This document shows, one piece after another, positions 1 through 64,000 of a stretch of DNA of 64,000 nt; position 1 is the first letter of the stretch, and each line of letters begins with the position of its first letter. Source of the DNA: Propionicimonas sp. (GTDB lineage: Bacteria; Actinomycetota; Actinomycetes; Propionibacteriales; Propionibacteriaceae); the NCBI RefSeq assembly GCF_029975155.1, contig NZ_JARKPQ010000051.1, positions 1 through 64,000 on the forward strand, in the 5' to 3' direction. Under the pieces are notes generated by a model, which searched no databases, was not told where the DNA came from, and saw nothing but the letters and a program-made list of their open reading frames with translations. The position numbers were made by a program, and so were the translations under genes.

Positions 1-623
1 CGCTCGAAGCCGAGCACCACCCCGAAGCCCAGCATCGCGACGCCTGCGGCGCCGTCCACGACCCGCGCGCCGCGGCGGCTGGCGAGGAAGCCGCGCAGCG
101 CGTGCGCGCAGAAGATCACGACGGTGAACCAGGCGATGCCCATGGCCGCGTGGATGCCGGCGAGCGTGGCGCCGATGGCCGCCGGAGGGTAGCCGGCGGG
201 CAGGAACAGCGGCAGCACGGTGACGTAGAAGACCGCCACCTTGGGGTTCAGCAGGTTGGTCAGCAGTCCCTTGACGAAGGCCTCGCCCGCCGTGTCGGGG
301 CTGCCGGTGGACTCGGCGACGTGCGCATCACCGCGGATCGCCGAGCGCAGGTAGCCGAAGGCGAGATAGGCGAGGAAGGCCACACCAGCCCACTTCAGCA
401 CCGTGTACGCAACCTGGGACGCCGCGAACAGCGCGCCCAGCCCGGTGGCCGCGGCCACACCCCAGACCAGCGTGCCCAGGCAGATGCCGGCGCCGGCGGC
501 GAAGGCCGTGCTGCGGCGGTCGCGGAGGGCCTGGCGCAGGACCAGCACGGTGTCCAGCCCGGGCGTGAGGGTGACCACCGCAGCGAGCAACGTGAAGCCG
601 ATGAGGGCCTGGGTGAGCGTCAC
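1..623 (-). CDS. LysE/RhtB-family exporter, 3' end outside window
   Basis: The complement reads from a GTG at 623 into a hydrophobic protein beginning MTLTQALIGFTLLAAVVTLT, followed by PGLDTVLVLRQAL, and stays open to position 1, so about 207 residues are seen and the C-terminus is missing. The N-terminal Pro-Gly turn and the internal NPKVAVFYVTVLPLF segment are typical of LysE/RhtB amino-acid and metabolite exporters (inner membrane, about six helices, proton-driven). Substrate cannot be told. The start is chosen because the first helix begins directly after it and homologues start the same way. No partner gene is visible inside the window. Family call is firm; substrate is open. Confidence 0.85.
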   Translation of the reverse strand, partial: MTLTQALIGFTLLAAVVTLTPGLDTVLVLRQALRDRRSTAFAAGAGICLGTLVWGVAAATGLGALFAASQVAYTVLKWAGVAFLAYLAFGYLRSAIRGDAHVAESTGSPDTAGEAFVKGLLTNLLNPKVAVFYVTVLPLFLPAGYPPAAIGATLAGIHAAMGIAWFTVVIFCAHALRGFLASRRGARVVDGAAGVAMLGFGVVLGFE

Positions 624-690
624 GCGCAGATGCTAGCCGCTTCCGCTGTCGTCACCACCTTGGCCTCTCGTTCCGGGGCCCGCGCGCTTT

Positions 691-860
691 GTCATCCCGG
701 ACTTGATCCTTGTCATCCCGGACTTGATCCGGGATCCCGCGACGTGTACTGCCAGCAGGTGCAGGGATCCCGGCGTTCGCCGGGATGACGGAAGAGCTGG
801 CCGGGATGGACGGAAGAGTTCGCCGGGATGACGGAAGAGCTCGCCGGGATGACGGAAGAG
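691..860. repeat. Composite palindromic repeat (family A) plus short tandem units
   Basis: Two copies of a TCATCCCGGACTTGATCC unit (about 692-731) are followed, after a short spacer, by the partner unit GGGATCCCGGCGTTCGCCGG ending in GATGA (about 764-788). The outer ends are inverted (TCATCCCGG and CCGGGATGA), so the whole resembles a small BIME/MITE-like element. From about 782 the motif CCGGGATG(A)CGGAAGAG recurs four times in tandem to 860. It lies between convergent-facing ends and encodes nothing obvious. Confidence 0.8.
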
Positions 861-866
861 GCGGCC

Positions 867-1853
867 TCAGAAGGTGGCTCGCACCGCGATCAGGTAGGCC
901 AGGTAGGCGAGGTAGATCGAGACGAAGATCGCGCCCTCGATCCGGGAGATGCTGCGTCCGGAGACGAACACGGGGACGCACAGCACCGCGACGCCGGCCA
1001 TCAGGGGGATGTCGACGGTGAGCAGGTCGGCGTCGACGGGCAGGTCGCCGGGGAGAGCGACGCAGGTGACGCCGAGGATGAACAGGATGTTGTAGATGCT
1101 CGACCCGATCAGGTTGCCCACCGCGACGTCACGTTCGTTGCGCACGGTGGCGACGAGCGTGGTCGCCAGTTCTGGCGCGGACGTGCCGATCGCCACGATG
1201 GTCAGCCCGATCAGCGCCTCGGAGATCCGCCAGGAGCGGGCGAGTTCCACGGCGCCGTCCACCATCAGGTCGGCGCCGTAGATCGTCAGGCCGATCGCCA
1301 CCACCAGCAACAGCCCGTAGCCGAGCCGCAGCCGGCCGACCCGCTCGGTCGGCACCGGCGCCTCCTCGAACGCCTCCGCGTACTGCTCGCGGGCCTGGCG
1401 GCCCTCCCGCCGGCTCTCCCGGACGAGCAGCACGGTGTATCCGACCGCACCGAGCAGCAGCACGAGGCCGTCCGAGGTGGTCAGGACGCCGTCGTCCCAG
1501 ACGAGCAGGGTCATCAGCGCCGCCGCGGCCACGATGGTCGGCAGTTCGAGCTTCAGGATCCGCAGGTGCAGGGGCACCGGACGCAGCAGCGCGGCCAGGC
1601 CGAGGATGAACAGCAGGTTGAGCACGTTGGTGCCCGCGATGTTGGCGACGGCGATCGCCGGAGCACCTTCCAGGCTGGCGGTGATCCCGACGGCCAGCTC
1701 CGGAGCGCTCGTGCCGATCGAGACGACGGTGAGGCCCAGGATCAACGGGCTGATCCCGACGGTCATGGCCAGTCGGGTGGTGCCGCGCACCACCAACTCC
1801 GCGCCCACCACCAGGATGGCAAGGCCAAGGACGAACGTGGCGGCGGCAGGCAT
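867..1853 (-). CDS. Calcium/sodium (CaCA-family) antiporter
   Basis: A 328-residue integral membrane protein with the two inverted alpha repeats of the CaCA superfamily: ISPLILGLTVVSIGTSAPE around residues 34-52 and IGLTIVAIGTSAPELATT around 210-230. The GTSAPE cores carry the acidic residue that binds cation. About ten hydrophobic helices, with a charged central cytoplasmic loop rich in Arg and Glu (ESRREGRQAREQYAEAFEE) between the halves, as in YrbG-type exchangers. It should exchange Ca2+ (or another cation) against Na+ or H+ at the membrane. ATG at 1853 is chosen because the first helix starts there; a TAGGCT -10 box lies upstream at 1895-1900. Ion specificity is inferred from family only. 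Confidence 0.9.
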   Translation of the reverse strand: MPAAATFVLGLAILVVGAELVVRGTTRLAMTVGISPLILGLTVVSIGTSAPELAVGITASLEGAPAIAVANIAGTNVLNLLFILGLAALLRPVPLHLRILKLELPTIVAAAALMTLLVWDDGVLTTSDGLVLLLGAVGYTVLLVRESRREGRQAREQYAEAFEEAPVPTERVGRLRLGYGLLLVVAIGLTIYGADLMVDGAVELARSWRISEALIGLTIVAIGTSAPELATTLVATVRNERDVAVGNLIGSSIYNILFILGVTCVALPGDLPVDADLLTVDIPLMAGVAVLCVPVFVSGRSISRIEGAIFVSIYLAYLAYLIAVRATF

Positions 1854-1894
1854 GATCAGGTCGGCGAGTTTCCCGGCGGCCCTGCCATGCGCAC

Positions 1895-1900
1895 AGCCTA
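1895..1900 (-). promoter_or_regulatory. Candidate -10 box for the CaCA antiporter
   Basis: On the minus strand this reads TAGGCT, a good actinobacterial -10 hexamer, about 40 nt before the ATG at 1853. No clear -35 is seen. It lies in the short gap between corA and the antiporter gene, so the antiporter probably has its own promoter. Confidence 0.45.
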
Positions 1901-1921
1901 GCGGTGGCACTGCGCCGGCGG

Positions 1922-2923
1922 TCAGATCCAGTCGACCTTGCGGAACAGGATGTACAGGCCCACCGTCCCCACCAGCATCAGCAGCACGCTCTGCCACAGC
2001 CCGAACGCGGCCATGTAGCCCGGATAGGGGATGTTCTGGCCGAACCAGCCGGTGACCGCCGTCGGCACCGCGATGATCGCCGCCCACGCCGCGAGCTTCT
2101 TCATCACCTCGTTCAGCCGGGCGTCCTGCAGCGACAGGTTGGTCTCGAAGACGCTGGAGACCATGTCGCGCAGGCTCTCCGTCCACTCCGCCGCCCGGAT
2201 CACGTGGTCGTAGAGGTCGTTGAAGTTGCCCTCCAGTTCGACCGAGAGCGGACGGTCGTGCTCGGCCCGGTAACGCATCACGGCGCTGACCACCTCGCGC
2301 ATCGGCAGCACGACGCGACGCAGCTGGACGAGGGCCTTGCGGACTCCGAACACCCGCTGCTGGATCACCCGGGTCTTGATCGAGGCGTCGAACAGCAGGT
2401 CCTCCAGCCCCTCCAGTTCGTCGTCCAGCTGCTCGACCGTGTCGAAATGCCCGTCCACCAGGTAGTCGAGCAGGCCATGGACGAGGGCGGCCACGCCGTG
2501 GGCGAGCAGGCCGGCGTCCTGCCAGTAGGCCAGCACCTCACCCATGTCCAGCCGCTGATCACCGCGGACGGTGATCAGCGCGTCCGGCAGCACGAAGGCG
2601 GAGACCGGGATGGTGTCCAGCCGCATCACGCCGTCCGAGCGGGTGAAGGACGTGGCCGCGCAGGTGATGAACGTGTGGGTCGCGTGCCGGGTGGCCTTGG
2701 GGCGCTCGTGCCTGCCGGTGGCGTCCTCGACGGCGAACGGATCCAGGTGGAGTTCAGAGGCCAGTTCGTCGAGCAACTCCTGTCCCGGCTCGACGAGGTC
2801 GAACCACACCAGGACGTCGGGCTCGGCGAGCCAGCGGTCCAGTTCCGCGAGCGGGAAGTCCGCCGCGACTTCGACGCCGGCGCGCCAGGCCCGGCCCGAA
2901 CAGGTGCTCACGATCCCCAGCAT
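1922..2923 (-). CDS. corA: CorA-family Mg2+/divalent cation channel
   Basis: A 333-residue CorA-like protein: an acidic cytoplasmic funnel domain (residues 1 to about 270, with long charged helices, for example LDYLVDGHFDTVEQLDDELE) and two C-terminal membrane helices. The loop between them reads WFGQNIPYPG (about 293-302) where most CorA proteins have YGMN; GQN is a variant I associate with actinobacterial members. It should form a pentameric Mg2+ (or Co2+/Ni2+) influx channel. The start at ATG 2923 gives a normal family length. It is divergent from the LamB/YcsF-like gene at 3008. Confidence 0.9.
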   Translation of the reverse strand: MLGIVSTCSGRAWRAGVEVAADFPLAELDRWLAEPDVLVWFDLVEPGQELLDELASELHLDPFAVEDATGRHERPKATRHATHTFITCAATSFTRSDGVMRLDTIPVSAFVLPDALITVRGDQRLDMGEVLAYWQDAGLLAHGVAALVHGLLDYLVDGHFDTVEQLDDELEGLEDLLFDASIKTRVIQQRVFGVRKALVQLRRVVLPMREVVSAVMRYRAEHDRPLSVELEGNFNDLYDHVIRAAEWTESLRDMVSSVFETNLSLQDARLNEVMKKLAAWAAIIAVPTAVTGWFGQNIPYPGYMAAFGLWQSVLLMLVGTVGLYILFRKVDWI

Positions 2924-2993
2924 GGCACCGCGCGAAGGTGTACGAGGTACGCCGCGCGACGTGAACTCTCCGCCACGGGGCGTCGGAAGAGGG

Positions 2994-2999
2994 TAGATT
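2994..2999 (+). promoter_or_regulatory. -10 box for a leaderless mRNA (gene at 3008)
   Basis: TAGATT lies 8 nt before the GTG start at 3008, so transcription would begin at or next to the start codon. There is no Shine-Dalgarno sequence in the gap, which supports leaderless translation. Confidence 0.55.
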
Positions 3000-3007
3000 C
3001 TCGGCTT

Positions 3008-3760
3008 GTGGAGATCGACCTGACCGCTGAAGTCGGGCACGGTCTGGGCGAAGCGGCGATCGCCGCGGACAATGCGCTCTGGCCCCTGATCAGTACCGCA
3101 CTCGTGCCCTGCGGAGTCCACGCCGGCGACCCCACGTCCATCCTGCGGGCGTGCAGCGAAGCCGAAGCGCGGGAGGTCTCGCTCGGTGCCGCGGTCGGCT
3201 ACGCGGACCGGATGGGCGGCGGCGAGCGGTTCGTCGACTACGACCCGGACGACCTGGCCGCCGCGATCATCTACCAGCTCGGCGCCCTGGACGGCCTGGC
3301 GCTCGCCGAGCAGGCGCGGGTCACCCGTGTCCGGCCGAGCGGGGCACTGTTCGAGGCCGCGCGCACCGACCGCAATCACGCATGGGCGCTGGTGAACGCC
3401 GTCCTGGACTACGACCCCTCTCTGACGATCATCGGGCTGCCCGAGTCGCGGCTGCTGCAGACCGCTGAGCGCAACGGACTCTCGGTGGCCAGGGAGTTCC
3501 AGCCCCACCGGCTGCAGAACGCGAACGGGTCCCTCGGTGCCGTGGTCACCGATCCGGAGACCGTGGCCCGCCGCGCCGTGGACGCGGTCGCGTCCGGCGG
3601 CTACGACTGCGTGCGCCTGCCCTGGCACACCCAGGCCGAACGCGACTGCGCGCGAGCCGTCCGCGTGGCCCTGGTCGAGGCCGGTCACGTGATCGCGTCC
3701 CCGCAGGCGCCGGCCCAGCCCGAGTTGCCCGTCCACCTGGCCGTCGCCGGACGGGTCTGA
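3008..3760 (+). CDS. LamB/YcsF (PxpA)-like protein with altered motifs
   Basis: A 250-residue protein that aligns by eye with 5-oxoprolinase subunit A (PxpA, LamB/YcsF family): N-terminal VEIDLTAEVGHGLGE, then VPCGVHAGDP (residues about 37-46), GYADRM and VRPSGALFEA. In PxpA these are normally DLNADLGEGFG, NIACGFHAGDP, GAHPGYPD and KPHGALY. The His of the KPHGALY block is Ser here, the His of GAHP is gone, and NADLGE is TAEVGH, so hydrolysis of 5-oxoproline is doubtful. No pxpB or pxpC partner lies beside it. The GTG start is set by a -10 box eight bases upstream. It could be a non-enzymatic or re-purposed paralogue. Confidence 0.75.
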   Translation: MEIDLTAEVGHGLGEAAIAADNALWPLISTALVPCGVHAGDPTSILRACSEAEAREVSLGAAVGYADRMGGGERFVDYDPDDLAAAIIYQLGALDGLALAEQARVTRVRPSGALFEAARTDRNHAWALVNAVLDYDPSLTIIGLPESRLLQTAERNGLSVAREFQPHRLQNANGSLGAVVTDPETVARRAVDAVASGGYDCVRLPWHTQAERDCARAVRVALVEAGHVIASPQAPAQPELPVHLAVAGRV

Positions 3761-3767
3761 CGGCCAC

Positions 3768-3833
3768 AGAAGCTGCCGAAACTCACTCACGCTGCCGAAG
3801 GTTCGGCAGCCTCGGCGAGTTTCGGCAGCTTCT
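3768..3833. terminator. Nested perfect palindrome after the PxpA-like gene; rest of the 3761-4071 gap is non-coding
   Basis: Outer arms 3768-3784 and 3817-3833 are a perfect 17-bp inverted repeat; inside, 3791-3799 and 3802-3810 form a second 9-bp hairpin. The nonamer GCTGCCGAA (or its complement) occurs four times. Placed seven bases after the stop of the upstream gene, it is probably a transcription terminator built from a repeat; no U-tract follows. The remaining 240 bases to the carboxylase start show no open gene; a TATCTT at 3931-3936 is a weak -10 candidate. Confidence 0.6.
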
Positions 3834-4071
3834 GACTGGGGCGGGAGCGGACGGGTGGGGCCGCGGCCGCTGGGGGGCGCGGGGTGGGCGCCGAGCCGGG
3901 TTTGTGGGAAACCTACAACGAAACCTGGTCTATCTTGGTTCCGAGGGCGTGGAACTTGGCGAGTTCGTCCAGTTGTGTCAGTGTCGACTCGCACTGCGAC
4001 GCCCGGCGTGGCAGATTGCCGACGGACCTGCCGGCAGGCGGGTCCGGTGACTGCCCGCGACAGGAGGCCCC

Positions 4072-9576
<5,505 letters not shown>

Positions 9577-9586
9577 CCCCACACGT

Positions 9587-9712
9587 CATCTCGGCGAACG
9601 CCGGGATCCCCTCACCGCTGTCGCGACGCCACCCACGGGATCCCGGGTCAAGCCCGGGATGACCAAGGGGTCAAGCCCGGGACGACCAAGGGGTCAAGCC
9701 CGGGATGACGAG
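9587..9712. repeat. Family A repeat cluster (three CAAGCCCGGGATGACC units)
   Basis: After the carboxylase stop, TCATCTCGGCGAACGCCGGG is followed by three near-identical GGGTCAAGCCCGGGATGACC units (about 9645-9712). It is the reverse arrangement of the 691-790 element. The next stretch, 9736-9790, holds a family D element (CCTGAGGAGCGCACG ... CGTCACGAAGGGCC). No gene is seen here. Confidence 0.75.
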
Positions 9713-9834
9713 AACGCCTGCCCCCTGACCGATCCCTGAGGAGCGCACGCCTGAGCTTGCGAAGGCCCGCGCGTCACGAAGGGCCGCGTCGAGCCTGTCA
9801 TGACAGACCGGCCGCCGGCGACGACCAGCGCGGC

Positions 9835-9840
9835 TAGACT
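9835..9840 (+). promoter_or_regulatory. -10 box upstream of the biotin carboxylase gene
   Basis: TAGACT sits 28 bases before the ATG at 9869, which puts the mRNA 5' end near 9847 and leaves room for the GAGGAGG ribosome site at 9857-9863. No convincing -35 hexamer is seen. Confidence 0.5.
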
Positions 9841-9868
9841 CCGCAACGAGTGCCCCGAGGAGGAGTCG

Positions 9869-11629
9869 ATGCCGATCACCAAGGTGTTGGTGGCCAACCG
9901 TGGCGAGATCGCGGTCCGGGTGATCCGGGCAGCGCGGGACGCAGGGCTCGCCAGCGTCGCCGTCTACGCCGACCCGGACGCGGACTCGCTGTTCGTGAAG
10001 CTCGCGGACGAGGCGTTCGCCCTCAACGGGCTGACCCCGGCCGACACCTACCTCGACGTGGCGAAGATCCTCGCCGTCGCGGCCCGCTCGGGCGCGGACG
10101 CCGTCCACCCCGGCTACGGGTTCCTCGCCGAGAACGCGGGCTTCGCCCAGGCGGTGCTCGACGCCGGCCTGACCTGGATCGGTCCGCCGCCGGCGGCCAT
10201 CGAGGCCCTCGGCGACAAGGTGCAGGCCCGGCACATCGCGGCGAAGGTGGGCGCGCCGCTGGTGCCCGGCACGTCCGATCCGGTGGCGGATGCCGCCGAG
10301 GTGCTCGCGTTCGCCGAGCAGCACGGGCTGCCGATCGCGATCAAGGCGGCGTACGGGGGTGGTGGCCGTGGCCTGAAGGTGGCGCGGACGCTGGCCGAGG
10401 TGCCGGAACTGTTCGAGTCGGCCACCCGCGAAGCCGTGACGGCGTTCGGCCGCGGGGAGTGCTTCGTGGAGCGCTATCTGGACCGTCCGCGGCATGTGGA
10501 GACGCAGTGCCTCGCCGACGCGCACGGCAACGTCGTGGTGGTCTCGACCAGGGACTGCTCGCTGCAGCGCAGGCACCAGAAGCTGGTCGAGGAGGCTCCG
10601 GCGCCGTTCCTGACCGAGGAGCAGCGGGCGCGGTTGTACGACTCGTCCAAGGCGATCCTGAGAGAGGCCGGTTACGTGGGCGCGGGGACGTGCGAGTTCC
10701 TCGTCGGCCAGGACGGCACGATCTCGTTCCTCGAAGTGAACACGCGGTTGCAGGTGGAGCACCCGGTGTCCGAGGAGGTCACCGGGCTGGACCTGGTGCG
10801 GGAGATGTTCCGGATCGCGGACGGCGAGAAGCTGGGCTACGGCGATCCGTCCGCGCGCGGGCACTCCATCGAGTTCCGGATCAACGCGGAGGACCCGGGC
10901 CGCTCGTTCATGCCGGCACCGGGCACGTTGACGGCGTGGCAGCCGCCGTCCGGACCGGGGGTCCGGGTGGACTCCGGCTACCTCGCGGGCATGGCCGTGC
11001 CGGGATCGTTCGACTCGCTGGTGGCGAAGATCATCGTGACGGGGGCGGATCGGGGCCAGGCGATCCAGCGGTCGCGGCGCGCGCTGGCGGAGACGGTACT
11101 GGAGGGGATGCCGTCGGTGATCCCGTTCCACAAGGCGGTGTTGGAGGACCCGGCGTACGTCGCCGCGGACGGCGAGTTCGGCGTCCACACCCGCTGGATC
11201 GAGACGGAGTTCAACGCGCCGATCGAGCCGTACGTCGGCACGATGGGCGAGACCGAGCCGACAGAGAGCAACACCTATGTCGTCGAGGTGAACGGACGCC
11301 GCCTCGAGGTGCGACTGCCCAGTTCGCTGGCGGCGCCGGTCGTGAAACCGGCAACGGCCAAGCGGCCCACGCGCCGCAGCACCGGGGGCGCCCGGGCGAA
11401 GGCACCGTCGTCGAACGAACTCACCGCGCCGATGCAGGGCACGATCGTGAAGGTGTCGGTCGCCGACGGCGACGAGGTCGCCGAAGGCGATCTGGTGGTC
11501 GTCCTGGAAGCCATGAAGATGGAACAGCCGATCACCGCCCACCGCTCCGGCGTCGTCGCCCGCATCGCCGCCGCCGTCGGCGACGCCGTCACCTCCGGAC
11601 AGGTGCTCCTGGAGATCGTCGACCCCTGA
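9869..11629 (+). CDS. Acetyl-/propionyl-CoA carboxylase alpha chain (biotin carboxylase + BCCP)
   Basis: A 586-residue alpha subunit: [20 protein letters not shown] at the N-terminus, [10 protein letters not shown] near residue 80, ATP-grasp loop [13 protein letters not shown] near 163, [15 protein letters not shown] near 288, and a C-terminal biotinyl domain [12 protein letters not shown] with biotinyl Lys at 550. A basic Ala/Pro/Lys linker (about 480-515) joins the two. In actinobacteria such AccA-type chains carboxylate the biotin for several beta subunits; no separate beta chain lies in this window. ATG 9869 follows a strong GAGGAGG. Its position just after the single-chain carboxylase suggests a shared metabolic theme, but it has its own promoter. 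Confidence 0.93.
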
Positions 11630-11647
11630 GCCCGCATCCACCGATCG

Positions 11648-11695
11648 AGCGCGTCTCGACAAGCTCGGCGAACGGTCTCGGTGGATCAGGGCTGA
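11648..11695. repeat. Family B repeat (TCTCGACAAGCTCGG)
   Basis: GCGCGTCTCGACAAGCTCGG followed by CGAACGGTCTCGGTGG is a single copy of the dispersed element whose other strand reads GAGCTTGTCGAGAC. It fills the gap between the convergent ends of the biotin carboxylase gene and the surface protein gene and may help terminate both. Confidence 0.6.
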
Positions 11696-11703
11696 GCCCC
11701 GGG

Positions 11704-14700
11704 TCAGCTCCGCGGTGCCGGTGCTCGGGACGTCCGGTCGCGGCGCTTCCTGCCGACGAGCAGGAGCAGACCGCCCGCGCCCAGCGCGACCAGACCGCTG
11801 GCCGCGAGGAGCGGGAGTCCCGGGCTCACGCCGGTGGTGGCGAGATCGCCACCCGGTGAGGTGGCGTCCGCCGTGATCGTCAGGTCCGCACTCGCCGTGT
11901 TGTTCGCCGCGTCCGGATCCGGCGTGGACGCGGTCGCGCTGGCCGTGTTGGTGACCGCGCCGTCGCCGGCATCGAGGGCAACCGCCGCCATGACCATCGC
12001 CGTGCGGATCTCGCCCCGAGCCAGCGTCGGGTAGCTGCAGGTGACCTGCTGCCCGGTGATCGCACAGTCTCCGCCACTGACCGCCGTGGGCGTCAGGAGG
12101 TCGGGGAAGGTGTCGGACAGCACCACGTCGGCGGCCGTCGACGGCCCGGTGTTGACGACGCTGAGGAAGAAGATCGCCGTCCGTCCGGCCCGGACCTCGG
12201 TGAACAGCGCGGTCTTGACGGTCACGACATCGGCGGCGACGACAACCTGCGCGGTGACGGTGCCAGTGTTGTTGCCCGGGTCGGGGTCGGGGGTCGCACT
12301 GGTGGCGACCGCGCTGTTGACCACCTCACCGGACGCGGAGGAATCGACGGTCACGTGCACCACGATCACCCAGGTGGCGTCCACGGCCAGGCTCGCCCGT
12401 TGGCAGGTGACGGTGTCACCGAAGGTGTTGCACGTACCGCCCGCCGGCATCACCGAGTCGATCGAGAGGCCCGCGGGAATGGCGTCGGTCACCTGCACCC
12501 CGGCCGCCGCCGACGGCCCGTCGTTCCGCACGCGGAGCACGTAGGTCGCGTGGCCTCCCGCCACGAGCACCCCGGGCAGGACGGCCTTGGCCGTCACGAG
12601 ATCGGCGGACCCGGTGACTTCGGTCGCCGCGACGGCCGGCAGCCCGGTCGTGGCCCCGAGCGTGGCCGAGGAGACCTGCGCCCGGTTGACCAGCGTGGTG
12701 CCGGCCGGGGTCTCCGGATCCACGGCGACCGTGATGGCGAACGTGGCGGACTCCTCGGGCGCGAGCGCGCCGATCCGGCACACCACCAGCGCGGTGGCCT
12801 CGGCCTGTGCTGCGCAGGTGACGCCGGTGCCGCCACCCGAGACGAAGCTGGTACCGGCCGGCAGGCGGTCCACGACGACGGTCGCCGCGGCCACGGACGG
12901 GCCGGCGTTGGTGACGCCCAGGGAGTACGTGAGCCGCTCCCCCGCCACGACCGTCGCCGGCGCGGTCTTGGTGATCGTGAGGTCGGCCCGGGTGGCGACC
13001 GGGACCACGGCCACGGCGGTGTTGTTCGACGTGGTCGGGTCGTCGGGCGCGGTGACCATGGCCACGTTTCGCAGCGTGCCGCGGGGGGTGGCCGGGTCGA
13101 GCGTGCCCGTCACGGTGACCGTCCACTCGGCGTCAGGGGCCAGGTCGTCCAGCGTGCAGTGCAGGTTGTTCGACAGACCCGAGTCGCAGGTTCCGGTCGA
13201 TGCCGCGACCGCGGTCACCCGGACGGCCGCCGGGACCGCGTCGGTGAGCACCAGGTCGGTCGCCGGCCCCGGACCGGCGTTGCGGGCGGTGAGGGTGAAC
13301 GTCACCGCGCTGCCGGCCATAACGGGCGAGGGGGCGGCGGTCTTCGCCAGCGTGACGTCGGCGGCCGCGGTCACGTTCAGCTGGTGGGTGGCCTCGTCGT
13401 TGTCGGGCGCCGGGTCGTCGCCGTCGTGGCTGACCCGGGCGGTATTGGCCAGTTGGCCGCCGGGAAAGTCGTCGGCCACCGTCGCGGTGATCTGCAGCTG
13501 CACCGAGTTCCCCGCCGCGACCGTGCCCAGCTGGAACCGCACGGTGTCGTCCGCCGCGCCACAGGAACCCTGCGGGGTGGTGCAGGAGTCGTAGGTCAGG
13601 CCGTCCGGCAACTCGTCGGCGACCTCCGCCCCGAGCGCGTCGGACGGCCCGTGGTTGGTGACCAGGAGGGTGTAGGTGACCTCGTCACCGTTCGTCACGG
13701 ACGCCGGCGCGCCGGTCTTGGCGATCGCGAGGTCGGCGGAGTTCCCCGCGGTGAAGGTCGTCGTCGAGGTGTTGTTGTCGGGGTCCGGATCATCGGTCGA
13801 GCTGGCCACGGTCGCGGTGTTGCCCACCGCGCCGGACGCCGAGGGCGCGAGGATCGCGTCGACGCTGACCGTGACGACTCCGCCGGCCGGAACGGTCCCG
13901 AAGTCGCAGGCGACGCTGCGGCCGGTGAGCGAGCAGCTGCCAACGTCGGTACCCACGGACGCGCCGGTCAGGCTGGCCGGGAGTTCGTCGGCGAGCGTCG
14001 CACCTTCGGCCGCAGCCGGCCCGGCGTTGCGAACCTCGATGGTGTAGGCGACCGGCTCGCCGGCGACCGGATCATCCGGGGTCGCGGACTTGGTGACGGC
14101 GAGGTCCGCTGCCGCCGCTTCGACCTCCACGCGCGCGGAGGCGGTGTTGTTGGAGGGGTCGGAGTCGATGGTGGTGCTGGTCACCGCGCCGGCGTTGACC
14201 AGTTCCGTCCCGGTGAAGGACGGGTCGACCGTCGCCTCGACCGTGGCGGTGAAGGTCTGGCCGCTGCCCAGCGAGGAGCGCGAGCAGGACACGTCCGACC
14301 CGTTGACCTCGCAGTCGGCGGACGGATCCACGGTGGCGTCCACCAGCCCGACCGGCAGTGTGTCCGACAGTTCGACGCCGGAGGCGGTCGTCGGACCGGC
14401 GTTGGTCACGGTGAGGGTGTAGGTCACGGTGTCCCCGGGAGCAACGGTGGACGGGCTGGCCGACGTGGCCAGCCGCACGTCCGCTGCCGGCCCGGCCGCC
14501 ACCTCGCCGACGACATGGTTGTTGTCCCCGTCCGCATCGCTGGAGCCGGTGGTCACGTCTGCGACGCTGACCGCGGAGTCGCCGCTGACCACGGTCACCG
14601 TCAGGGTGATGGTGACCGTGGCACCGGCCGCGACGGTACCGATCTGGCAGTTGTAGGTGGAGGTCAGGTGCGTGCAGGTGCCGCTGCTGGTCGTGAGCGA

Positions 14701-14946
14701 CACGAACTCGGTGGTGGGCCCGTACTGGTTGAAGTTGCCGTTGACCTCGACGTTCACGCCCGAGCCCGGCCCGTTGTTGGTGACCACGATCGTCCAGGTG
14801 AGCTCGCCGCCGACGGCGGCGGGGCTGGGTGACCCGGTCTGGGTGATCTCCATGTCGGCCTGTTCGGCGGCAGCCGCGGGCACGGCGAGCCAGCACAGCG
14901 CGAGCAGCGCTGCGACCAGCTGCACGAACACTCGCCGAACGGACAT
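11704..14946 (-). CDS. Secreted DUF11-repeat surface protein with LATTG sortase anchor
   Basis: A 1080-residue exported protein. Residues 1 to about 27 are a signal peptide (basic MSVRR, hydrophobic core, AAA cleavage site). Then come eight tandem DUF11-type immunoglobulin-like repeats of about 120 residues, each opening with a variant of ADLxxxKTxxPxxVxxGExx and containing YTLxVTNxGPS. The C-terminus has LATTG, a hydrophobic helix and the basic tail RKRRDRTSR: a sorting signal of the LAxTG type that I link to class E sortases of high-GC actinobacteria. It should be covalently attached to the cell wall as a stalk or adhesin. No sortase gene is in the window. ATG 14946 follows GAGGAG. Repeats differ enough in sequence to be old duplications. 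Confidence 0.9.
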   Translation of the reverse strand: MSVRRVFVQLVAALLALCWLAVPAAAAEQADMEITQTGSPSPAAVGGELTWTIVVTNNGPGSGVNVEVNGNFNQYGPTTEFVSLTTSSGTCTHLTSTYNCQIGTVAAGATVTITLTVTVVSGDSAVSVADVTTGSSDADGDNNHVVGEVAAGPAADVRLATSASPSTVAPGDTVTYTLTVTNAGPTTASGVELSDTLPVGLVDATVDPSADCEVNGSDVSCSRSSLGSGQTFTATVEATVDPSFTGTELVNAGAVTSTTIDSDPSNNTASARVEVEAAAADLAVTKSATPDDPVAGEPVAYTIEVRNAGPAAAEGATLADELPASLTGASVGTDVGSCSLTGRSVACDFGTVPAGGVVTVSVDAILAPSASGAVGNTATVASSTDDPDPDNNTSTTTFTAGNSADLAIAKTGAPASVTNGDEVTYTLLVTNHGPSDALGAEVADELPDGLTYDSCTTPQGSCGAADDTVRFQLGTVAAGNSVQLQITATVADDFPGGQLANTARVSHDGDDPAPDNDEATHQLNVTAAADVTLAKTAAPSPVMAGSAVTFTLTARNAGPGPATDLVLTDAVPAAVRVTAVAASTGTCDSGLSNNLHCTLDDLAPDAEWTVTVTGTLDPATPRGTLRNVAMVTAPDDPTTSNNTAVAVVPVATRADLTITKTAPATVVAGERLTYSLGVTNAGPSVAAATVVVDRLPAGTSFVSGGGTGVTCAAQAEATALVVCRIGALAPEESATFAITVAVDPETPAGTTLVNRAQVSSATLGATTGLPAVAATEVTGSADLVTAKAVLPGVLVAGGHATYVLRVRNDGPSAAAGVQVTDAIPAGLSIDSVMPAGGTCNTFGDTVTCQRASLAVDATWVIVVHVTVDSSASGEVVNSAVATSATPDPDPGNNTGTVTAQVVVAADVVTVKTALFTEVRAGRTAIFFLSVVNTGPSTAADVVLSDTFPDLLTPTAVSGGDCAITGQQVTCSYPTLARGEIRTAMVMAAVALDAGDGAVTNTASATASTPDPDAANNTASADLTITADATSPGGDLATTGVSPGLPLLAASGLVALGAGGLLLLVGRKRRDRTSRAPAPRS

Positions 14947-15060
14947 TCGCTGCTCCTCGGGGTTGCCCGGATCGTATCCGTCCGGCCCGACACCGGTCGC
15001 CCGTCCCGCGCCCCCGCGCGCCTGCGACAGAGCACAATTGCGTCCCCGGGCCTGAACCCC

Positions 15061-15218
15061 CCGTCGAGCCTGTCGAACCCCCGCCCGCCCACCGCTGGTC
15101 GAGCCCGTCCAGACCCCGGCCCCACCGCTGGTCGAGCCCGTCCAGACCCCCGGCCCCACCGCTGGTCGAGCCCGTCGAGACCCAGCCCCGCTACCGCTGG
15201 TCGAGCCTGTCGAGACCG
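15061..15218. repeat. Five tandem family B units (CTGGTCGAGCCCGTCGAGACC)
   Basis: Between the divergent surface-protein and HNH genes there are five copies of ACCGCTGGTCGAGCCCGTC followed by (G/C)AGACCCC, about 33-36 bases apart (near 15061, 15096, 15129, 15162 and 15198). This is the densest cluster of this element in the window. It is non-coding; an upstream promoter for either gene would have to lie inside or beside it. Confidence 0.8.
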
Positions 15219-15258
15219 GTCGGGATCGGATGTCAGACCCGCCTGTTTGGATAGGACC

Positions 15259-16599
15259 ATGACGTTGAGCAGCGATCTCGTCCCGGCCGGTGAAGCCCTG
15301 GCCGGGATGGGCGCGCTGCTGGACCGGCTCGACCCCGACCGTAGCCGGGTCGACCCGAAGACGCGGCTGGCGTGGTTGCGGGCGGCTCGCTCCGTGCAGG
15401 CCAGGGTCACCGCCCTGACCGCTCAGCTGACCGGTGAGGCCGACCAGGCCAAGGCGGCCGAGGAGACGGCCGGAACCCCATTGGCGTCGTGGCTGGGCAC
15501 GGGCGAGAACCTGTCCCGCAAGGAGGCCGCCGGCACCCTGCGCCAAGCCCGCAGGCTCGCCCAGCACCGGCTGGTGGGCGAGGCGGCGGTGGCCGGCAAG
15601 CTGGGCACCAGCCAGGCCCGGGCGATCGCCACCGTGCTGGACAACCTGGCACCCCAGCTGGACGACGCCCAGCAGGCCCGGGCCGAACAGGTCATGGTCG
15701 GACTGGCCGGCCACCTGGACGCCGACCAACTGTCCAGGGCCGCCGGCCAGGTCCTCGACGTGGTCGTGCCCGAGCGTGCCGCGGAGTCGCTGGAGATCCA
15801 CCTGCAGCGCCAGGCCGAACAGGCGCACCGGCAACGGTCGCTCCGGTTCTTCTTCGAAGGAGCTTCGGTCCGGTTCGACGGCTCCCTGCCCCGAACAGCC
15901 GCCGAAGCCTGGATCGCCCAGCTGGACCACCATGCCGAACAAGCCCGCCGCACCGCGATCGAGCGTCGGGACCCGTTGGCCGACGCGTTGACCCCGGAAC
16001 AGCGACGCGCCGACGCGCTGATCGCCCAGATCGGCCAACGCACCCAGCACGGCGGCGACAGCCCGTCAGCCCGGGTCCTGGTCATGCTCGACTACGACAG
16101 ACTCGCCGCCGACGCCACCGCAGCAGGCGTGCTGCCGGACGGGCAGCAACTCTCGGCCGGTGAACTGCGCCGGCTGTGCTGCGACGCCGAAGTGATCCCG
16201 GTCGTCCTCGGCGGACCCTCCCAGGTGCTGGATGTCGGCCGGGCCGAACGGCTGGTCACGCCAGAGTTGCGGATCGCATTGATCGCCCGCGACGGGGGTT
16301 GCGTGTTCCCCGGATGCGACGCCCCACCATCGCGCTGTGAAGCCCACCACGTGCGGCCCTGGTGGCTGGGCGGCTGCACCGGCCTGGACAACCTCGTCCT
16401 GCTGTGCCATGCCCACCATCCGGTGTGTGAACCGGCCCGGCATGGTATCCGCGACCAATGGCAGGTGCGGATCGCCCCGGACGGCCTGCCCGAGTTCATC
16501 CCACCCGCCCGGCTCGACCCCGACCGACAACCCGTCCGCCACGCCAGGCACAGACACCCACCCGGCACACCACGGACCAGACCCTCCCCTGCCGCCTGA
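15259..16599 (+). CDS. DUF222 / HNH endonuclease domain protein
   Basis: A 446-residue protein. The N-terminal two thirds are an Ala-rich helical DUF222 domain (ALAGMGALLDRLDPDRSR, then AAGTLRQARRLAQHRLVGEA). The C-terminus carries an HNH motif with paired cysteines: DGGCVFPGCDAPPSRCEAHH, then N-L-V-L-L-C-HAHH (about residues 350-385). Proteins of this type are scattered in many copies through actinobacterial genomes, often near repeats, as here. DNA cutting is predicted from the HNH residues; biological role is unknown. The start is ATG 15259; an in-frame TTG at 15247 is possible. The tail is Pro/Arg-rich and probably disordered. Confidence 0.85.
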   Translation: MTLSSDLVPAGEALAGMGALLDRLDPDRSRVDPKTRLAWLRAARSVQARVTALTAQLTGEADQAKAAEETAGTPLASWLGTGENLSRKEAAGTLRQARRLAQHRLVGEAAVAGKLGTSQARAIATVLDNLAPQLDDAQQARAEQVMVGLAGHLDADQLSRAAGQVLDVVVPERAAESLEIHLQRQAEQAHRQRSLRFFFEGASVRFDGSLPRTAAEAWIAQLDHHAEQARRTAIERRDPLADALTPEQRRADALIAQIGQRTQHGGDSPSARVLVMLDYDRLAADATAAGVLPDGQQLSAGELRRLCCDAEVIPVVLGGPSQVLDVGRAERLVTPELRIALIARDGGCVFPGCDAPPSRCEAHHVRPWWLGGCTGLDNLVLLCHAHHPVCEPARHGIRDQWQVRIAPDGLPEFIPPARLDPDRQPVRHARHRHPPGTPRTRPSPAA

Positions 16600-16981
16600 A
16601 CGGACGGCGCGGGGGTAGCCGCCATGCCGGTGGCAGGGATCCCGGCGCCCGCCGGGATGACATCAGGTGTGGGGACTGTTCGCGCGTCCGCAGGCCCTTC
16701 GTGACGACGCTCGTTCCTCACGGCTCCTCAGGGACCGTGATGGGGTGCGCGACCGACCCACCCACTGTCATCCCGGGCCCCGACCCGGGATCTCCCCACG
16801 TCCCCAGGCCAGTGCAGGAGGTGAACGCGGACCTGCCACATCCATCGCAGGGCCCTTCGTGACGCTCGCTGACGCTCGCCCTCAGGGATCGTGAGGAGCG
16901 GCGCGACCGACTCCTCGACCGCGCAAGGAGACTGCTCGCGCTCCTCGGGAACCGTGGCGGGGTGACCGGCCCCACCAACCG
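16600..16981. repeat. 380-base intergenic stretch made of family A and D repeats
   Basis: No gene is seen. It contains an A-type half (GGGATCCCGGCGCCCGCCGG, ending GATGA, at about 16635-16661), a second A-type half (GTCATCCCGGGCCCCGACCC at about 16768-16787), and two family D units (CCTTCGTGACGACGCTCGTT and CCTTCGTGACGCTCGCTGAC with trailing CCTCAGGG). A further A unit starts at 16981 and runs into the GIY-YIG gene, whose stop codon it provides. Confidence 0.75.
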
Positions 16982-17944
16982 TCATCCCGGGCTCGACCCG
17001 GGATCCCGGGGCGGAGGGCGGCTGGGCTGGTCCCCGGCGCCGGCTGTGGCGAGCAGGGCGGCGGCGAGGGTGGCATTCCTGGTGGCGAACTCTCGCCACT
17101 CCGGTGGGGTCTGGTTCGCGGCGCGCTCACCGGCGTCCTGGGGTGTCCGGCGCGCCGTCCAGTGGTCGAGGCGGTCGGTGGGGGTGCGCAGGGTGACCAG
17201 CACGTCGTCCGCCCAGCCTGAGACGACGAGACCTGGCGTGCAGCCGGTGACGCGCTGCGGGGACACCAGCCAGTCGACGGCTGCGACCTCCGCCTGCACC
17301 TGGGCCGCGGTCTCGAAAGCCAGCTGCGCCACCGCGCGGTCCCGCGCGACGAGCAGGAGATCGTGCAACTCGGCGACGGCAGCCGGCTCGCGTTCGAGCA
17401 CCGCGCGCAGGCGATCCGCGAACCGGCCGCGGTCACCTGGTCCCACGCCGCGGGCTTCCGCCAGCGAGCGGTCTGCGGCGTCCAGCCGGTTCCCGGCAAG
17501 CGGCAGCGGCCAGGTCCGCAGCAGCGCGCTGCGCGCGATGGCCAGGCGCTCGACCCCGAGGTACGGCCCGAACGCCGCACACGGCATGTCCGGTCCGTCG
17601 ATCACCAGGTCGAGTCCGGGCCGGCCGGCGTCGGCGCGCACCACCAGCCAGCCGACCAGCTCCATGCCGCCGCGCACCCGGTTCCACCGCGGCAGCGAAC
17701 GCTCCAGCAGGTTGCGCTCCAGCCAGGCGGCCTCGTGAGCGGAGGCGCACACCAGTGCCTCCACCCTCGCCACCTGCGGCGCCATCCGGCGCAGGTGTGG
17801 GCGGTCGGCCAGGTCGCCCGCGTACGAACGGACGCGAGAGCGCAGGTCGGTCGCCCGGCCGACATAGATCACCCGGTCCCGGTCGTCACGGAACCGGTAG
17901 ACCCCGGGCTCCGCCGGCAGCACCGTCGCCGCCCGACGCAACAC
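16982..17944 (-). CDS. GIY-YIG (UvrC N-terminal-like) nuclease domain protein
   Basis: About 320 residues. A GIY-YIG domain occupies the N-terminus: GVYRFRDDRDRVIYVGRATD then LRSRVRSY, close to the UvrC N-terminal nuclease (GVY replaces GIY, YVG replaces YIG). A UVR-like helix pair (AQLAFETAAQVQAEVAAVDW) follows around residue 215. It lacks the UvrC C-terminal endonuclease and HhH domains, so it resembles Cho/UvrC-like partial homologues that nick DNA or act with UvrAB. Start GTG 17944 is preferred because GAGGT lies just upstream; GTG 17986 is in frame. The last residues RDPGSSPG and the stop codon are encoded by a family A repeat, so the original C-terminus has been replaced or extended. 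Confidence 0.75.
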   Translation of the reverse strand: MLRRAATVLPAEPGVYRFRDDRDRVIYVGRATDLRSRVRSYAGDLADRPHLRRMAPQVARVEALVCASAHEAAWLERNLLERSLPRWNRVRGGMELVGWLVVRADAGRPGLDLVIDGPDMPCAAFGPYLGVERLAIARSALLRTWPLPLAGNRLDAADRSLAEARGVGPGDRGRFADRLRAVLEREPAAVAELHDLLLVARDRAVAQLAFETAAQVQAEVAAVDWLVSPQRVTGCTPGLVVSGWADDVLVTLRTPTDRLDHWTARRTPQDAGERAANQTPPEWREFATRNATLAAALLATAGAGDQPSRPPPRDPGSSPG

Positions 17945-18056
17945 CGAGACACCTCGCACGCCAGCATGAAAGCACACGCCGGGCACTCGGGCGGCTCACG
18001 CCGCGATACCTCGCCGGACGAATCGTGGTGAAAATGCGTAAGCCGGCAAGCCCGGG

Positions 18057-18086
18057 TTGCACAATGGCCCCGACATTCGCTAGCTT
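18057..18086 (+). promoter_or_regulatory. Sigma-70-type promoter TTGCAC-N18-TAGCTT
   Basis: The best full promoter in the region: -35 TTGCAC at 18057-18062, 18-base spacer, -10 TAGCTT at 18081-18086. It would start RNA near 18093, giving a roughly 290-nt leader before the small protein at 18386 that contains the small ORF at 18123 and the hairpin at 18224. Confidence 0.55.
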
Positions 18087-18122
18087 TGCATTTGTCGCCG
18101 AACCAGGAAAGGAGGCCGGCCC

Positions 18123-18212
18123 GTGATGATCACCACGAACGCCGATACGGGCGCCGTGCGCGCGCCTGCAGATGCCGGCTTCGTCGGCGCCTTCACTGTC
18201 CTGAACGGCTAG
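18123..18212 (+). CDS. Candidate 28-29-residue leader peptide
   Basis: A short frame with a strong ribosome site (AAAGGAGG at 18108-18115) and start GTG 18123 or ATG 18126, encoding MITTNADTGAVRAPADAGFV then GAFTVLNG. It lies directly after a good promoter and directly before a hairpin (18224-18246), upstream of the small gene at 18386. No codon run points to a sensed amino acid. It could be a regulatory leader or a small functional peptide. Confidence 0.45.
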   Translation: MMITTNADTGAVRAPADAGFVGAFTVLNG

Positions 18213-18223
18213 CGGTTACCCGC

Positions 18224-18246
18224 CGCCACCGCGCTCGACGGTGGCG
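18224..18246 (+). promoter_or_regulatory. Hairpin between leader ORF and small gene
   Basis: CGCCACCG (18224-18231) and CGGTGGCG (18239-18246) form a perfect 8-bp stem with a 7-base loop, 12 bases after the leader stop. There is no U-run, so it is more likely an attenuator, pause or RNA-stability structure than a classic terminator. The following 140 bases to 18386 are clearly lower in GC than their surroundings and hold no gene. Confidence 0.4.
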
Positions 18247-18385
18247 TCCGACAAGGCCCACCACCTACGCAGCACGACTGCGTCGCCAACCCGCGTCATT
18301 CCCACGGGGCCTTATTCCTGCCCTGAATGCGCGGTGCATTCAGCACGCTGATTTCAGCGACCCATTTTTCAGAAAGAACACCACA

Positions 18386-18646
18386 ATGAACACTTCACTC
18401 CTGCACGCCGTCGAGCAGTCGCGGCCGAGCACCCTGGCCCCACCGGGCCTGCTCGACCGGATCGCACTGCGCGTCGGCATCACCCTGATCGGTTGGGTCG
18501 ACCGCTCCGAGCAGGTGCGCGCGCAGCGCGTCGCCACCCGCCGCCAGCAGGCGATGCGCGACCGTGCCCGCGCCGAGCTCCACCGTGAGCTGGAGCGCGA
18601 GCGACTGCGCTGGGACAGCATGCTGCTGTTCCGGAGCCTGCAGTGA
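18386..18646 (+). CDS. Small basic protein with long charged helix, unknown function
   Basis: An 86-residue product beginning MNTSLLHAVEQSRPSTLAPP, then a mildly hydrophobic stretch (LLDRIALRVGITLIGWVDRS, residues about 22-41) and a strongly charged helical C-terminus with RRQQAMRDRARAELHRELER (about 51-70). I know similar small actinobacterial proteins (short amphipathic segment plus Arg/Glu-rich helix) only as hypotheticals. The ATG at 18386 has a weak AGAAAG ribosome site. Its own promoter and a long structured leader suggest regulated expression; the gene ends at a strong bidirectional terminator. Confidence 0.6.
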   Translation: MNTSLLHAVEQSRPSTLAPPGLLDRIALRVGITLIGWVDRSEQVRAQRVATRRQQAMRDRARAELHRELERERLRWDSMLLFRSLQ

Positions 18647-18681
18647 CCGACTCAGCACACCGACCACCGGCGACACCCAGG

Positions 18682-18710
18682 GGTCCCGGGCCCGACGAGG
18701 GCCCGGGACC
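18682..18710. terminator. Bidirectional terminator hairpin
   Basis: GGTCCCGGGCCC (18682-18693) and GGGCCCGGGACC (18699-18710) give a perfect 12-bp GC stem with a 5-base loop, between the convergent ends of the small gene (stop 18646) and the GH3 gene (stop 18723). It can terminate both. Confidence 0.8.
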
Positions 18711-18722
18711 TCTGTCCGTCCG

Positions 18723-21053
18723 TCAGCCAGGCACGCCGACCGGACGAACGACCTCTGCCCGCGCCAGCCGTCCGTCCGCGCTCGTGACCGGGTGGACCGG
18801 ACCGGCGAGCCGCAGGGCCGCTTCGGTCTCACGGGTCCGGCAGTCCGGTCCCACCCAGAGCTCGATCGCTCCCGGCTCGACCATCCTGACCAGGTCGCGG
18901 CCCGAGAACGCCAGCCGGCTCGTCGGCACCACGAAGCGCACCACCGCCGTCTCACCGGCAGCCAGATCCACCCGCTGGTAGGCCAACAGCTGGGCCAGCG
19001 GGCGCGTCACCGACGCCACCGGGTCCCGCCCGTACAACTGGACGAGGTCGGTGCCTGCCCTCGAGCCGGTGTTCGTCACCCGGACGCTCGCGGTGAAGCA
19101 CCCGGACGTCGCCACCTCCGGCTCGACGTCCAGCTCCTCGCGCGCGAATGTCGTGTAGCTCAGCCCGTGACCGAACGCCAGCGGCGGCGTGTTGTCCAGC
19201 CGCGTCACCTCCGTCGGTCCACCCAGCCGGGGATGCAGGTAGGAGTAGGGCATCGCACCGGCCGAGCGGGGCAGCGAGATCGGCAGGTGGCCGGACGGAC
19301 AGACCCGTCCCGACAGCACTCCCGCGACCGCAGAACCGCCCTCCTCGCCGGGGAAGAACGCCTGGACCACGGCCGCGCACGAGTCCAGTGCCCAGCCGAC
19401 CGCGTACGGCCGGCCGGTGAGCAGCACCAGGACGGTCGGCGTGCCGGTGGCGACCACGGCCTCCACCAGCTCGCGCTGCACGCCGGGCAGCTCCAGGTCG
19501 TCGCTGTCGTTGCCCTCCCCGGACGTGCCGCGGCCGAACAGTCCGGCCTGGTCGCCCACCACCAGTACGGCCACATCGGCCGCCGTGGCGGCGGCCACCG
19601 CGTCCGCGAAGCCGGAGCGGTCCTCGCCCTCCACCGCGCAGCCGGCGGCGTAGGTGATCGAGGCGTCCGGCATCTCCGCCCGCAGCGAGGCGAGCACGGT
19701 GGGCACCTCGATCCCCGGCTCGAACCCCGGATGGTTGGCGAGCACGTGGTTGACGAAGGAGTAGCAGCCGAACATCGCCTCGCCCCGGTCGGCGTTGGGC
19801 CCGATCACGGCGATCGTCCGCGGCCCCGCCTCGGACTCACCGCCCAGCGGCAGCAGGCCGGAGTTGGCGAGCAGCACCACCGACTCCTCGGCGAGCCGGC
19901 GGGCGAGCGCGCGGTGTTCGGGGGGATCGAGCACGGGATCAGCGGCCTCCGCGACGGAGAAGGACTCGTCGAGCAGCCCGAGTCGCTCCTTCTGCCGCAG
20001 CACCCGCCGCACTGCGCGGTCCACCAGATGGATCGGCACCGCGCCGGACTCGACGGCCGCCCGCAGCGGCTCCAGGTAGGCCTCTCCGGTGGGCAGCTCG
20101 ATGTCGACGCCGGCGGCCAGCGCCAGTGCTGCCGCCTCGCCGAGATCGCCCGCCACCCCGTGCAGCCGGTGCAGGAACGCGACGCCGAAATAGTCGGCGA
20201 CGACGGTGCCGTCGAAGCCCCACCGGTCGCGCAGGACGCCGGTCAGCAGTTCGGGGTCGGCGGCCACGGGCACGCCGTCGATCTCGGCGTACGAGTGCAT
20301 CACCGAGCCCGCGCCGCCGTCCCGCAGCGCCATCTCGAACGGGGGCAGGATCACGTCGGCCAGTTCCCGCGGGCCCGCGTGGACGGGCGCGAGGTTCCGG
20401 CCGGCCCGTGAGTTCGAGTACCCGGCGAAGTGCTTGAGCGTGGCCATCACGCCGGCCGACTGCAGGCCGCGGACGTAGCCGCTGCCGATCGTGCCGACCA
20501 CGTACGGATCCTCGGAGATGCACTCCTCCACCCGTCCCCAGCGCACGTCCCGAACCACGTCCAGCACCGGCGCCAGCCCCTGGTGGATGCCGAGCGAGCG
20601 CATCGTCGTCCCGATCGCCGCGCCCAGCTGCTCGACCAGCTCGGGGTCGAACGACGCGCCCCAGGCCGGTGGTGCCGGGAAGGTCGTCGCCTGCCAGGCG
20701 GCCAGCCCGGTGAGGCACTCCTCGTGCACGATCGCCGGGATGCCGGGACGGGTGTCCTCGACCAGCCGGCGCTGCGCCTCGCGCAACCACGCGCGGCGTT
20801 CGCCGGGGTCGACCGGACGCGTCCCGTACACCCTGGTGAAGTGGCCCAGCCCGTCCGCGGTGGTCTCCGCCAACGCGTCCGAGGACGCCATCTCGCCGGC
20901 CATCGGCGCGACCGTGTCGCCACCGAAGTCCACCCAGAACCCGACCAGCTGGGCAAGCTTCTCGGGCAGGCTCAGCCCGGCCAGGATCTGCTCGACCCGG
21001 TCCGGGGCCGCCGGTTCCGCACCCACCCCGGCACGCTCGGTGTCTTCGCTCAC
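18723..21053 (-). CDS. Glycoside hydrolase family 3 beta-glucosidase/xylosidase
   Basis: A 776-residue GH3 enzyme without signal peptide, hence cytoplasmic. The N-terminal barrel carries LKHFAGYSNSRAGRNLAPVH and the nucleophile motif DGTVVADYFGV with Asp near 287; the alpha/beta sandwich follows (VVLLANSGLLPLGG, IGPNADRGEAMFGCYSFVN), then a C-terminal Fn3-like domain (VRVTNTGSRAGTDLVQLYGR). It should cleave beta-linked glucosides or xylosides from the non-reducing end. As the last gene of the importer operon it probably splits the imported oligosaccharide. GTG 21053 follows GAGGAA; the permease stop is 34 bases upstream. Confidence 0.9.
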   Translation of the reverse strand: MSEDTERAGVGAEPAAPDRVEQILAGLSLPEKLAQLVGFWVDFGGDTVAPMAGEMASSDALAETTADGLGHFTRVYGTRPVDPGERRAWLREAQRRLVEDTRPGIPAIVHEECLTGLAAWQATTFPAPPAWGASFDPELVEQLGAAIGTTMRSLGIHQGLAPVLDVVRDVRWGRVEECISEDPYVVGTIGSGYVRGLQSAGVMATLKHFAGYSNSRAGRNLAPVHAGPRELADVILPPFEMALRDGGAGSVMHSYAEIDGVPVAADPELLTGVLRDRWGFDGTVVADYFGVAFLHRLHGVAGDLGEAAALALAAGVDIELPTGEAYLEPLRAAVESGAVPIHLVDRAVRRVLRQKERLGLLDESFSVAEAADPVLDPPEHRALARRLAEESVVLLANSGLLPLGGESEAGPRTIAVIGPNADRGEAMFGCYSFVNHVLANHPGFEPGIEVPTVLASLRAEMPDASITYAAGCAVEGEDRSGFADAVAAATAADVAVLVVGDQAGLFGRGTSGEGNDSDDLELPGVQRELVEAVVATGTPTVLVLLTGRPYAVGWALDSCAAVVQAFFPGEEGGSAVAGVLSGRVCPSGHLPISLPRSAGAMPYSYLHPRLGGPTEVTRLDNTPPLAFGHGLSYTTFAREELDVEPEVATSGCFTASVRVTNTGSRAGTDLVQLYGRDPVASVTRPLAQLLAYQRVDLAAGETAVVRFVVPTSRLAFSGRDLVRMVEPGAIELWVGPDCRTRETEAALRLAGPVHPVTSADGRLARAEVVRPVGVPG

Positions 21054-21087
21054 AACTGGTTCCTCACTGGTTGGCAGGTGGTCGGGG

Positions 21088-21963
21088 TCAGCCCTTCACG
21101 GCGCCCTGCAGGCCGTTGACGATGTGCTTCTGCATGGCGAGGAAGAACACCAGGGCGGGGATCATCGCGACGGTCGTGAAGGCCAGCACGCCCGCGGTGT
21201 CCACGGCGTGCTCGGTGGAGAAGTCGGCCACCCCGAGCGGCAGGGTCTTGGCGGTCGGCTGGTTCAGCACCAGCAGCGGCAGCAGATAGGCGTTCCACGA
21301 CCCGACGAACGCGAGCACCCCGACCGTGACCAGTCCCGGCGTGGACAGCGGCAGCAGGATCCGCCAGAAGAACCCCACCCGGGTGGTGCCGTCGATCAGC
21401 GCGGCCTCCTCGAGCTCGGTCGGGAAGGCCATCAGGAACGGCCGCAGGATCACGATCGTCACCGGCAGCGCGAACGCGGCCTGCGGCAGCGCCACACCCC
21501 AGAAGGTGTTCACCAGCTGCAGGTCACGGACCATCAGGAACAGCGGCACGATGGCCACGGCGATCGGGAACATCAGCCCGAGGGTGAACACCGAGAACAG
21601 CAGCTCGCGTCCGCGGAACCGGTACCGGGCCAGGGGGTAGGCGGCCATCACCCCGAGCACCACGACGACAGCGGTCGTGATCACGGCGATCATCGTCGAG
21701 TTCAACGCGTAGCGCCAGAACATGCCGGACGTGAGCACGTTCGCGTAGTTGTCCACCACCCAGGGGTTGGGCAGGCTGACCGGGTTCGCGGCCAACTGGC
21801 CGTTCGTCCGGAAACCGCCCAGCACCGCGTACAGCACCGGCCCGAGGGTGAGCGCGACGACGACCAGCGCCACCCCGTACACCACGAGGTTCGCCCGACG
21901 ACCCGTCCGGCCCCTCGTGGCCGATAACGGGGACAGACCCCTTTTCCGCCACTCCGGCGTCAT
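21088..21963 (-). CDS. Sugar ABC transporter permease (MalG/CebG-like)
   Basis: A 291-residue permease of the CUT1 carbohydrate class with six predicted helices and the EAA loop ELEEAALIDGTTRVGFFWRI near residues 195-214 that contacts the ATPase. ATG 21963 overlaps the stop of the previous permease (ATGA), so the two are translationally coupled. It forms the membrane channel with the partner at 21960-22991. No ATPase gene is nearby; in actinobacterial CUT1 systems a shared MsiK-type ATPase often serves. Confidence 0.92.
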   Translation of the reverse strand: MTPEWRKRGLSPLSATRGRTGRRANLVVYGVALVVVALTLGPVLYAVLGGFRTNGQLAANPVSLPNPWVVDNYANVLTSGMFWRYALNSTMIAVITTAVVVVLGVMAAYPLARYRFRGRELLFSVFTLGLMFPIAVAIVPLFLMVRDLQLVNTFWGVALPQAAFALPVTIVILRPFLMAFPTELEEAALIDGTTRVGFFWRILLPLSTPGLVTVGVLAFVGSWNAYLLPLLVLNQPTAKTLPLGVADFSTEHAVDTAGVLAFTTVAMIPALVFFLAMQKHIVNGLQGAVKG

Positions 21964-22991
21964 GGCCTGGCCCCCTTCGGCCTGGGATCGGCGAGGTTGT
22001 CCCGCCGCAGGATGAACACCTGGTACAGCGACGCCACCGCGATCGAGATCACGAACAGGATCACCGCGACCGCCGAGGCGTAGCCGTACAAAGTGCGCTT
22101 CGAGCCCTGGGTGATCATGTAGATCGCCATGGTCATCGTGGAGTTCACGGGGCCGCCGCGGGTGAGGATCCAGATCATGTCGAACACCTGCAGCGAGCCG
22201 ATGATCGACAGGAACGCCCACGTCCGCATCGTCGGCCCCAGCAGCGGGATCGCGATCCGCCGCTGGATCTGCCACCAGGACGCGCCGTCGATCTGAGCGG
22301 CCTCGTACAGGTCCTCGGGGACGCCCTGCAGCCCGGCGAGGAACAGGATGATCGCCTGGCCGAGGTACTTCCAGGTGAGCACGAAGAACACCGTGCCGAG
22401 CGCCACGCTCGGGTCACCCAGCCAGAGCTGGACGAGCGAGCCGAGACCGAGCGTCCGCAACAGCGCGTCGGCGACCCCGTCCGGCTGCAGGAGCATCAGC
22501 CAGATCACGCCGGCGACCACTTCCGCCAGCACGTACGGGACGAACACGACGACCCGCAGCAGCGCCCGTCCCCGGATGTTGCGGTTCAGCAGCAGTGCGA
22601 TCCCCAGGCCGAGTGGCAGCTGCACGAGGATCGACAGGCCCGCGATGATGAAGTTGTTCGCGATCGCGCCGCGGAACACCTCGTCGGACAGCGCGTTGAC
22701 GTAGTTCTGCAGCCCGACGAAGTTCTTCAGCGGGCCCAGGCCGTTCCACTTGAACATCGAGTACCGCGCCGCCTGGACGATCGGCACCACCACGAACAGC
22801 GCGAACAGCACCAGCGCCGGTCCGACGAACAGGGCGATCTCCGCCCACTTCCGGCCCTCGCCGGCCCGGCCGGCTCGGACGGGGGCCGGCGAGGTGGCCG
22901 GGACGAGCTCCCCAACCTCGGGTTGCGCACTCGTGCTCACGACCACCTCGCCTGTTCTGCCGCCGTCACTGGTTGCCCGTCCGGGCGTCAC
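21960..22991 (-). CDS. Sugar ABC transporter permease (MalF/CebF-like)
   Basis: A 343-residue CUT1 permease with a disordered N-terminus (about 45 residues), six helices, and the EAA motif DLYEAAQIDGASWWQIQRRI near residue 245. GTG 22991 overlaps the binding-protein stop (GTGA). A second in-frame GTG, about 18 codons on, has its own GAGG and may be the real start, since the extra N-terminal residues look unstructured. It pairs with the MalG-like permease downstream. Confidence 0.9.
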   Translation of the reverse strand: MTPGRATSDGGRTGEVVVSTSAQPEVGELVPATSPAPVRAGRAGEGRKWAEIALFVGPALVLFALFVVVPIVQAARYSMFKWNGLGPLKNFVGLQNYVNALSDEVFRGAIANNFIIAGLSILVQLPLGLGIALLLNRNIRGRALLRVVVFVPYVLAEVVAGVIWLMLLQPDGVADALLRTLGLGSLVQLWLGDPSVALGTVFFVLTWKYLGQAIILFLAGLQGVPEDLYEAAQIDGASWWQIQRRIAIPLLGPTMRTWAFLSIIGSLQVFDMIWILTRGGPVNSTMTMAIYMITQGSKRTLYGYASAVAVILFVISIAVASLYQVFILRRDNLADPRPKGARP

Positions 22992-24298
22992 TCGTTGGCC
23001 GCCGCCTTGGTCATGGCGTCCACGACCTGCTGTGACGTGCCCTTGCCGGCGAAGATGTTCACGATCGCCGGGTTCATCGCACCGGAGATGTTCTCACCGA
23101 GCGCGGTGTCGAAGTAGAGCTGCACGAACGGTGCGGCGTCCCTGGTCTTCAGCAGGTCGGAGAGCACGGGATCGGACACCGAGCCGGACGCGGCCGGGTT
23201 GGTCGGCAGGCCCATGTCGTTCTTCGCGAAGCCCTGCTGCACCTCGTCGCTGAGCAGGTAGGAGATGAAGTCGACGCACGCGTCGGGAGCGTCCTTCGAG
23301 CAGGCCCAGGCGTCACCGCCGCCGATCGCTGCCTTCGGGTCGCCCGCACCGCCCTCGACCGCGGGGAACGGGAACCAGCCGGTGTCGTCGCCGAGGCCCT
23401 TCTTGTCCTCGGTGAGACCCTGCATCACGCCGGGCTCCCAGTGGCCCATGAGCTCCATCGCGGCCTTGCCGTTGGCGAGCAGTCCGGACGCGCTGGCCGC
23501 GCCCTCCTGCGCCGGGGTGTTCAGGAAGCCCTTGTTGAACGGCTCCGCGGCGACGATCTTCTTCAGGGTGTCCCCGGCCGCGACGAAGCACGGGTCGGTG
23601 AAGACCTTGTCCGCGAGCGATGTCACCAGCACGTCCTGCGAGCACTGCCGCAGCGCGAGGTAGTACCACCAGTGGGCGGCCGGCCACAGGTCGCGGGCGC
23701 CCAGCGCGATCGGCTGGATCCCGGCGGCCTTCAGCTTGTCCGATGCGGCCAGCAGCTGGTCGATGGTGGTCGGCAGCTCGGTGATGCCGGCCTTCTCGAA
23801 CAGCGACTTGTTGTACCAGATGCCCACGATGCCCATCGAGAAGGGCAGCGCGTAGACGCGGTCCTCCACGGAGAAGCCCGGCGTGTAGGCCTTGATGGTG
23901 CCGATCGTGTCGGCCGCGCCGTCGGTGATGTCCTTGGTCAGCCCGGCGGCCACGTGAGCCGCGAGCTCACCGCCGCCGCGCTCCATGTAGACGTCCGGGG
24001 CACCGGTGCCGCTCTGCCAGGCGTTGTTCAGCTTGGTCAGCATGTCCTGGTGGGCCATCGCCTCGATGGTGATGGTCACGCCCGGGTGCGCGGTCTGGTA
24101 GTCGGCCGCCACCTTCTCGTAGTAGCTCTTGCCGGGGTCGCTGTTGGAGTTGTGCCACCACGTCAGCGTCACCGCTTCCTGGCCCGCTCCGGGCGACGAG
24201 GTCGTCGTCGCCGCTCCCCCACTCGTGCCGCAGGCTGCCAGCATGCTGCCCGCCGCCACCAGCGCCACGGCCCACACCGGCTTGCGCCATGTCTTCAT
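22988..24298 (-). CDS. Sugar ABC transporter substrate-binding lipoprotein
   Basis: A 436-residue extracellular solute-binding protein family 1 lipoprotein: MKTWRKPVWAVALVAAGSML then the lipobox ending in Cys at about 24, followed by TLTWWHNSNSDPGKSYYEKV typical of MalE/CebE-like proteins. ATG 24298 is chosen because it gives a proper lipoprotein signal and has GGAAGGA upstream. It binds an oligosaccharide outside the cell and feeds the two coupled permeases. Expression is probably controlled by the divergent LacI protein through operators in the 120-base gap. Confidence 0.92.
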   Translation of the reverse strand: MKTWRKPVWAVALVAAGSMLAACGTSGGAATTTSSPGAGQEAVTLTWWHNSNSDPGKSYYEKVAADYQTAHPGVTITIEAMAHQDMLTKLNNAWQSGTGAPDVYMERGGGELAAHVAAGLTKDITDGAADTIGTIKAYTPGFSVEDRVYALPFSMGIVGIWYNKSLFEKAGITELPTTIDQLLAASDKLKAAGIQPIALGARDLWPAAHWWYYLALRQCSQDVLVTSLADKVFTDPCFVAAGDTLKKIVAAEPFNKGFLNTPAQEGAASASGLLANGKAAMELMGHWEPGVMQGLTEDKKGLGDDTGWFPFPAVEGGAGDPKAAIGGGDAWACSKDAPDACVDFISYLLSDEVQQGFAKNDMGLPTNPAASGSVSDPVLSDLLKTRDAAPFVQLYFDTALGENISGAMNPAIVNIFAGKGTSQQVVDAMTKAAANE

Positions 24299-24369
24299 CC
24301 GGCCCGTCCTTCCGTCGTCCTTGACCATCGGTGACCCGAGTTTTGCAGTGACCCACAACAAATGTCAAT

Positions 24370-24406
24370 CGTTATCGATAACGTTATCCAAACCGTTATC
24401 AAGGTA
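24370..24406. promoter_or_regulatory. LacI-type operator cluster with phased GTTATC
   Basis: CGTTATCGATAACG (24370-24383) is a perfect 14-bp palindrome with a central CG, as LacI-family operators have; GATAACGTTATC (24377-24388) is a second, overlapping palindrome, and ACCGTTATCAAGGT (24393-24406) is a weaker third. GTTATC occurs at 24371, 24383 and 24395, exactly 12 bases apart. The site lies between the divergent importer operon and its regulator gene and overlaps the likely regulator promoter (TACGCT, 24405-24410). Confidence 0.75.
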
Positions 24407-24417
24407 CGCTGTCGCCC

Positions 24418-25425
24418 GTGGATCAGCCCCGGAACGCGACGATCGTCGATGTCGCGCGCACCGCGGGGGTGTCGGTGTCCACGGTGTCGAAGGTGATCAA
24501 CGACCGGTACGGGGTGGCCGCGCGCACGGCGAGCCGCGTCCGGGACGTGATCGCGCAGCTCGGCTACGAGTCCAGCCTGGGCGCGCGCAGCCTCCGCTCC
24601 CACCGGACGGGAGTGCTCGGGGTGCTCGTCGCGGAGTTCGAGCCGTTCAGCACCGAACTGCTCAAGGGCCTGTCGCACGCGGCGCGGGACAGCGGCTACG
24701 AGCTGCTCGCCCACTCCGGTGGCGGCGGGCCGCACGGCCACGCCGGCTGGGAGCGGCGTTCGCTCGCCCGGCTCAGCGGGACGCTGATCGACGGCGCGAT
24801 CCTGGTCACGCCGACCGTCTCTGAGTGGGACCAGCGCATCCCCGTGGTGGCGATCGACCCGCACACCGGCGCGTCCGACCCGCCGACCGTGGACTCCGAC
24901 AACCTCAGCGGCGCCCGGACGGCCGTGGAACACCTGCTGGGCCTCGGCCACCGGCGGATCGGGTTCCTGGCGGGCCGGCCAGACCTCCTCTCCGCGCAAC
25001 TGCGGGAACAGGGCTACCGGCAGGCCCTGACCGCTGCCGGGATCGCCTTCGACGACTCCCTGGTGCGGGTCGGCGGATTCCGGGCCGAGACCGCGAGCGT
25101 GCCCGCGCGGGAGTTGCTCGACCGTCCCGACCGTCCGACGGCGGTGTTCGCCGCCAACGACCTGACCGCGATCCGGACGATCGAGGTGGCGCGGGAGCTC
25201 GGACTCGAGGTGCCGGGCGACCTCTCGGTGATCGGCTTCGACGACGTCCCGGAGGCCAGCCAGTACGAGATCCCCCTGACCACGATCGCGCAGCCGCTCC
25301 ACGAGATGGGTGAGCGCGCCATGCAGCTGCTGCTCGATCTCCTGGAGGGACGCGACGTGCCCCGGCGGCACATCACCCTCGACACCCGCCTGGTCGTGCG
25401 CGCGTCGACCAGCTCGCCGGACTGA
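24418..25425 (+). CDS. LacI-family transcriptional repressor
   Basis: A 335-residue regulator: helix-turn-helix ATIVDVARTAGVSVSTVSKV and hinge region (LRSHRTGVLGVLVAEF) followed by a periplasmic-binding-like effector domain with the usual HRRIGFLAGRP and SVIGFDDVPEA motifs. Start GTG 24418 lies 7 bases after TACGCT (24405-24410), so the mRNA is probably leaderless. Divergent from the sugar importer and GH3 genes, it should repress them and itself until an oligosaccharide binds. The operator (GTTATCGATAAC core) is unlike the TGGGAGCGCTCCCA type of CebR, so the inducer may not be cellobiose. Confidence 0.92.
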   Translation: MDQPRNATIVDVARTAGVSVSTVSKVINDRYGVAARTASRVRDVIAQLGYESSLGARSLRSHRTGVLGVLVAEFEPFSTELLKGLSHAARDSGYELLAHSGGGGPHGHAGWERRSLARLSGTLIDGAILVTPTVSEWDQRIPVVAIDPHTGASDPPTVDSDNLSGARTAVEHLLGLGHRRIGFLAGRPDLLSAQLREQGYRQALTAAGIAFDDSLVRVGGFRAETASVPARELLDRPDRPTAVFAANDLTAIRTIEVARELGLEVPGDLSVIGFDDVPEASQYEIPLTTIAQPLHEMGERAMQLLLDLLEGRDVPRRHITLDTRLVVRASTSSPD

Positions 25426-25436
25426 CGCGAACGGGT

Positions 25437-25471
25437 GTGAACGGTAAAGGAACCGTCCCCTTTCCGTTCAC
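25437..25471. terminator. Family C hairpin after the LacI gene
   Basis: GTGAACGGTAAAGG (25437-25450) pairs with CCTTTCCGTTCAC (25459-25471), leaving one bulged base. It starts 12 bases after the repressor stop and belongs to the same repeat family as the hairpins at 48173-48230 and 62313-62345. Confidence 0.6.
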
Positions 25472-25483
25472 CGGACCCCTGTC

Positions 25484-25562
25484 ATCCCGGGCTTGACCCG
25501 GGATCCCTGATGGCCGCATTGCCCAGCCGGCGGCGGAGATCCCGGCGTTCGCCGGGATGACG
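25484..25562. repeat. Complete family A composite element
   Basis: Best preserved copy: GTCATCCCGGGCTTGACCCG and following GGATCCC form one hairpin, then a 30-base spacer, then GATCCCGGCGTTCGCCGGGA and TGAC form the second. The outer ends are inverted (TCATCCCGG...CCGGGATGA), total about 77 bases. It sits between convergent genes. Confidence 0.8.
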
Positions 25563-25603
25563 AAGGGGAAGACGCGGGGAATGGCCGGGCGGTCGGGGCG
25601 CGG

Positions 25604-27016
25604 TCAGTAGGTGATGACCTGCTCGCTGGAGTGGCCGTGCAGGCGCCGGGCGGCCTCGGCGAGTGAGCCGGAGAGCGACGGGTAGACCGTGAAGGTCTCG
25701 GCGAGCTGGTCGACGGTGAGCTTGTTGCGCACGGCCAGCGACACCGGGTGGATCAGCTCGGACGCGGACGGTGCCACCACCACTCCCCCGACCACGATGC
25801 CGGTGGTGGGCAGGCAGAAGACCTTCACGAAGCCGTCGTGCAGGGCCTGCATCTTGGCCCTGGCGTTGCCCCGCAGCGGCAGCATCATGGTCAGCCCGCG
25901 GATCACGCCGGTGTCGATGTCGGTCTGGGTGCAGCCGACGGATGCGATCTCCGGCGCGGTGAACACGTTGGACGACACCGTGCGCATGTCCAGGGGGGCG
26001 ACCGAGTCGCCGAGCGAGTGCCACATCGCGATCCGGCCCTGCATGGCCGCCACGCTGGCGAGGGCGAACACCGGTGTGCAGTCGCCGGCCGCGTAGACGC
26101 CGCGCGCGCTCGTCCGCGAGACGCGGTCGACCTCGATGTGCCCGGACGCGGTCAGCCGCACCCCCGCCTCCTCCAGCCCGATGTGCGCAGTGTTGGGGAT
26201 GGCGCCGACGGCCATCAGGCAGTGCGAGCCGACCACCTCGCCGCCGTCCGCGAGCCGCACGACCACCTGGTCGCCATGGCGCTCGGCCGACAGCGCGCGG
26301 GCGCCGTTGAGCACGGTCATGCCGCTGTTCTCGAACACGTGCTGGATCACCCGCGCGGCGTCGTCGTCGTGGCCGGGCAGCACCTGGTGCCGGGACGAGA
26401 CGAGCGTGACCGGCACGCCGAGCGCGGTGTACGCGCTGGCGAACTCCGCACCGGTGACGCCGGAGCCCACCACGATCAAATGCTCGGGCACCTGGGCGAG
26501 GTCGTAGATCTGGGACCAGGTGAAGATCCGTTCGCCGTCCGGCTTCGCCGTACTGAGTTCGCGCGGATGCGCGCCGGTCGCCACCAGGACGATGTCGGCG
26601 GGCAGGTCCTCCTCGCCGTCCGTGGTCTGGGCGATCACGCGCTGGGGCCCGTCCAGGCGTCCGGTGCCGTTGACGATCCGCACGCCCTCACCGCGCAGCC
26701 GCTCGGCGATGTCCGCGGACTGCGACAGCGCGAGCTGCCGGATCCGGGCGTGCACGCGGGCCAGATCCACGCCGACCGCCGCGCCGACCCTGCGGTCGTC
26801 GCCGGCCAGGTACAGTCCCAACTCCTCCGCGCTGCGGATCTTCGCCATCACCTCGGCCGCGGCGATCAGCGTCTTGGACGGGACGACGTCCGTCAGCACC
26901 GCCGAACCGCCGACGCCGCGTCGCTCGACCAGCGTCACCCGTCCGCCGAGTTGGCGCGCCACCAGGGCCGCCTCGTAACCGCCGGGCCCGCCACCGATGA
27001 TCACCACGTCCGTCAC
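25604..27016 (-). CDS. lpdA: NAD(P)H-quinone reductase LpdA (flavoprotein disulfide reductase family)
   Basis: A 470-residue FAD protein: VVIIGGGPGGYEAALVARQL (FAD site), RRGVGGSAVLTDVVPSKTLI where true lipoamide dehydrogenases have the GGTCLNVGCIPSK disulfide, and VVGSGVTGAEFASAY for NAD(P)H. Both redox cysteines are absent, as in mycobacterial LpdA (Rv3303c), so it should reduce quinones rather than disulfides. The dimerisation domain follows after residue 340. GTG 27016 is preceded by GAGAAT six bases upstream, again a leaderless arrangement. The neighbouring PNP and phosphohexomutase genes match the mycobacterial order as I recall it. Confidence 0.85.
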   Translation of the reverse strand: MTDVVIIGGGPGGYEAALVARQLGGRVTLVERRGVGGSAVLTDVVPSKTLIAAAEVMAKIRSAEELGLYLAGDDRRVGAAVGVDLARVHARIRQLALSQSADIAERLRGEGVRIVNGTGRLDGPQRVIAQTTDGEEDLPADIVLVATGAHPRELSTAKPDGERIFTWSQIYDLAQVPEHLIVVGSGVTGAEFASAYTALGVPVTLVSSRHQVLPGHDDDAARVIQHVFENSGMTVLNGARALSAERHGDQVVVRLADGGEVVGSHCLMAVGAIPNTAHIGLEEAGVRLTASGHIEVDRVSRTSARGVYAAGDCTPVFALASVAAMQGRIAMWHSLGDSVAPLDMRTVSSNVFTAPEIASVGCTQTDIDTGVIRGLTMMLPLRGNARAKMQALHDGFVKVFCLPTTGIVVGGVVVAPSASELIHPVSLAVRNKLTVDQLAETFTVYPSLSGSLAEAARRLHGHSSEQVITY

Positions 27017-27103
27017 ACCCGGATTCTCCCACGCTTCCCACCTCGGGTTGGGCCGGGCGCGGCAAGGCGGGGTCTCGGCGGGGCGCGGCAGTAGGCTCGG
27101 GCG

Positions 27104-27559
27104 GTGGTCTCCCGAGTGCTCCTGCCCGCGGTCGCCCTCGCCGGGGTGCTGCTGAGCGTCGCGATGGTGCTGCTCGGGTTGCCGGAGGCGACGCCCGCGC
27201 AGTCGGTGCTGCTCGAGCTCTCGTCCCTGCCGTTGTCGGTCTCGGTCGCGGTGGGCGTGGTCATGCTGCACCTGCGCGCGTCCCGACCGGTGGGGCGCCG
27301 GTCGCGCATGGTGCTGATCGGCGGCGGGGCAGCCGCCGCCCTCGGGCTCGTGGTGATGATCTGGGCCTATGGGGTGGGTCCGCGGGGCCTCGTCCACGGC
27401 GGGCAATTGCTGGTGTGGCTGGGCCTGTTGGCCGCGCTGCTGGTGATGCTGCGGCGGCAGCCCCGGCGCCGGATGACCCGGTTCTCGCTGGCTCCCGACG
27501 ATGAATCGGACGAAGCGGACGAGGCCGCGGCTGACCCGGAGCGGGACCCGTCGTTATAG
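27104..27559 (+). CDS. Small integral membrane protein, unknown
   Basis: A 151-residue protein with four hydrophobic segments (for example VLLPAVALAGVLLSVAMVLL at the N-terminus, then HGGQLLVWLGLLAALLVMLR) and an acidic tail (DDESDEADEAAADPERD). I recognise no domain. GTG 27104 follows TAGGCT (27092-27097) by six bases, so it is probably leaderless. It sits between lpdA and the purine nucleoside phosphorylase gene, where mycobacteria also have a small membrane protein gene; this may be its counterpart. Confidence 0.7.
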   Translation: MVSRVLLPAVALAGVLLSVAMVLLGLPEATPAQSVLLELSSLPLSVSVAVGVVMLHLRASRPVGRRSRMVLIGGGAAAALGLVVMIWAYGVGPRGLVHGGQLLVWLGLLAALLVMLRRQPRRRMTRFSLAPDDESDEADEAAADPERDPSL

Positions 27560-27560
27560 T
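27555..27560 (+). promoter_or_regulatory. -10 box (TATAGT) for leaderless salvage operon mRNA
   Basis: TATAGT ends six bases before the GTG at 27567, and CTGACC at 27531-27536 is a fair -35 with 18-base spacing. It lies at the very end of the preceding gene. The three salvage genes would be transcribed from it. Confidence 0.6.
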
Positions 27561-27566
27561 CGTCGG

Positions 27567-28373
27567 GTGACCGCGCAGAACGATCCCAGACCCCTCGCCG
27601 CCGAGGCCGCCACAGCCCTCACCCAACGACTCGGAGTTCCCTCCATCGACCTGGCCCTCGTGCTCGGCTCGGGGTGGTCGGGCGCATCCGTCGGCCTGGG
27701 CGAACCGATCGCCGAATGCCTGCTGGAGGACCTGCCCGGCTTCGCCAAGCCGGTCGTCGCCGGCCACGGCGGCGCCCTCAAGCTGATCCGCACCGGCACC
27801 GGCAAGGTGGCCGCCCTGTTCACCGGCCGCACCCACTTCTACGAGGGACGGGGCGTCGCGGCGGTCGTCCACGGCGTCCGGACGGCGGCCGCAGCCGGCG
27901 CGAAGGCCATCGTCCTCACCAACGGCTGTGGCGGCCTGCATGTCGAGTGGGCGCCGGGCACGCCGGTGCTGATCCGCGACCACATCAACCTGACCGGCGC
28001 CACCCCGCTGGAGGGCGCCACGTTCATCGACCTCACCGAGGCCTACTCCGCCCGGCTGCGCGCGCTCGCGCACGAGGTCGACCCGACGCTGGCCGAGGGC
28101 GTGTACGTGCAGTTCCGCGGGCCGCAGTACGAGACCCCGGCCGAGGTGCGGATGGCGAAGGTCCTCGGCGGCGACCTGGTCGGCATGTCGACGACGCTGG
28201 AGACCATCGCCGCCCGGGAGGCCGGCCTTGAAGTGCTGGGCATCTCGCTGGTCACCAATCCCGGCGCCGGCATCTCGCCGACCCCGCTGGAGCACGCCGA
28301 GGTGATCGCGGCCGGCAAGGCTGCCGAGCCACGGCTGCGCGGTCTCCTTTCCGGCCTGCTGGACCGGCTGTAG
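27567..28373 (+). CDS. Purine nucleoside phosphorylase
   Basis: A 268-residue trimeric-type PNP (PNP_UDP_1 family): LALVLGSGWSGAS near the N-terminus, GRTHFYEGRG, LTNGCGGLHVEWAPGTPVLI, and the base-binding part GPQYETPAEVRMAKVLGGDL then VGMSTTLET. It splits purine nucleosides with phosphate to base and ribose-1-phosphate in the cytoplasm. GTG 27567 fits the leaderless promoter. The next gene, starting ten bases after this stop, is a phosphohexomutase that could use the sugar phosphate, and a uridine-kinase-like gene follows, making a nucleoside salvage operon. Confidence 0.93.
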   Translation: MTAQNDPRPLAAEAATALTQRLGVPSIDLALVLGSGWSGASVGLGEPIAECLLEDLPGFAKPVVAGHGGALKLIRTGTGKVAALFTGRTHFYEGRGVAAVVHGVRTAAAAGAKAIVLTNGCGGLHVEWAPGTPVLIRDHINLTGATPLEGATFIDLTEAYSARLRALAHEVDPTLAEGVYVQFRGPQYETPAEVRMAKVLGGDLVGMSTTLETIAAREAGLEVLGISLVTNPGAGISPTPLEHAEVIAAGKAAEPRLRGLLSGLLDRL

Positions 28374-28382
28374 GGAGTGGCT

Positions 28383-30029
28383 GTGATCACTGACGCACTT
28401 CGCGCGCAGGTGCTGGCCTGGCGTGAGCAGGATCCGGACGTGGCCACGGCGGCGGCGCTGGACGAGTTGCTGGCCCGCGCCGACGGTGGCGATGTGGCTG
28501 CGGCCGATGAGCTGATCGAGGCGTTCGCCGGGCCGCTGGCGTTCGGGACGGCGGGGTTGCGGGGGCCGTTGGGGCCGGGGCCGGCGCGGATGAACCGGGT
28601 CGTGGTGAGTCAGGCCGCCGCGGGGCTGGCGGCGCATCTGCTCTCGCTCGGTCTCGAGGGCGGCCGGGTGATCGTCGGGTTCGATGCCCGGTACAACTCG
28701 GAGGTGTTCGCCGCCGATACCGCGGAGATCCTGGCGGGGGCGGGGTTGTTGCCACTGCTGTGCTCGGGCCCGTTGCCGACGCCGGTGGCGGCGTTCGGGA
28801 TCCGGCACTTCGAATGCGTGGCCGGGGTGGTCGTGACCGCGTCCCACAATCCGCCGCAGGACAACGGCTACAAGGTGTACCTGGGGGACGGCTCGCAGAT
28901 CGTGCCGCCGTCCGACGCCCAGATCGCGGCCCGGATCGCCGAGGTCGCGGCCCGCCCGCTGGCCGACATCGCGCGCAGCGACGACTACCCGCTGGTCGGC
29001 GGCGAGCTGGTGGACGCCTATGTCGCCCGGGCGGCCTCCCTGGTGCCGGCCGACGCGCCGCGGGATGTGACCTGGGTCTACACCGCCATGCACGGGGTGG
29101 GCGCGGCGGTGGTCGACGCCGTGGTCGGGGCGTGCGGGTTCGGTGAGCCGCACCGGGTCGCCGAACAGATCGAGCCCGATCCGGCGTTTCCCACCGTCCC
29201 GTTCCCCAACCCCGAAGAACCCGGCGCGATCGACCTCGCGCTGGCGCTCGCCCGCCAGGCGGACGCCGATGTGGCGATCGCCAACGACCCCGACGCCGAC
29301 CGGTGCGCCGCGGCGGCGGTGATCGACGGACAGTGGCGGATGCTCACCGGCGACGAACTCGGCGCCCTGCTGGCCGACGACCTGCTCCGCCGCGGAGTGA
29401 CCGGGACATATGCGTGCTCGGTCGTGTCCAGCACGCTGCTGGGCACCATGGCCGCCGCGCACGGCCAGCCGTTCGCCACCACCCTGACCGGGTTCAAGTG
29501 GATCGGCCGGGTGCCCGGACTGGCGTTCGGCTACGAAGAGGCGATCGGCTACTGCACCGACGCCGCCGCCGTGCCCGACAAGGACGGCATCACCACCCTG
29601 GTGCGGATCCTCGCCCTGGTCGCCGGGCTGAAGGCAGCCGGGTCGTCGATCGCCGAACGGCTCGACGAGATCGCCACCGCCTACGGGGTGCACCTGACCT
29701 CGCAGCTGTCGTTCCGGGTGGCCGACCTGTCCCTGATCGCCGACGCCATGGCCCGGGTGCGGACCACTCCCCCGTCCGTACTGGCCGGGGAACCGGTCAC
29801 CTCCGTCGACCTCGCCACCGGCAGCGCCGAGCTGCCACCCACCGACGGCATGCTGTTCACCGGTGACCGGGTGCGGGTCGTGGTACGCCCGTCGGGCACC
29901 GAGCCGAAGCTCAAGTGCTATCTGCAGGTACGCCTCCCCGCCGGCGGCGAGCTGGCGCTGGACCGGGCGAGAGCCACCGACCTGATGGCGCAGGCACGAG
30001 CCGACATGACCCGGGCTCTCGGGCTGTGA
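28383..30029 (+). CDS. Alpha-D-phosphohexomutase family (phosphoglucomutase/phosphomannomutase-type)
   Basis: A 548-residue mutase with all family blocks: LAFGTAGLRGPLGPGPARMN, phosphoserine loop VTASHNPPQDNGYKVY near residue 150, metal site ANDPDADRCA near 300, sugar loop GYEEAIGYC near 380, and phosphate-binding RPSGTEPKLKCYLQV near the C-terminus. It interconverts sugar 1- and 6- (or 5-) phosphates. Following PNP, a phosphopentomutase role (ribose-1-P to ribose-5-P) is likely; mycobacterial PmmB has the same neighbourhood. GTG 28383 is preferred because AGGGAG (28372-28377), overlapping the PNP stop, is at correct spacing; GTG 28377 is an alternative. Confidence 0.9.
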   Translation: MITDALRAQVLAWREQDPDVATAAALDELLARADGGDVAAADELIEAFAGPLAFGTAGLRGPLGPGPARMNRVVVSQAAAGLAAHLLSLGLEGGRVIVGFDARYNSEVFAADTAEILAGAGLLPLLCSGPLPTPVAAFGIRHFECVAGVVVTASHNPPQDNGYKVYLGDGSQIVPPSDAQIAARIAEVAARPLADIARSDDYPLVGGELVDAYVARAASLVPADAPRDVTWVYTAMHGVGAAVVDAVVGACGFGEPHRVAEQIEPDPAFPTVPFPNPEEPGAIDLALALARQADADVAIANDPDADRCAAAAVIDGQWRMLTGDELGALLADDLLRRGVTGTYACSVVSSTLLGTMAAAHGQPFATTLTGFKWIGRVPGLAFGYEEAIGYCTDAAAVPDKDGITTLVRILALVAGLKAAGSSIAERLDEIATAYGVHLTSQLSFRVADLSLIADAMARVRTTPPSVLAGEPVTSVDLATGSAELPPTDGMLFTGDRVRVVVRPSGTEPKLKCYLQVRLPAGGELALDRARATDLMAQARADMTRALGL

Positions 30030-30640
30030 CCGAGGCTGGCTGCCGGCTGGTGCTGATCGCCGGCCCGTCCGGCAGTGGGAAGTCGCGGCTGGCGCACGCG
30101 TCCGGGTGCCCGTCCCTGCGGCTGGACGACTTCTACGTCGACGCCGACCACCCCGACCTGCCGCGGACGGAGTTCGGCATCCCCGACTGGGACGACCCGC
30201 GCAGCTGGGACGCCGACGCGGCGGTCGCGGCGCTGCGCGCGCTGCTGGCGTCCGGCGAGGTGGTGGTGCCGACGTACTCGATCAGCGAGAGCCGCCGGAC
30301 CGGCAGCCACCAACTGCGGCTGGACGGGGCACCGTGTCTGACCGCCGAGGGGATCTTCGCGATCGAGTTCCTGGCCACCTGCCATGCCGCTGGCCTGGCC
30401 CCGGAGGCGATCTACCTCGATCGTCCGGCGCCCATGGTGTTCTGGCTGCGGCTTCGCCGCGATCTGGCGAAGAAGCGCAAGCCGCCGCTGATCCTGCTGC
30501 GCCGCGGCCTCGCCCTGTGGCGCGCTCAGCCCGCGCTGAAGCGCAAGGCCCTAGCAGCCGGCTTCACCCCGATGAGCATGCGCACCGCCGTCGCCCGGCT
30601 CACCGACCCCCACAACAGTGTGGAGAGTTCTCCGGCGTAG
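30026..30640 (+). CDS. Uridine kinase-like P-loop kinase
   Basis: A 204-residue P-loop protein: LVLIAGPSGSGKSRLA (Walker A, residues about 8-23) then SLRLDDFYVDADHPDLPR as in uridine kinases, with PTYSISESRRTG in the place of the substrate region. It should phosphorylate a nucleoside, consistent with the two upstream salvage genes. GTG 30026 overlaps the mutase stop (GTGA), so it is translationally coupled. The last codons (DPHNSVESSPA) lie inside the left arm of the inverted repeat at 30608-30742. Confidence 0.85.
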   Translation: MTEAGCRLVLIAGPSGSGKSRLAHASGCPSLRLDDFYVDADHPDLPRTEFGIPDWDDPRSWDADAAVAALRALLASGEVVVPTYSISESRRTGSHQLRLDGAPCLTAEGIFAIEFLATCHAAGLAPEAIYLDRPAPMVFWLRLRRDLAKKRKPPLILLRRGLALWRAQPALKRKALAAGFTPMSMRTAVARLTDPHNSVESSPA

Positions 30641-30742
30641 TCGCCGGATCTTCTCCACCTTGTCGTGGGACACCGCCATCCTCACAACGTGGTGGAGGGA
30701 TTCCCGGTGCAGTCGCCGGAATGTCTCCACACTGTTGTGGGG
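30608..30742. repeat. Large nested inverted repeat (family E, CACAACAGTGTGGAGA)
   Basis: Arms 30608-30626 and 30724-30742 are a perfect 19-bp inverted repeat with 97 bases between. Inside, about 30652-30669 and 30684-30701 are a second, imperfect pair of the same consensus (TCTCCACnnnGTTGTGGG). The left arm overlaps the end of the uridine kinase-like gene. A related element with CACAACGTTGTG lies on the other side of the next gene (31826-31886). Confidence 0.7.
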
Positions 30743-30847
30743 AGAGCGGGCGGCAAGGGGCCGGAACGCCCTGTGGATAGAGCATCGTTATCCACAGACT
30801 TGCCAGACCCACTCGATTTCCGGGCTGTCATCGTCAACCATCGCTGA

Positions 30848-31783
30848 ATGCACGCTTCACACCGGCCGGGACGAGAACTGCGGACCCTGGCAGCTGAGCA
30901 GGCCGACCTGATCACGACCCGGCAGGCGGGCGCGCTCGGCTTCGGCGAGGACGCCATCGAGCGAATGATCCGGGACGGGCACTGGACGAGGCGGAGCAGC
31001 GGCTTGTTCGACACGGCGCCACGGCACGACGGCTTCGCCAAAGACGTCTGGGCGGCCTCTCTCCAGGCTGGCGAGCCGTACGCCATTGGGGGCGAGGCCG
31101 CACTGCGCCTCCACGGACTCGACAGGTCCGTGGACAAGATCGATGTCTGGGTGCCATTCGAGCGCCAGCCGTTGTCCGTCGGCAGGACCAGGGTTCACCG
31201 GGACAGGCTGGGACGGGTGGAGCGCGGACGCGGCACGCCGGTGCGGATCCGTCCTGAGGACGCCCTTGTCGACGTGGGCCAGCGGCTGCCGACCGAAGCA
31301 CTCGTCGGCGTCCTCTCTGATGCCGTTCGGCTGCGGATCACGACCCTTGAGCGCGTCCGCGAAACGCTTGACCAACGGCATCGCGTGCGTCTGCGGGCAC
31401 GCTTCGCTGACATCGTCGGGGACCTCTCCGGTATCGAGAGCACGCTGGAGTACGTCTACCGGCGCGATGTCGAGCGAGCCCACGGCCTGCCCACGGCCGT
31501 GCGCCAGGAGTCCCTCTCGGCGGGCAGCAGGAGCGACGCCCTCTACGAGGAGTACGGGGTGTTGGTGGAAGTGGATGGTCGGCTCGGACACGAGGACGCC
31601 AACTCCGCTTTCCGCGACCTGCATCGCGACAACGCGCACGCCGCTCGCGACCTCATCACGCTCAGGTACGGCAGCGCCGACCTGCGCGGCCGTCCGTGCA
31701 TTGCCGCACGTCAGCTGTGGTCAGCTCTTCACACCCGCGGCTGGCAGGAACCATTCCAGGAGTGCCCCCGCTGCCACCCCTGA
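30848..31783 (+). CDS. AbiEi-like winged helix + DUF559-like (Vsr-fold) protein
   Basis: A 311-residue protein. The N-terminus reads LAAEQADLITTRQAGALGFG then a winged-helix-like block (IERMIRDGHWTRRSSGLFDT), which resembles the N-terminal domain of AbiEi type IV antitoxins. The C-terminus has a DUF559/Vsr-like pattern: LVEVDGRLGHEDANSAFRDL, HRDNAHAARDLITLRY, with the E-V-D-G acidic site and RD-RDN following. Such proteins are common, solitary and mostly unstudied in actinobacteria; nuclease activity is plausible, a regulatory role equally so. No AbiEii toxin is adjacent. The gene is flanked on both sides by related palindromes. Confidence 0.72.
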   Translation: MHASHRPGRELRTLAAEQADLITTRQAGALGFGEDAIERMIRDGHWTRRSSGLFDTAPRHDGFAKDVWAASLQAGEPYAIGGEAALRLHGLDRSVDKIDVWVPFERQPLSVGRTRVHRDRLGRVERGRGTPVRIRPEDALVDVGQRLPTEALVGVLSDAVRLRITTLERVRETLDQRHRVRLRARFADIVGDLSGIESTLEYVYRRDVERAHGLPTAVRQESLSAGSRSDALYEEYGVLVEVDGRLGHEDANSAFRDLHRDNAHAARDLITLRYGSADLRGRPCIAARQLWSALHTRGWQEPFQECPRCHP

Positions 31784-31825
31784 CCCTGCCGCCCCACTGA
31801 CGCTGCCACCCCTGGCCCTCCCGCC

Positions 31826-31886
31826 TCACAACAACGTGTAGGGAAAGCCGGCAAGACGCCGGGAAAACCCGCACAACGTTGTGAGA
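31826..31886. repeat. Second family E palindrome (CACAACGTTGTG)
   Basis: CACAACGTTGTG at 31872-31883 is a perfect 12-bp palindrome; CTCACAACAACGTGTAGGG near 31825-31843 pairs in part with it to give a larger hairpin. It lies between the convergent ends of the AbiEi-like gene and metG and may terminate both. Confidence 0.55.
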
Positions 31887-31929
31887 TCCGACGAGGTTGG
31901 GGGAGGGGGCGCCGGGCGCGACCGGAGAC

Positions 31930-33714
31930 TCAGGCGATCGGGGCCCAAGCCGGACCGGTCTGGGCTAGGGTCTCGTCGAGCTTGGTGAACAGCGGCGTCG
32001 GCTTGGCCAGGGGGGTGCCCGGCTCGATCGGACGGGACTCCCATACCGCCTGCTGGGACGTGTAGTCGCCGGTCAGTACCGGGTAGTCGGGGCCGCCCTC
32101 CTCGGACACCACCCGCAGTTCCGGCTGCGCGGCCCAGACGCCCTCACCGCCGAGCGCTTCGAAGACCTTCTGCGCGGCGTGCGGCAGCAGCGGCGTGAGC
32201 AGCGTGTTGCAGTCCGAGACGACCTGCAGCGCGACGTGCAGGACGGTGTCCCGGCGCGCCACGTCGTCCTTCAGTTTCCACGGCTCCTGGTCGGAGATGT
32301 ACTTGTTCGCCAGTCCGACGATCCGCATCGCCTCGGAGGTGGCCTGCTTGAACTTGCACCGCCCCCACAGGTCGCCGACAACGCCGAACGCCGCCCTCGA
32401 AGCGGAGAGCAGCTCCCGATCGGCATCGGTCAACTCGCCGGCGACCGGGACCGCGCCGACGTTCTTGTGCGCCATCGAGATCGAGCGGTTGACCAGGTTG
32501 CCCCACTCGTTCGCCAGCTCGAAGTTGTTCCGCCGGACGAACTCCTCCCACGTGAAGTCCGCGTCCTGGTTCTCGGGACCGGCGACCGCGATGAAGTACC
32601 GCAGCGCGTCCGGCCCGAACTCGGCCAGGAAGTCGCGGACGTAGATCACGTGCCCCCGCGACGAGGCCAGCTTCGAGCCCGACATCGTCAGGTACTCCGA
32701 GGAGACCACCTCGGTGGGCAGGTTCAGCGGTGAGTACGCCGACCCCCGGCCGCCCTTGTCGCCCTGCCCGTTGGCGCCCAGCAGGATGGCCGGCCAGATC
32801 ACCGAGTGGAAGGTGATGTTGTCCTTGCCCATGAAGTAGTACGAGTTGGCGTCCTCCGCCTGCCACCAGAGCTTCCACGCGTCCGGGTCGCCCGAGCGGC
32901 GCGCCCACTCCACTGAGGCCGACAGGTAGCCGATGACCGCGTCGAACCACACGTAGATCCGCTTCATCGCGGCGTCCTCCCAGCCCTCCAGCGGGATCGG
33001 GACGCCCCAGTCGAGATCGCGGGTGATCGCCCGCGGGCGCAGTTCCTTGAGCAGGTTCAGGCTGAACTTCATCACGTTGGGACGCCAGTCCGTCCGCGTC
33101 GCCAGCCACTCGCCCAGCGCTCCGGCCAGCGCCGGCAGGTCGAGGAAGAAGTGCTCGGTCTCGATGAACTCCGGTACCTCGCCGTTGATCCGCGAGTGGG
33201 GGTTGATCAGGTCGATCGGGTCGAGCTGGCGGCCGCAGTTGTCGCACTGGTCGCCGCGCGCCCCGTCATAGCCGCAGTGCGGGCAGGTGCCCTCGATGTA
33301 GCGGTCGGGCAGCGTCCGTCCGGTGGACGGTGAGATCGCGCCCTGCTGCACCTGCGCCACCACGTAGCCGTTGTCGTACAGCGTGCGGAACAGCTCCTGG
33401 ACGACCGCGCGGTGATTCAGCGTGGTCGTGCGCGTGTACAGGTCGTACGAGCAGCCCAGCGCCTGCAGGTCCTCGGCGATCACCCGGTGGTACTTGTCCG
33501 CCGTCTGCCGGGGGGTGAGCCCCTCCTTCTCGGCCTGCACCTGGATCGCGGTGCCGTGCTCGTCCGTGCCGGACACCATCAGCACGTCGTTGCCCGCCAT
33601 CCGCTGGTAGCGGGAGAAGACGTCGGACGGGACGCCGAAGCCGGACACGTGGCCGATGTGCCGCGGACCGTTGGCGTAGGGCCAGGCGACGGCGGCGAGG
33701 ATGCGGGAACTCAC
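31930..33714 (-). CDS. metG: Methionyl-tRNA synthetase
   Basis: A 594-residue class I synthetase: [20 protein letters not shown] (HIGH box), [20 protein letters not shown], zinc knuckle [18 protein letters not shown] near residues 144-161, [13 protein letters not shown], and the KMSKS-equivalent [12 protein letters not shown], then a helical anticodon-binding domain. No C-terminal tRNA-binding domain, as usual for this type. It charges tRNA-Met in the cytoplasm. GTG 33714 lies 8 bases after TAGGAT (33723-33728), so the mRNA is probably leaderless. The second Lys of KMSKS is replaced (ASSR), as in some relatives. Confidence 0.96.
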
Positions 33715-33722
33715 GATCGCTC

Positions 33723-33728
33723 ATCCTA
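33723..33728 (-). promoter_or_regulatory. -10 box (TAGGAT) for leaderless metG mRNA
   Basis: On the minus strand TAGGAT ends 8 bases before the GTG start of metG. No ribosome site lies between them. Confidence 0.55.
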
Positions 33729-33828
33729 TGCGGTGCTCGCTCCTCCCCGTGTTCCCGGCTCAGCCGACATAGCACCACCAAGGGGTGAGACGCTCACCGA
33801 GCGTGCAGGAGTGCCCAAATCGGCCGCG

Positions 33829-33858
33829 TTCCACATCTGCCGGGCTTACCCGTACCAT
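33829..33858 (+). promoter_or_regulatory. Promoter TTCCAC-N18-TACCAT for the phosphate transporter
   Basis: -35 TTCCAC at 33829-33834 and -10 TACCAT at 33853-33858 with an 18-base gap. The last bases of the -10 overlap the ATG at 33857, and the in-frame GTG at 33866 is 7 bases further, so a leaderless start at GTG 33866 is quite possible. Confidence 0.45.
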
Positions 33859-35095
33859 GAGAAGCGTGACCCCTGAGTTCATACTCTTGGCGCTCGTTGT
33901 TATCACAGCGTTGGCCTTCGATTTCACGAACGGCTTCCATGACACGGCAAACGCCATGGCCACGTCGATCGCAACGAAGGCGCTGACCCCGAAGGCCGCG
34001 GTCACGCTTTCCGCGATCCTCAACCTCGTCGGCGCGTTCCTGTCCGTCGAGGTGGCCATCACCGTGACCAACGCTGTGATCCGGATCCAGAATCCCGACG
34101 GGACGCCGAAGCCCGAGCTGATGGCCGACGGGGGTCACGGCCTGCTGCTGATCCTGATGGCCGGCCTCGCGGGCGCCATCGTCTGGAACATCCTCACCTG
34201 GCTGTGGGGTCTGCCGTCCAGTTCGTCGCACGCCCTCTTCGGAGGGTTGATCGGCGCGACGATCGCCAGTCTCGGCTGGGGCGGCGTCAAGTGGGTCGGC
34301 GAGGGCTATCAGCTCGACGGAGTGGTCGGGAAGGTCGTTCTCCCGGCCCTTCTTTCTCCCGCCATCGCGATCATCGTCGCCATGGTCGGCACCCGTCTGG
34401 TGTTCAAGATCACCGAGGGCGTGGCCGAGCGCTACCAGGAGTCGGGATTCCGCTGGGGCCAGATCGGCACGGCGTCGCTGCTGTCCCTGTCGCACGGCAC
34501 GAACGACGCCCAGAAGACGATGGGCGTGATCACCCTGGCCCTGATCGCCTCCGGCCACTGGTCGGCGACGCACGAGATCCCCCTGTGGGTCAAGATCGCC
34601 TGCGCGGTGGCCATCGCATCCGGCACCTACATCGGCGGCTGGCGGATCATCCGCACCATGGGCAAGGGCCTGGTGGAGATCTCCTCGCCGCAGGGCATGG
34701 CCGCGGAGAGCGCGTCCGCCGCGGTCATCCTCACGTCCAGCCAGCTGGGCTTCGCGCTGTCGACCACGCACGTCTGCACCGGCTCGATCCTCGGCTCGGG
34801 TCTGGGCCGCAAGGGCGCGACGGTGCGCTGGCGGGTGGCCGGACGGATGGGTCTCGCGTGGCTGACCACGCTCCCCCTCGCCGCTCTCGTCGGCGCGGCG
34901 CTGTGGTACCTCGGCCATGTGATCGGCGGCTCGACCGGCGCCTTCGTGGTCTTCGGGATCATGTGCGCGGCCGCGGTCTACATGCGCTGGCACTCCCGGC
35001 GCGACCCGATCGGCCACCACAACGTCAACGACGAGTGGAGCAGCGACGCCGACGAGTCCGAGGTCAAGGTTCCGGTCTCTGGCGGGGTGCACTGA
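33857..35095 (+). CDS. Pit-family inorganic phosphate transporter
   Basis: A 412-residue permease with the two signature blocks of the PiT family: FDFTNGFHDTANAMATSIAT near the N-terminus and LLSLSHGTNDAQKTMGVITL near residue 215, about ten hydrophobic helices and a charged central loop. It imports phosphate (or metal phosphate) with H+ or Na+. The ATG at 33857 is the first in frame; GTG 33866 is favoured if the -10 TACCAT is used. It is coupled by a TGATG overlap to a small membrane protein, and divergent from metG. Confidence 0.93.
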   Translation: MRSVTPEFILLALVVITALAFDFTNGFHDTANAMATSIATKALTPKAAVTLSAILNLVGAFLSVEVAITVTNAVIRIQNPDGTPKPELMADGGHGLLLILMAGLAGAIVWNILTWLWGLPSSSSHALFGGLIGATIASLGWGGVKWVGEGYQLDGVVGKVVLPALLSPAIAIIVAMVGTRLVFKITEGVAERYQESGFRWGQIGTASLLSLSHGTNDAQKTMGVITLALIASGHWSATHEIPLWVKIACAVAIASGTYIGGWRIIRTMGKGLVEISSPQGMAAESASAAVILTSSQLGFALSTTHVCTGSILGSGLGRKGATVRWRVAGRMGLAWLTTLPLAALVGAALWYLGHVIGGSTGAFVVFGIMCAAAVYMRWHSRRDPIGHHNVNDEWSSDADESEVKVPVSGGVH

Positions 35096-35406
35096 TGGAA
35101 CAGCTGTGGGCGGCTCTGGACGGGGCGTGGCGCGTCCTGCTGATCGGGCTGGTGCTCGGCGCCGGCCTGCCGACGATCTTCGCCTTCGGCATTCGTGCCC
35201 TGGCGTGGGGCACCGGCGGTGACGCGGAGGTACACGAGACCGATGTCGTGATGAAGCCCCACCTGACGGGCCGCGTGGTCGCCTATGCGATGTTCACCCT
35301 TGTCATCCTGTCCGTGCTCGTCGGGGTGGGTTACATCCTCGCCCACGGCATGGGCTGGACGATCACCTTCAACGGCCTGCTGCCGGTGGTCACGCCCAAG
35401 GCCTGA
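35095..35406 (+). CDS. Small two-helix membrane protein coupled to Pit
   Basis: 103 residues with two hydrophobic segments (AWRVLLIGLVLGAGLPTIFA at the start and a C-terminal MFTLVILSVLVGVGYILAHG), joined by a polar loop. ATG 35095 overlaps the Pit stop (TGATG), so production is tied to the transporter. Small proteins after pit genes are common in actinobacteria; a subunit or stabiliser of the phosphate transporter is likely but unproven. No domain name is known to me. Confidence 0.75.
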   Translation: MEQLWAALDGAWRVLLIGLVLGAGLPTIFAFGIRALAWGTGGDAEVHETDVVMKPHLTGRVVAYAMFTLVILSVLVGVGYILAHGMGWTITFNGLLPVVTPKA

Positions 35407-35411
35407 CCGGT

Positions 35412-35510
35412 CGGCGGGACGCGTCTCGACAGGCTCGACGAACGGTTCCCCGGTCTACAGAACGACCCCTGAGGAGGCCGCGAGGGACGAGCGGCCGTCA
35501 CGAAGAGCAG
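35412..35510. repeat. Family B and D repeats at a convergent junction
   Basis: GCGTCTCGACAGGCTCGACG (35419-35438) is a family B unit; CCTGAGGAGGCCGCGAGGGA then CGAGCGGCCGTCACGAAG (about 35469-35506) is a family D unit. The D unit lies inside the coding end of the polysialyltransferase-like gene and encodes its last residues (about LRDGRSSLAASSG), so the C-terminus of that protein is repeat-derived. Confidence 0.6.
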
Positions 35511-36494
35511 CCGCACCCCGCATCTCCTCCCCCACCCTGGCCAGGAAGCCCCGGGCGCGCTCGCTGACGCCTGCGCTGAACATCGCCTCCGGCAGTGGCT
35601 GGACGGCGATCCGGCAGCCCGTCCCGGCCAGCACCAGGGGCAGCGTGTAGCCGACCGAGGACGGGAAGCTGGCCAGTTCCCGCGCCACCGGGCCGCGCCG
35701 CAACTCGATCTCGAGCGGAACCCGTGGCCGAACGATGCGCAGACCAGTCCGCCGGGCGAGGCGGCGCAGCTTGTCCGGGTGCTCGCGGCGATGGGCGAAG
35801 TAGCGCCCGGCCGCCCCCGCGCGGACGGCGAGCGCGGCGACCGCGTCCAGATACGCCTCGGCCTGCACAACGCCGGTCTCGACGAGCGAGGAGCCGACCA
35901 CGTCCGTCCCCCGCAGCACCTCGGGCGGGCCGAAGCGGCGGCGCGTCCAGTCGTAGGTGTGCTGGTCGACCCGGCTGCCGGGTAGTGCGGTGACCCCCAT
36001 CACCGTGAACAGCCGCAGCCTGGTCCGGCCGAGGTGCCGGCGCGCGTAGTGAGCCAGCGGCATCCGCAGCAGGCTCTGCCGCGCGTGCCAGCGACGCAGC
36101 GGCTCGCCGTGCACGAGCTGGGCGGCGAACTCGAGGGTCGCCGTGCCGTCGTCCACGACCACCACCTCGCCCGCGCGAGCGAACGGCAGCAGGGCCTGGA
36201 TCATGCCGGAGAACGGGTCGCCGAGGACCAGCCGCCGGGCAGCGGCCACCGTCCGGCGAACCTGCGTCAGCGTCCGCAGCGCCGCGCGTGTCGACGCGCG
36301 CGGGGTGTGCCAGTCGAGGCCGATCGCCTCCTCCTCCGCATAATCGGCCATCGCCGCCAGCTGGGCGACGGTGACCGCGTCGGTCGGGGCCAGGACGATG
36401 ATCCGGGTGCGCTCGGCCGTGTTCTCGGCATGGCACCACTCCAGGACGTGCAGGAACTGGGCCGGGCTCTCGACCAGCGCCAGGGTCTCGGTGG

Positions 36495-36498
<4 letters not shown>
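35455..36498 (-). CDS. Polysialyltransferase-family glycosyltransferase
   Basis: A 347-residue protein like the alpha-2,8-polysialyltransferase family: N-terminal ETLALVESPAQFLHVLEWCH, then VLGDPFSGMIQALLPFARAG and VVVVDDGTATLEFAAQLVHG, the D-D-G acidic block of the family. No signal peptide or membrane helix. It would transfer a nonulosonic (sialic-type) acid from its CMP form to a glycan. GTG 36498 overlaps the neuB stop (GTGA). Cotranscription with neuA and neuB makes the substrate a CMP-nonulosonate. The last dozen residues are encoded in a dispersed repeat. Confidence 0.78.
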
Positions 36499-37426
<928 letters not shown>

Positions 37427-37430
<4 letters not shown>

Positions 37431-38593
37431 CAGTGTTCCTCCTTGAGAAGCCACGAGGCGACCTCGCGGACGGCTCCGTGCCCGCCGGGCACGCTGGTCA
37501 CGGCCCGGGCGGCGGCCCGAACGCTCGGATGGGCCGAGGCGACGGCCACCGGCCAGCCGACCTGCTCGAAGCAGGGCAGGTCGTTCACGTCGTTGCCGAG
37601 GTAGAGGACGCGGCCCGGACGCAGATCGCGCTCGGCCAGCCATCCGGCGAGCTCGACGCCCTTCGTCATGACCCCCTGGCGGCACTCCACGCCCAGCTTG
37701 GCTGCCCTCGCCGCCACCACCGGGTTCACCTCCGTGGACAGGATCAGCACCGGCAGGCCGGCCCGGCGCAGCGCGGCGACGCCCATACCGTCGCCGCGGT
37801 GCACCGCGACCCGCTCCGTGCCGTCCGCTGCCAGCCAGGCGCGGTCGTCGGTCTGGGTGCCGTCGAAGTCGAGCACGACGGCGTCCACCTCCCCCGCCAC
37901 GGGTCGCGTGCCCGCGTCCAGCAGGGGGGCGAGGGCCCTGGCGCGGTCGAGGTCGGCCGGTTCGTCGATCTCCAGGACCCGCGCCGGATCAGTCGGGACG
38001 GCGACGGTCCGGCCGAAGAACCGGTGGCCGTGGCGCGCGAGGCCGCCGGCGCGCATCGCGTAGGCAGCGCCCGTCTCCAGCCACTGCGGCTCGCGGTCCT
38101 GGCGGCGCTGACGTCCGGCGGCATCGTGGTTCACGCCGGTCGCTGCGTCCGCGTGCCGCCAGACGAAGCCGGCGAAGGGTGCGGCGGTGAACGCCGTGTC
38201 GGCACCGCCGTCGGTCACAGCGGAGACGACGGCGTCGATGTCGGCCGCGGTGAGGAACGGACTGGTGCACTGCACGAGCACCAGCACTTCCAGCGACTCC
38301 GGATGGCGGGCGTAGAGCACCTCCACGGCGTGGGTGAGCGCCGACTCGCTGGACGCGGTGTCGCCGGACAGCTCGTCCGGCCGTCGCACCACCACGGCGC
38401 CGGCCGCGGTGGCTGCGGCGGCGATCGCCGGGGCGTCCGTCGAGACGGCGACCCGGGTCACCGTCCGCGCAGCCGCGGCGGCACGGACCGCGCGCTCGAC
38501 CAGCGGCACCCCGCCAACCCGGGCGAGGTTCTTGCCAGGGACGCCCTTGGAGCCGCCCCTGGCCGGGATCACCACCAGCACGTCGCCGGTCAC
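37427..38593 (-). CDS. neuA: CMP-nonulosonate synthetase (NeuA) fused to HAD phosphatase
   Basis: A 388-residue fusion. Residues about 1-225 are a cytidylyltransferase: VLVVIPARGGSKGVPGKNLA, VAVSTDAPAIA, SSESALTHAVEVL, LVQCTSPFL. Residues about 235-388 are a KdsC-type HAD phosphatase: DAVVLDFDGTQTDDRAWLA, LILSTEVNPVVAARA, YLGNDVNDLPCF. The same fusion occurs in other sialic-acid loci. It should activate the acid as the CMP derivative and remove a 9-phosphate or similar. GTG 38593 is chosen because AAGGGTGG lies at good spacing; GTG 38605 is also in frame. The start overlaps the stop of an upstream small ORF. Confidence 0.88.
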
Positions 38594-38721
38594 GCCGTGA
38601 CCCACCCTTGCCGGTCGGGCGAGCCGCCGTCAGCGCGGCGGCGGCGCGTGCACCGAGGGACGGCCGCGGCCCGCGCGCCGACCGGACGGGCGGCGCGGCG
38701 AGGGTGCGTGCTGCTGCTCAC
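38590..38721 (-). CDS. Leaderless 43-residue ORF heading the neuA operon
   Basis: GTG 38721 follows the -10 TAGCGT (38728-38733) by six bases. The frame encodes MSSSTHPRRAARPVGARAAA then VPRCTRRRR and ends at a TGA overlapping the neuA GTG start (GTGA). The product is basic, Arg/Ala-rich and without a recognised domain. Whether it is a working peptide or a translational leader that couples ribosomes into neuA is open. The rest of the 38722-38888 gap shows no gene. Confidence 0.4.
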   Translation of the reverse strand: MSSSTHPRRAARPVGARAAAVPRCTRRRRADGGSPDRQGWVTA

Positions 38722-38727
38722 ACCGGC

Positions 38728-38733
38728 ACGCTA
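38728..38733 (-). promoter_or_regulatory. -10 box (TAGCGT) for the nonulosonate operon
   Basis: Minus-strand TAGCGT six bases before the GTG of the 43-codon ORF. No promoter-like sequence is seen closer to neuA, so the operon mRNA probably starts with this small ORF. Confidence 0.45.
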
Positions 38734-38888
38734 GGCAGCCATGGCGGCCTCGACGCTTCCACAAGGTCACGAGTCGGTGAACGGACCGGGAACTCTCGCG
38801 CCGCCCGGGCCGCAGCGCCGCGCGAAATGGCTCACAAAGGGGCGTTGGGCATCTCCCCGGACGTGGGCAGCAACTCCGCAGTGGCGAT

Positions 38889-40001
38889 TCAGAAGGACGC
38901 GTGGGTGGCGGCCCCCGGGGCGTGAATGGTGGGCTCGTAGTGGTCGGCGAACAGCTTGGCGACCAGCTCACCGCGGGTGACCACTCCGACCTTCGCGAAG
39001 ACGGCCTTGAGGTGGTCCCGCACGGTGTACGGGGAGAGGTGCAGGGCCGTCGCGATCTCCGCGTTGGACAGTCCGCGTGCGACGGCCCGGGTGATGTCCT
39101 GCTCGCGGGGCGTCAGGCCGTAGGCCTCGATGATGATCGGGGCGATCTGGGACGACTTCGCCGGACCGATCGTCACCGCGATCGGGCCGGTCGATCCGTC
39201 CGGGTGATGCAGCGAGGAGGCATGCACGACGATCCACCGGCCCGACCGGGCTCGCATGCGGGAGACGGCCGGACGGCCTTCCCGGCCGGCGGCGACCATG
39301 GGTGCCCGGCTGACCACCGCAGAGATCATGCTCAGTTCGGGTGTGGCGGACTTCCACCCGAGACCGGCCAGTTCGTCCAGCCACCGGGACGCTGCCGCAT
39401 CGAGGGACAGGACCCGGCCGTCGGCGTCGAAGAGCAGCGTCCCGGCTACCTCTCCTTCGGCTGCGGTGTCAGCCTGACGGGTGGCGATCCGGCGAAGGCC
39501 CTCGGCGATCTCGGGACCCAGGTCGCCGAGGACCCGCAGTTCGCGGTCCGTGAACGGCGTCCGCTTCTGCTCGCGGAACAGGCCGACGACTCCCCACGTG
39601 CTCGAGCCGGTGCGGAACGCGGCGCGCAGTTCGTCGCCGTAGCCCTGCGGACGGAGGAACTCGCGGGCGCGGGCACTCCGTTCGGGCGTCCCCGCGGTCG
39701 CGTGGTGGAGCGTGCCGACCCCGGCCCGACTGCGCGCCAGGTCGCGGAAGAGCAGCACGTCCTCGACCTGGTGCTCCCGCTCCCAGAAGGTCTGGCAATG
39801 GCCGTCCTCGACGTTCTCCACGCGCACCGGGAGGGTGGCCAGAACGGTCGACGGGTCGGTGGCGAACCAGGTGGCGCCGTCGAACGGGACGATCCGGCGC
39901 AGCCGGGTCGAGACCTGTTCGAGGAGTTCCTCGCCACTGGCCGCACGCCCGGTCGCATCCCGGACGCCGGCCATTCCGCGTTCCAGCGTGCTGGTGGTCA
40001 C
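38889..40001 (-). CDS. LuxR-family regulator with GAF-like sensor region
   Basis: A 370-residue regulator. Residues about 20-200 resemble a GAF-type domain (IVPFDGATWFATDPSTVLAT, FRTGSSTWGVVGLFREQKRT), then a PAS-like segment (AGTLLFDADGRVLSLDAAAS), and a C-terminal LuxR helix-turn-helix GLTPREQDITRAVARGLSNA then EIATALHLSPYTVRDHLKAV. GTG 40001 lies seven bases after CAGACT, again leaderless. It is divergent from the FAD oxidoreductase gene at 40151 and may control it. No receiver domain is seen, so it is not a two-component regulator. Confidence 0.85.
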   Translation of the reverse strand: MTTSTLERGMAGVRDATGRAASGEELLEQVSTRLRRIVPFDGATWFATDPSTVLATLPVRVENVEDGHCQTFWEREHQVEDVLLFRDLARSRAGVGTLHHATAGTPERSARAREFLRPQGYGDELRAAFRTGSSTWGVVGLFREQKRTPFTDRELRVLGDLGPEIAEGLRRIATRQADTAAEGEVAGTLLFDADGRVLSLDAAASRWLDELAGLGWKSATPELSMISAVVSRAPMVAAGREGRPAVSRMRARSGRWIVVHASSLHHPDGSTGPIAVTIGPAKSSQIAPIIIEAYGLTPREQDITRAVARGLSNAEIATALHLSPYTVRDHLKAVFAKVGVVTRGELVAKLFADHYEPTIHAPGAATHASF

Positions 40002-40150
40002 CCGACCCAGTCTGCGCGTTCGACCCGGATCGCGAACCCTCCAAACGTAGGGGATCTGCCTCCGTAACGCCCGGCCATTGAGGGATGGGAACCCGGCAGC
40101 GCGGCACGCAGGCTGGTCTGACCGGGGGCGCACGGCGCCACGGAGACCTC

Positions 40151-41536
40151 ATGGAAATGGAGCCAATCATGTCTGTTCATGTCGATCTCGACCTGCTCGC
40201 CCTGGACCTCGACGGCACCCTCGCCTGTCCCGGCGATCCCGGCTGGGACGAGGCCCGGCAGGCCTGGAACCTCGCCGTCGACCAGCAGCCGGCGGCCGTT
40301 GCGACGGTCGCGTCAGTGCGCGACGTCCGGACGGTCGTGTCCGCGGCCCGGCAGGCCGGCCTTCGGGTGGCCGCGCAGTCGACCGGCCACAACGCCTCGC
40401 CGATGGAGGACCTTGCCGGCACGATCCTGCTGCGGCTGTCCGAGCTGCGCGGCGTGTCGATCGACCCGTCCGAGCGGGTCGCCAGGGTCGAGGGCGGTGC
40501 CCAGTGGAGCGACGTCACGTCGGCGGCCGCGGAGCACGGGCTGGCCGCGCTGGCCGGTTCGTCCGGCGACGTCGGTGTGGCCGGCTACACCCTGGGCGGC
40601 GGGGTGAGCTGGCTGGCCCGGTCCCACGGACTGGCGCTCAACCACGTCCGGGCGTTCGAGGTCGTGACAGCGGACGGGGAGTTGCGGCGGGTCGACCCGC
40701 AGCACGACCCCGACCTGTTCTGGGCGCTGCGTGGGGGTGGCGGCAGCTTCGCCGTGGTCACCGCGATCGAGTTCGCCCTGTTCCCGATCCGGGAGGTGTA
40801 CGCCGGTGCGCTGTTCTACCCGCTCGAGCGCGCCAGCGACGTCCTGAACGCCTGGGCCCGCTGGACGGACACCGCCCCCGCCGAGGCCATGTCGATCGGC
40901 CGGCTCATCCGGTTCCCCGTGATGCCGGAGTTGCCGCCACAGCTGTCGGGCCGGTCCTTCGCGGTGGTCGAGGTGGCGACCACCCTCGACCCCGCCGCCG
41001 CCGACGACCTGCTCGCCCCGCTGCGGGCGCTCGGACCGGCGGACGACACCTTCGCCACCATCCCTGTCGAGCAGCTCGACCAGCTGAACATGGATCCACC
41101 GGCGCCCGTGCCCATGCACGGTGACGGCTGGCTGCAGACCGACCTGAGCACTGAGGCGGTCGAGGCGGTCCTGCAGGCGGCAGGCCCGGGAGTGGACACG
41201 CCCATCCTGGCCATCGATCTGCGCCATCTGGGTGCCGCAGTCACGCCGGGCCGGGGTGGCGGAGCGGTCGACGGCCTGCCCGGCGCGTTCCTCGGCTTCG
41301 CCCTCGGGATCACGCCCACGCCCGAGGACGTCCCGCCGGTGCGTGCGGCGGTCACCGGCCTCCTGGACGCGGTGGAACCATGGCGCGCACAGGGCATGTA
41401 CCTCAACTTCGCCGAGCATCCGAGCGACGTCAGCGGCTTCTACGACCCGCACACCTGGGCGCGGCTCCGCGCGGTCAAGCGGACCTACGACCCGGACGAC
41501 CTGATCCGGAGCAACCACCCCGTGCCGCCGGCCTGA
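40151..41536 (+). CDS. FAD-binding oxidoreductase (BBE/berberine-bridge type)
   Basis: A 461-residue PCMH/FAD_binding_4 protein with a C-terminal BBE tail (SGFYDPHTWARLRAVKRTYD then PDDLIRSNHP). Covalent His-FAD is suggested by AAQSTGHNASP near residue 80. The usual second attachment, the Cys in GRCPTVGxGG, is missing: this protein reads AGSSGDVGVAGYTLGGG, so it should carry FAD through one bond only. It oxidises an alcohol, sugar or similar; the substrate is unknown. Starts ATG 40151 and ATG 40169 both have weak ribosome sites. It is divergent from the LuxR-type gene. Confidence 0.87.
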   Translation: MEMEPIMSVHVDLDLLALDLDGTLACPGDPGWDEARQAWNLAVDQQPAAVATVASVRDVRTVVSAARQAGLRVAAQSTGHNASPMEDLAGTILLRLSELRGVSIDPSERVARVEGGAQWSDVTSAAAEHGLAALAGSSGDVGVAGYTLGGGVSWLARSHGLALNHVRAFEVVTADGELRRVDPQHDPDLFWALRGGGGSFAVVTAIEFALFPIREVYAGALFYPLERASDVLNAWARWTDTAPAEAMSIGRLIRFPVMPELPPQLSGRSFAVVEVATTLDPAAADDLLAPLRALGPADDTFATIPVEQLDQLNMDPPAPVPMHGDGWLQTDLSTEAVEAVLQAAGPGVDTPILAIDLRHLGAAVTPGRGGGAVDGLPGAFLGFALGITPTPEDVPPVRAAVTGLLDAVEPWRAQGMYLNFAEHPSDVSGFYDPHTWARLRAVKRTYDPDDLIRSNHPVPPA

Positions 41537-41560
41537 GGGGAAGCGAGGTACGGTGCCTGG

Positions 41561-42319
41561 ATGGACCTGGACGGCAAGCGCTGCCTGGTCATCGGCGGCG
41601 GTGGCGAAGGCATCGGCCGAGCCATCGCTCGGGCCTTCGGCGAGGCGGGCGCAAGGGTCGTGGTCGCAGACGTGGACGAGCGACGTGCCCGAGAGGCGGC
41701 GGACGAACTCGGCGAGCGTGGCCTGCCGCTGACCGTGGACGTGCGGTCCCCGTCCGACCTCACCTTCATGGTCGACCAGTCGATGGAGTGGCTGGGTGGC
41801 CTGGACGTGGTCGTGACCGTGGTCGGAGGGCAGGTCGCGTTCGTCCCCGCCGTGCCTCTGCACGAGATCGAGGACGGCGACTGGGACACGATCTACGAAC
41901 TCAACCTTCGCTACGTCGCTCGCACCCTGCGCCTGGTCCTGCCCCGACTCCTCGACCAGGGCACGGGCGCGTCGATCGTGAGCGTCGGCTCGATCGCGGG
42001 GGTCATGGCCGCGCCCGACCAGGCGGCGTACGGCGTCATGAAGGCCGGCCTGCTGAGCCTGTCGAGAACGGTCGCGGCCGAGTACTCACACGCGGCGATC
42101 CGGATGAACGTCATTGTCTGCGGTGCCATCGCCACGGCCGCGTCCTCGAACACCGCGACCGACGGGTGGGTCGAGGAGATCCCGAGCGGCCGCTACGGAA
42201 CGACCGCCGAGGTCGCCGCCGCAGCGGTGTACCTCGCCTCGGACAGTTCGGCGTACATGACCGGTCAGCAACTGGTGCTCGACGGCGGGGTCTCGGTACG
42301 CGGTCCCTTCCCCTCGTGA
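41561..42319 (+). CDS. Short-chain dehydrogenase/reductase
   Basis: A 252-residue classical SDR: GKRCLVIGGGGEGIGRAIAR (dinucleotide site), VVTVVGGQ in place of NNAG, catalytic S in IVSVGSIAGV, and YGVMK (Tyr-xxx-Lys) in AAPDQAAYGVMKAG. C-terminal DGGVSVRGP. NAD(P)-dependent oxidoreductase of unknown substrate. ATG 41561 follows TACGGT (41549-41554) by six bases, a leaderless pattern. The 3' end (42111-42319) overlaps, on the opposite strand, an unusual read-through tail of the MazF-like gene. Confidence 0.9.
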   Translation: MDLDGKRCLVIGGGGEGIGRAIARAFGEAGARVVVADVDERRAREAADELGERGLPLTVDVRSPSDLTFMVDQSMEWLGGLDVVVTVVGGQVAFVPAVPLHEIEDGDWDTIYELNLRYVARTLRLVLPRLLDQGTGASIVSVGSIAGVMAAPDQAAYGVMKAGLLSLSRTVAAEYSHAAIRMNVIVCGAIATAASSNTATDGWVEEIPSGRYGTTAEVAAAAVYLASDSSAYMTGQQLVLDGGVSVRGPFPS

Positions 42320-42686
42320 CCGTTCCTGCCAGGCCTGCACCCGGCCCACCACCCGCAACGAACATTCGTGGCAGAGCGAGGAAGTCGCGCAGCCACCGAT
42401 CCACATCGCGCATCGTCGCCGCGTCCACGACGCCGATCTCCCCGGCCAGCCGGTCGCGGGTCACCGTCCGCGGCTGTTCGGTCATCGCGAACATCGGCTG
42501 CGGCAGGGCCACCTGGTCGCCACGGAGGAGAACATGGTTCGGCCATCCCCGGTCCGTGGTCGTCGCCGGCAGGACGATCGCGAGAGTGTCGGCCTGCTCC
42601 AGGTACAGGTCACTGGCAATGACGAGCACGGGACGACGCCCGGCCTGCTCGCGACCGCGAACCGGGTCGAGTTCGGCCCACACCAC
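42111..42686 (-). CDS. MazF/PemK-like toxin with anomalous ends
   Basis: Residues 1 to about 108 are a PemK/MazF-type RNase: VWAELDPVRGREQAGRRPVL, VLPATTTDRGWPNHVLL, then LAGEIGVVDAATMRDVDRWL and RDFLAL, where such proteins normally end. Here no stop follows and the frame continues about 83 more codons of Arg/Pro-rich sequence antisense to the SDR gene. The start is also odd: the frame upstream reads VRRGS, matching the family N-terminus (R-R-G-x), but has no start codon there, so GTG 42686 is the first available. It lies just after the RHH antitoxin gene. It may be active with a degenerate tail, or a decaying toxin. Confidence 0.7.
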   Translation of the reverse strand: MVWAELDPVRGREQAGRRPVLVIASDLYLEQADTLAIVLPATTTDRGWPNHVLLRGDQVALPQPMFAMTEQPRTVTRDRLAGEIGVVDAATMRDVDRWLRDFLALPRMFVAGGGPGAGLAGTVTRGRDRVPRPRRRAPVADRSCTPNCPRRGTPLRRRPRRSFRSGRSGSPRPTRRSRCSRTRPWRWHRRQ

Positions 42687-42702
42687 CGAGCCACGACGGA
42701 CG

Positions 42703-42933
42703 TCACTCGTCGTCGGGGCCGTCAGCGAGGGTCACGTCCCACGACCGGAACTCGTCCCAGTAGGTCACATCAGCACGCCTGACCGCGCGGCCGAAGGCCT
42801 CCATGCGCTGCCTGCGCTCGTACGCGTCGAGCAGGCCCTCGATGAGTCCGGCGGCCGTGACTCCACGCTCGCGCGCGTCGTGGTTGATCCGGTCGCGAAG
42901 CTCGACCGGAACCTTGATCGTGGTCGTCGCCAT
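42703..42933 (-). CDS. Ribbon-helix-helix antitoxin
   Basis: A 76-residue protein beginning MATTTIKVPVELRDRINHDA, an RHH DNA-binding fold (beta strand TTIKVPVEL, then helices), with an acidic C-terminus (VTLADGPDDE) that would bind and block the toxin. ATG 42933 is chosen because the RHH strand starts right after it. It precedes the MazF-like gene as in mazEF pairs and should repress the module through its operator. The stop TGA at 42703-42705 lies 17 bases before the toxin GTG. Confidence 0.78.
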   Translation of the reverse strand: MATTTIKVPVELRDRINHDARERGVTAAGLIEGLLDAYERRQRMEAFGRAVRRADVTYWDEFRSWDVTLADGPDDE

Positions 42934-43033
42934 ACCGCTCACACTGCCAAGCAGTAGACGCATCGGGCTACCTGACCCGGCCGCCGGCGCGCGGACGTGG
43001 ACGGTCGCCGGGGCCGCTGGCCACAATCGGTGG

Positions 43034-43372
43034 ATGCGAAGCGTGCTGACAGCCGACCACGAGATCCCGAGGCGTGCGCCGTTGACGATCGGGCCGGGTG
43101 AGGTGGTCCAGGTGGGCGATCGGGACACAGAGTGGCCTGCGTTCGTGTTCATCACGAGCGCTCGCGGATCTGGTTGGGTGCCGGCTCGTCTCATCGATGC
43201 CGAGGGGGCGACGGGCACCGTTCGCGCACCCTATGACACGACCGAACTCCCTGCATCCAGGGGCGAACGGGTCGACGTCATCCGGGATGACGCAGAGAGC
43301 GGGTGGTCCTGGTGTCGGAACGCCGAAGGCCGTGAAGGCTGGGTGCCCAACCGCGTGCTTCGCAGTCTCTAG
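43034..43372 (+). CDS. Small protein with two SH3-like segments
   Basis: 112 residues containing two SH3-like units: a first with PGEVVQVGDRDTEWPAFVFI then GSGWVPARLI, and a second with LPASRGERVDVIRDDAESGW then EGREGWVPNRVL. The WVP ends of both are typical of bacterial SH3 variants. No signal peptide, so it is probably cytoplasmic. ATG 43034 is preceded by CACAAT seven bases upstream. It lies between two toxin-antitoxin modules without clear functional link. Confidence 0.75.
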   Translation: MRSVLTADHEIPRRAPLTIGPGEVVQVGDRDTEWPAFVFITSARGSGWVPARLIDAEGATGTVRAPYDTTELPASRGERVDVIRDDAESGWSWCRNAEGREGWVPNRVLRSL

Positions 43373-43443
43373 GCGGTCTCCTGGCGGTGGGTTAGCGCGC
43401 CTGGCCGGGGCCCTCAGACGCCGCTCGGCCTACGACCCATCGG

Positions 43444-43863
43444 TCAGACATTCCAGGGATCGATCAACTCGACTCCGGTGCCGGTGAAGTCGCTGGTGTT
43501 CCGGGACGCGCATGCCGCGTCGTGCGCCCGGCAGATGGCGGCGATCTGGGCGTCGGCGGTGTGAATCGGCCGGCCCGCCTGTTCCCGTGCAGCGAGGATG
43601 TCCGCGTACTTGTCGGCGGCCCTCTCGTCGAACGACAGGATCGCCCTGGACTCCCGATAGGGCTCCAGCGCAGCATCGATCCTCGCGGCGAGCGTCGAAC
43701 GGCGCCTGCCCCTCGGAAGGCGACGCAGGCCTGCCAACAGTTCGGCGAGGGTAATGGCCGTGATCGCGACGTCGCCGGTGAGGTCTTCCATCCATGCGAC
43801 GACCGCGTCGTCCGGCTCCGGTCGCAGGATCTCCGAGATCACGTTTGTGTCGAGGACGATCAC
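43444..43863 (-). CDS. vapC: VapC toxin (PIN-domain RNase)
   Basis: A 139-residue PIN domain: MIVLDTNVISEILRPEPD with catalytic Asp 5, AITAITLAELLAGLRRLPRG with Glu near 41, IHTADAQIAAICRAHDAA with Asp near 103, and ASRNTSDFTGTGVELIDPW. These are the acidic residues that hold Mg2+ for RNA cleavage in VapC/FitB toxins. GTG 43863 overlaps the antitoxin stop (GTGA), so the pair is coupled. All residues look intact, so the toxin should be active unless held by its antitoxin. Confidence 0.92.
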   Translation of the reverse strand: MIVLDTNVISEILRPEPDDAVVAWMEDLTGDVAITAITLAELLAGLRRLPRGRRRSTLAARIDAALEPYRESRAILSFDERAADKYADILAAREQAGRPIHTADAQIAAICRAHDAACASRNTSDFTGTGVELIDPWNV

Positions 43864-44093
43864 CCGAAGTCCACCGCCCGGGCCACATCGGTGCGCCCTG
43901 GCAGGGGGAGGACCTCGATCCCGCCGGCCTCCTGCGCGGCGTGCATGAGCGCGAGGCCGATGTGCGGCCGCCGGGCGGCCCTCGTGAGGATGTCCCGGAC
44001 CTCAGCCTCCATGGAGCGGCCGTGCTCCTTCGCCTGGGCCGCGAGCTGCTGCTTGACGGACTCGTCGAGCCCGCGGACGACGATGGACGACAT
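43860..44093 (-). CDS. vapB: VapB/FitA-like antitoxin
   Basis: A 77-residue antitoxin: MSSIVVRGLDESVKQQLAAQ then AKEHGRSMEAEVRDILTRA is the FitA/VapB ribbon-helix-helix, and the C-terminal IEVLPLPGRTDVARAVDFG is the toxin-binding tail. ATG 44093 follows GGAGGTGG with good spacing and is preferred to the in-frame GTG 44102. It should repress its own promoter through the palindrome at 44109-44130. Confidence 0.9.
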   Translation of the reverse strand: MSSIVVRGLDESVKQQLAAQAKEHGRSMEAEVRDILTRAARRPHIGLALMHAAQEAGGIEVLPLPGRTDVARAVDFG

Positions 44094-44108
44094 CAGAACC
44101 ACCTCCAG

Positions 44109-44130
44109 TTGCTATCAGTCATGATAGCAA
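44109..44130. promoter_or_regulatory. Operator/promoter palindrome of vapBC
   Basis: TTGCTATCA (44109-44117) and TGATAGCAA (44122-44130) form a perfect 9-bp inverted repeat with a 4-base spacer, 16 bases before the antitoxin start. On the minus strand it contains TATCAT, a good -10 box. It is AT-rich compared with the surrounding DNA, which suits a VapBC autorepression site. Confidence 0.7.
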
Positions 44131-44176
44131 TACAGGCGGCGTCCGCCCGCCGACAGATCACACCAGGGGCCGAAGG

Positions 44177-45250
44177 CTAGACGTTGAACCTGAACTCCAC
44201 CACGTCGCCGTCGGCCATCACGTAGTCCTTGCCCTCCAGGCGGACCTTGCCGGCCGCCTTCGCCGCAGCCAGCGAACCTGCCGCCACGAGATCGTCGTAG
44301 CTGACCACCTCGGCCTTGATGAAGCCCTTCTGGAAGTCGGTGTGGATCACTCCGGCCGCCTCGGGCGCCGTGGCGCCCTTCCGGATCGTCCAGGCGCGCG
44401 ACTCCTTCGGGCCGGCGGTCAGGTAGCTCTGCAGGCCGAGCGTCTCGTAGCCCACGCGCGCGAGGGTGTCCAGACCGGGCTCGGCAATGCCCATCTCCAC
44501 CAGGAACTCGCGCGCCTCGTCCGGCTCCATCTCGACCAGCTCGGACTCGATCTTCGCGTCCAGGAAGATCGCCTCCGCCGGCGCGACGAGCGCCCTCATC
44601 CGCTCCACCAGTCCGGTGTCGGCCAGTTCGTCGGAGTCGCAGTTGAACACGTACAGGTACGGCTTGGCCGTCAGCAGGAACAGCTCGCGCAGCGGCCCGA
44701 GGTCGAGCCCGGCCGCGTGGACGCCGACGCCGGAGTCCAGCACCTGCTGCGCCTCGCGGGCGGCGTCCAGCTCCCCTTGGCGCTCCTTCTTGAACCGCGC
44801 CTCCTTCTCCAGCCGGGGCAGCGCCTTCTCCAGCGTCTGCAGGTCGGCCAGGATCAGCTCGGTGCGGATCGTCTCGATGTCGCTGCCGGGGTTCACCGCC
44901 CCGTCCACGTGGGTCACGTCCGGGTCGCGGAAGACCCGGGTGACCTGGCAGATCGCGTCGGCCTCGCGGATGTTGGCCAGGAACGCGTTGCCCATCCCCT
45001 CGCCCTGGGAGGCGCCCTTCACGATGCCCGCGATGTCGACGAAGCTCACCGTCGCCGGGACGGTGCGCTCCGAACGGAACATCTCCGACAGCACTGGCAG
45101 CCGGTCGTCCGGCACCCCCACCACGCCCACGTTCGGCTCGATCGTCGCGAACGGGTAGTTCGCCGCGAGCACGTTGTTGCGGGTCAGTGCGTTGAACAGG
45201 GTGGACTTGCCTGCGTTGGGGAGTCCGACGATGCCGATGGTGAGAGCCAC
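44177..45250 (-). CDS. ychF: YchF/OLA1 family ATPase
   Basis: A 357-residue Obg-related P-loop protein: TIGIVGLPNAGKSTLFNALT (G1), FVDIAGIVKGASQGEGMGNA (G3), a helical hairpin insert (LPRLEKEARFKKERQGELDA), and a C-terminal TGS domain with IHTDFQKGFIKAEVVSYDDL. The G4 motif is altered (FNCDSDE in place of NKxD), in line with YchF using ATP. It binds ribosomes and takes part in stress regulation. GTG 45250 follows TAGGCT (45259-45264) by eight bases, giving a leaderless mRNA. Confidence 0.96.
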   Translation of the reverse strand: MALTIGIVGLPNAGKSTLFNALTRNNVLAANYPFATIEPNVGVVGVPDDRLPVLSEMFRSERTVPATVSFVDIAGIVKGASQGEGMGNAFLANIREADAICQVTRVFRDPDVTHVDGAVNPGSDIETIRTELILADLQTLEKALPRLEKEARFKKERQGELDAAREAQQVLDSGVGVHAAGLDLGPLRELFLLTAKPYLYVFNCDSDELADTGLVERMRALVAPAEAIFLDAKIESELVEMEPDEAREFLVEMGIAEPGLDTLARVGYETLGLQSYLTAGPKESRAWTIRKGATAPEAAGVIHTDFQKGFIKAEVVSYDDLVAAGSLAAAKAAGKVRLEGKDYVMADGDVVEFRFNV

Positions 45251-45292
45251 GTCGGCCTAGCCTAGCGGCGGACGCGGGGCCCGCTGACCGGC

Positions 45293-45580
45293 TCAGCGTG
45301 CGCTGCCGCTGCCCGAGGCCTCGGACGGTGTCGGGTTCGACATCGCGTTGAGCGCCAGCGCCCACAGGATGAGCGTGCCCACGACGACGCCCACGAGCAG
45401 CCACAGCAACCACCGCGGCCCGCGCAGGAAGAACACCGCGGCAGCGGCCAGCAGCGCCACGACACCGACCGTGGTCCCGATCGGCGGGAAGAAGTCGGTG
45501 AGCAGGAGCCCGAACACCGCGCCCGGCAGGACGAGCCAGGGCTGCCAGAGGCCTGGGCGACTCACCCCCGTAGTGGTCAT
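45293..45580 (-). CDS. Small membrane protein, unknown
   Basis: 95 residues with two or three hydrophobic segments: WQPWLVLPGAVFGLLLTDFF, then TVGVVALLAAAAVFFLRGPR and LLWLLVGVVVGTLILWALAL. Tail is Ser/Gly-rich. ATG 45580 is chosen for its GAGAGGGG ribosome site; a longer in-frame start at 45670 would add a polar stretch without support. It lies just upstream of ychF on the same strand but is not clearly linked to it. No domain known. Confidence 0.65.
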   Translation of the reverse strand: MTTTGVSRPGLWQPWLVLPGAVFGLLLTDFFPPIGTTVGVVALLAAAAVFFLRGPRWLLWLLVGVVVGTLILWALALNAMSNPTPSEASGSGSAR

Positions 45581-45702
45581 GTCGGCCCCTCTCCGTCGAG
45601 TAGTCGGTCCCAGCGTAGGCCGGACCGGTTGGCCGTGAGTTCGTCCACCGTCATTCGTGGACGAACTCACACTCTGCGCCGACAGCGCGAGAAGGTGGGG
45701 CC

Positions 45703-46317
45703 ATGGAGCTGAACGCGGTGCTGTTCGACCTCGGCGGGGTCGTGCTCGAGTGGGAACCAGAGCGCGCCTTCGAGCACGTGATGGACGCGAGCGAGATACT
45801 CGCGTTCATGGACCGCGTCGGGTTCGCAGCGTGGAACCACGCCCAGGACGCCGGACGCTCGTGGGCCGAGGCGGAGACCACGCTGATCGCCCGCTTCCCC
45901 GCCGACGCGGACGCCATCCTCGCCTACCGGCGGCACTTCGAGGCCACCCTCACCGGCACCGTGCCCGGAACGCCGGCGATCCTCGATGAGCTCGCAGCGG
46001 CCGACGTCCCGATCGCCGCGCTCACGAACTGGTCCGCCGAGACATTCCCCGTTGCCAGAGACAAGTTCGAGATCCTCGATCGGTTCGCGACCATCGTGGT
46101 CTCGGGCGAGGAGCAGCTCGCCAAGCCCGACCCGGCCATCTTCGTCCTGGCCTGCGAGCGGGCGGGCTTCACCCCGTCCCGGACGGTCTTCGTCGACGAC
46201 TCCCCCGGCAACGTCGAGGCCGCCGAGACAGTCGGCCTCACCGGCCTGGTCTTCACCGACGCCGACCGGTTGCGCGCCGACCTCGTCCGGCTCGGTCTGG
46301 TGCCCTACTCCGCGTAG
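45703..46317 (+). CDS. HAD-superfamily hydrolase (subfamily IA)
   Basis: A 204-residue HAD phosphatase-like protein: LNAVLFDLGGVVLEWEPERA (D-x-x-G catalytic box, with Gly in the place of the second Asp), IAALTNWSAETFPVAR, SGEEQLAKPDPAIFVLACER, and TVFVDDSPGNVEAAETVGLT. It resembles YihX/haloacid dehalogenase-type sugar phosphatases or 2-haloacid dehalogenases. Motif I is DxGG and lacks the second Asp used as general acid by phosphatases, so a non-phosphatase reaction is possible. The last 13 bases overlap the end of the convergent aminopeptidase gene. Confidence 0.88.
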   Translation: MELNAVLFDLGGVVLEWEPERAFEHVMDASEILAFMDRVGFAAWNHAQDAGRSWAEAETTLIARFPADADAILAYRRHFEATLTGTVPGTPAILDELAAADVPIAALTNWSAETFPVARDKFEILDRFATIVVSGEEQLAKPDPAIFVLACERAGFTPSRTVFVDDSPGNVEAAETVGLTGLVFTDADRLRADLVRLGLVPYSA

Positions 46318-47555
46318 AACGCCCGCAGCGCGTCGGCCAGCCAACCCGGGTCCTGGACGCCGCACAGCTCGCGGGCGGAGTGCATGCTCAGCAGCGGCAC
46401 GCCGACGTCCACGCTCTGGATGCCCAGCCGGGTGGCGGTCAGGGGACCGATCGTCGAGCCGCACGGCACCGCGTTGTTGGACACGAACGGCTGCGTGGGC
46501 ACGCCGGCCGCGCGGCAGACCCGCAGCCAGCGGGCCGCGGACGGCCCCTCGGTCGTGTAGCGCTGGTTCGCGTTCACCTTCAGCAGCGGTCCGGCGTTCA
46601 CCGTCGGCCGGTGCTCGGGGTCGTGCAGCTGCGGGTAGTTCGGGTGGATCGCGTGCCCCGCGTCCGCCGAGATGACGAAGGACGCGGCCAGTGCCCGCTC
46701 GTAGTCGTCGCCGCTCCAGCCCAGCGAGCCCGCGATCCGGCGCAGCACGCTCTCCAGGAGCGGTCCGGACGCCCCGCTGCGCGAGCCGCTGCCGATCTCC
46801 TCGTGGTCGAAGCAGGCCAGCACCTGCACCTGGTCGGACGCCTCCGCGGCCACCAGCGCGACCACACCGGCGTGCACACTGCTCAGGTTGTCGAGGCGGG
46901 CGGACGCGAGGAACTCCCCGGTCACGCCGATGAACGCCGGCGGTTCCGCGACGGCCGCGAACAGGTCGTGGCCGTCGATCTCGTCGCGATGGATGCCCAG
47001 GGTCCCGGCCACGGCGGCCAGCAGGTCGAGCGAGGCGGTGCCGAAGACCGGTTTGAGGTTCACCTGCCGGTCGAGGTGCAGGTTGTCGTTGACACTGCGG
47101 TCGAGGTGCGGCGCCACCTGGGGGATGCGCAGCCAGGCCGGCGTCGAGACCAGCCGGACCTCGCCGTCGCGCGTGACCACCCGTCCGGCCAGCCCGAACT
47201 CGCGGTCGAGCCAGGAGTTCAGCAGCGGCCCGCCGTACACCTCCATGCCGGCCTGCGACCAGCCGAAGGCATAGGCGGACGGCTCCGGTTTGAGCTTGAA
47301 GCCGGGCGAGTCGGTGTGCGCGCCGACGATCCGGAAGCCGGCCGGGCCGCCGATCGCGTCCGGCACCCGCCAGGCGACGACCGCGCCGTCCCTGATCACA
47401 TAGCGCGCGCCGCCCGCCTGCCAGGGTTCGGCCTCCTGCTGCGCGGTGAATCCGGCGGCGGTCAGCCGTCGGGCCAACTCTGCGGCGGCGTGATAGCTGG
47501 ACGGGGAGGCGGAGACGAAGGCGGCCAGGTCGCTGGCATGGGCGTGGTCAGGCAT
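46305..47555 (-). CDS. M18-family aspartyl aminopeptidase
   Basis: A 416-residue zinc peptidase: IVGAHTDSPGFKLKPEPSAY (first metal His and Asp), SARLDNLSSVHAGVVAL (bridging Asp), ACFDHEEIGSGSRSGASG (Glu/metal), ISADAGHAIHPNYPQLHDPE, and the C-terminal LSMHSARELCGVQDPGWLAD with the last metal His. It removes N-terminal acidic residues from peptides in the cytoplasm, as ApeB or PepC-type M18 enzymes do. ATG 47555 is preceded by CAGACT with six bases between, a leaderless pattern. It is convergent with the HAD gene. Confidence 0.92.
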   Translation of the reverse strand: MPDHAHASDLAAFVSASPSSYHAAAELARRLTAAGFTAQQEAEPWQAGGARYVIRDGAVVAWRVPDAIGGPAGFRIVGAHTDSPGFKLKPEPSAYAFGWSQAGMEVYGGPLLNSWLDREFGLAGRVVTRDGEVRLVSTPAWLRIPQVAPHLDRSVNDNLHLDRQVNLKPVFGTASLDLLAAVAGTLGIHRDEIDGHDLFAAVAEPPAFIGVTGEFLASARLDNLSSVHAGVVALVAAEASDQVQVLACFDHEEIGSGSRSGASGPLLESVLRRIAGSLGWSGDDYERALAASFVISADAGHAIHPNYPQLHDPEHRPTVNAGPLLKVNANQRYTTEGPSAARWLRVCRAAGVPTQPFVSNNAVPCGSTIGPLTATRLGIQSVDVGVPLLSMHSARELCGVQDPGWLADALRAFYAE

Positions 47556-47631
47556 GGGGCAAGTCTGCACCCGATCGCTGACAGCACATCAGGGAGACCC
47601 GTCGTCCCCGGATCCCCGCGGTCGGCACGCG

Positions 47632-48153
47632 CTACGTCTGCGGCTCGCGGCTCGCGGTCGCGCGGATGCCGAGATACTCGGCGAGGTCGGCCCGGGAGAC
47701 CTCGTACGTGTGGGCGCTGTGCACGGCCACCCACCGCGCGCGGCTCGGCCTACCCCGCCGCGCGATCCCGCCGCGGGCCTCGATCAGCAGGTCTCGCCGG
47801 ATCCGTTCGACCCGGGTGATCGCCCGCAACTCGATCTCCGCGCGGTTCATCGGGACGAGGCAGCGAACGGTGGTCGCGTCCACCGTCAGGGCGGGACGGT
47901 CACCCAGCAGGGCGAGCGCGAGGCTCCCGCTGGCCATGAAACCGCAGGCCAGGGCAAGCACGAGGCCAAGCACCAGCCCGGTGACGAAGCTGAGGCTCTC
48001 GACGGCGAACCAGAGAGCCACCAGCGCGAGGACGACCCAGACCGCGGCCTTCGCCCACAGCACCCACCGCGCGGACTCGGCGACTCGGGTCCCGACCACG
48101 TCGTCGCCGAGCTCCGGCAGGGGCACGAGTCCCTTCGGCAACTCGCCGGTCAT
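47632..48153 (-). CDS. Two-helix membrane protein, unknown
   Basis: A 173-residue protein with a polar N-terminus, two adjacent hydrophobic helices (WVLWAKAAVWVVLALVALWF and FVTGLVLGLVLALACGFMAS) and a C-terminal soluble part of PH-like or DUF3093-like appearance (LTVDATTVRCLVPMNRAEIE, ITRVERIRRDLLIEARGGIA). ATG 48153 follows GGAGGAGG, a strong site. I cannot assign a function. It is divergent from rmuC, separated by a family C palindrome. Confidence 0.68.
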   Translation of the reverse strand: MTGELPKGLVPLPELGDDVVGTRVAESARWVLWAKAAVWVVLALVALWFAVESLSFVTGLVLGLVLALACGFMASGSLALALLGDRPALTVDATTVRCLVPMNRAEIELRAITRVERIRRDLLIEARGGIARRGRPSRARWVAVHSAHTYEVSRADLAEYLGIRATASREPQT

Positions 48154-48172
48154 GGCTCCTCCTCCGTCCCAG

Positions 48173-48230
48173 GGACAGGTCCCCTTCCCGTTCACCTGAA
48201 CAGGAAGGGGACGGGTCCTTTCCCGTTCAC
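48173..48230. repeat. Family C palindrome between divergent genes
   Basis: GGACAGGTCCCCTTCC (48173-48188) and GGAAGGGGACGGGTCC (48203-48218) pair with two mismatches around a GTTCACCTGAAC centre, and CTTTCCCGTTCAC extends it to 48230. Same family as 25437-25471 and 62313-62345, but here it lies between two divergent genes rather than at a gene end. 48231-48356 holds no other gene. Confidence 0.65.
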
Positions 48231-48356
48231 GCCGCCACCCGGGGCCAGGGTGGCTGCGGACGGCTCGATCCGACCCTATCTGCTCGCCGTCCGGGGGCTC
48301 GGTTCGGGCTGCCCCGCGCGTCCACCGACGGACTGTCAGTGGCACCCGGCAGGATC

Positions 48357-49877
48357 ATGGACATGGAGTCGTTGGCATGGTTGGTCGTGGGCGTCGCGCT
48401 CGGTGCGGTGACGGCGTGGCTGGTGCTGCGCGCGCGCTCGGACGGCAGTCGCGCGGGCCTGACTGCGAGCACCGAACAGGCGCGCGCCGAGGCGTCCGCG
48501 GCCCGGGCAGAGGCGGCGCAGGCCCGAGCCGAGGCGGTGCGCGTCCAGCTGGCAGTGGCCGAGGCGCAGGCCGACGCGGCGGAGGCTCGCACCGGCCGGG
48601 CCGAGGCACAGGCCGAGCTGTCCGGCGCCAGAGCGGACGCCGCCGCGGCCGCAGCCGAGCGCGACGCGGCTGTCAGGCGCGCGGAGGAGATCGCTGCGGA
48701 TCGCGAGCAGCTGGTCACCCAGTTCAAGGCACTCTCCGCGGAAGCCGTCGAACGGCAGTCGCGCCAGCTGGACGCGTCCGCTCAGGCCAGGCAGCAGGCC
48801 ACCGACCAGCTGCTCACACCGGTGCGCGAGAGCCTGCAGCGGTTCAACGACCGGTTGACCGAGGTGGAGAAGGAGCGGGTGGCGATGTCCACGGAGCTGC
48901 GCAACCAGGTCAGCGAGGTGCGGCTCACCGGCGAGAGTCTGCGCCGCGAGACCGCGGCACTGGTGACGGCGCTGCGCAAGCCGCAGGTGCGGGGCGCATG
49001 GGGCGAGCTGCAGCTCAAGCGCGTGGTCGAACTGGCCGGCATGGTCGAGCACTGCGACTTCGTGCAGCAGCAGACCGCCCAGACCACGGCCGGAGCCACG
49101 ATCCGGCCCGACCTGAAGGTGACCCTCACCGAGAACCGGTTCATCTACGTCGATTCGAAGGTGCCGCTGAACGCCTTCCTGGAGGCGCACGAGGCCGACG
49201 ACGACAAGGAGCGCGAGCGGCTGCTGGGCCAGTTCGCGAAGAACGTGCTGTCGCATGTCGACCAGCTGTCCCGCAAGGACTACTACAAGGCCGACGGCGG
49301 CGGCACCCCCGAGTTCGTCGTGCTCTTCCTCGCCAGCGACGCACTCGCGGCCGAGGCGTTCAGCCAGCTGCCGTCACTGCTGGAGTACGCCGCGGAGAAG
49401 GCAGTGATGCTGGCCACGCCCAGCTCGTTGATCGCGATGCTGAAGACCATCGCCTACTCGTGGCGACAAGCCGCGCTGGCCGAGTCCGCACAGGAGGTCT
49501 TCAGCCTGGGCCGCGAGCTCTACGACCGCCTGGGCACGCTCGGCAAGCACTTCGACAAGGTCGGACGCTCGCTCACGTCGGCCGTCGGCGCGTACAACGA
49601 GGCAGTCGGTTCGATCGAGGGCCGGGTGTTCCCGACCGCCCGCAAGCTGCGCGAGCTGAAGGTGACCGAGAAGGACCTGGCGCCGGTCAGTGCGTCGGAG
49701 GCGGCGGTGCGTCCGCTGACCAGCGCCGAGCTGGTCGAGGACGCGGCCGGCGTCGCACCGATGATCGGGCGAACGCGGGCCTCTGACGACCTCCTCCTCG
49801 AGCGACCGCAGCCCGAGCTGGACGACCTGCTCGCCGTCGAGGCGACCACACCGCAGCAGGCCGCCCAGACCGCCTAG
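48357..49877 (+). CDS. rmuC: RmuC-family DNA recombination protein
   Basis: A 506-residue RmuC homologue: an N-terminal membrane helix (LAWLVVGVALGAVTAWLVLR), a long Ala/Glu/Arg coiled coil (residues about 40-130), and the nuclease-fold core KPQVRGAWGELQLKRVVELA, RPDLKVTLTENRFIYVDSKV, LFLASDALAAEAF and SSLIAMLKTIAYSWRQ. RmuC proteins limit recombination at inverted repeats, which is apt in a genome full of palindromes. Start ATG 48357 or 48363; CAGGAT seven bases before the second may make that one leaderless. The final 50 residues are variable. Confidence 0.92.
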   Translation: MDMESLAWLVVGVALGAVTAWLVLRARSDGSRAGLTASTEQARAEASAARAEAAQARAEAVRVQLAVAEAQADAAEARTGRAEAQAELSGARADAAAAAAERDAAVRRAEEIAADREQLVTQFKALSAEAVERQSRQLDASAQARQQATDQLLTPVRESLQRFNDRLTEVEKERVAMSTELRNQVSEVRLTGESLRRETAALVTALRKPQVRGAWGELQLKRVVELAGMVEHCDFVQQQTAQTTAGATIRPDLKVTLTENRFIYVDSKVPLNAFLEAHEADDDKERERLLGQFAKNVLSHVDQLSRKDYYKADGGGTPEFVVLFLASDALAAEAFSQLPSLLEYAAEKAVMLATPSSLIAMLKTIAYSWRQAALAESAQEVFSLGRELYDRLGTLGKHFDKVGRSLTSAVGAYNEAVGSIEGRVFPTARKLRELKVTEKDLAPVSASEAAVRPLTSAELVEDAAGVAPMIGRTRASDDLLLERPQPELDDLLAVEATTPQQAAQTA

Positions 49878-49903
49878 CCTCTGCTGGCAGCTCTTCGCCA
49901 CAG

Positions 49904-49944
49904 CCGACAAATCTGATATCATTTAGATATCAGATTCTCGTCGG
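49904..49944. promoter_or_regulatory. Long AT-rich operator-like palindrome
   Basis: AATCTGATATC (49910-49920) and GATATCAGATT (49926-49936) form a perfect 11-bp inverted repeat around ATTTA, extended by CCGAC (49904-49908) and GTCGG (49940-49944). It is the most AT-rich spot in this part of the window and lies just before the start of the membrane protein gene, after the rmuC stop. It looks like a repressor operator (PadR- or TetR-size site), with no regulator gene adjacent. Confidence 0.65.
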
Positions 49945-49955
49945 AACGAGACGTG

Positions 49956-50741
49956 ATGGGCTACAGCGTGTGGTCGCCGTACAGCGGCCTGGAGTCGTAT
50001 CTGCTGTCTGCCGGCATGGTCCTGGCAGCGGTCGTGCTGGTCCTGCTGGGGATGCGGATCCGGCGTCCGCTCGCGGCGCGTCCGGCCGGGCGGCTCGTCG
50101 GATCCTTCCTCATCCTGATCTGGCTGCTGTCGGTCGTGATCATGTCGGTGGTGACCATCGCCTACGGGCTGGCCATCTACCAGCAGGCCGGACGGATGCC
50201 CGTCCCCACCAATCCGATCACCAGGTACACGATCGGATTCGCGGTGCTCGCGTTCGGGTGCGTCCTGGTCCTGACCCGGACGTACGGCTGGAAGCTCGCC
50301 CTGGTGAGCGCGATCGCCGCCGCGGGAGCCGGGCCGGCGATGTTCGAGGTGCCGTTCGACCTGGTGATCGCGTTCCGGCTCCAGGTGCCCGATCCAGCGG
50401 GCGTCTACCGGCTGCTGTACTTCGTCCCGCTGCTGCTGTTCAACGTCGCGACCCTTGCCCTGCTCACGCTCTCGCCGGCCGCGCGACTGAGGCGGCAGAC
50501 GCTGTTCGCGCTCGCCGGCATGTTCGCGGTCTGGGCCGTGTGGGCGCTGCTGGGCTTCGCCTACCCCGCCACCGTCGCGACGACGACGCTCAATGCCGCG
50601 TCGAAGCTGCTGAGCGCGGTGGCGGGCGTCCTCATCTTCCTGCCCGACCGGCGGGAGCGACGTCCCGACCGGCACGAAGGACCCCCTGCGCCGCCGGCCG
50701 ACACGGCTGCGAACAGCACTGCGCAGAGGGTGCCAGAATGA
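49956..50741 (+). CDS. Seven-helix membrane protein, unknown
   Basis: A 261-residue protein with about seven hydrophobic segments (for example SYLLSAGMVLAAVVLVLLGM, LVGSFLILIWLLSVVIMSVV, LLYFVPLLLFNVATLALLTL, LTRTYGWKLALVSAIAAAGA) and a Pro/Arg-rich tail. No enzymatic motif is seen. ATG 49956 follows GGAACGAG; GTG 49953 is also possible. The strong palindrome just upstream suggests it is tightly repressed and induced by a specific signal. The stop is five bases before the ilvA start. Confidence 0.7.
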   Translation: MGYSVWSPYSGLESYLLSAGMVLAAVVLVLLGMRIRRPLAARPAGRLVGSFLILIWLLSVVIMSVVTIAYGLAIYQQAGRMPVPTNPITRYTIGFAVLAFGCVLVLTRTYGWKLALVSAIAAAGAGPAMFEVPFDLVIAFRLQVPDPAGVYRLLYFVPLLLFNVATLALLTLSPAARLRRQTLFALAGMFAVWAVWALLGFAYPATVATTTLNAASKLLSAVAGVLIFLPDRRERRPDRHEGPPAPPADTAANSTAQRVPE

Positions 50742-50745
50742 GCCG

Positions 50746-51987
50746 GTGACGATTGACGCCCGGGCCGTGGACGAGGCCGCCGAGCGGCTGGCCGGCGTGG
50801 CCACCCGCACTCCCCTGCAGTTCAACGAGCGGCTCAGCGCCGTCACCGGCGCATCGATCTGGCTCAAGCGCGAGGACCTGCAGCCCGTACGGTCGTACAA
50901 GATCCGCGGCGCGTACAACCTGATCGCCCAACTGGACGGCGCCCAGCGGAGCGCCGGGGTCGTCTGCGCGTCCGCCGGCAATCACGGGCAGGGCGTGGCC
51001 TTTGCCTGCGCCCGGCTCGGCATCCATGGCCGCATCTTCGTGCCGGCCACCACGCCCCGGCAGAAGCGGGAGCGGATCCTCGCGCTCGGTGAGGGACGCG
51101 TCGACCTCGCGGTGGTCGGGGACACCTACGACGAGGCGGCCGCGGCAGCCCGGCTGGAGGCCGGCGGCACCGGCGCCGCGATCGTGCCGGCGTTCGACGA
51201 CGCCCGCACGATCGTCGGTCAGGGCACCGTGGCGAAGGAGATCGTCGACCAGTTCGGCCGGGCACCGGACGTGCTGGTCGCTCCCGTGGGTGGTGGTGGC
51301 ATGATCGCCGGCTGCCTGGCCTACCTGGGCGAGCGGCACCCCGAGGTCGCCGTCGTCGGAGCGGAGCCGGCCGGCGCCGCGTCGATGGCCGCGGCCCTGG
51401 CCGCGGGCGGCCCGGTCGACCTGGACCAGCTGGACACCTTCGTGGATGGCGCCGCCGTCCGCCGGATCGGTGACCTCACGTTCGAGGTCGCACAGCGCTA
51501 CCGTCCCGATCTCTACCCGGTGCCGGAGGGGCGGATCTGCTCCGAGATGCTGGCCCTGTACCAGACCGAAGGTATCGTCACCGAGCCCGCCGGGGCGCTG
51601 GCCGCGGCCAGCCTCGGCCTCTACCGCCCCGAGCCGGGACAGGACGTGGTCGTCATCGTCTCCGGTGGCAACAACGACGTCTCCCGCTACGCCGAGATCC
51701 TCGAGCGCTCGCTGGTCTACGAGGGTCGCAAGCACTACTTCCTGGTGAACTTCCCGCAGGAACCCGGCGCGCTCCGTCGCTTCCTCGACGAGGTGCTCGG
51801 CCCGGACGACGACATCACCCACTTCGAGTACGTCAAGCGCAGCAATCGTGAGGTCGGACCCGCGCTGGTCGGGATCGAACTCGGCGATCCCGACTCCCTG
51901 GCCGATCTGCTGCTGAAGATGGACGCCAGCCCGATCACCTTCGAGATCGTCGCTTCCGACAGCCCGTTCTACCGCTTCCTCGTGTAG
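50746..51987 (+). CDS. ilvA: Threonine ammonia-lyase with C-terminal ACT-like domain
   Basis: A 413-residue PLP enzyme: WLKREDLQPVRSYKIRGAYN with the PLP Lys in SYK, VCASAGNHGQGVAFACARLG, PVGGGGMIAGCLAYLGERHP (phosphate-binding glycines), VIVSGGNNDVSRYAEI. The last 85 residues (HYFLVNFPQEPGALRRFLDE, GIELGDPDSLADLL) are a single ACT-like domain, as in actinobacterial IlvA, which senses isoleucine. It deaminates threonine to 2-oxobutanoate for isoleucine synthesis. GTG 50746 follows CAGAAT (50734-50739) by six bases, so probably leaderless although the upstream gene is close. Confidence 0.94.
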   Translation: MTIDARAVDEAAERLAGVATRTPLQFNERLSAVTGASIWLKREDLQPVRSYKIRGAYNLIAQLDGAQRSAGVVCASAGNHGQGVAFACARLGIHGRIFVPATTPRQKRERILALGEGRVDLAVVGDTYDEAAAAARLEAGGTGAAIVPAFDDARTIVGQGTVAKEIVDQFGRAPDVLVAPVGGGGMIAGCLAYLGERHPEVAVVGAEPAGAASMAAALAAGGPVDLDQLDTFVDGAAVRRIGDLTFEVAQRYRPDLYPVPEGRICSEMLALYQTEGIVTEPAGALAAASLGLYRPEPGQDVVVIVSGGNNDVSRYAEILERSLVYEGRKHYFLVNFPQEPGALRRFLDEVLGPDDDITHFEYVKRSNREVGPALVGIELGDPDSLADLLLKMDASPITFEIVASDSPFYRFLV

Positions 51988-51996
51988 CCGAGCGGC

Positions 51997-52050
51997 AACC
52001 GATGGTCGAGCCGTAACCGATGGTCGAGCTGTAACCGATGGTCGAGCCCG
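51997..52050. repeat. Three 18-bp tandem units leading into a methyltransferase gene
   Basis: AACCGATGGTCGAGCCGT (51997-52014), AACCGATGGTCGAGCTGT (52015-52032) and AACCGATGGTCGAGCCCG (52033-52050) are three tandem copies, the third running on into a full family B unit (GGTCGAGCCCGTCGAGACC). The ATG inside the third copy is the start codon of the next gene. Confidence 0.85.
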
Positions 52051-52700
52051 TCGAGACCCCCCGCTGGAACCACAACCTGCACTATCACCGGCTGATCCTG
52101 GCCGGGGTTCCGGCCGGCGCGCGCACGGCCCTGGACGTCGGTACCGGTGACGGCCTGCTGGCCCGTGACCTGCACCTGATCGTGCCGGAGGTGACCGCGA
52201 TCGACGTGGACGCGGACGTGCTCGAACGGGCAAGAGCCGTGGACGCGGCCGTGCACTGGACGCTCGGTGACGTGCTCACCCACCCCCTCCCCGCGGACGG
52301 CTTCGATGTGGTGGCCTCGGTCGCGGTCCTGCACCACTTCCCCGATCCGGACGCCGGGTTGCGTCGACTCGCGGACCTGACCGCACCGGGAGGGCTCCTC
52401 GCCGTCGTCGGTCTGGCCCGCAGCACGTCCCTCCTCGACTTCGCCCACGACGTGGCCGGCACCGTGCAGCACCAGTACCTGTCGCGGCGACGCGGCTTCT
52501 GGGACCACACCGCGCCGACCGTCTGGCCGCCGCCGCACAGCTATCGCGAGGTGCGCCGTCTGGCGTCCCGAGTTCTGCCCGGCGTGCGCTGGCGACGCCT
52601 GCCGCTCTGGCGCTACGCGCTGTTGTGGCACAAGCCGGCCGAGCTCCGCCAGGACCCACCCAGCATCACAGACGCCCCCGAGGTTCCCAGACGCCCCTGA
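52038..52700 (+). CDS. Class I SAM-dependent methyltransferase with repeat-derived N-terminus
   Basis: A 220-residue methyltransferase: motif I ALDVGTGDGLLARDL near residue 32, VTAIDVDADVLERA, FDVVASVAVLHHFPDPDAGL, and APGGLLAVVGLARS. Conserved family sequence begins at WNHNLHYHRLILAG. The first eight residues MVEPVETP are encoded by a family B repeat, and the other ATGs upstream lead into stops, so the repeat supplies the start codon. The end is as strange: the last residues (TDAPEVPRRP) lie in the left arm of a 31-bp palindrome and the TGA is in its loop. Substrate unknown. Confidence 0.85.
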   Translation: MVEPVETPRWNHNLHYHRLILAGVPAGARTALDVGTGDGLLARDLHLIVPEVTAIDVDADVLERARAVDAAVHWTLGDVLTHPLPADGFDVVASVAVLHHFPDPDAGLRRLADLTAPGGLLAVVGLARSTSLLDFAHDVAGTVQHQYLSRRRGFWDHTAPTVWPPPHSYREVRRLASRVLPGVRWRRLPLWRYALLWHKPAELRQDPPSITDAPEVPRRP

Positions 52701-52738
52701 AATTCCGGGGGCGTCTGGGAACCTCGGGGGCGTCTGTG
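52667..52738. terminator. 31-bp perfect inverted repeat with a stop codon in its loop
   Basis: Arms 52667-52697 and 52708-52738 are perfectly complementary over 31 bp, with a 10-base loop that begins with the TGA of the methyltransferase gene. Each arm itself contains CAGACGCCCC twice. It separates two convergent genes and can fold from either strand, so it probably acts as a bidirectional terminator. Confidence 0.8.
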
Positions 52739-52783
52739 TGCGAACGGGCGGGGTCCGGACGACCAGGCAGCAGTCGGTCCGGC

Positions 52784-53662
52784 TCAGGCGATCATCAGGA
52801 GCGTGCCGAGGACCAGCAGCGCGAGGCCCAGGGCGGCGCGGCGGCCGAGCCGCTCCTTCAGGACGAAGACCGAGAAGCCCACCGTGAACACCACGCTGAG
52901 CTTGTCGATCGGCGCGACCACGCTGGCCGGGCCTTCCTGCAACGCGCGGAAGTAGCAGAGCCAGGACGCACCGGTCGCCAGTCCGGACAGGACGATGAAC
53001 AGCAGATCTCGCCGCGGAACCCGATGAATCTCCTTGCCGCGACCGGTCACCGCGACCATCAGCCATGCCATCACCAGCACGACAGCCGTGCGGACCGCGG
53101 TACCGAGATTCGACTCGACTCCCGCGATGCCCACCTTGCCGAGGATCGCGGTCAGTGCGGCGAACACTGCCGAGCCGATCGCCCACGGCAGCCAGCCGGT
53201 GGACGGTCGTGCCGGATCCGGGTCCACCTCGGACGAGCCGGACGCACGCGCGACCATCAGCCACGTGCCGACCGCGATCAGAGCGAGTCCGGGCAGCCGG
53301 GTCGCGAGGTGGTCGGTCTCGCCGAGGAAGAGCATCGCGAACACCACGGTCAGCGCCAGGCTGGCGCGGTCGACCGGGGTCACCCGGTTCACCTCGCCCA
53401 GCTGCAGCGCCCGGAAGTAGCACAGCCAGGACGCGCCGGTGGCGAGTCCGGACAGCACCAGGAACAGCAGGGTGGACGCGGTCAGCGTGGCGAGCTGACC
53501 GGCTGAGCCGACCACCAGCACCATCGGCCAGGACGCCGCCAGCACCACGACCGTCCGGATCGCCGTGGCGAGGGTGGAGTCAGTGTGCCGCACGCCGATC
53601 TTGGCCAGCACCGCCGTCAGCCCGGCGAACACCGCTGATCCGAACGCGAAGGCGACCCACAC
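52784..53662 (-). CDS. EamA/DMT-family transporter
   Basis: A 292-residue drug/metabolite transporter with ten helices in two duplicated halves. The halves share GLATGASWLCYFRALQ almost unchanged (residues about 75-90 and 224-239), as well as FGSAVFAGLTAVLAKIGVRH versus IGSAVFAALTAILGKVGIAG, so the duplication is unusually well preserved. It exports a metabolite or amino acid of unknown kind. GTG 53662 has AGGAG upstream. It lies convergent to the methyltransferase gene. Confidence 0.88.
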   Translation of the reverse strand: MWVAFAFGSAVFAGLTAVLAKIGVRHTDSTLATAIRTVVVLAASWPMVLVVGSAGQLATLTASTLLFLVLSGLATGASWLCYFRALQLGEVNRVTPVDRASLALTVVFAMLFLGETDHLATRLPGLALIAVGTWLMVARASGSSEVDPDPARPSTGWLPWAIGSAVFAALTAILGKVGIAGVESNLGTAVRTAVVLVMAWLMVAVTGRGKEIHRVPRRDLLFIVLSGLATGASWLCYFRALQEGPASVVAPIDKLSVVFTVGFSVFVLKERLGRRAALGLALLVLGTLLMIA

Positions 53663-53699
53663 GCGTCCATCATCTCCTGTGGGGAGGCCTGGGAGGCGC

Positions 53700-53800
53700 C
53701 GGCTCGGCGGCCCTTCGTGACGCCGGCTCGCTCCTCGCCGGCTCCTCAGCCCGAATCCTCCGACATCGCTCAGTCGAGCTTGTCGAGACGCGCTCGATCG
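53700..53800. repeat. Family D and B repeats
   Basis: GGCCCTTCGTGACGCCGGCT followed by CGCTCCTCGCCGGCTCCTCA (about 53709-53748) is a family D unit; TCGAGCTTGTCGAGACGCGC (53773-53792) is a family B unit. The 211-base gap 53663-53873, which also has the end of the SBP operon, contains no gene. Confidence 0.6.
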
Positions 53801-53873
53801 CTGGATCCGGGCTCAGAGAGCGGCGGCAGACGGCCACTCGTTCCCCACCGACTGCTGGGGAGACGGGCGAGCG

Positions 53874-54800
53874 TCAGGCCAGGCTGTTCGACGTCAGCCA
53901 CTCGTCGGCGACCGTGGCGGCGTCCTCCTTGTCGACGACGACCTTGGTCACCATCGCGGCGAGGGAGTCGGTGTCAAGGGCTGCCGAGACGGCGTTCAGG
54001 GCGGCGGTCACCTCCGGCGTCGCCTTCGACTTCTGGATCACCGGGATGACGTTCTGGGCACCGAAGAACTGCTTGGGGTCCTCCAGCGTGACGAAGTCGT
54101 TGGCCTTGATCGACGGGTCGGTGGTGAACAGGTTCGCCGCCTGCACCTGACCGTTCTTCAGGGCCTGCACGGTGAGCGGGCCGGCGACGTCGAGGGCCTT
54201 GAAGTCCTTGAACGTCAGGCCGTAGGTCTTCTTCAGGCCGGGGACGCCGAGCGCCCGGTTCTTCCACTCCGGCGGGCCACCGAGCACGAACTCACCGGCC
54301 ACCGGCACCAAGTCCTCGATGGTCTTCAGCGAGTACTTGTCCGCCGTCGCCCTCGTCACGGTGATGGAGTCCTTGTCCTGCGCCTTGGACGGGTCCAGAG
54401 CCGTCAGGGTGTCGGGCAGGAGAGACTTCAGCGACGCGAGGGCGGACGCCTCGTCGTGCGTGTCCGCGTCCTTGTCCAGGTACTTGGAGAAGCCGCCGGT
54501 GTACTCAGGGAACAGGTCGATCTCACCGTTCTGCAACGCGGGCACGTAGGTCTCGCGCGAGGCGATGTTCAGCTTCGTCGAGACGTTCACGCCCTTGGCC
54601 TTGAGCGCTCCGGCGTAGATGTCGGCGAGGATCTCGCTCTCCGGGAAGTTGGCCGAGCCGACCACGATCGAGACCGCGGCGCCCGACGATGCCGGCGCCG
54701 AACCGGTGGGCGCGGAGCTGGCCAGCGGATCTCCGGAGGAGCACGCCGTCAGCACCAGCGCTGTGGCTGCTGCGGCGAGGGTGACGAGGTGTTTCTTCAT
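53874..54800 (-). CDS. OpuC/ProX-type betaine-binding lipoprotein of the ABC importer
   Basis: A 308-residue lipoprotein: MKKHLVTLAAAATALVLTAC then SSGD (lipobox Cys at 20), a Ser/Ala-rich linker, and an OpuAC domain: IVVGSANFPESEILADIYAG, LQNGEIDLFPEYTGGFSKYL, GGPPEWKNRALGVPGLKKTY. The family binds quaternary amines (betaine, choline, carnitine, ergothioneine) in aromatic cages. ATG 54800 has AGGAAAAG and gives a proper signal. It is the last gene of the operon that starts with the Cys-rich leader, so a histidine-betaine type ligand is inferred. It is 29 bases after the permease stop. Confidence 0.9.
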   Translation of the reverse strand: MKKHLVTLAAAATALVLTACSSGDPLASSAPTGSAPASSGAAVSIVVGSANFPESEILADIYAGALKAKGVNVSTKLNIASRETYVPALQNGEIDLFPEYTGGFSKYLDKDADTHDEASALASLKSLLPDTLTALDPSKAQDKDSITVTRATADKYSLKTIEDLVPVAGEFVLGGPPEWKNRALGVPGLKKTYGLTFKDFKALDVAGPLTVQALKNGQVQAANLFTTDPSIKANDFVTLEDPKQFFGAQNVIPVIQKSKATPEVTAALNAVSAALDTDSLAAMVTKVVVDKEDAATVADEWLTSNSLA

Positions 54801-54829
54801 CTCTTTTCCTTCCATGGTTTCCTGCATAG

Positions 54830-55561
54830 TCAGGTCGGGTTGGTTGCGGGGACGGCGCCCACGCGCGCCGCGCGCCGGGCCGAGCGGACGGTGGAGAGCC
54901 CGGGCGAGACGACCAGGCGCTGGACCCCGGCGAACACCAGGTCCACGAGGACGGCGAGCACCGCCACGAGGAGAGCCCCGCCGGCCATCTGGCCGTAGTC
55001 GCGGTACGCCTGCCCGTCGATCAGGAACCGCCCGAGCCCGCCGAGACTGACCGAGGCGGCGAGGGTGGCGGTCGCGACGACCTGCAGCCCCGCGGAACGG
55101 AGGCCGCTGAAGATCAGCGGCAGCGCGCAGGGCACCTCCACCTTCGTCAGCACCTCCGGTGGACTCATCCCCATGCCGCGGGCGGCGTCACGCGCTCCGG
55201 GATCGACGCTCTCCACACCGGCGTAGGCGCCGGCCAGGATCGGTGGCACGGCCAGCAGCACCAGGACGAAGATCGACGGGACGAGGAACGCGATGTCACC
55301 GGCCAGCATCGGGCCGACGACGAGGACGGCGACGAACAGCAGGCCCAGCGTCGGCACGGACCGCACGCCGTTCACGAGGTTCACCACCGCGACCCTGCCC
55401 TTGCCGGTGTGCCCGATCCACAGTCCCAACGGAATCCCGATCAGGGCCGCGATCAGCAAGGTGACCGCCGAGTAGGCCAGATGTTCGGCCACCCGCACGG
55501 GGATGCCCGAGCTGCCCTGCCAGCTCTCGGGGTTGGCCAGCCATTCCCACACCAGGTTCAT
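54830..55561 (-). CDS. Betaine-type ABC transporter permease (OpuCD/OpuBB-like)
   Basis: A 243-residue permease with about six helices (AVTLLIAALIGIPLGLWIGH, VPTLGLLFVAVLVVGPMLAG, FLVPSIFVLVLLAVPPILAG) and the ATPase-contact loop DAARGMGMSPPEVLTKVEVP near residue 135. ATG 55561 overlaps the stop of the preceding permease (ATGA). The two permeases form the membrane pore of the importer. Confidence 0.9.
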   Translation of the reverse strand: MNLVWEWLANPESWQGSSGIPVRVAEHLAYSAVTLLIAALIGIPLGLWIGHTGKGRVAVVNLVNGVRSVPTLGLLFVAVLVVGPMLAGDIAFLVPSIFVLVLLAVPPILAGAYAGVESVDPGARDAARGMGMSPPEVLTKVEVPCALPLIFSGLRSAGLQVVATATLAASVSLGGLGRFLIDGQAYRDYGQMAGGALLVAVLAVLVDLVFAGVQRLVVSPGLSTVRSARRAARVGAVPATNPT

Positions 55562-56202
55562 GCCGGCCTCCCCGCACGCAACCACGGCGTGACCGCGCGG
55601 CTACCCCACAGGATGGCCAGGTCGAGCACCAGGGCGAGGGCCATGCAGGCGAGGATGCCCACCACGATCGGGTCGAGGAAGTTGCGCGCGAACCCGTCGG
55701 TGAACAGGGAGCCCAGCTGCGGGATGCCGAGCAGCGCCGCCACGGAGACGATCGACACGTTGCTCACCGCCGCCACCCGCAGGCCGGCAGCGATCACCGG
55801 CACGGCGAGCGGCAGTTCCACGCCGAAGAAGCGGCGTACCCGCCCGATGCCCATGGCCGTCGCGGCCTGCGTCACGTCGTCCGGCACCGAACCGAGACCG
55901 TCGGCGACCGTGCGCACGAGCAGGGCCACGGTGTAGATCGTCAGCGCCGCCACGACGTTCACCGGGTCGAGGATGCCGGTGCCCAGCACCAGCGGCATCA
56001 GGATGAACAGGGCCAGCGACGGGATCGTGTACAGCAGCCCGGTGCCGGCGATCAGCGGCGTGTATAGGACGCGGTGGCGACGGGCCAGCCAGCCCAGCGG
56101 GATCGCGAGCAGCAGCCCGACGACCAGCGGGATCACCGCCAGCACGGCATGGTTCAGCATCAGCTCGAACAGCTGGTCGAGGTGCCCGAGGAACCACTTC
56201 AC
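55558..56202 (-). CDS. Betaine-type ABC transporter permease (OpuCB-like)
   Basis: A 214-residue permease: HAVLAVIPLVVGLLLAIPLG, TGLLYTIPSLALFILMPLVL, VAALTIYTVALLVRTVADGL, and the coupling loop QAATAMGIGRVRRFFGVELP near 135. GTG 56202 overlaps the ATPase stop (GTGA) and its stop overlaps the next permease start. The permease pair, the CBS-tailed ATPase and the binding protein make a complete importer. Confidence 0.9.
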   Translation of the reverse strand: MKWFLGHLDQLFELMLNHAVLAVIPLVVGLLLAIPLGWLARRHRVLYTPLIAGTGLLYTIPSLALFILMPLVLGTGILDPVNVVAALTIYTVALLVRTVADGLGSVPDDVTQAATAMGIGRVRRFFGVELPLAVPVIAAGLRVAAVSNVSIVSVAALLGIPQLGSLFTDGFARNFLDPIVVGILACMALALVLDLAILWGSRAVTPWLRAGRPA

Positions 56203-57302
56203 ACCGGCACCCCCTCCGGACGGCGCTCGATCGCCGCAAGGACGTCCTGCGCGCGGACGGTGCCCACCAGGCTGCCGGTGTCATCGACGAGGACGCCGCG
56301 CCGGCTCGGCGAGGACAGGGCGGCGTCGAGGGCTGCCCGCAGCGAGCCGCCGATGCGGGCGACCGTGCCGCCGCGATGCAGGTGGTCGCGGTCGATGACG
56401 CCGGTGAGGACCTCGGGTTCGGCCCACCCCAACGGGGACCGGTCCTCATCGACCACCAGCACCCAGCGGTCCCCCGCCGCGATCCGGGCGCCCTCCGCCA
56501 CCGGAGAGCCGAGCAGCACCACCGGCTCGTCGCGCAGTGGCAGCTCGGGCGCTTCCGCGAAGGCGAGTCCGCGATAGCCGCGGTCGCGGCCGAGGAAGTC
56601 GGCGACGAAGTCGTCGTGCGGATCGGCCAGCAGCTTCGCCGGGCTGGCGAGCTGGGCGAGGACGCCGCCCACCCGCAGCACCGCCACCTGGTCGCCCAGC
56701 TTGACCGCCTCGTCGATGTCGTGGGTGACGAACACGATGGTCTTGCCGAGCTCTGCCTGCAGCCGCAGGAACTCGTCCTGCAGCTGCTCGCGCACCACGG
56801 GGTCGACGGCGCTGAACGGCTCGTCCATCAGCATCACCGGCGGGTCCGCGGCGAGCGCCCGGGCCACGCCGACCCGCTGCTGCTGGCCGCCGGAGAGCTG
56901 GTTGGGATAGCGCTTGGCGAGCACCGGGTCCAGCCCGACGCGTTCCAGGAGCTCGTGGGCGCGCGCCCGCGCCTTCGCCCGGTCCCAGCCCAGCAGCAGC
57001 GGCACGGTGGCGATGTTGTCGACGATCGTGCGGTGCGGGAACAGTCCGCCGCTCTGGATCACATACCCGATGCCGCGCCGCAGCTCGTTCGGGTCGAGGG
57101 ACGCGGTGTCGCGTCCGTCGATCTCGATCGTGCCGCTGGTGGGTTCGATCATCCGGTTGATCATCCGCAGCGACGTGGTCTTGCCGCAGCCGGACGGACC
57201 GACCAGCACGGTGGTCTTCCCCGTGGGCGCGATCAGGCTCAGCCCGCCGACGGCCGTGGTGCCGCCGGGGTAGACCTTGGTGACCTCAGTGAAGCTGATC
57301 AT
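56199..57302 (-). CDS. Betaine-type ABC transporter ATPase with CBS-like tail
   Basis: A 367-residue ATPase: Walker A TTVLVGPSGCGKTTSLRMIN, Q-loop GYVIQSGGLFPHRTIVDNIA, signature LSGGQQQRVGVARALAADPP, Walker B VMLMDEPFSAVD, H-loop VFVTHDIDEA. After residue 240 there are two CBS-like segments (PEVLTGVIDRDHLHRGGTVA, RRGVLVDDTGSLVGTVRAQD) as in OpuCA/OpuAA, which gate transport. ATG 57302 lies inside the last codons of the lyase gene (17-base overlap), so the transporter is translationally tied to the catabolic genes. Confidence 0.93.
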   Translation of the reverse strand: MISFTEVTKVYPGGTTAVGGLSLIAPTGKTTVLVGPSGCGKTTSLRMINRMIEPTSGTIEIDGRDTASLDPNELRRGIGYVIQSGGLFPHRTIVDNIATVPLLLGWDRAKARARAHELLERVGLDPVLAKRYPNQLSGGQQQRVGVARALAADPPVMLMDEPFSAVDPVVREQLQDEFLRLQAELGKTIVFVTHDIDEAVKLGDQVAVLRVGGVLAQLASPAKLLADPHDDFVADFLGRDRGYRGLAFAEAPELPLRDEPVVLLGSPVAEGARIAAGDRWVLVVDEDRSPLGWAEPEVLTGVIDRDHLHRGGTVARIGGSLRAALDAALSSPSRRGVLVDDTGSLVGTVRAQDVLAAIERRPEGVPV

Positions 57303-58998
57303 GCCTCACCACCTCCCGGTCGTGGTTCGCCACCGGCGACGGCACCGCCGGTATGCGCATCTCGGCCAGGTCGTCGCCGCGACGCTCCCGCCTCAGAGCC
57401 TCGATTACCCACTCGATCACCTCCGCAGTCACCTGGGTGCGCCCGGTGGCCTCGATGATCGCCGCGCGCAACCGCTCCACCGGCGCGCCGAGCACCGCCC
57501 GCTCCCGCAACACCGAGATCACGGTGGCCGCCAGCAGCGCCTCGACCGCGAGCAGCTGTTCGAGCACGTCCAGCACCTCCTCCGTGACCCGCACCGATGG
57601 ATAAGCCATCGATGAGTGATCCTCCACCCCGTCACCGACAGTCGTCCCGGTGAGCGAGATCGGAGCAGCGGCGTGCGTGACCCTGGCCACCAGCGCGGAG
57701 GCGGTCTGGGCGAGGATCACCGGGGTGACGTAGCCCGTGGCCGTCGTCACCGCCAGCACCTGGTCGGCCAGTGGCAGCCCCTGCCGCAGTTGCCGGACCA
57801 GCAGCGCCACCCGGCGCTCGGCGAGCTTCGCGACGTGGGCAAGCCCGATCCGCAGGGCGTCGAAGCTGACGGCGAGGTTGGTGATCGAGAAGTTGCCGTT
57901 GGAGATGAACACGCCACGCTCGACGTCCAGGAAGGGGTTGTCCGGCGCGCAGTTCAGTTCGACGGTCAGCAGCGACTCCAACTGCTCGAGCTGGTCGAAC
58001 ACCGCGCCGTGCACCTGCGGGACGGTGCGCAGCGACACCGCGTCCTGCAGCGAGGTGGCCGGACGCCGGCCCGCGGCCAGGTCTCCGCCGGCGAGGGCCG
58101 CGCGAATCCGCCGTCCACTGGCCTGCTGGCCCGCGTGCGGACGGGCGGCGAGCGCCGCGGCGTCGAACGGGGAGAGGTTCGCCCCGAGTGCCTCGAGCGT
58201 GAGCGCGGCCACCAGGTCGGCACGCTCCGCGATCAGCGTCGCCCGGCGCTGCGCGAGGGCGGCCATCGACACCGACAACGCGTTGGAGCCGACCAGGGCG
58301 AGGCTGTCCTTCGCCTCCAGCCGCAGCGGCTCCAAACCGGCTGCGGCAAGGGCTTCCGCACCCGTCACCGACTGGTCGTGGCCGGGCAGCCACGCCCGTC
58401 CGAGCCCGAGCAGCACCTGGCCGATCGCCGCCAGCTGGGACAGGTCGCCCGCGCCGACCGAGCCCTGGTCGGGGATCACCGGGATCACGTCGTGGCGGAG
58501 CAGCGCGAGCAGCCCGTCGAACAGGGTCGTGGACGCGCCGGACGCGCCGCTGGCGAGCGTGCTCAACCGCGCCAGCAGTACCGCCCTGCCCTCGATCCGG
58601 GACAGCGGCGCCCCGATCGCCGCGGCGTGGCTCACGATGACGTAACGCTGGAAGTCCCCGATAAGTTCCGCCGGGACCTCGCTGTTGCGCAGCGGACCCA
58701 GCCCACGGTTCAGTCCGTAGGTGGGGACGCCGGTGGCCAGAGCGTCCTCGACGTGGGCTCGCGCGCCGGCGAGACGAGTGTCGATCGCGGCCCTGTCCAC
58801 GGTGACGATCGCGTGGCCGATGGCGACCTCGGCGATGTCCTGCGGGGTGAGCCGGGTGCCGATCTCGACCACCCGACGGTCGGCGTGCAGCACTCCGCCG
58901 GTGGTGGGGCACGCCTGCGGCGCCGACGTTTCGGGCTCCAGCGGGGACAGCGGACCCGCGGCCACTCCGACCGTGTCGAGGGGGAACAGCGAGGTCAT
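57286..58998 (-). CDS. Histidine/aromatic ammonia-lyase family enzyme lacking the MIO serine (ergothionase candidate)
   Basis: A 570-residue HAL/PAL-family protein. Recognised blocks: GVPTYGLNRGLGPLRNSEVP near residue 95, GASGASTTLFDGLLALLRHD, and ERRVALLVRQLRQGLPLADQ. The cofactor loop reads PDQGSVGAGDLSQLAAIG where HAL has GSVGASGDLAPL: the Ser of the Ala-Ser-Gly triad is deleted, so MIO cannot form in the known way. LVGSNALSVS replaces the LINGTQ block, and AVSLRTVPQVHGA lacks the usual YSLR Tyr. Ergothionase, which removes trimethylamine from ergothioneine without MIO, belongs to this superfamily. Next to a DUF917 desulfurase and a betaine importer that is my preferred reading; histidine deamination is unlikely. 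ATG 58998 overlaps the DUF917 stop (ATGA). Confidence 0.82.
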   Translation of the reverse strand: MTSLFPLDTVGVAAGPLSPLEPETSAPQACPTTGGVLHADRRVVEIGTRLTPQDIAEVAIGHAIVTVDRAAIDTRLAGARAHVEDALATGVPTYGLNRGLGPLRNSEVPAELIGDFQRYVIVSHAAAIGAPLSRIEGRAVLLARLSTLASGASGASTTLFDGLLALLRHDVIPVIPDQGSVGAGDLSQLAAIGQVLLGLGRAWLPGHDQSVTGAEALAAAGLEPLRLEAKDSLALVGSNALSVSMAALAQRRATLIAERADLVAALTLEALGANLSPFDAAALAARPHAGQQASGRRIRAALAGGDLAAGRRPATSLQDAVSLRTVPQVHGAVFDQLEQLESLLTVELNCAPDNPFLDVERGVFISNGNFSITNLAVSFDALRIGLAHVAKLAERRVALLVRQLRQGLPLADQVLAVTTATGYVTPVILAQTASALVARVTHAAAPISLTGTTVGDGVEDHSSMAYPSVRVTEEVLDVLEQLLAVEALLAATVISVLRERAVLGAPVERLRAAIIEATGRTQVTAEVIEWVIEALRRERRGDDLAEMRIPAVPSPVANHDREVVRHDQLH

Positions 58999-60233
58999 CG
59001 GGACGTCCTTCGGCTGCTCCGCGAACCGCTGGTTGAGCCTGTCGAAACCGGCCTCCGCGAACCGCTGGTTGAGCCTGTCGAAACCGGCCGGGGGGTCTCG
59101 ACAAGCTCGACCAGCGGTGAAGGCTCGACCGTCGAGACGTACGCGGCCGTACCGGGACGCAGGGCCGGGTCGAGGTGGTCGAGGAAGCCGATGCCCATGA
59201 TCTGCTCGCACTCGGCAAGGCCGGTGCGGTCGATGCTGGAACTGGAGACAGGGAGCGTCCCGGCCTTCGCCACGAGCAGCACGACGTCCTGGCCGCCCCG
59301 GCCGGCATCCTTGACCGCAAGGCCCTCACCGGTCGCCCTGTCGAGGATCACGATCGTGTCGGGATAGGTCGCCACCCGCCCGGACGGCCCGTCCACGGCC
59401 ATGTACTCGTTGAGGTACGGGACGGTGTGGTCGCCGATCCGGAAGGTGCCGTGGTCCCAGCCGCCGACGGTCCGCGTCCGCTTCCCGATCCGCAGCGGGC
59501 CGGCGTCGACCACGTCCGCGCCCAGCCGGTTCCGGACGGCCTCGACGGCGGGGTCGCCCGGCCCGGCTGCGACCAGGTCGGCGCCGAGGTCGAGGGCCAG
59601 CGAGATCGAGCCATGGGCGCCGTTGGCCTTCACCCAGTCGAGCTCCACCGGGTTGCGGGCGGACGCGATGAAGCCACCCGTCCGCACCGAGATGTCCCGC
59701 AGCACGTTGTCGACGGTGTTCAGACTCCCCTTGTTGATGCTGAGGAAGTGCCCGTGCAGGGCCCGGTTGCCCCCGCTGACCACCTGGATCGACTCGTAGC
59801 CGGCCCGCTCCCCCAAGCCGAGCCCGCCGAGCTTGCCGGTCGGATGCGCGCGGACGTCGCCCGCGGTGTCGAGCACCTTCACGCCCAGCACGGACGACTG
59901 GATCCAGCCGTTCAGCGTGGTCGAGTAGCCGTTCTGGGCGGTCATCACCGCGCCGATCGGGACTCCGGCCACCGTGATCAGCTCCTGCAGCGCGTGCACG
60001 TAGTCGACCGGACGGATCTCCCAGTCCTTCGCCGCGGGAGCCCCGATGGCGGTGACCGTGGCCACCCAGATGTCGTCGGGCAGCTCGTCCACACCGGCCA
60101 GCACGGGACGCTCGAGGCTCGTCGCGAGGGAGCCCATCAGCTCGCCGTGGTGTTTCCAGCCGCCACCGCCGCAGGCCAGCACGCCTCCGCCGAGCACGGC
60201 GTGACGGGCGTCGTCGGGCGTGAGTTCCCTCAT
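58995..60233 (-). CDS. DUF917 / S-methyl thiohydantoin desulfurase family protein
   Basis: A 412-residue DUF917 protein (now linked by name to S-methyl thiohydantoin desulfurase). Seen: ARHAVLGGGVLACGGGGWKH, VTAIGAPAAKDW, GWIQSSVLGVKVLDTAGDVR, and DTIVILDRATGEGLAVKDAG. The family removes the sulfur from a thiohydantoin formed during S-methyl-ergothioneine breakdown, as I recall; related members act in hydantoin use. The last 45 or so residues (VELVETPRPVSTGSTSGSRR) are encoded by three family B repeats, yet ATGA coupling to the lyase is kept. ATG 60233 overlaps the hydratase stop. Confidence 0.85.
   Translation of the reverse strand: MRELTPDDARHAVLGGGVLACGGGGWKHHGELMGSLATSLERPVLAGVDELPDDIWVATVTAIGAPAAKDWEIRPVDYVHALQELITVAGVPIGAVMTAQNGYSTTLNGWIQSSVLGVKVLDTAGDVRAHPTGKLGGLGLGERAGYESIQVVSGGNRALHGHFLSINKGSLNTVDNVLRDISVRTGGFIASARNPVELDWVKANGAHGSISLALDLGADLVAAGPGDPAVEAVRNRLGADVVDAGPLRIGKRTRTVGGWDHGTFRIGDHTVPYLNEYMAVDGPSGRVATYPDTIVILDRATGEGLAVKDAGRGGQDVVLLVAKAGTLPVSSSSIDRTGLAECEQIMGIGFLDHLDPALRPGTAAYVSTVEPSPLVELVETPRPVSTGSTSGSRRPVSTGSTSGSRSSRRTSR
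59029..59118. repeat. Three family B repeats inside the DUF917 coding end
   Basis: CTGGTTGAGCCTGTCGAAAC (59030-59049 and 59064-59083) and TCTCGACAAGCTCGACCAGC (59096-59115) lie in the last coding part of the DUF917 gene. The frame passes through all of them without a stop, so the protein carries a repeat-encoded tail. Confidence 0.75.
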
Positions 60234-62056
60234 CGGTTCTCCTGTGGTTCGGTGGTCGAGCCCCCCACGCCGCTGATCGAGCCCGTCGAGATCCCGGTCT
60301 CGACGGGCTCGGCCGGCGGTTGGGTGGCCAGCCAGGTCAGGGGTGCGTCGCCGGTCTCACCGGCGTCGGCCACGCTCGTGGCAGCTTCGGGGTAGCCGGC
60401 GAGGGCGTGTCGCAGGACGCCGAGGCCGGTGTCGGCATCCAGCGCTCGACGTAGCCGGACGGCGGTCCCCGGGCGTCCGTCCGCGACGATCGAGACGCCC
60501 GCGGACTGCATCCAGCCCGCGTAGCCGCCCCCGCCGGAGTGGATGGCCACGAGGTCGGCGCCGGTGGCCGCGAGGAGCAGGCCGTCCAGCAGCGGGAAGT
60601 CGGTACTGCCGTCCGAGCCGTCGCGCATGCCCTCGGTGCCGATCCGCGGATGGGTCATCGCCGCCGAGTCGAGGTGGTCACGGCTGAACAACACGGGCGC
60701 TCCGAGAGTGCCGTCGGCGACCAGGTCGTTGACGGCGACCGCGAAGGCCGAGCGCTCGCCGTGGCCCAGCCAGCAGGACCGCGCGGGCAGCCCCTGTTGC
60801 GGGACGTGCTCGCGGGCGAGGGCGATCCAGCGGGCGACCTCCGGCCGGTTCGGGAACAGGCTCGCCGCGAGGTCGTCGAGGAGCCGCTGGTCATCGGTCG
60901 AGCCGGACAGCGCCACCCAGCGGAACGGTCCGATCCCGCGGGCGAACAGCGGCCGCAGATAGGCCTCCATGAAGCCCGGGATCCGGTTCACCTCCGCCGC
61001 GGCCGCCTCGCCGAGGTGCTCGACCGCCTGGACGCGGAGGTTGTTGCCGTTCTCGAACACCACCGCCCCGGCGTCGGCGAGCGCGAGCATGGCCCGCACC
61101 TGGGCGGCGATGGACGTCCGGGCGTCCCGTTCGACCCGCTCGGGGTCGCGTTCACGCAGGTCGTGCCAGGTGGCGAGGTCGTAGCCCTGCGGCAGGTAGC
61201 CGTAGCGGGCGTCGTGGGCGGCGGTCTGGTCGGTGACGATGTCCGGGACGCGGCCGAGTCGGGCGACCTCGGCGAACACGTCGGCCGCGTTGCCGACGAG
61301 GCCGATCGCTGGCGCCCCACCAGTGACCAGCCCGGCGTCGAGGGTAGCCAGGGCCGCCTCCAGGTCCGTGACGACCAGGTCCAGGCCGCCCGCGGCGCGC
61401 AGCCGTTCGGCCTTGGCCGCGTCCGCCTCGACGGTGAGCGAGGCCAGTCCGAGCATCCGGGCGCTGATCGGCTGGGAGGAGCCCATCCCGCCCATGCCGG
61501 AGGTGAGCACCCAGCGTCCGGCGAGTGCGTCCGCCTCCGCGCCGGAGGCCGCGCCGAAGTGCCTGCGGGCGATGGTTCCGAGGAGCTCGTAGGTGCCGGC
61601 GAGCACGCCCTGGCGTCCGATGTACTGCCAGGCGCCGGCGGTGAGGCCACCCCACATGGTCTGCCCGGCGGCCGCACGCTCGTAGAACCGCTCGGGACTC
61701 GACCAGCGGCCCACCGTGTTGTTCACCGCGGAGACCACCAGCGGAGCGTGCTCCCCGGTCTCGATGACGCCCACGGGCGTGCCCGACTGCAGGACGAGGG
61801 TCCGGCTCTCGTCCAGCGCGAGCAGTGCCCGAGCGATCGCCCGGGCGGACTGCCAGTCGCGCGCGGCCTTCCCGAGCGAGGCGTAGACGATCAGTTCGGC
61901 CGGATTCTCGCCCACCTCGAGGACGTTCTCGAACATGCGCAGCAGCGCCTCCGCCCGCCAGTTGCGGGCGCGCAGGACGGACCCGCGCTGGGCGCGGAAG
62001 ACGGTGCCGGGACCGGCGAGGACGGGACTGGTCGCCCCGGGATTCGGGCTGGAAAC
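60230..62056 (-). CDS. Urocanase-family hydratase with altered substrate motifs (thiourocanate hydratase candidate); non-canonical start
   Basis: A urocanase-like protein of about 608 residues. The fold blocks are clear: ELIVYASLGKAARDWQSARA, TSGMGGMGSSQPISARMLG, DQTAAHDARYGYLPQGYDL, RSCWLGHGERSAFAVAVNDL, HLDSAAMTHPR, EGMRDGSDGSTDFPLLDG. Differences from true HutU: GLGGMGGAQP is GMGGMGSSQP, and the HHGGGVGxGxSQHAG block is HSGGGGYAGWMQSAG, suggesting another substrate such as thiourocanate. The family N-terminus (FRAQRGSVLRARNWRAEALL) lies upstream of the first ATG (61936) but no ATG, GTG or TTG occurs in frame there; a GGAGG at 62062-62066 points to a GTT at 62054-62056. It ends with a repeat-derived tail. 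Confidence 0.78.
   Translation of the reverse strand, partial: VSSPNPGATSPVLAGPGTVFRAQRGSVLRARNWRAEALLRMFENVLEVGENPAELIVYASLGKAARDWQSARAIARALLALDESRTLVLQSGTPVGVIETGEHAPLVVSAVNNTVGRWSSPERFYERAAAGQTMWGGLTAGAWQYIGRQGVLAGTYELLGTIARRHFGAASGAEADALAGRWVLTSGMGGMGSSQPISARMLGLASLTVEADAAKAERLRAAGGLDLVVTDLEAALATLDAGLVTGGAPAIGLVGNAADVFAEVARLGRVPDIVTDQTAAHDARYGYLPQGYDLATWHDLRERDPERVERDARTSIAAQVRAMLALADAGAVVFENGNNLRVQAVEHLGEAAAAEVNRIPGFMEAYLRPLFARGIGPFRWVALSGSTDDQRLLDDLAASLFPNRPEVARWIALAREHVPQQGLPARSCWLGHGERSAFAVAVNDLVADGTLGAPVLFSRDHLDSAAMTHPRIGTEGMRDGSDGSTDFPLLDGLLLAATGADLVAIHSGGGGYAGWMQSAGVSIVADGRPGTAVRLRRALDADTGLGVLRHALAGYPEAATSVADAGETGDAPLTWLATQPPAEPVETGISTGSISGVGGSTTEPQENR
60252..60312. repeat. Family B repeats inside the hydratase coding end
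   Basis: GCTGATCGAGCCCGTCGAGA and TCTCGACGGGCTCGGCCGGC face each other near 60272-60317. They encode the last residues of the hydratase (AEPVETGISTGSISGVGGST). The stop still overlaps the next start codon. Confidence 0.65.
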
Positions 62057-62078
62057 GGGAGCCTCCGGTTGAGAGCGA

Positions 62079-62116
62079 CCGTCACGGCGCGGAACGATCC
62101 GGCCGGTTCGTGACGG
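62079..62116 (-). promoter_or_regulatory. Stem between Cys leader and hydratase (attenuator candidate)
   Basis: CCGTCACG (62079-62086) and CGTGACGG (62109-62116) form an 8-bp stem with a 22-base loop that contains GGCCGG. On the mRNA it lies between the stop of the Cys-rich peptide and the GGAGG of the hydratase. No U-run follows. It could switch between structures depending on whether a ribosome stalls on the Cys codons. Confidence 0.5.
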
Positions 62117-62159
62117 TGTCGGGCGATGGAGCGGGCTGGCCTCTCGGGCCGGCTTGGGT

Positions 62160-62249
62160 TCAGGAGTGTCGGGTCAGCAAACAGGTGCGACAGTGGGTAC
62201 GGCAACAACACATGGCCGAGCAGATGCTCGGGCAACAACGGTTGCGCAC
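62160..62249 (-). CDS. Cysteine-rich 29-codon leader peptide
   Basis: GTG 62249 has a strong site (GGAGG at 62256-62260, six-base spacing). The peptide is MRNRCCPSICSAMCCCRTHC then RTCLLTRHS: eight of 29 residues are Cys, with TGT-TGC and TGT-TGT-TGC runs. It lies 100 bases before the first gene of the operon that (by inference) takes sulfur from ergothioneine-type compounds. Poly-Cys leader ORFs act as cysteine-responsive attenuators in mycobacteria; here a ribosome slowed by low Cys-tRNA would change the downstream RNA structure. It has its own promoter and is not part of ispH. Confidence 0.7.
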   Translation of the reverse strand: MRNRCCPSICSAMCCCRTHCRTCLLTRHS

Positions 62250-62260
62250 GTCCCACCTCC

Positions 62261-62279
62261 TTGAAAGTCCATCTTTCAA
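62261..62279. promoter_or_regulatory. Inverted repeat TTGAAAG-N5-CTTTCAA at the operon 5' end
   Basis: A perfect 7-bp inverted repeat that, given the -10 at 62291-62296, spans about +4 to +22 of the mRNA and abuts the ribosome site of the Cys-rich leader. It could be an operator blocking transcription or a 5' hairpin limiting translation of the leader. Confidence 0.5.
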
Positions 62280-62290
62280 CCAGGGCCGTC

Positions 62291-62296
62291 AGCCTA
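62291..62296 (-). promoter_or_regulatory. -10 box (TAGGCT) of the catabolic operon
   Basis: Minus-strand TAGGCT, with a start of RNA expected near 62283 and a 34-base leader before the Cys-rich ORF. The -35 region falls in the ispH terminator hairpin and shows no good hexamer, so an activator may be needed. Confidence 0.5.
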
Positions 62297-62312
62297 GCAG
62301 ACGGCCCGTTCG

Positions 62313-62345
62313 TGAACGGAAAGGGGACGGGTCCCTTTCCGTTCA
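62313..62345 (-). terminator. Family C terminator hairpin of ispH
   Basis: TGAACGGAAAGGG (62313-62325) and CCCTTTCCGTTCA (62333-62345) form a perfect 13-bp stem with a 7-base loop. The right arm includes the ispH stop codon (62343-62345). It ends ispH and separates it from the operon that follows. Confidence 0.7.
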
Positions 62346-63305
62346 GTCGCCGTCGGCCTTGCGGCGCAGATCCTTGCGGAGCTCCGGCGGCAGGGCGAAC
62401 ACGAGATTCTCCTCGGTGAGCCGCTCTTCCGTCGCGGGCGGAAAGCCCTGCGCCTCCAGGTAGTCGAGCACGCCCTGGACGAGTGCGTCCGGCACGGAGG
62501 CGCCGGAGGTGACGCCGACCGAGTCGACGCCCACGAGCCAGGCCGGGTCGATCTCGCCGGCGTTGTCGACGCGATAGGAGGCCTTGGCACCGGCCTCCAG
62601 CGCCACCTCGACCAGCCGCACCGAGTTGGACGAATTCCGCGACCCGACCACGATCACCAGGTCGGAGTGCGTGGCGATCTGCTTGACCGCCGACTGCCGG
62701 TTCTGGGTGGCGTAGCAGATGTCGTCGCTGGGCGGGTCGATCAGCGCGGGGAACTTCTCCCGCAGCCGGCTGACGGTCTCCCAGGTCTCGTCCACGCTCA
62801 GGGTGGTCTGGCTGAGCCAGGCGACCTTGGCCGGGTCGTCGAGCTCGACCGCGTCCACGTCGTCGGGGTGCTGGACGAGGGTGATGTGCTCGGGTGCCTC
62901 CCCCGTCGTCCCTTCGACCTCCTCGTGGCCGGCGTGCCCGATCAGCAGGATCTGGACGCCCTGCCCGGCGAAGCGCTTGGCCTCGTTGTGCACCTTGGTC
63001 ACCAGCGGGCAGGTCGCGTCGATGGTCTTCAGCCCGCGAGCGGCCGCCTCGGCGTGGACGGCGGGCGACACCCCGTGCGCAGAGAACACCACGGTCGCGC
63101 CCGGGGGAACCTCGCCCAGTTCCTCGACGAAGATCGCGCCACGGGCCTCCAGGTCCTCCACCACGTGCCGGTTGTGGACGATCTGCTTGCGCACGTAGAC
63201 CGGCGGGCCGTACACGTCCAGCGCCTTCTCCACGGTGACCACGGCCCGGTCGACCCCGGCGCAGTACCCGCGTGGCGCAGCGACCACGACTCGCTTGGCT
63301 GGCAT
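62343..63305 (-). CDS. ispH: 4-hydroxy-3-methylbut-2-enyl diphosphate reductase
   Basis: A 320-residue Fe-S enzyme: [20 protein letters not shown] with the first cluster Cys near 15, [40 protein letters not shown] with the second Cys, [15 protein letters not shown] with the third, and [38 protein letters not shown]. It makes IPP and DMAPP in the last step of the MEP pathway. ATG 63305 follows TAGACT (63313-63318) by seven bases, so it is probably leaderless. All catalytic residues appear present. Confidence 0.97.
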
Positions 63306-63312
63306 GGTCGCC

Positions 63313-63318
63313 AGTCTA
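63313..63318 (-). promoter_or_regulatory. -10 box (TAGACT) for leaderless ispH mRNA
   Basis: Minus-strand TAGACT ends seven bases before the ispH ATG, leaving no room for a ribosome site. Confidence 0.6.
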
Positions 63319-63347
63319 CGTGCGCTCTGGCCACACGCCGTCTCGCG

Positions 63348-63432
63348 GAAACGGGACAAAGTTGCCGCGCGATGCACTGGCCGAGCGGTTCGCCGCGTCA
63401 GGACGCAACTGGCGGCAGCTTTGTCCCGTTTC
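63348..63432. repeat. 21-bp inverted repeat between ispH and xseA
   Basis: Arms 63348-63368 and 63412-63432 match over 21 bp with a single mismatch (G-U tolerated), around a 43-base centre. It lies between divergent genes, upstream of both, so it is not a terminator. The arms contain AACGGGACAAAG and resemble the gene-end palindromes in style but not in sequence. Confidence 0.6.
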
Positions 63433-63471
63433 TGGAGAGGGCCAAATCCGGTCGATGTCGGTGCGGGCCGC

Positions 63472-63477
63472 TAGCCT
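63472..63477 (+). promoter_or_regulatory. -10 box (TAGCCT) for xseA
   Basis: TAGCCT ends five bases before the GTG at 63483, so xseA is probably leaderless as well. Confidence 0.5.
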
Positions 63478-63482
63478 GCCGG

Positions 63483-64000
63483 TGTGCCACTGACCAGCTC
63501 GCCCGAACAGCCGCAGCCACTGCGCGCGGTCGTGGCCGCCACCAAGAACTGGGTGGAGCGGCTCAACCCGATCTGGGTCGAGGGCCAGCTGATCGAGATC
63601 AAGCGGCGCAGCGGGGCCACCCAGTTCCTGACCATGCGCGACACGCTGGCCGAGGTCTCGGTCACGCTCTCCACCTCTCCGGCCGTGCTGGACGCCGCCG
63701 GCCCGCTCACCGAGGGCACGGTGGTCGCGGCCTGGGTGCGGCCGACGGTGTGGACGAAGTCCGGCAGCCTCACCTTCGAGTGCCGCGAACTGCGCCCGTC
63801 CGGCGAGGGACGGCTGCTGGCCGCGATCGAGCAGCGCAAGCGGATGCTCCAGGCCGAGGGCCTGTTCGACCCGGCGCGCAAACGGCGGCTGCCGTTCCTG
63901 CCGCGCCGCGTCGGCCTGGTCACCGGAGCCCAGAGCGCGGCCGAGCGCGACGTCGTCGAGAACATCCGACGCCGCTGGCCGGCCGCGATCGTGGAGACCC
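63483..64000 (+). CDS. xseA: Exonuclease VII large subunit, 3' end outside window
   Basis: The first 172 residues of XseA are seen: an N-terminal OB-fold (RAVVAATKNWVERLNPIWVE, GQLIEIKRRSGATQFLTMRD, VVAAWVRPTVWTKSGSLTFE) followed by the start of the nuclease domain (LPFLPRRVGLVTGAQSAAER then DVVENIRRRWPAA). With XseB it degrades single-stranded DNA. Start GTG 63483 is set by the -10 box. The gene runs past the window end. Opposite orientation to ispH, as in many actinobacteria. Confidence 0.93.

Follow-up and report, generated by a model that had tools for sequence, protein, structure and literature searches.

What would a seven-gene operon import and degrade when it joins a urocanase-family hydratase, a DUF917 protein and a HAL-superfamily lyase to an OpuC-type importer, and where would the degradation end? 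The first-pass annotation of this DNA from Propionicimonas sp. (64,000 nucleotides, hereafter the window) had proposed uptake and breakdown of an ergothioneine-type histidine betaine. Ergothioneine is broken down by the five-step ert route, which consists of ergothionase, thiourocanate hydratase, thiohydantoin desulfurase, ErtD and ErtE.

We found that all seven genes lie on the minus strand, running from the hydratase through the DUF917 protein, the lyase, the ATPase and two permeases to the binding lipoprotein (Table 1). The junctions are as claimed, with overlaps of 4, 4, 17, 4 and 4 bases and one 29-base gap, a count that assumes starts at ATG 58998 for the lyase, 55561 for the second permease and 54800 for the binding protein. 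Pfam bore out the families of all seven products. The upper limit first given for the operon, 62283, is no gene boundary. All seven genes recur in identical order in G147, a genome of the same genus (locus L030/L036), with 73-93% identity. Hence, the arrangement is not due to chance. The linkage of the importer to the three enzymes also stands; in 14 of the 80 related loci, an OpuC ATPase occurs together with two permeases. Plasmid carriage of close relatives was rejected, as none of the 19 matching records reached 60% identity.

Table 1. Features of the operon and its leader region in the window.
Feature	Position	Strand	Remarks
Thiourocanate-hydratase-like urocanase	60230..62056	-	Candidate start GTT 62056; NF058530/NF058531/hutU models
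DUF917 thiohydantoin-desulfurase-like protein	58995..60233	-	PF06032/PF20906; REP-like repeats lengthen the 3' end
HAL-superfamily lyase without MIO serine and catalytic tyrosine, putative ergothionase (trimethylamine lyase)	57286..58998	-	PF00221
OpuC/ProV-type ABC importer ATPase	56199..57302	-	PF00005; 93% identical in G147
OpuC-type permease 1	55558..56202	-	PF00528; conserved linkage
OpuC-type permease 2	54830..55561	-	PF00528; conserved linkage
OpuC-type substrate-binding lipoprotein, EgtU-related, different conserved pocket	53874..54800	-	PF04069
Cys-rich small ORF, candidate cysteine-sensing leader peptide	62160..62249	-	AAGGAGG ribosome-binding site, 8 Cys

The lyase had been predicted to belong to the HAL family and to work without MIO, and we found it matches PF00221 at 394 bits and has lost the MIO-forming serine. 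Where the HutH of the same genome reads GSLGCSGDL, the lyase reads GSVG-AGDL, with one residue deleted and the CSG triad gone, and QDAVSLR stands in place of QDAYSLR, so that the catalytic tyrosine is replaced. A matching MIO-loop deletion is found in the Treponema denticola ergothionase (6s7j), and 59 of the 63 HAL ORFs in loci of desulfurase relatives show both losses. PMC13405746 states that ergothionase lacks MIO. Clustering inside the HutH clade had been named as the outcome that would count against the prediction; in a quick tree, from which 6s7j is absent, the lyase instead joins the Paenibacillus, Burkholderia and Serratia enzymes in a MIO-less group of 25 rows that is separate from HutH (SH-aLRT 99). 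By score the lyase leans the other way, with 213 bits to HutH structures vs 146 to 6s7j, and it reaches 325 bits on the hutH model, under the cut-off of 539. Since the lyase of the Paenibacillus ert cluster likewise has hutH-type models as its best NCBIfam matches, this is weak counter-evidence. Elimination without MIO is expected to call for a leaving group better than ammonia. By family and signature residues, the lyase is a putative ergothionase, which would release trimethylamine from ergothioneine.

The thiourocanate type proposed for the hydratase was supported in that NF058530 is the best of three urocanase models, at 662 bits (cut-off 930), followed by NF058531 at 559 (cut-off 880) and hutU TIGR01228 at 537 (cut-off 375). 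The protein is thus below both thio-model cut-offs and above that of hutU. Because Paenibacillus and Serratia proteins above the thiourocanate cut-off also exceed the hutU cut-off (708 and 684 bits), the latter does not discriminate; a Serinibacter hydratase with linked ErtD/ErtE is also under the NF058530 cut-off, at 685 bits. The best solved relative of the window hydratase is 7ned (587 bits vs 476 for the next), which has the same printed start and glycine loop as the Paenibacillus ert-cluster hydratase. The loop motif of the window hydratase is HSGGGGYAGWMQSAG, and the HutU of the same genome has HHGGG, reading IHHGGGVGIGRSIHAG; an HSGGGGY-type pattern, which we drew up ourselves from the linked proteins, is present in the window hydratase and in 68 of 80 loci. 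When both are used as queries, the window hydratase outscores the HutU of the same genome on every one of the 74 linked hydratases. Among the actinobacterial loci (L036-L062), nearly all show a margin of at least 100 bits, with L061 (566 vs 462) as the exception; in Proteobacteria, the margin can be as small as 2 bits (L073).

The first in-frame ATG, GTG or TTG of the hydratase is at 61936, and its alignment to solved urocanases begins upstream of this ATG, at about 61993. The frame is open from 62173, and the candidate start GTT lies 5 nt past a GGAGG identified by eye.

A diverged histidine-utilization (hut) paralogue acting on histidine or urocanate would account for the hydratase score over the hutU cut-off and for the matches of the lyase to hutH models, which are below cut-offs. 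Since the MIO serine and the catalytic tyrosine are gone, the hydratase loop is unlike that of its own HutU, a separate hutH/hutU pair lies on contig C176 and a DUF917 desulfurase is present, we consider such a paralogue very improbable and rejected it, chiefly on the residue losses and the separate hut locus.

The DUF917 protein was supported as a candidate thiohydantoin desulfurase, with NF058529 (312 bits, cut-off 440) ranked above the S-methyl model NF058532 (214 bits, cut-off 450), both scores being below cut-off. Roughly the last 40 codons of its gene are within REP-like repeats. Hence, the 4-base overlap with the lyase gene appears to depend on repeat insertion. The S-methyl variant of the pathway, which the first-pass annotation had left in play, was not supported: for the hydratase and the desulfurase alike, the non-methyl models give scores higher by about 100 bits. 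A route from S-methyl ergothioneine through an S-methyl thiourocanate hydratase and an S-methyl thiohydantoin desulfurase could appeal to the matches of both proteins to those models, but the non-methyl models also rank first in the Serinibacter, Paenibacillus and Serratia relatives scanned; we therefore regard it as improbable and set it aside on model ranking. Judged by their top-ranked ert models and scores below cut-off, the window hydratase and desulfurase are a divergent actinobacterial branch.

The importer is less close to its named counterpart. The best NCBIfam model of the ATPase is proV (293 bits, cut-off 327), and the solved protein closest to the binding protein is, by a small margin, EgtUC. 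The idea of an EgtU-type ergothioneine importer was not supported in its first form: near as EgtU is among solved proteins, the cage residues have mostly been replaced. We compared the EgtU ligand residues K242, G244, F293, Y341, Y443, N339, E375 and R379 and found the binding protein retains E375 and R379; K242, G244, T275, Y337, Y341 and Y443 are all replaced. Nine linked binding proteins all have F for G244, D for Y341, Q for Y443 and R for T275, and they differ at K242 (A or G), N339 (D or N) and F293 (Y or F). According to PMC9732360, Y341, Y443, T275 and G244 of EgtU sit at the cage, imidazole or water network, and the G244F exchange makes ergothioneine binding approximately 100-fold weaker. 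Since most of the EgtU betaine cage residues are replaced and a different set is conserved in the nine homologues, we infer the ligand from context only: the importer would bring in ergothioneine or a close relative. The invariant D, Q, R and F, together with the G244F effect, could instead indicate another ligand (for example, a primary-amine thiohistidine, oxidized ergothioneine or a general solute), in which case ergothioneine enters otherwise or is not the real substrate. We consider this unlikely, as EgtUC is still the nearest solved relative, if by a small margin, and as the importer shares its operon with an MIO-less lyase, which should need a leaving group better than ammonia.

The absence of hydantoin-opening enzymes, claimed for the window, proved to hold more widely, since a search of the entire genome bin (8.31% contamination) gave no dedicated orthologue. 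We found no orthologue of ErtD or ErtE in the window genome or in 12 other short-cluster actinobacterial genomes (13/13), whereas both are present in 5/5 of the full-cluster genomes given, one of which was the source of the queries. The best matches in the window genome score 157 and 156 bits vs at least 531 and at least 569 in the five full-cluster genomes, and those scanned were classified as other families. Hence, with dedicated ErtD and ErtE absent, the pathway probably stops at hydantoin-5-propionate. Complete catabolism to glutamate would require non-orthologous enzymes, a hydantoinase and a carbamoylase encoded at another place in the genome, for the last two steps. Candidates are two proteins on contig C404 that best match the D-hydantoinase model TIGR02033 (317 and 304 bits, cut-off 393) and, beside hutH/hutU, an enzyme of the M20 allantoate-amidohydrolase type. 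These candidates rank other families above ErtD/ErtE, a search at E 1e-10 gave no ErtE-like match in 10 of the 13 short-cluster genomes, and the window encodes no such hydantoinase or carbamoylase, so we rate complete catabolism as rather unlikely.

If the pathway is short, its yield would be sulfur. No EgtD-family gene over cut-off was found in 17 of 18 genomes; therefore, ergothioneine would come from outside. The CysH/CysD family is absent from 11 of the 13 short-cluster genomes, although the window genome has it. By tests that ignore shared ancestry, CysH/CysD is less frequent in short-cluster than in the full-cluster genomes given (2/13 vs 15/23, Fisher p 0.006) and in carriers than in other genomes of the family (1/9 vs 107/189, p 0.012). 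Hence, with ErtD/ErtE lacking from all 13 genomes and CysH/CysD from 11 of them, sulfur harvesting is a likely purpose. Since the window genome bin, with its 8.31% contamination, has both CysH/CysD and D-hydantoinase-like proteins, full breakdown, or no need of ergothioneine sulfur, is possible there.

Taken from family membership and signature residues, the proposed route is as follows. The importer would take up ergothioneine or a close relative, the MIO-less lyase would eliminate trimethylamine to give thiourocanate, the hydratase would convert this to thiohydantoin-propionate, and the DUF917 enzyme would hydrolyze off the sulfur as sulfide, leaving hydantoin-5-propionate. The sulfide would enter cysteine synthesis, and the remainder may be excreted or handled by an unrelated enzyme. 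We judge it probable that the operon serves such ergothioneine uptake and desulfurization, with a likely end at hydantoin-5-propionate and with sulfide feeding cysteine synthesis.

Between the hydratase and an upstream gene, which we take to be ispH-like, is a small ORF of 29 codons, MRNRCCPSICSAMCCCRTHCRTCLLTRHS, whose GTG start follows the ribosome-binding site. The window has 12 small ORFs (10-50 aa) preceded by GGAGG, and all but this one have at most 2 Cys; if the GGAGG requirement is dropped, a single further ORF among 1119, an unrelated one at 1666, reaches 8 Cys. Upstream of the hydratase, a leader with a ribosome-binding site, CC and at least 3 Cys was found in 1 of 34 loci (L053, 57 aa, chance-like), and any small ORF with CC in 6 of 18 loci (L038, L049, L050, L051, L053 and L059); the most leader-like, in P. 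flava (L038), ends in CCCR with no ribosome-binding site seen. We therefore rejected a conserved Cys attenuator. Four cysH/cysD-type loci (two in G000 and two overlapping in G206, about 3.5 kb each) contain no Cys-rich small ORF. In the leader region, scans found no promoter and no terminator, the four Rfam matches are all far below the gathering score, and the fold is not unusual (z -0.86), with no attenuator structure. In this strain, the ORF may nevertheless tie operon expression to cysteine supply.

A wider reading is tentative, and we would hold it as possible rather than probable: that a truncated ergothioneine pathway arose more than once in actinobacteria as a sulfur-harvesting module, in hosts with no ergothioneine synthesis of their own, most of which also lack the genes for sulfate reduction; that a new class of OpuC-type importer serves it, with an Arg/Asp/Glu pocket for the betaine cage; that trimethylamine and sulfide are stripped and hydantoin-5-propionate is discarded; and that expression in the window is gated by a cysteine-codon leader. 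Three label changes on the lyase tree bear on the repeated origin. If true, the sulfur-releasing half plus importer, mainly in hosts without CysH/CysD, makes sulfur supply a testable function, and new consumers are named for ergothioneine, a widespread dietary antioxidant. BLAST surveys may under-count ergothionases, since such lyases resemble HutH by score; they are recognized instead by the loss of the MIO residue and by their operon partners.

As to the initial view that such a system is not usually described for actinobacteria, the pathway as such is already known, and the 27 best-ranked of 80 related loci kept are all actinobacterial. We found no account of the shortened actinobacterial version in the literature searched, which left out most subscription papers, and we do not claim its absence from print. 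In PMC13405746, nitrogen acquisition is suggested as a role of ergothioneine breakdown.

The same hydratase, DUF917 and lyase trio is carried by the named relatives Paenibacillus, Burkholderia and Serratia. The Paenibacillus cluster (L070) meets the NCBIfam cut-offs for thiourocanate hydratase, thiohydantoin desulfurase, ErtD and ErtE, and has the same first three enzymes, adjacent and in the order hydratase-desulfurase-lyase. The window genome differs in yielding no ErtD/ErtE orthologue, in an operon that includes the importer, in a hydratase and desulfurase below those cut-offs and in a lyase on another MIO-less branch. With 6s7j and the Burkholderia-type lyases, the window lyase shares the one-residue MIO-loop deletion and the change of Tyr to non-Tyr, but its similarity to 6s7j is low and its score to HutH structures higher. 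The S-methyl ergothioneine route (NF058531 and NF058532) uses the same protein families, on whose S-methyl models the window enzymes score lower. Cysteine-codon leader peptides of actinobacterial cys operons, as presented in PMC1262725 and PMC4633059, resemble the window ORF in being small, rich in Cys codons and upstream of a sulfur operon (here a putative one); in the window ORF, the Cys codons are spread and not only near the stop, and it is neither conserved nor followed by a terminator. Finally, the importer is OpuC-type like EgtU, of which its binding protein keeps two ligand residues and has lost six, and this protein is a separate lipoprotein here, whereas in EgtU it is a domain (residues 233-506).

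The seven-gene content that the first-pass annotation gave the operon was borne out by ORF reading and by family and model matches, and its overlaps and gap between genes are right with the starts chosen here; its end coordinate of 62283 falls on no gene edge. The genome bin (5.0 Mb, 404 contigs) has a completeness of 100 and a contamination of 8.31. The same-genus genome G147 carries all seven genes in identical order at 73-93% identity. In the hydratase frame, the first ATG, GTG or TTG comes only at 61936, and similarity to solved urocanases runs from near 61993; a GTT at 62056, 5 nt past a GGAGG, is a candidate start, and the G147 hydratase has an apparent GTG start (by eye). The REP-like repeat GTTTCGACAGGCTCAACCAGCGG has five copies in the window (at most 3 mismatches); shuffled sequence gave none. 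The desulfurase gene holds three of these copies at its 3' end, which lengthen the C-terminus of its product, and a diverged copy apparently lies at the hydratase 3' end (by eye).

Coordinates of the operon and of features noted beside it
Feature	Sequence	Position	Strand
Cys-rich small ORF and seven genes (urocanase family, DUF917, HAL-family lyase, ABC ATPase, two permeases, OpuC-type binding lipoprotein)	window	62249 to 53874	minus
REP-like repeat copies	window	15159-15216, 59026-59117	
Liv-type permease and URO-D-family protein ahead of hydratase, without OpuC importer	L026, Pseudopropionibacterium-type locus	1-3650	
UbiD-family decarboxylase and UbiX-type flavoprotein-like ORF (by eye) flanking full cluster	L051, Ancrocorticia locus	11366-12760, 4313-4957	
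Three tandem dihydroorotase/D-hydantoinase-type amidohydrolases	C404 (L152), window genome	41167-45976	
MIO-type HAL that retains Tyr, about 3 kb from over-cut-off desulfurase and linked hydratase	L107, Burkholderiaceae MAG	8279-9844	

Named genomes scanned with nine desulfurases yielded 118 relatives, the best 80 of which were kept as loci; a hydratase exceeds 250 bits in 74 of these 80. Against NCBIfam, the window hydratase scored 662 bits with thiourocanate hydratase, 559 with S-methyl thiourocanate hydratase and 537 with hutU, under the first two cut-offs (930 and 880) and over the third (375), so the curated rule by itself would name the protein HutU. Among solved structures it matches 7ned best (587 bits; 1x87 second, 476), an entry listed as 'Urocanate hydratase' that we take to be a thiourocanate hydratase. 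The printed start of 7ned (about 36 residues) and its glycine loop are identical to those of the Paenibacillus hydratase of locus L070, which passes the thiourocanate hydratase cut-off at 1023 bits. This match and this identity argue against the name HutU for the window hydratase. We found the glycine-rich loop to be IHSGGGGYAGWMQSAG, versus IHHGGGVGIGRSIHAG in the genome's own HutU, and a pattern match placed the window-type loop in 68 of the 80 loci; the other 12 include some with partial or no hydratase in the stretch and others with a variant loop missed by the pattern. As a query, the window hydratase outscores the genome's own HutU on all 74 linked hydratases, by margins that are large in actinobacteria and fall to 2 bits in some Proteobacteria. 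The DUF917 protein missed the cut-offs of both thiohydantoin desulfurase (312 bits; 440) and its S-methyl counterpart (214 bits; 450). Judged by sequence models, the non-methyl ergothioneine route outranks the S-methyl route.

The MIO triad loop of the window lyase is one residue shorter (GSVG-AGDL), and V takes the place of the tyrosine of QD-Y-S-R; the solved Treponema ergothionase 6s7j resembles it in both respects (SIGEGDIT, QDPLSFR). Ergothionase is described as working without MIO and producing trimethylamine and thiourocanic acid (PMC13405746). In pairwise comparison with the window lyase, HutH 7tqr (213 bits) outscores 6s7j (146 bits), and the Paenibacillus ert-cluster lyase is likewise best on hutH-type models, below cut-off; the NCBIfam matches to the lyases include no ergothionase model. 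Of 63 HAL ORFs (in 60 of the best 80 loci), 59 have neither the MIO residue nor the tyrosine, the other four being a gene split into two pieces (L076), a data-less fragment (L058) and the canonical L107 enzyme, the only clear exception. In a quick, midpoint-rooted tree of 41 rows (34 of the 63 HAL ORFs, the window lyase and six HutH; near-duplicates, pieces, an odd HAL-like ORF of L061 and 6s7j omitted), the window lyase joins 24 further MIO-less lyases, those of Burkholderia, Serratia and Paenibacillus among them, in a group separate from HutH (SH-aLRT 99). Other MIO-less lyases (Pseudopropionibacterium, Rothia, Pseudonocardiaceae, Nocardia) form a second group on the HutH side; hence, loss of the MIO residue may have happened twice.

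Ergothioneine breakdown was reportedly described by Beliaeva et al. in 2021 as a five-step pathway. In the Paenibacillus ert cluster (L070), the ErtD hydantoin-5-propionate amidohydrolase (784 bits) and the ErtE N-carbamyl-glutamate amidohydrolase (583 bits) pass their cut-offs and adjoin the hydratase, desulfurase and lyase, whereas no orthologues were found in the window genome. The Serinibacter counterparts rank the ErtD and ErtE models first and miss the cut-offs (396 of 600; 519 of 520). Among the 27 best-ranked loci, all actinobacterial (L036-L062), 18 have both enzymes near by (full cluster) and 9 have neither (short cluster). Searching 18 whole genomes with Serinibacter ErtD and ErtE, we found strong matches (at least 531 and 569 bits) in the five full-cluster genomes, Serinibacter itself included; in the 13 short-cluster genomes, the window's among them, no orthologue was found (best ErtD-like match 157 bits, ErtE-like 156), and 10 of these 13 had no ErtE-like match at E 1e-10. 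The first-pass annotation had noted no hydantoin-opening enzymes in the window, and the whole bin yielded no dedicated orthologue either. A substitute enzyme may stand in for them; four of the five listed ErtD-like proteins of the window genome were scanned, and all rank other families first, three on contig C404 being dihydroorotase/D-hydantoinase-like and one on C280 an allantoinase, over cut-off. For the M20 enzyme, the match is to allantoate amidohydrolase, also over cut-off. On the genomic evidence, the pathway probably stops before the ErtD and ErtE steps.

The C404 amidohydrolases pass no cut-off save one over a subfamily-level pyrC model. An IclR-type gene (domain Pfam-confirmed in L049 only) lies between amidohydrolase and hydratase in 15 of the 18 full-cluster actinobacterial loci (L040-L045, L049, L051-L058) and in none of the 9 short-cluster loci. 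A UbiX-like ORF is also upstream in L040 (by eye).

Within the window genome's family, which includes Propioniciclava flava and Propionibacteriaceae bins, close desulfurase relatives (E < 1e-90) occur in 9 of 198 genomes; at E 0.001, 22 of 198 match, none above the curated cut-off. In all 9 carriers, the window genome among them, the hydratase and an MIO-less lyase lie close by, and only G147 and the window have an OpuC importer in the stretch read. Across the 80 loci kept, the OpuC ATPase and two permeases are linked in 14, with the binding protein within the stretch in 10; 12 of the 14 are actinobacterial (Arsenicicoccus, Leucobacter, four Pseudoclavibacter, two Rothia, Ancrocorticia, Serinibacter, Corynebacterium otitidis and G147, locus L036). 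The L026 genes represent another type of uptake system, with methyl transfer as a possible added step; the related loci L023, L024, L025 and L027 also have a pair of ABC ATPases upstream of the hydratase.

Run against solved structures, a profile built from nine linked binding proteins of actinobacteria matched EgtUC best (1.6e-41, 145.5 bits), a small margin over nicotine/acetylcholine-sensor and ProX proteins (1.4e-39, 139 bits, to 5.6e-38). In EgtU, ergothioneine is reported to be caged by F293, Y341, Y419, Y443 and N339 and its carboxylate contacted by K242, T296 and R379, with G244 invariant (PMC9732360). At these cage positions the nine proteins have Y/F, D, F/Y, Q and D/N, at the carboxylate contacts A/G, G/A/N and R, and at G244 F. 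T275, near the imidazole, is exchanged for R and Y337 for A, and E375 is retained; D (at Y341), Q (at Y443), R (at 275) and F (at G244) are invariant across the nine. EgtUC is the nearest solved relative of the window binding protein, but the cage residues largely differ in the nine linked proteins. Hence, the importer is EgtU-related rather than EgtU, and its ligand, read from the operon context, would be ergothioneine.

With ergothioneine as the substrate we infer, the lyase would release trimethylamine from it, sulfide would be released downstream, and the operon's purpose would be sulfur harvesting. Among 18 genomes, only that of Amycolatopsis has a gene over the cut-off of PF10017, presumably the EgtD family, though this family is not EgtD-specific, as the control also gave a match in E. 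coli; hence, the other carriers appear to be ergothioneine consumers rather than makers. Two of the 13 short-cluster genomes, the window's and that of C. otitidis, carry the CysH/CysD family PF01507, versus 15 of 23 full-cluster ones, a chosen set leaving out proteobacteria (Fisher p 0.006); within the window genome's family, 1 of 9 carriers has it versus 107 of 189 others (p 0.012). Since these tests count relatives as independent and the full-cluster set mixes phyla, they are supportive and not proof. PF01507 is also missing from eight full-cluster actinobacteria, and the window genome is a counter-example, though its bin carries contamination.

Of the 29 codons of the leader ORF MRNRCCPSICSAMCCCRTHCRTCLLTRHS, 8 encode Cys; none of the other GGAGG-preceded small ORFs in the window (12 in all) has more than 2 Cys, and with the GGAGG condition dropped, a single unrelated ORF out of 1119 equals the count of 8. 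Cysteine-codon leader ORFs have been proposed before actinobacterial cys genes (PMC1262725, PMC4633059). Here, the leader may gate the operon by cysteine. Relatives show no conserved counterpart upstream of the hydratase, and the leader region showed no terminator or strong fold.

The operon would represent a conserved variant of a known pathway, with an apparently truncated layout and an altered importer.
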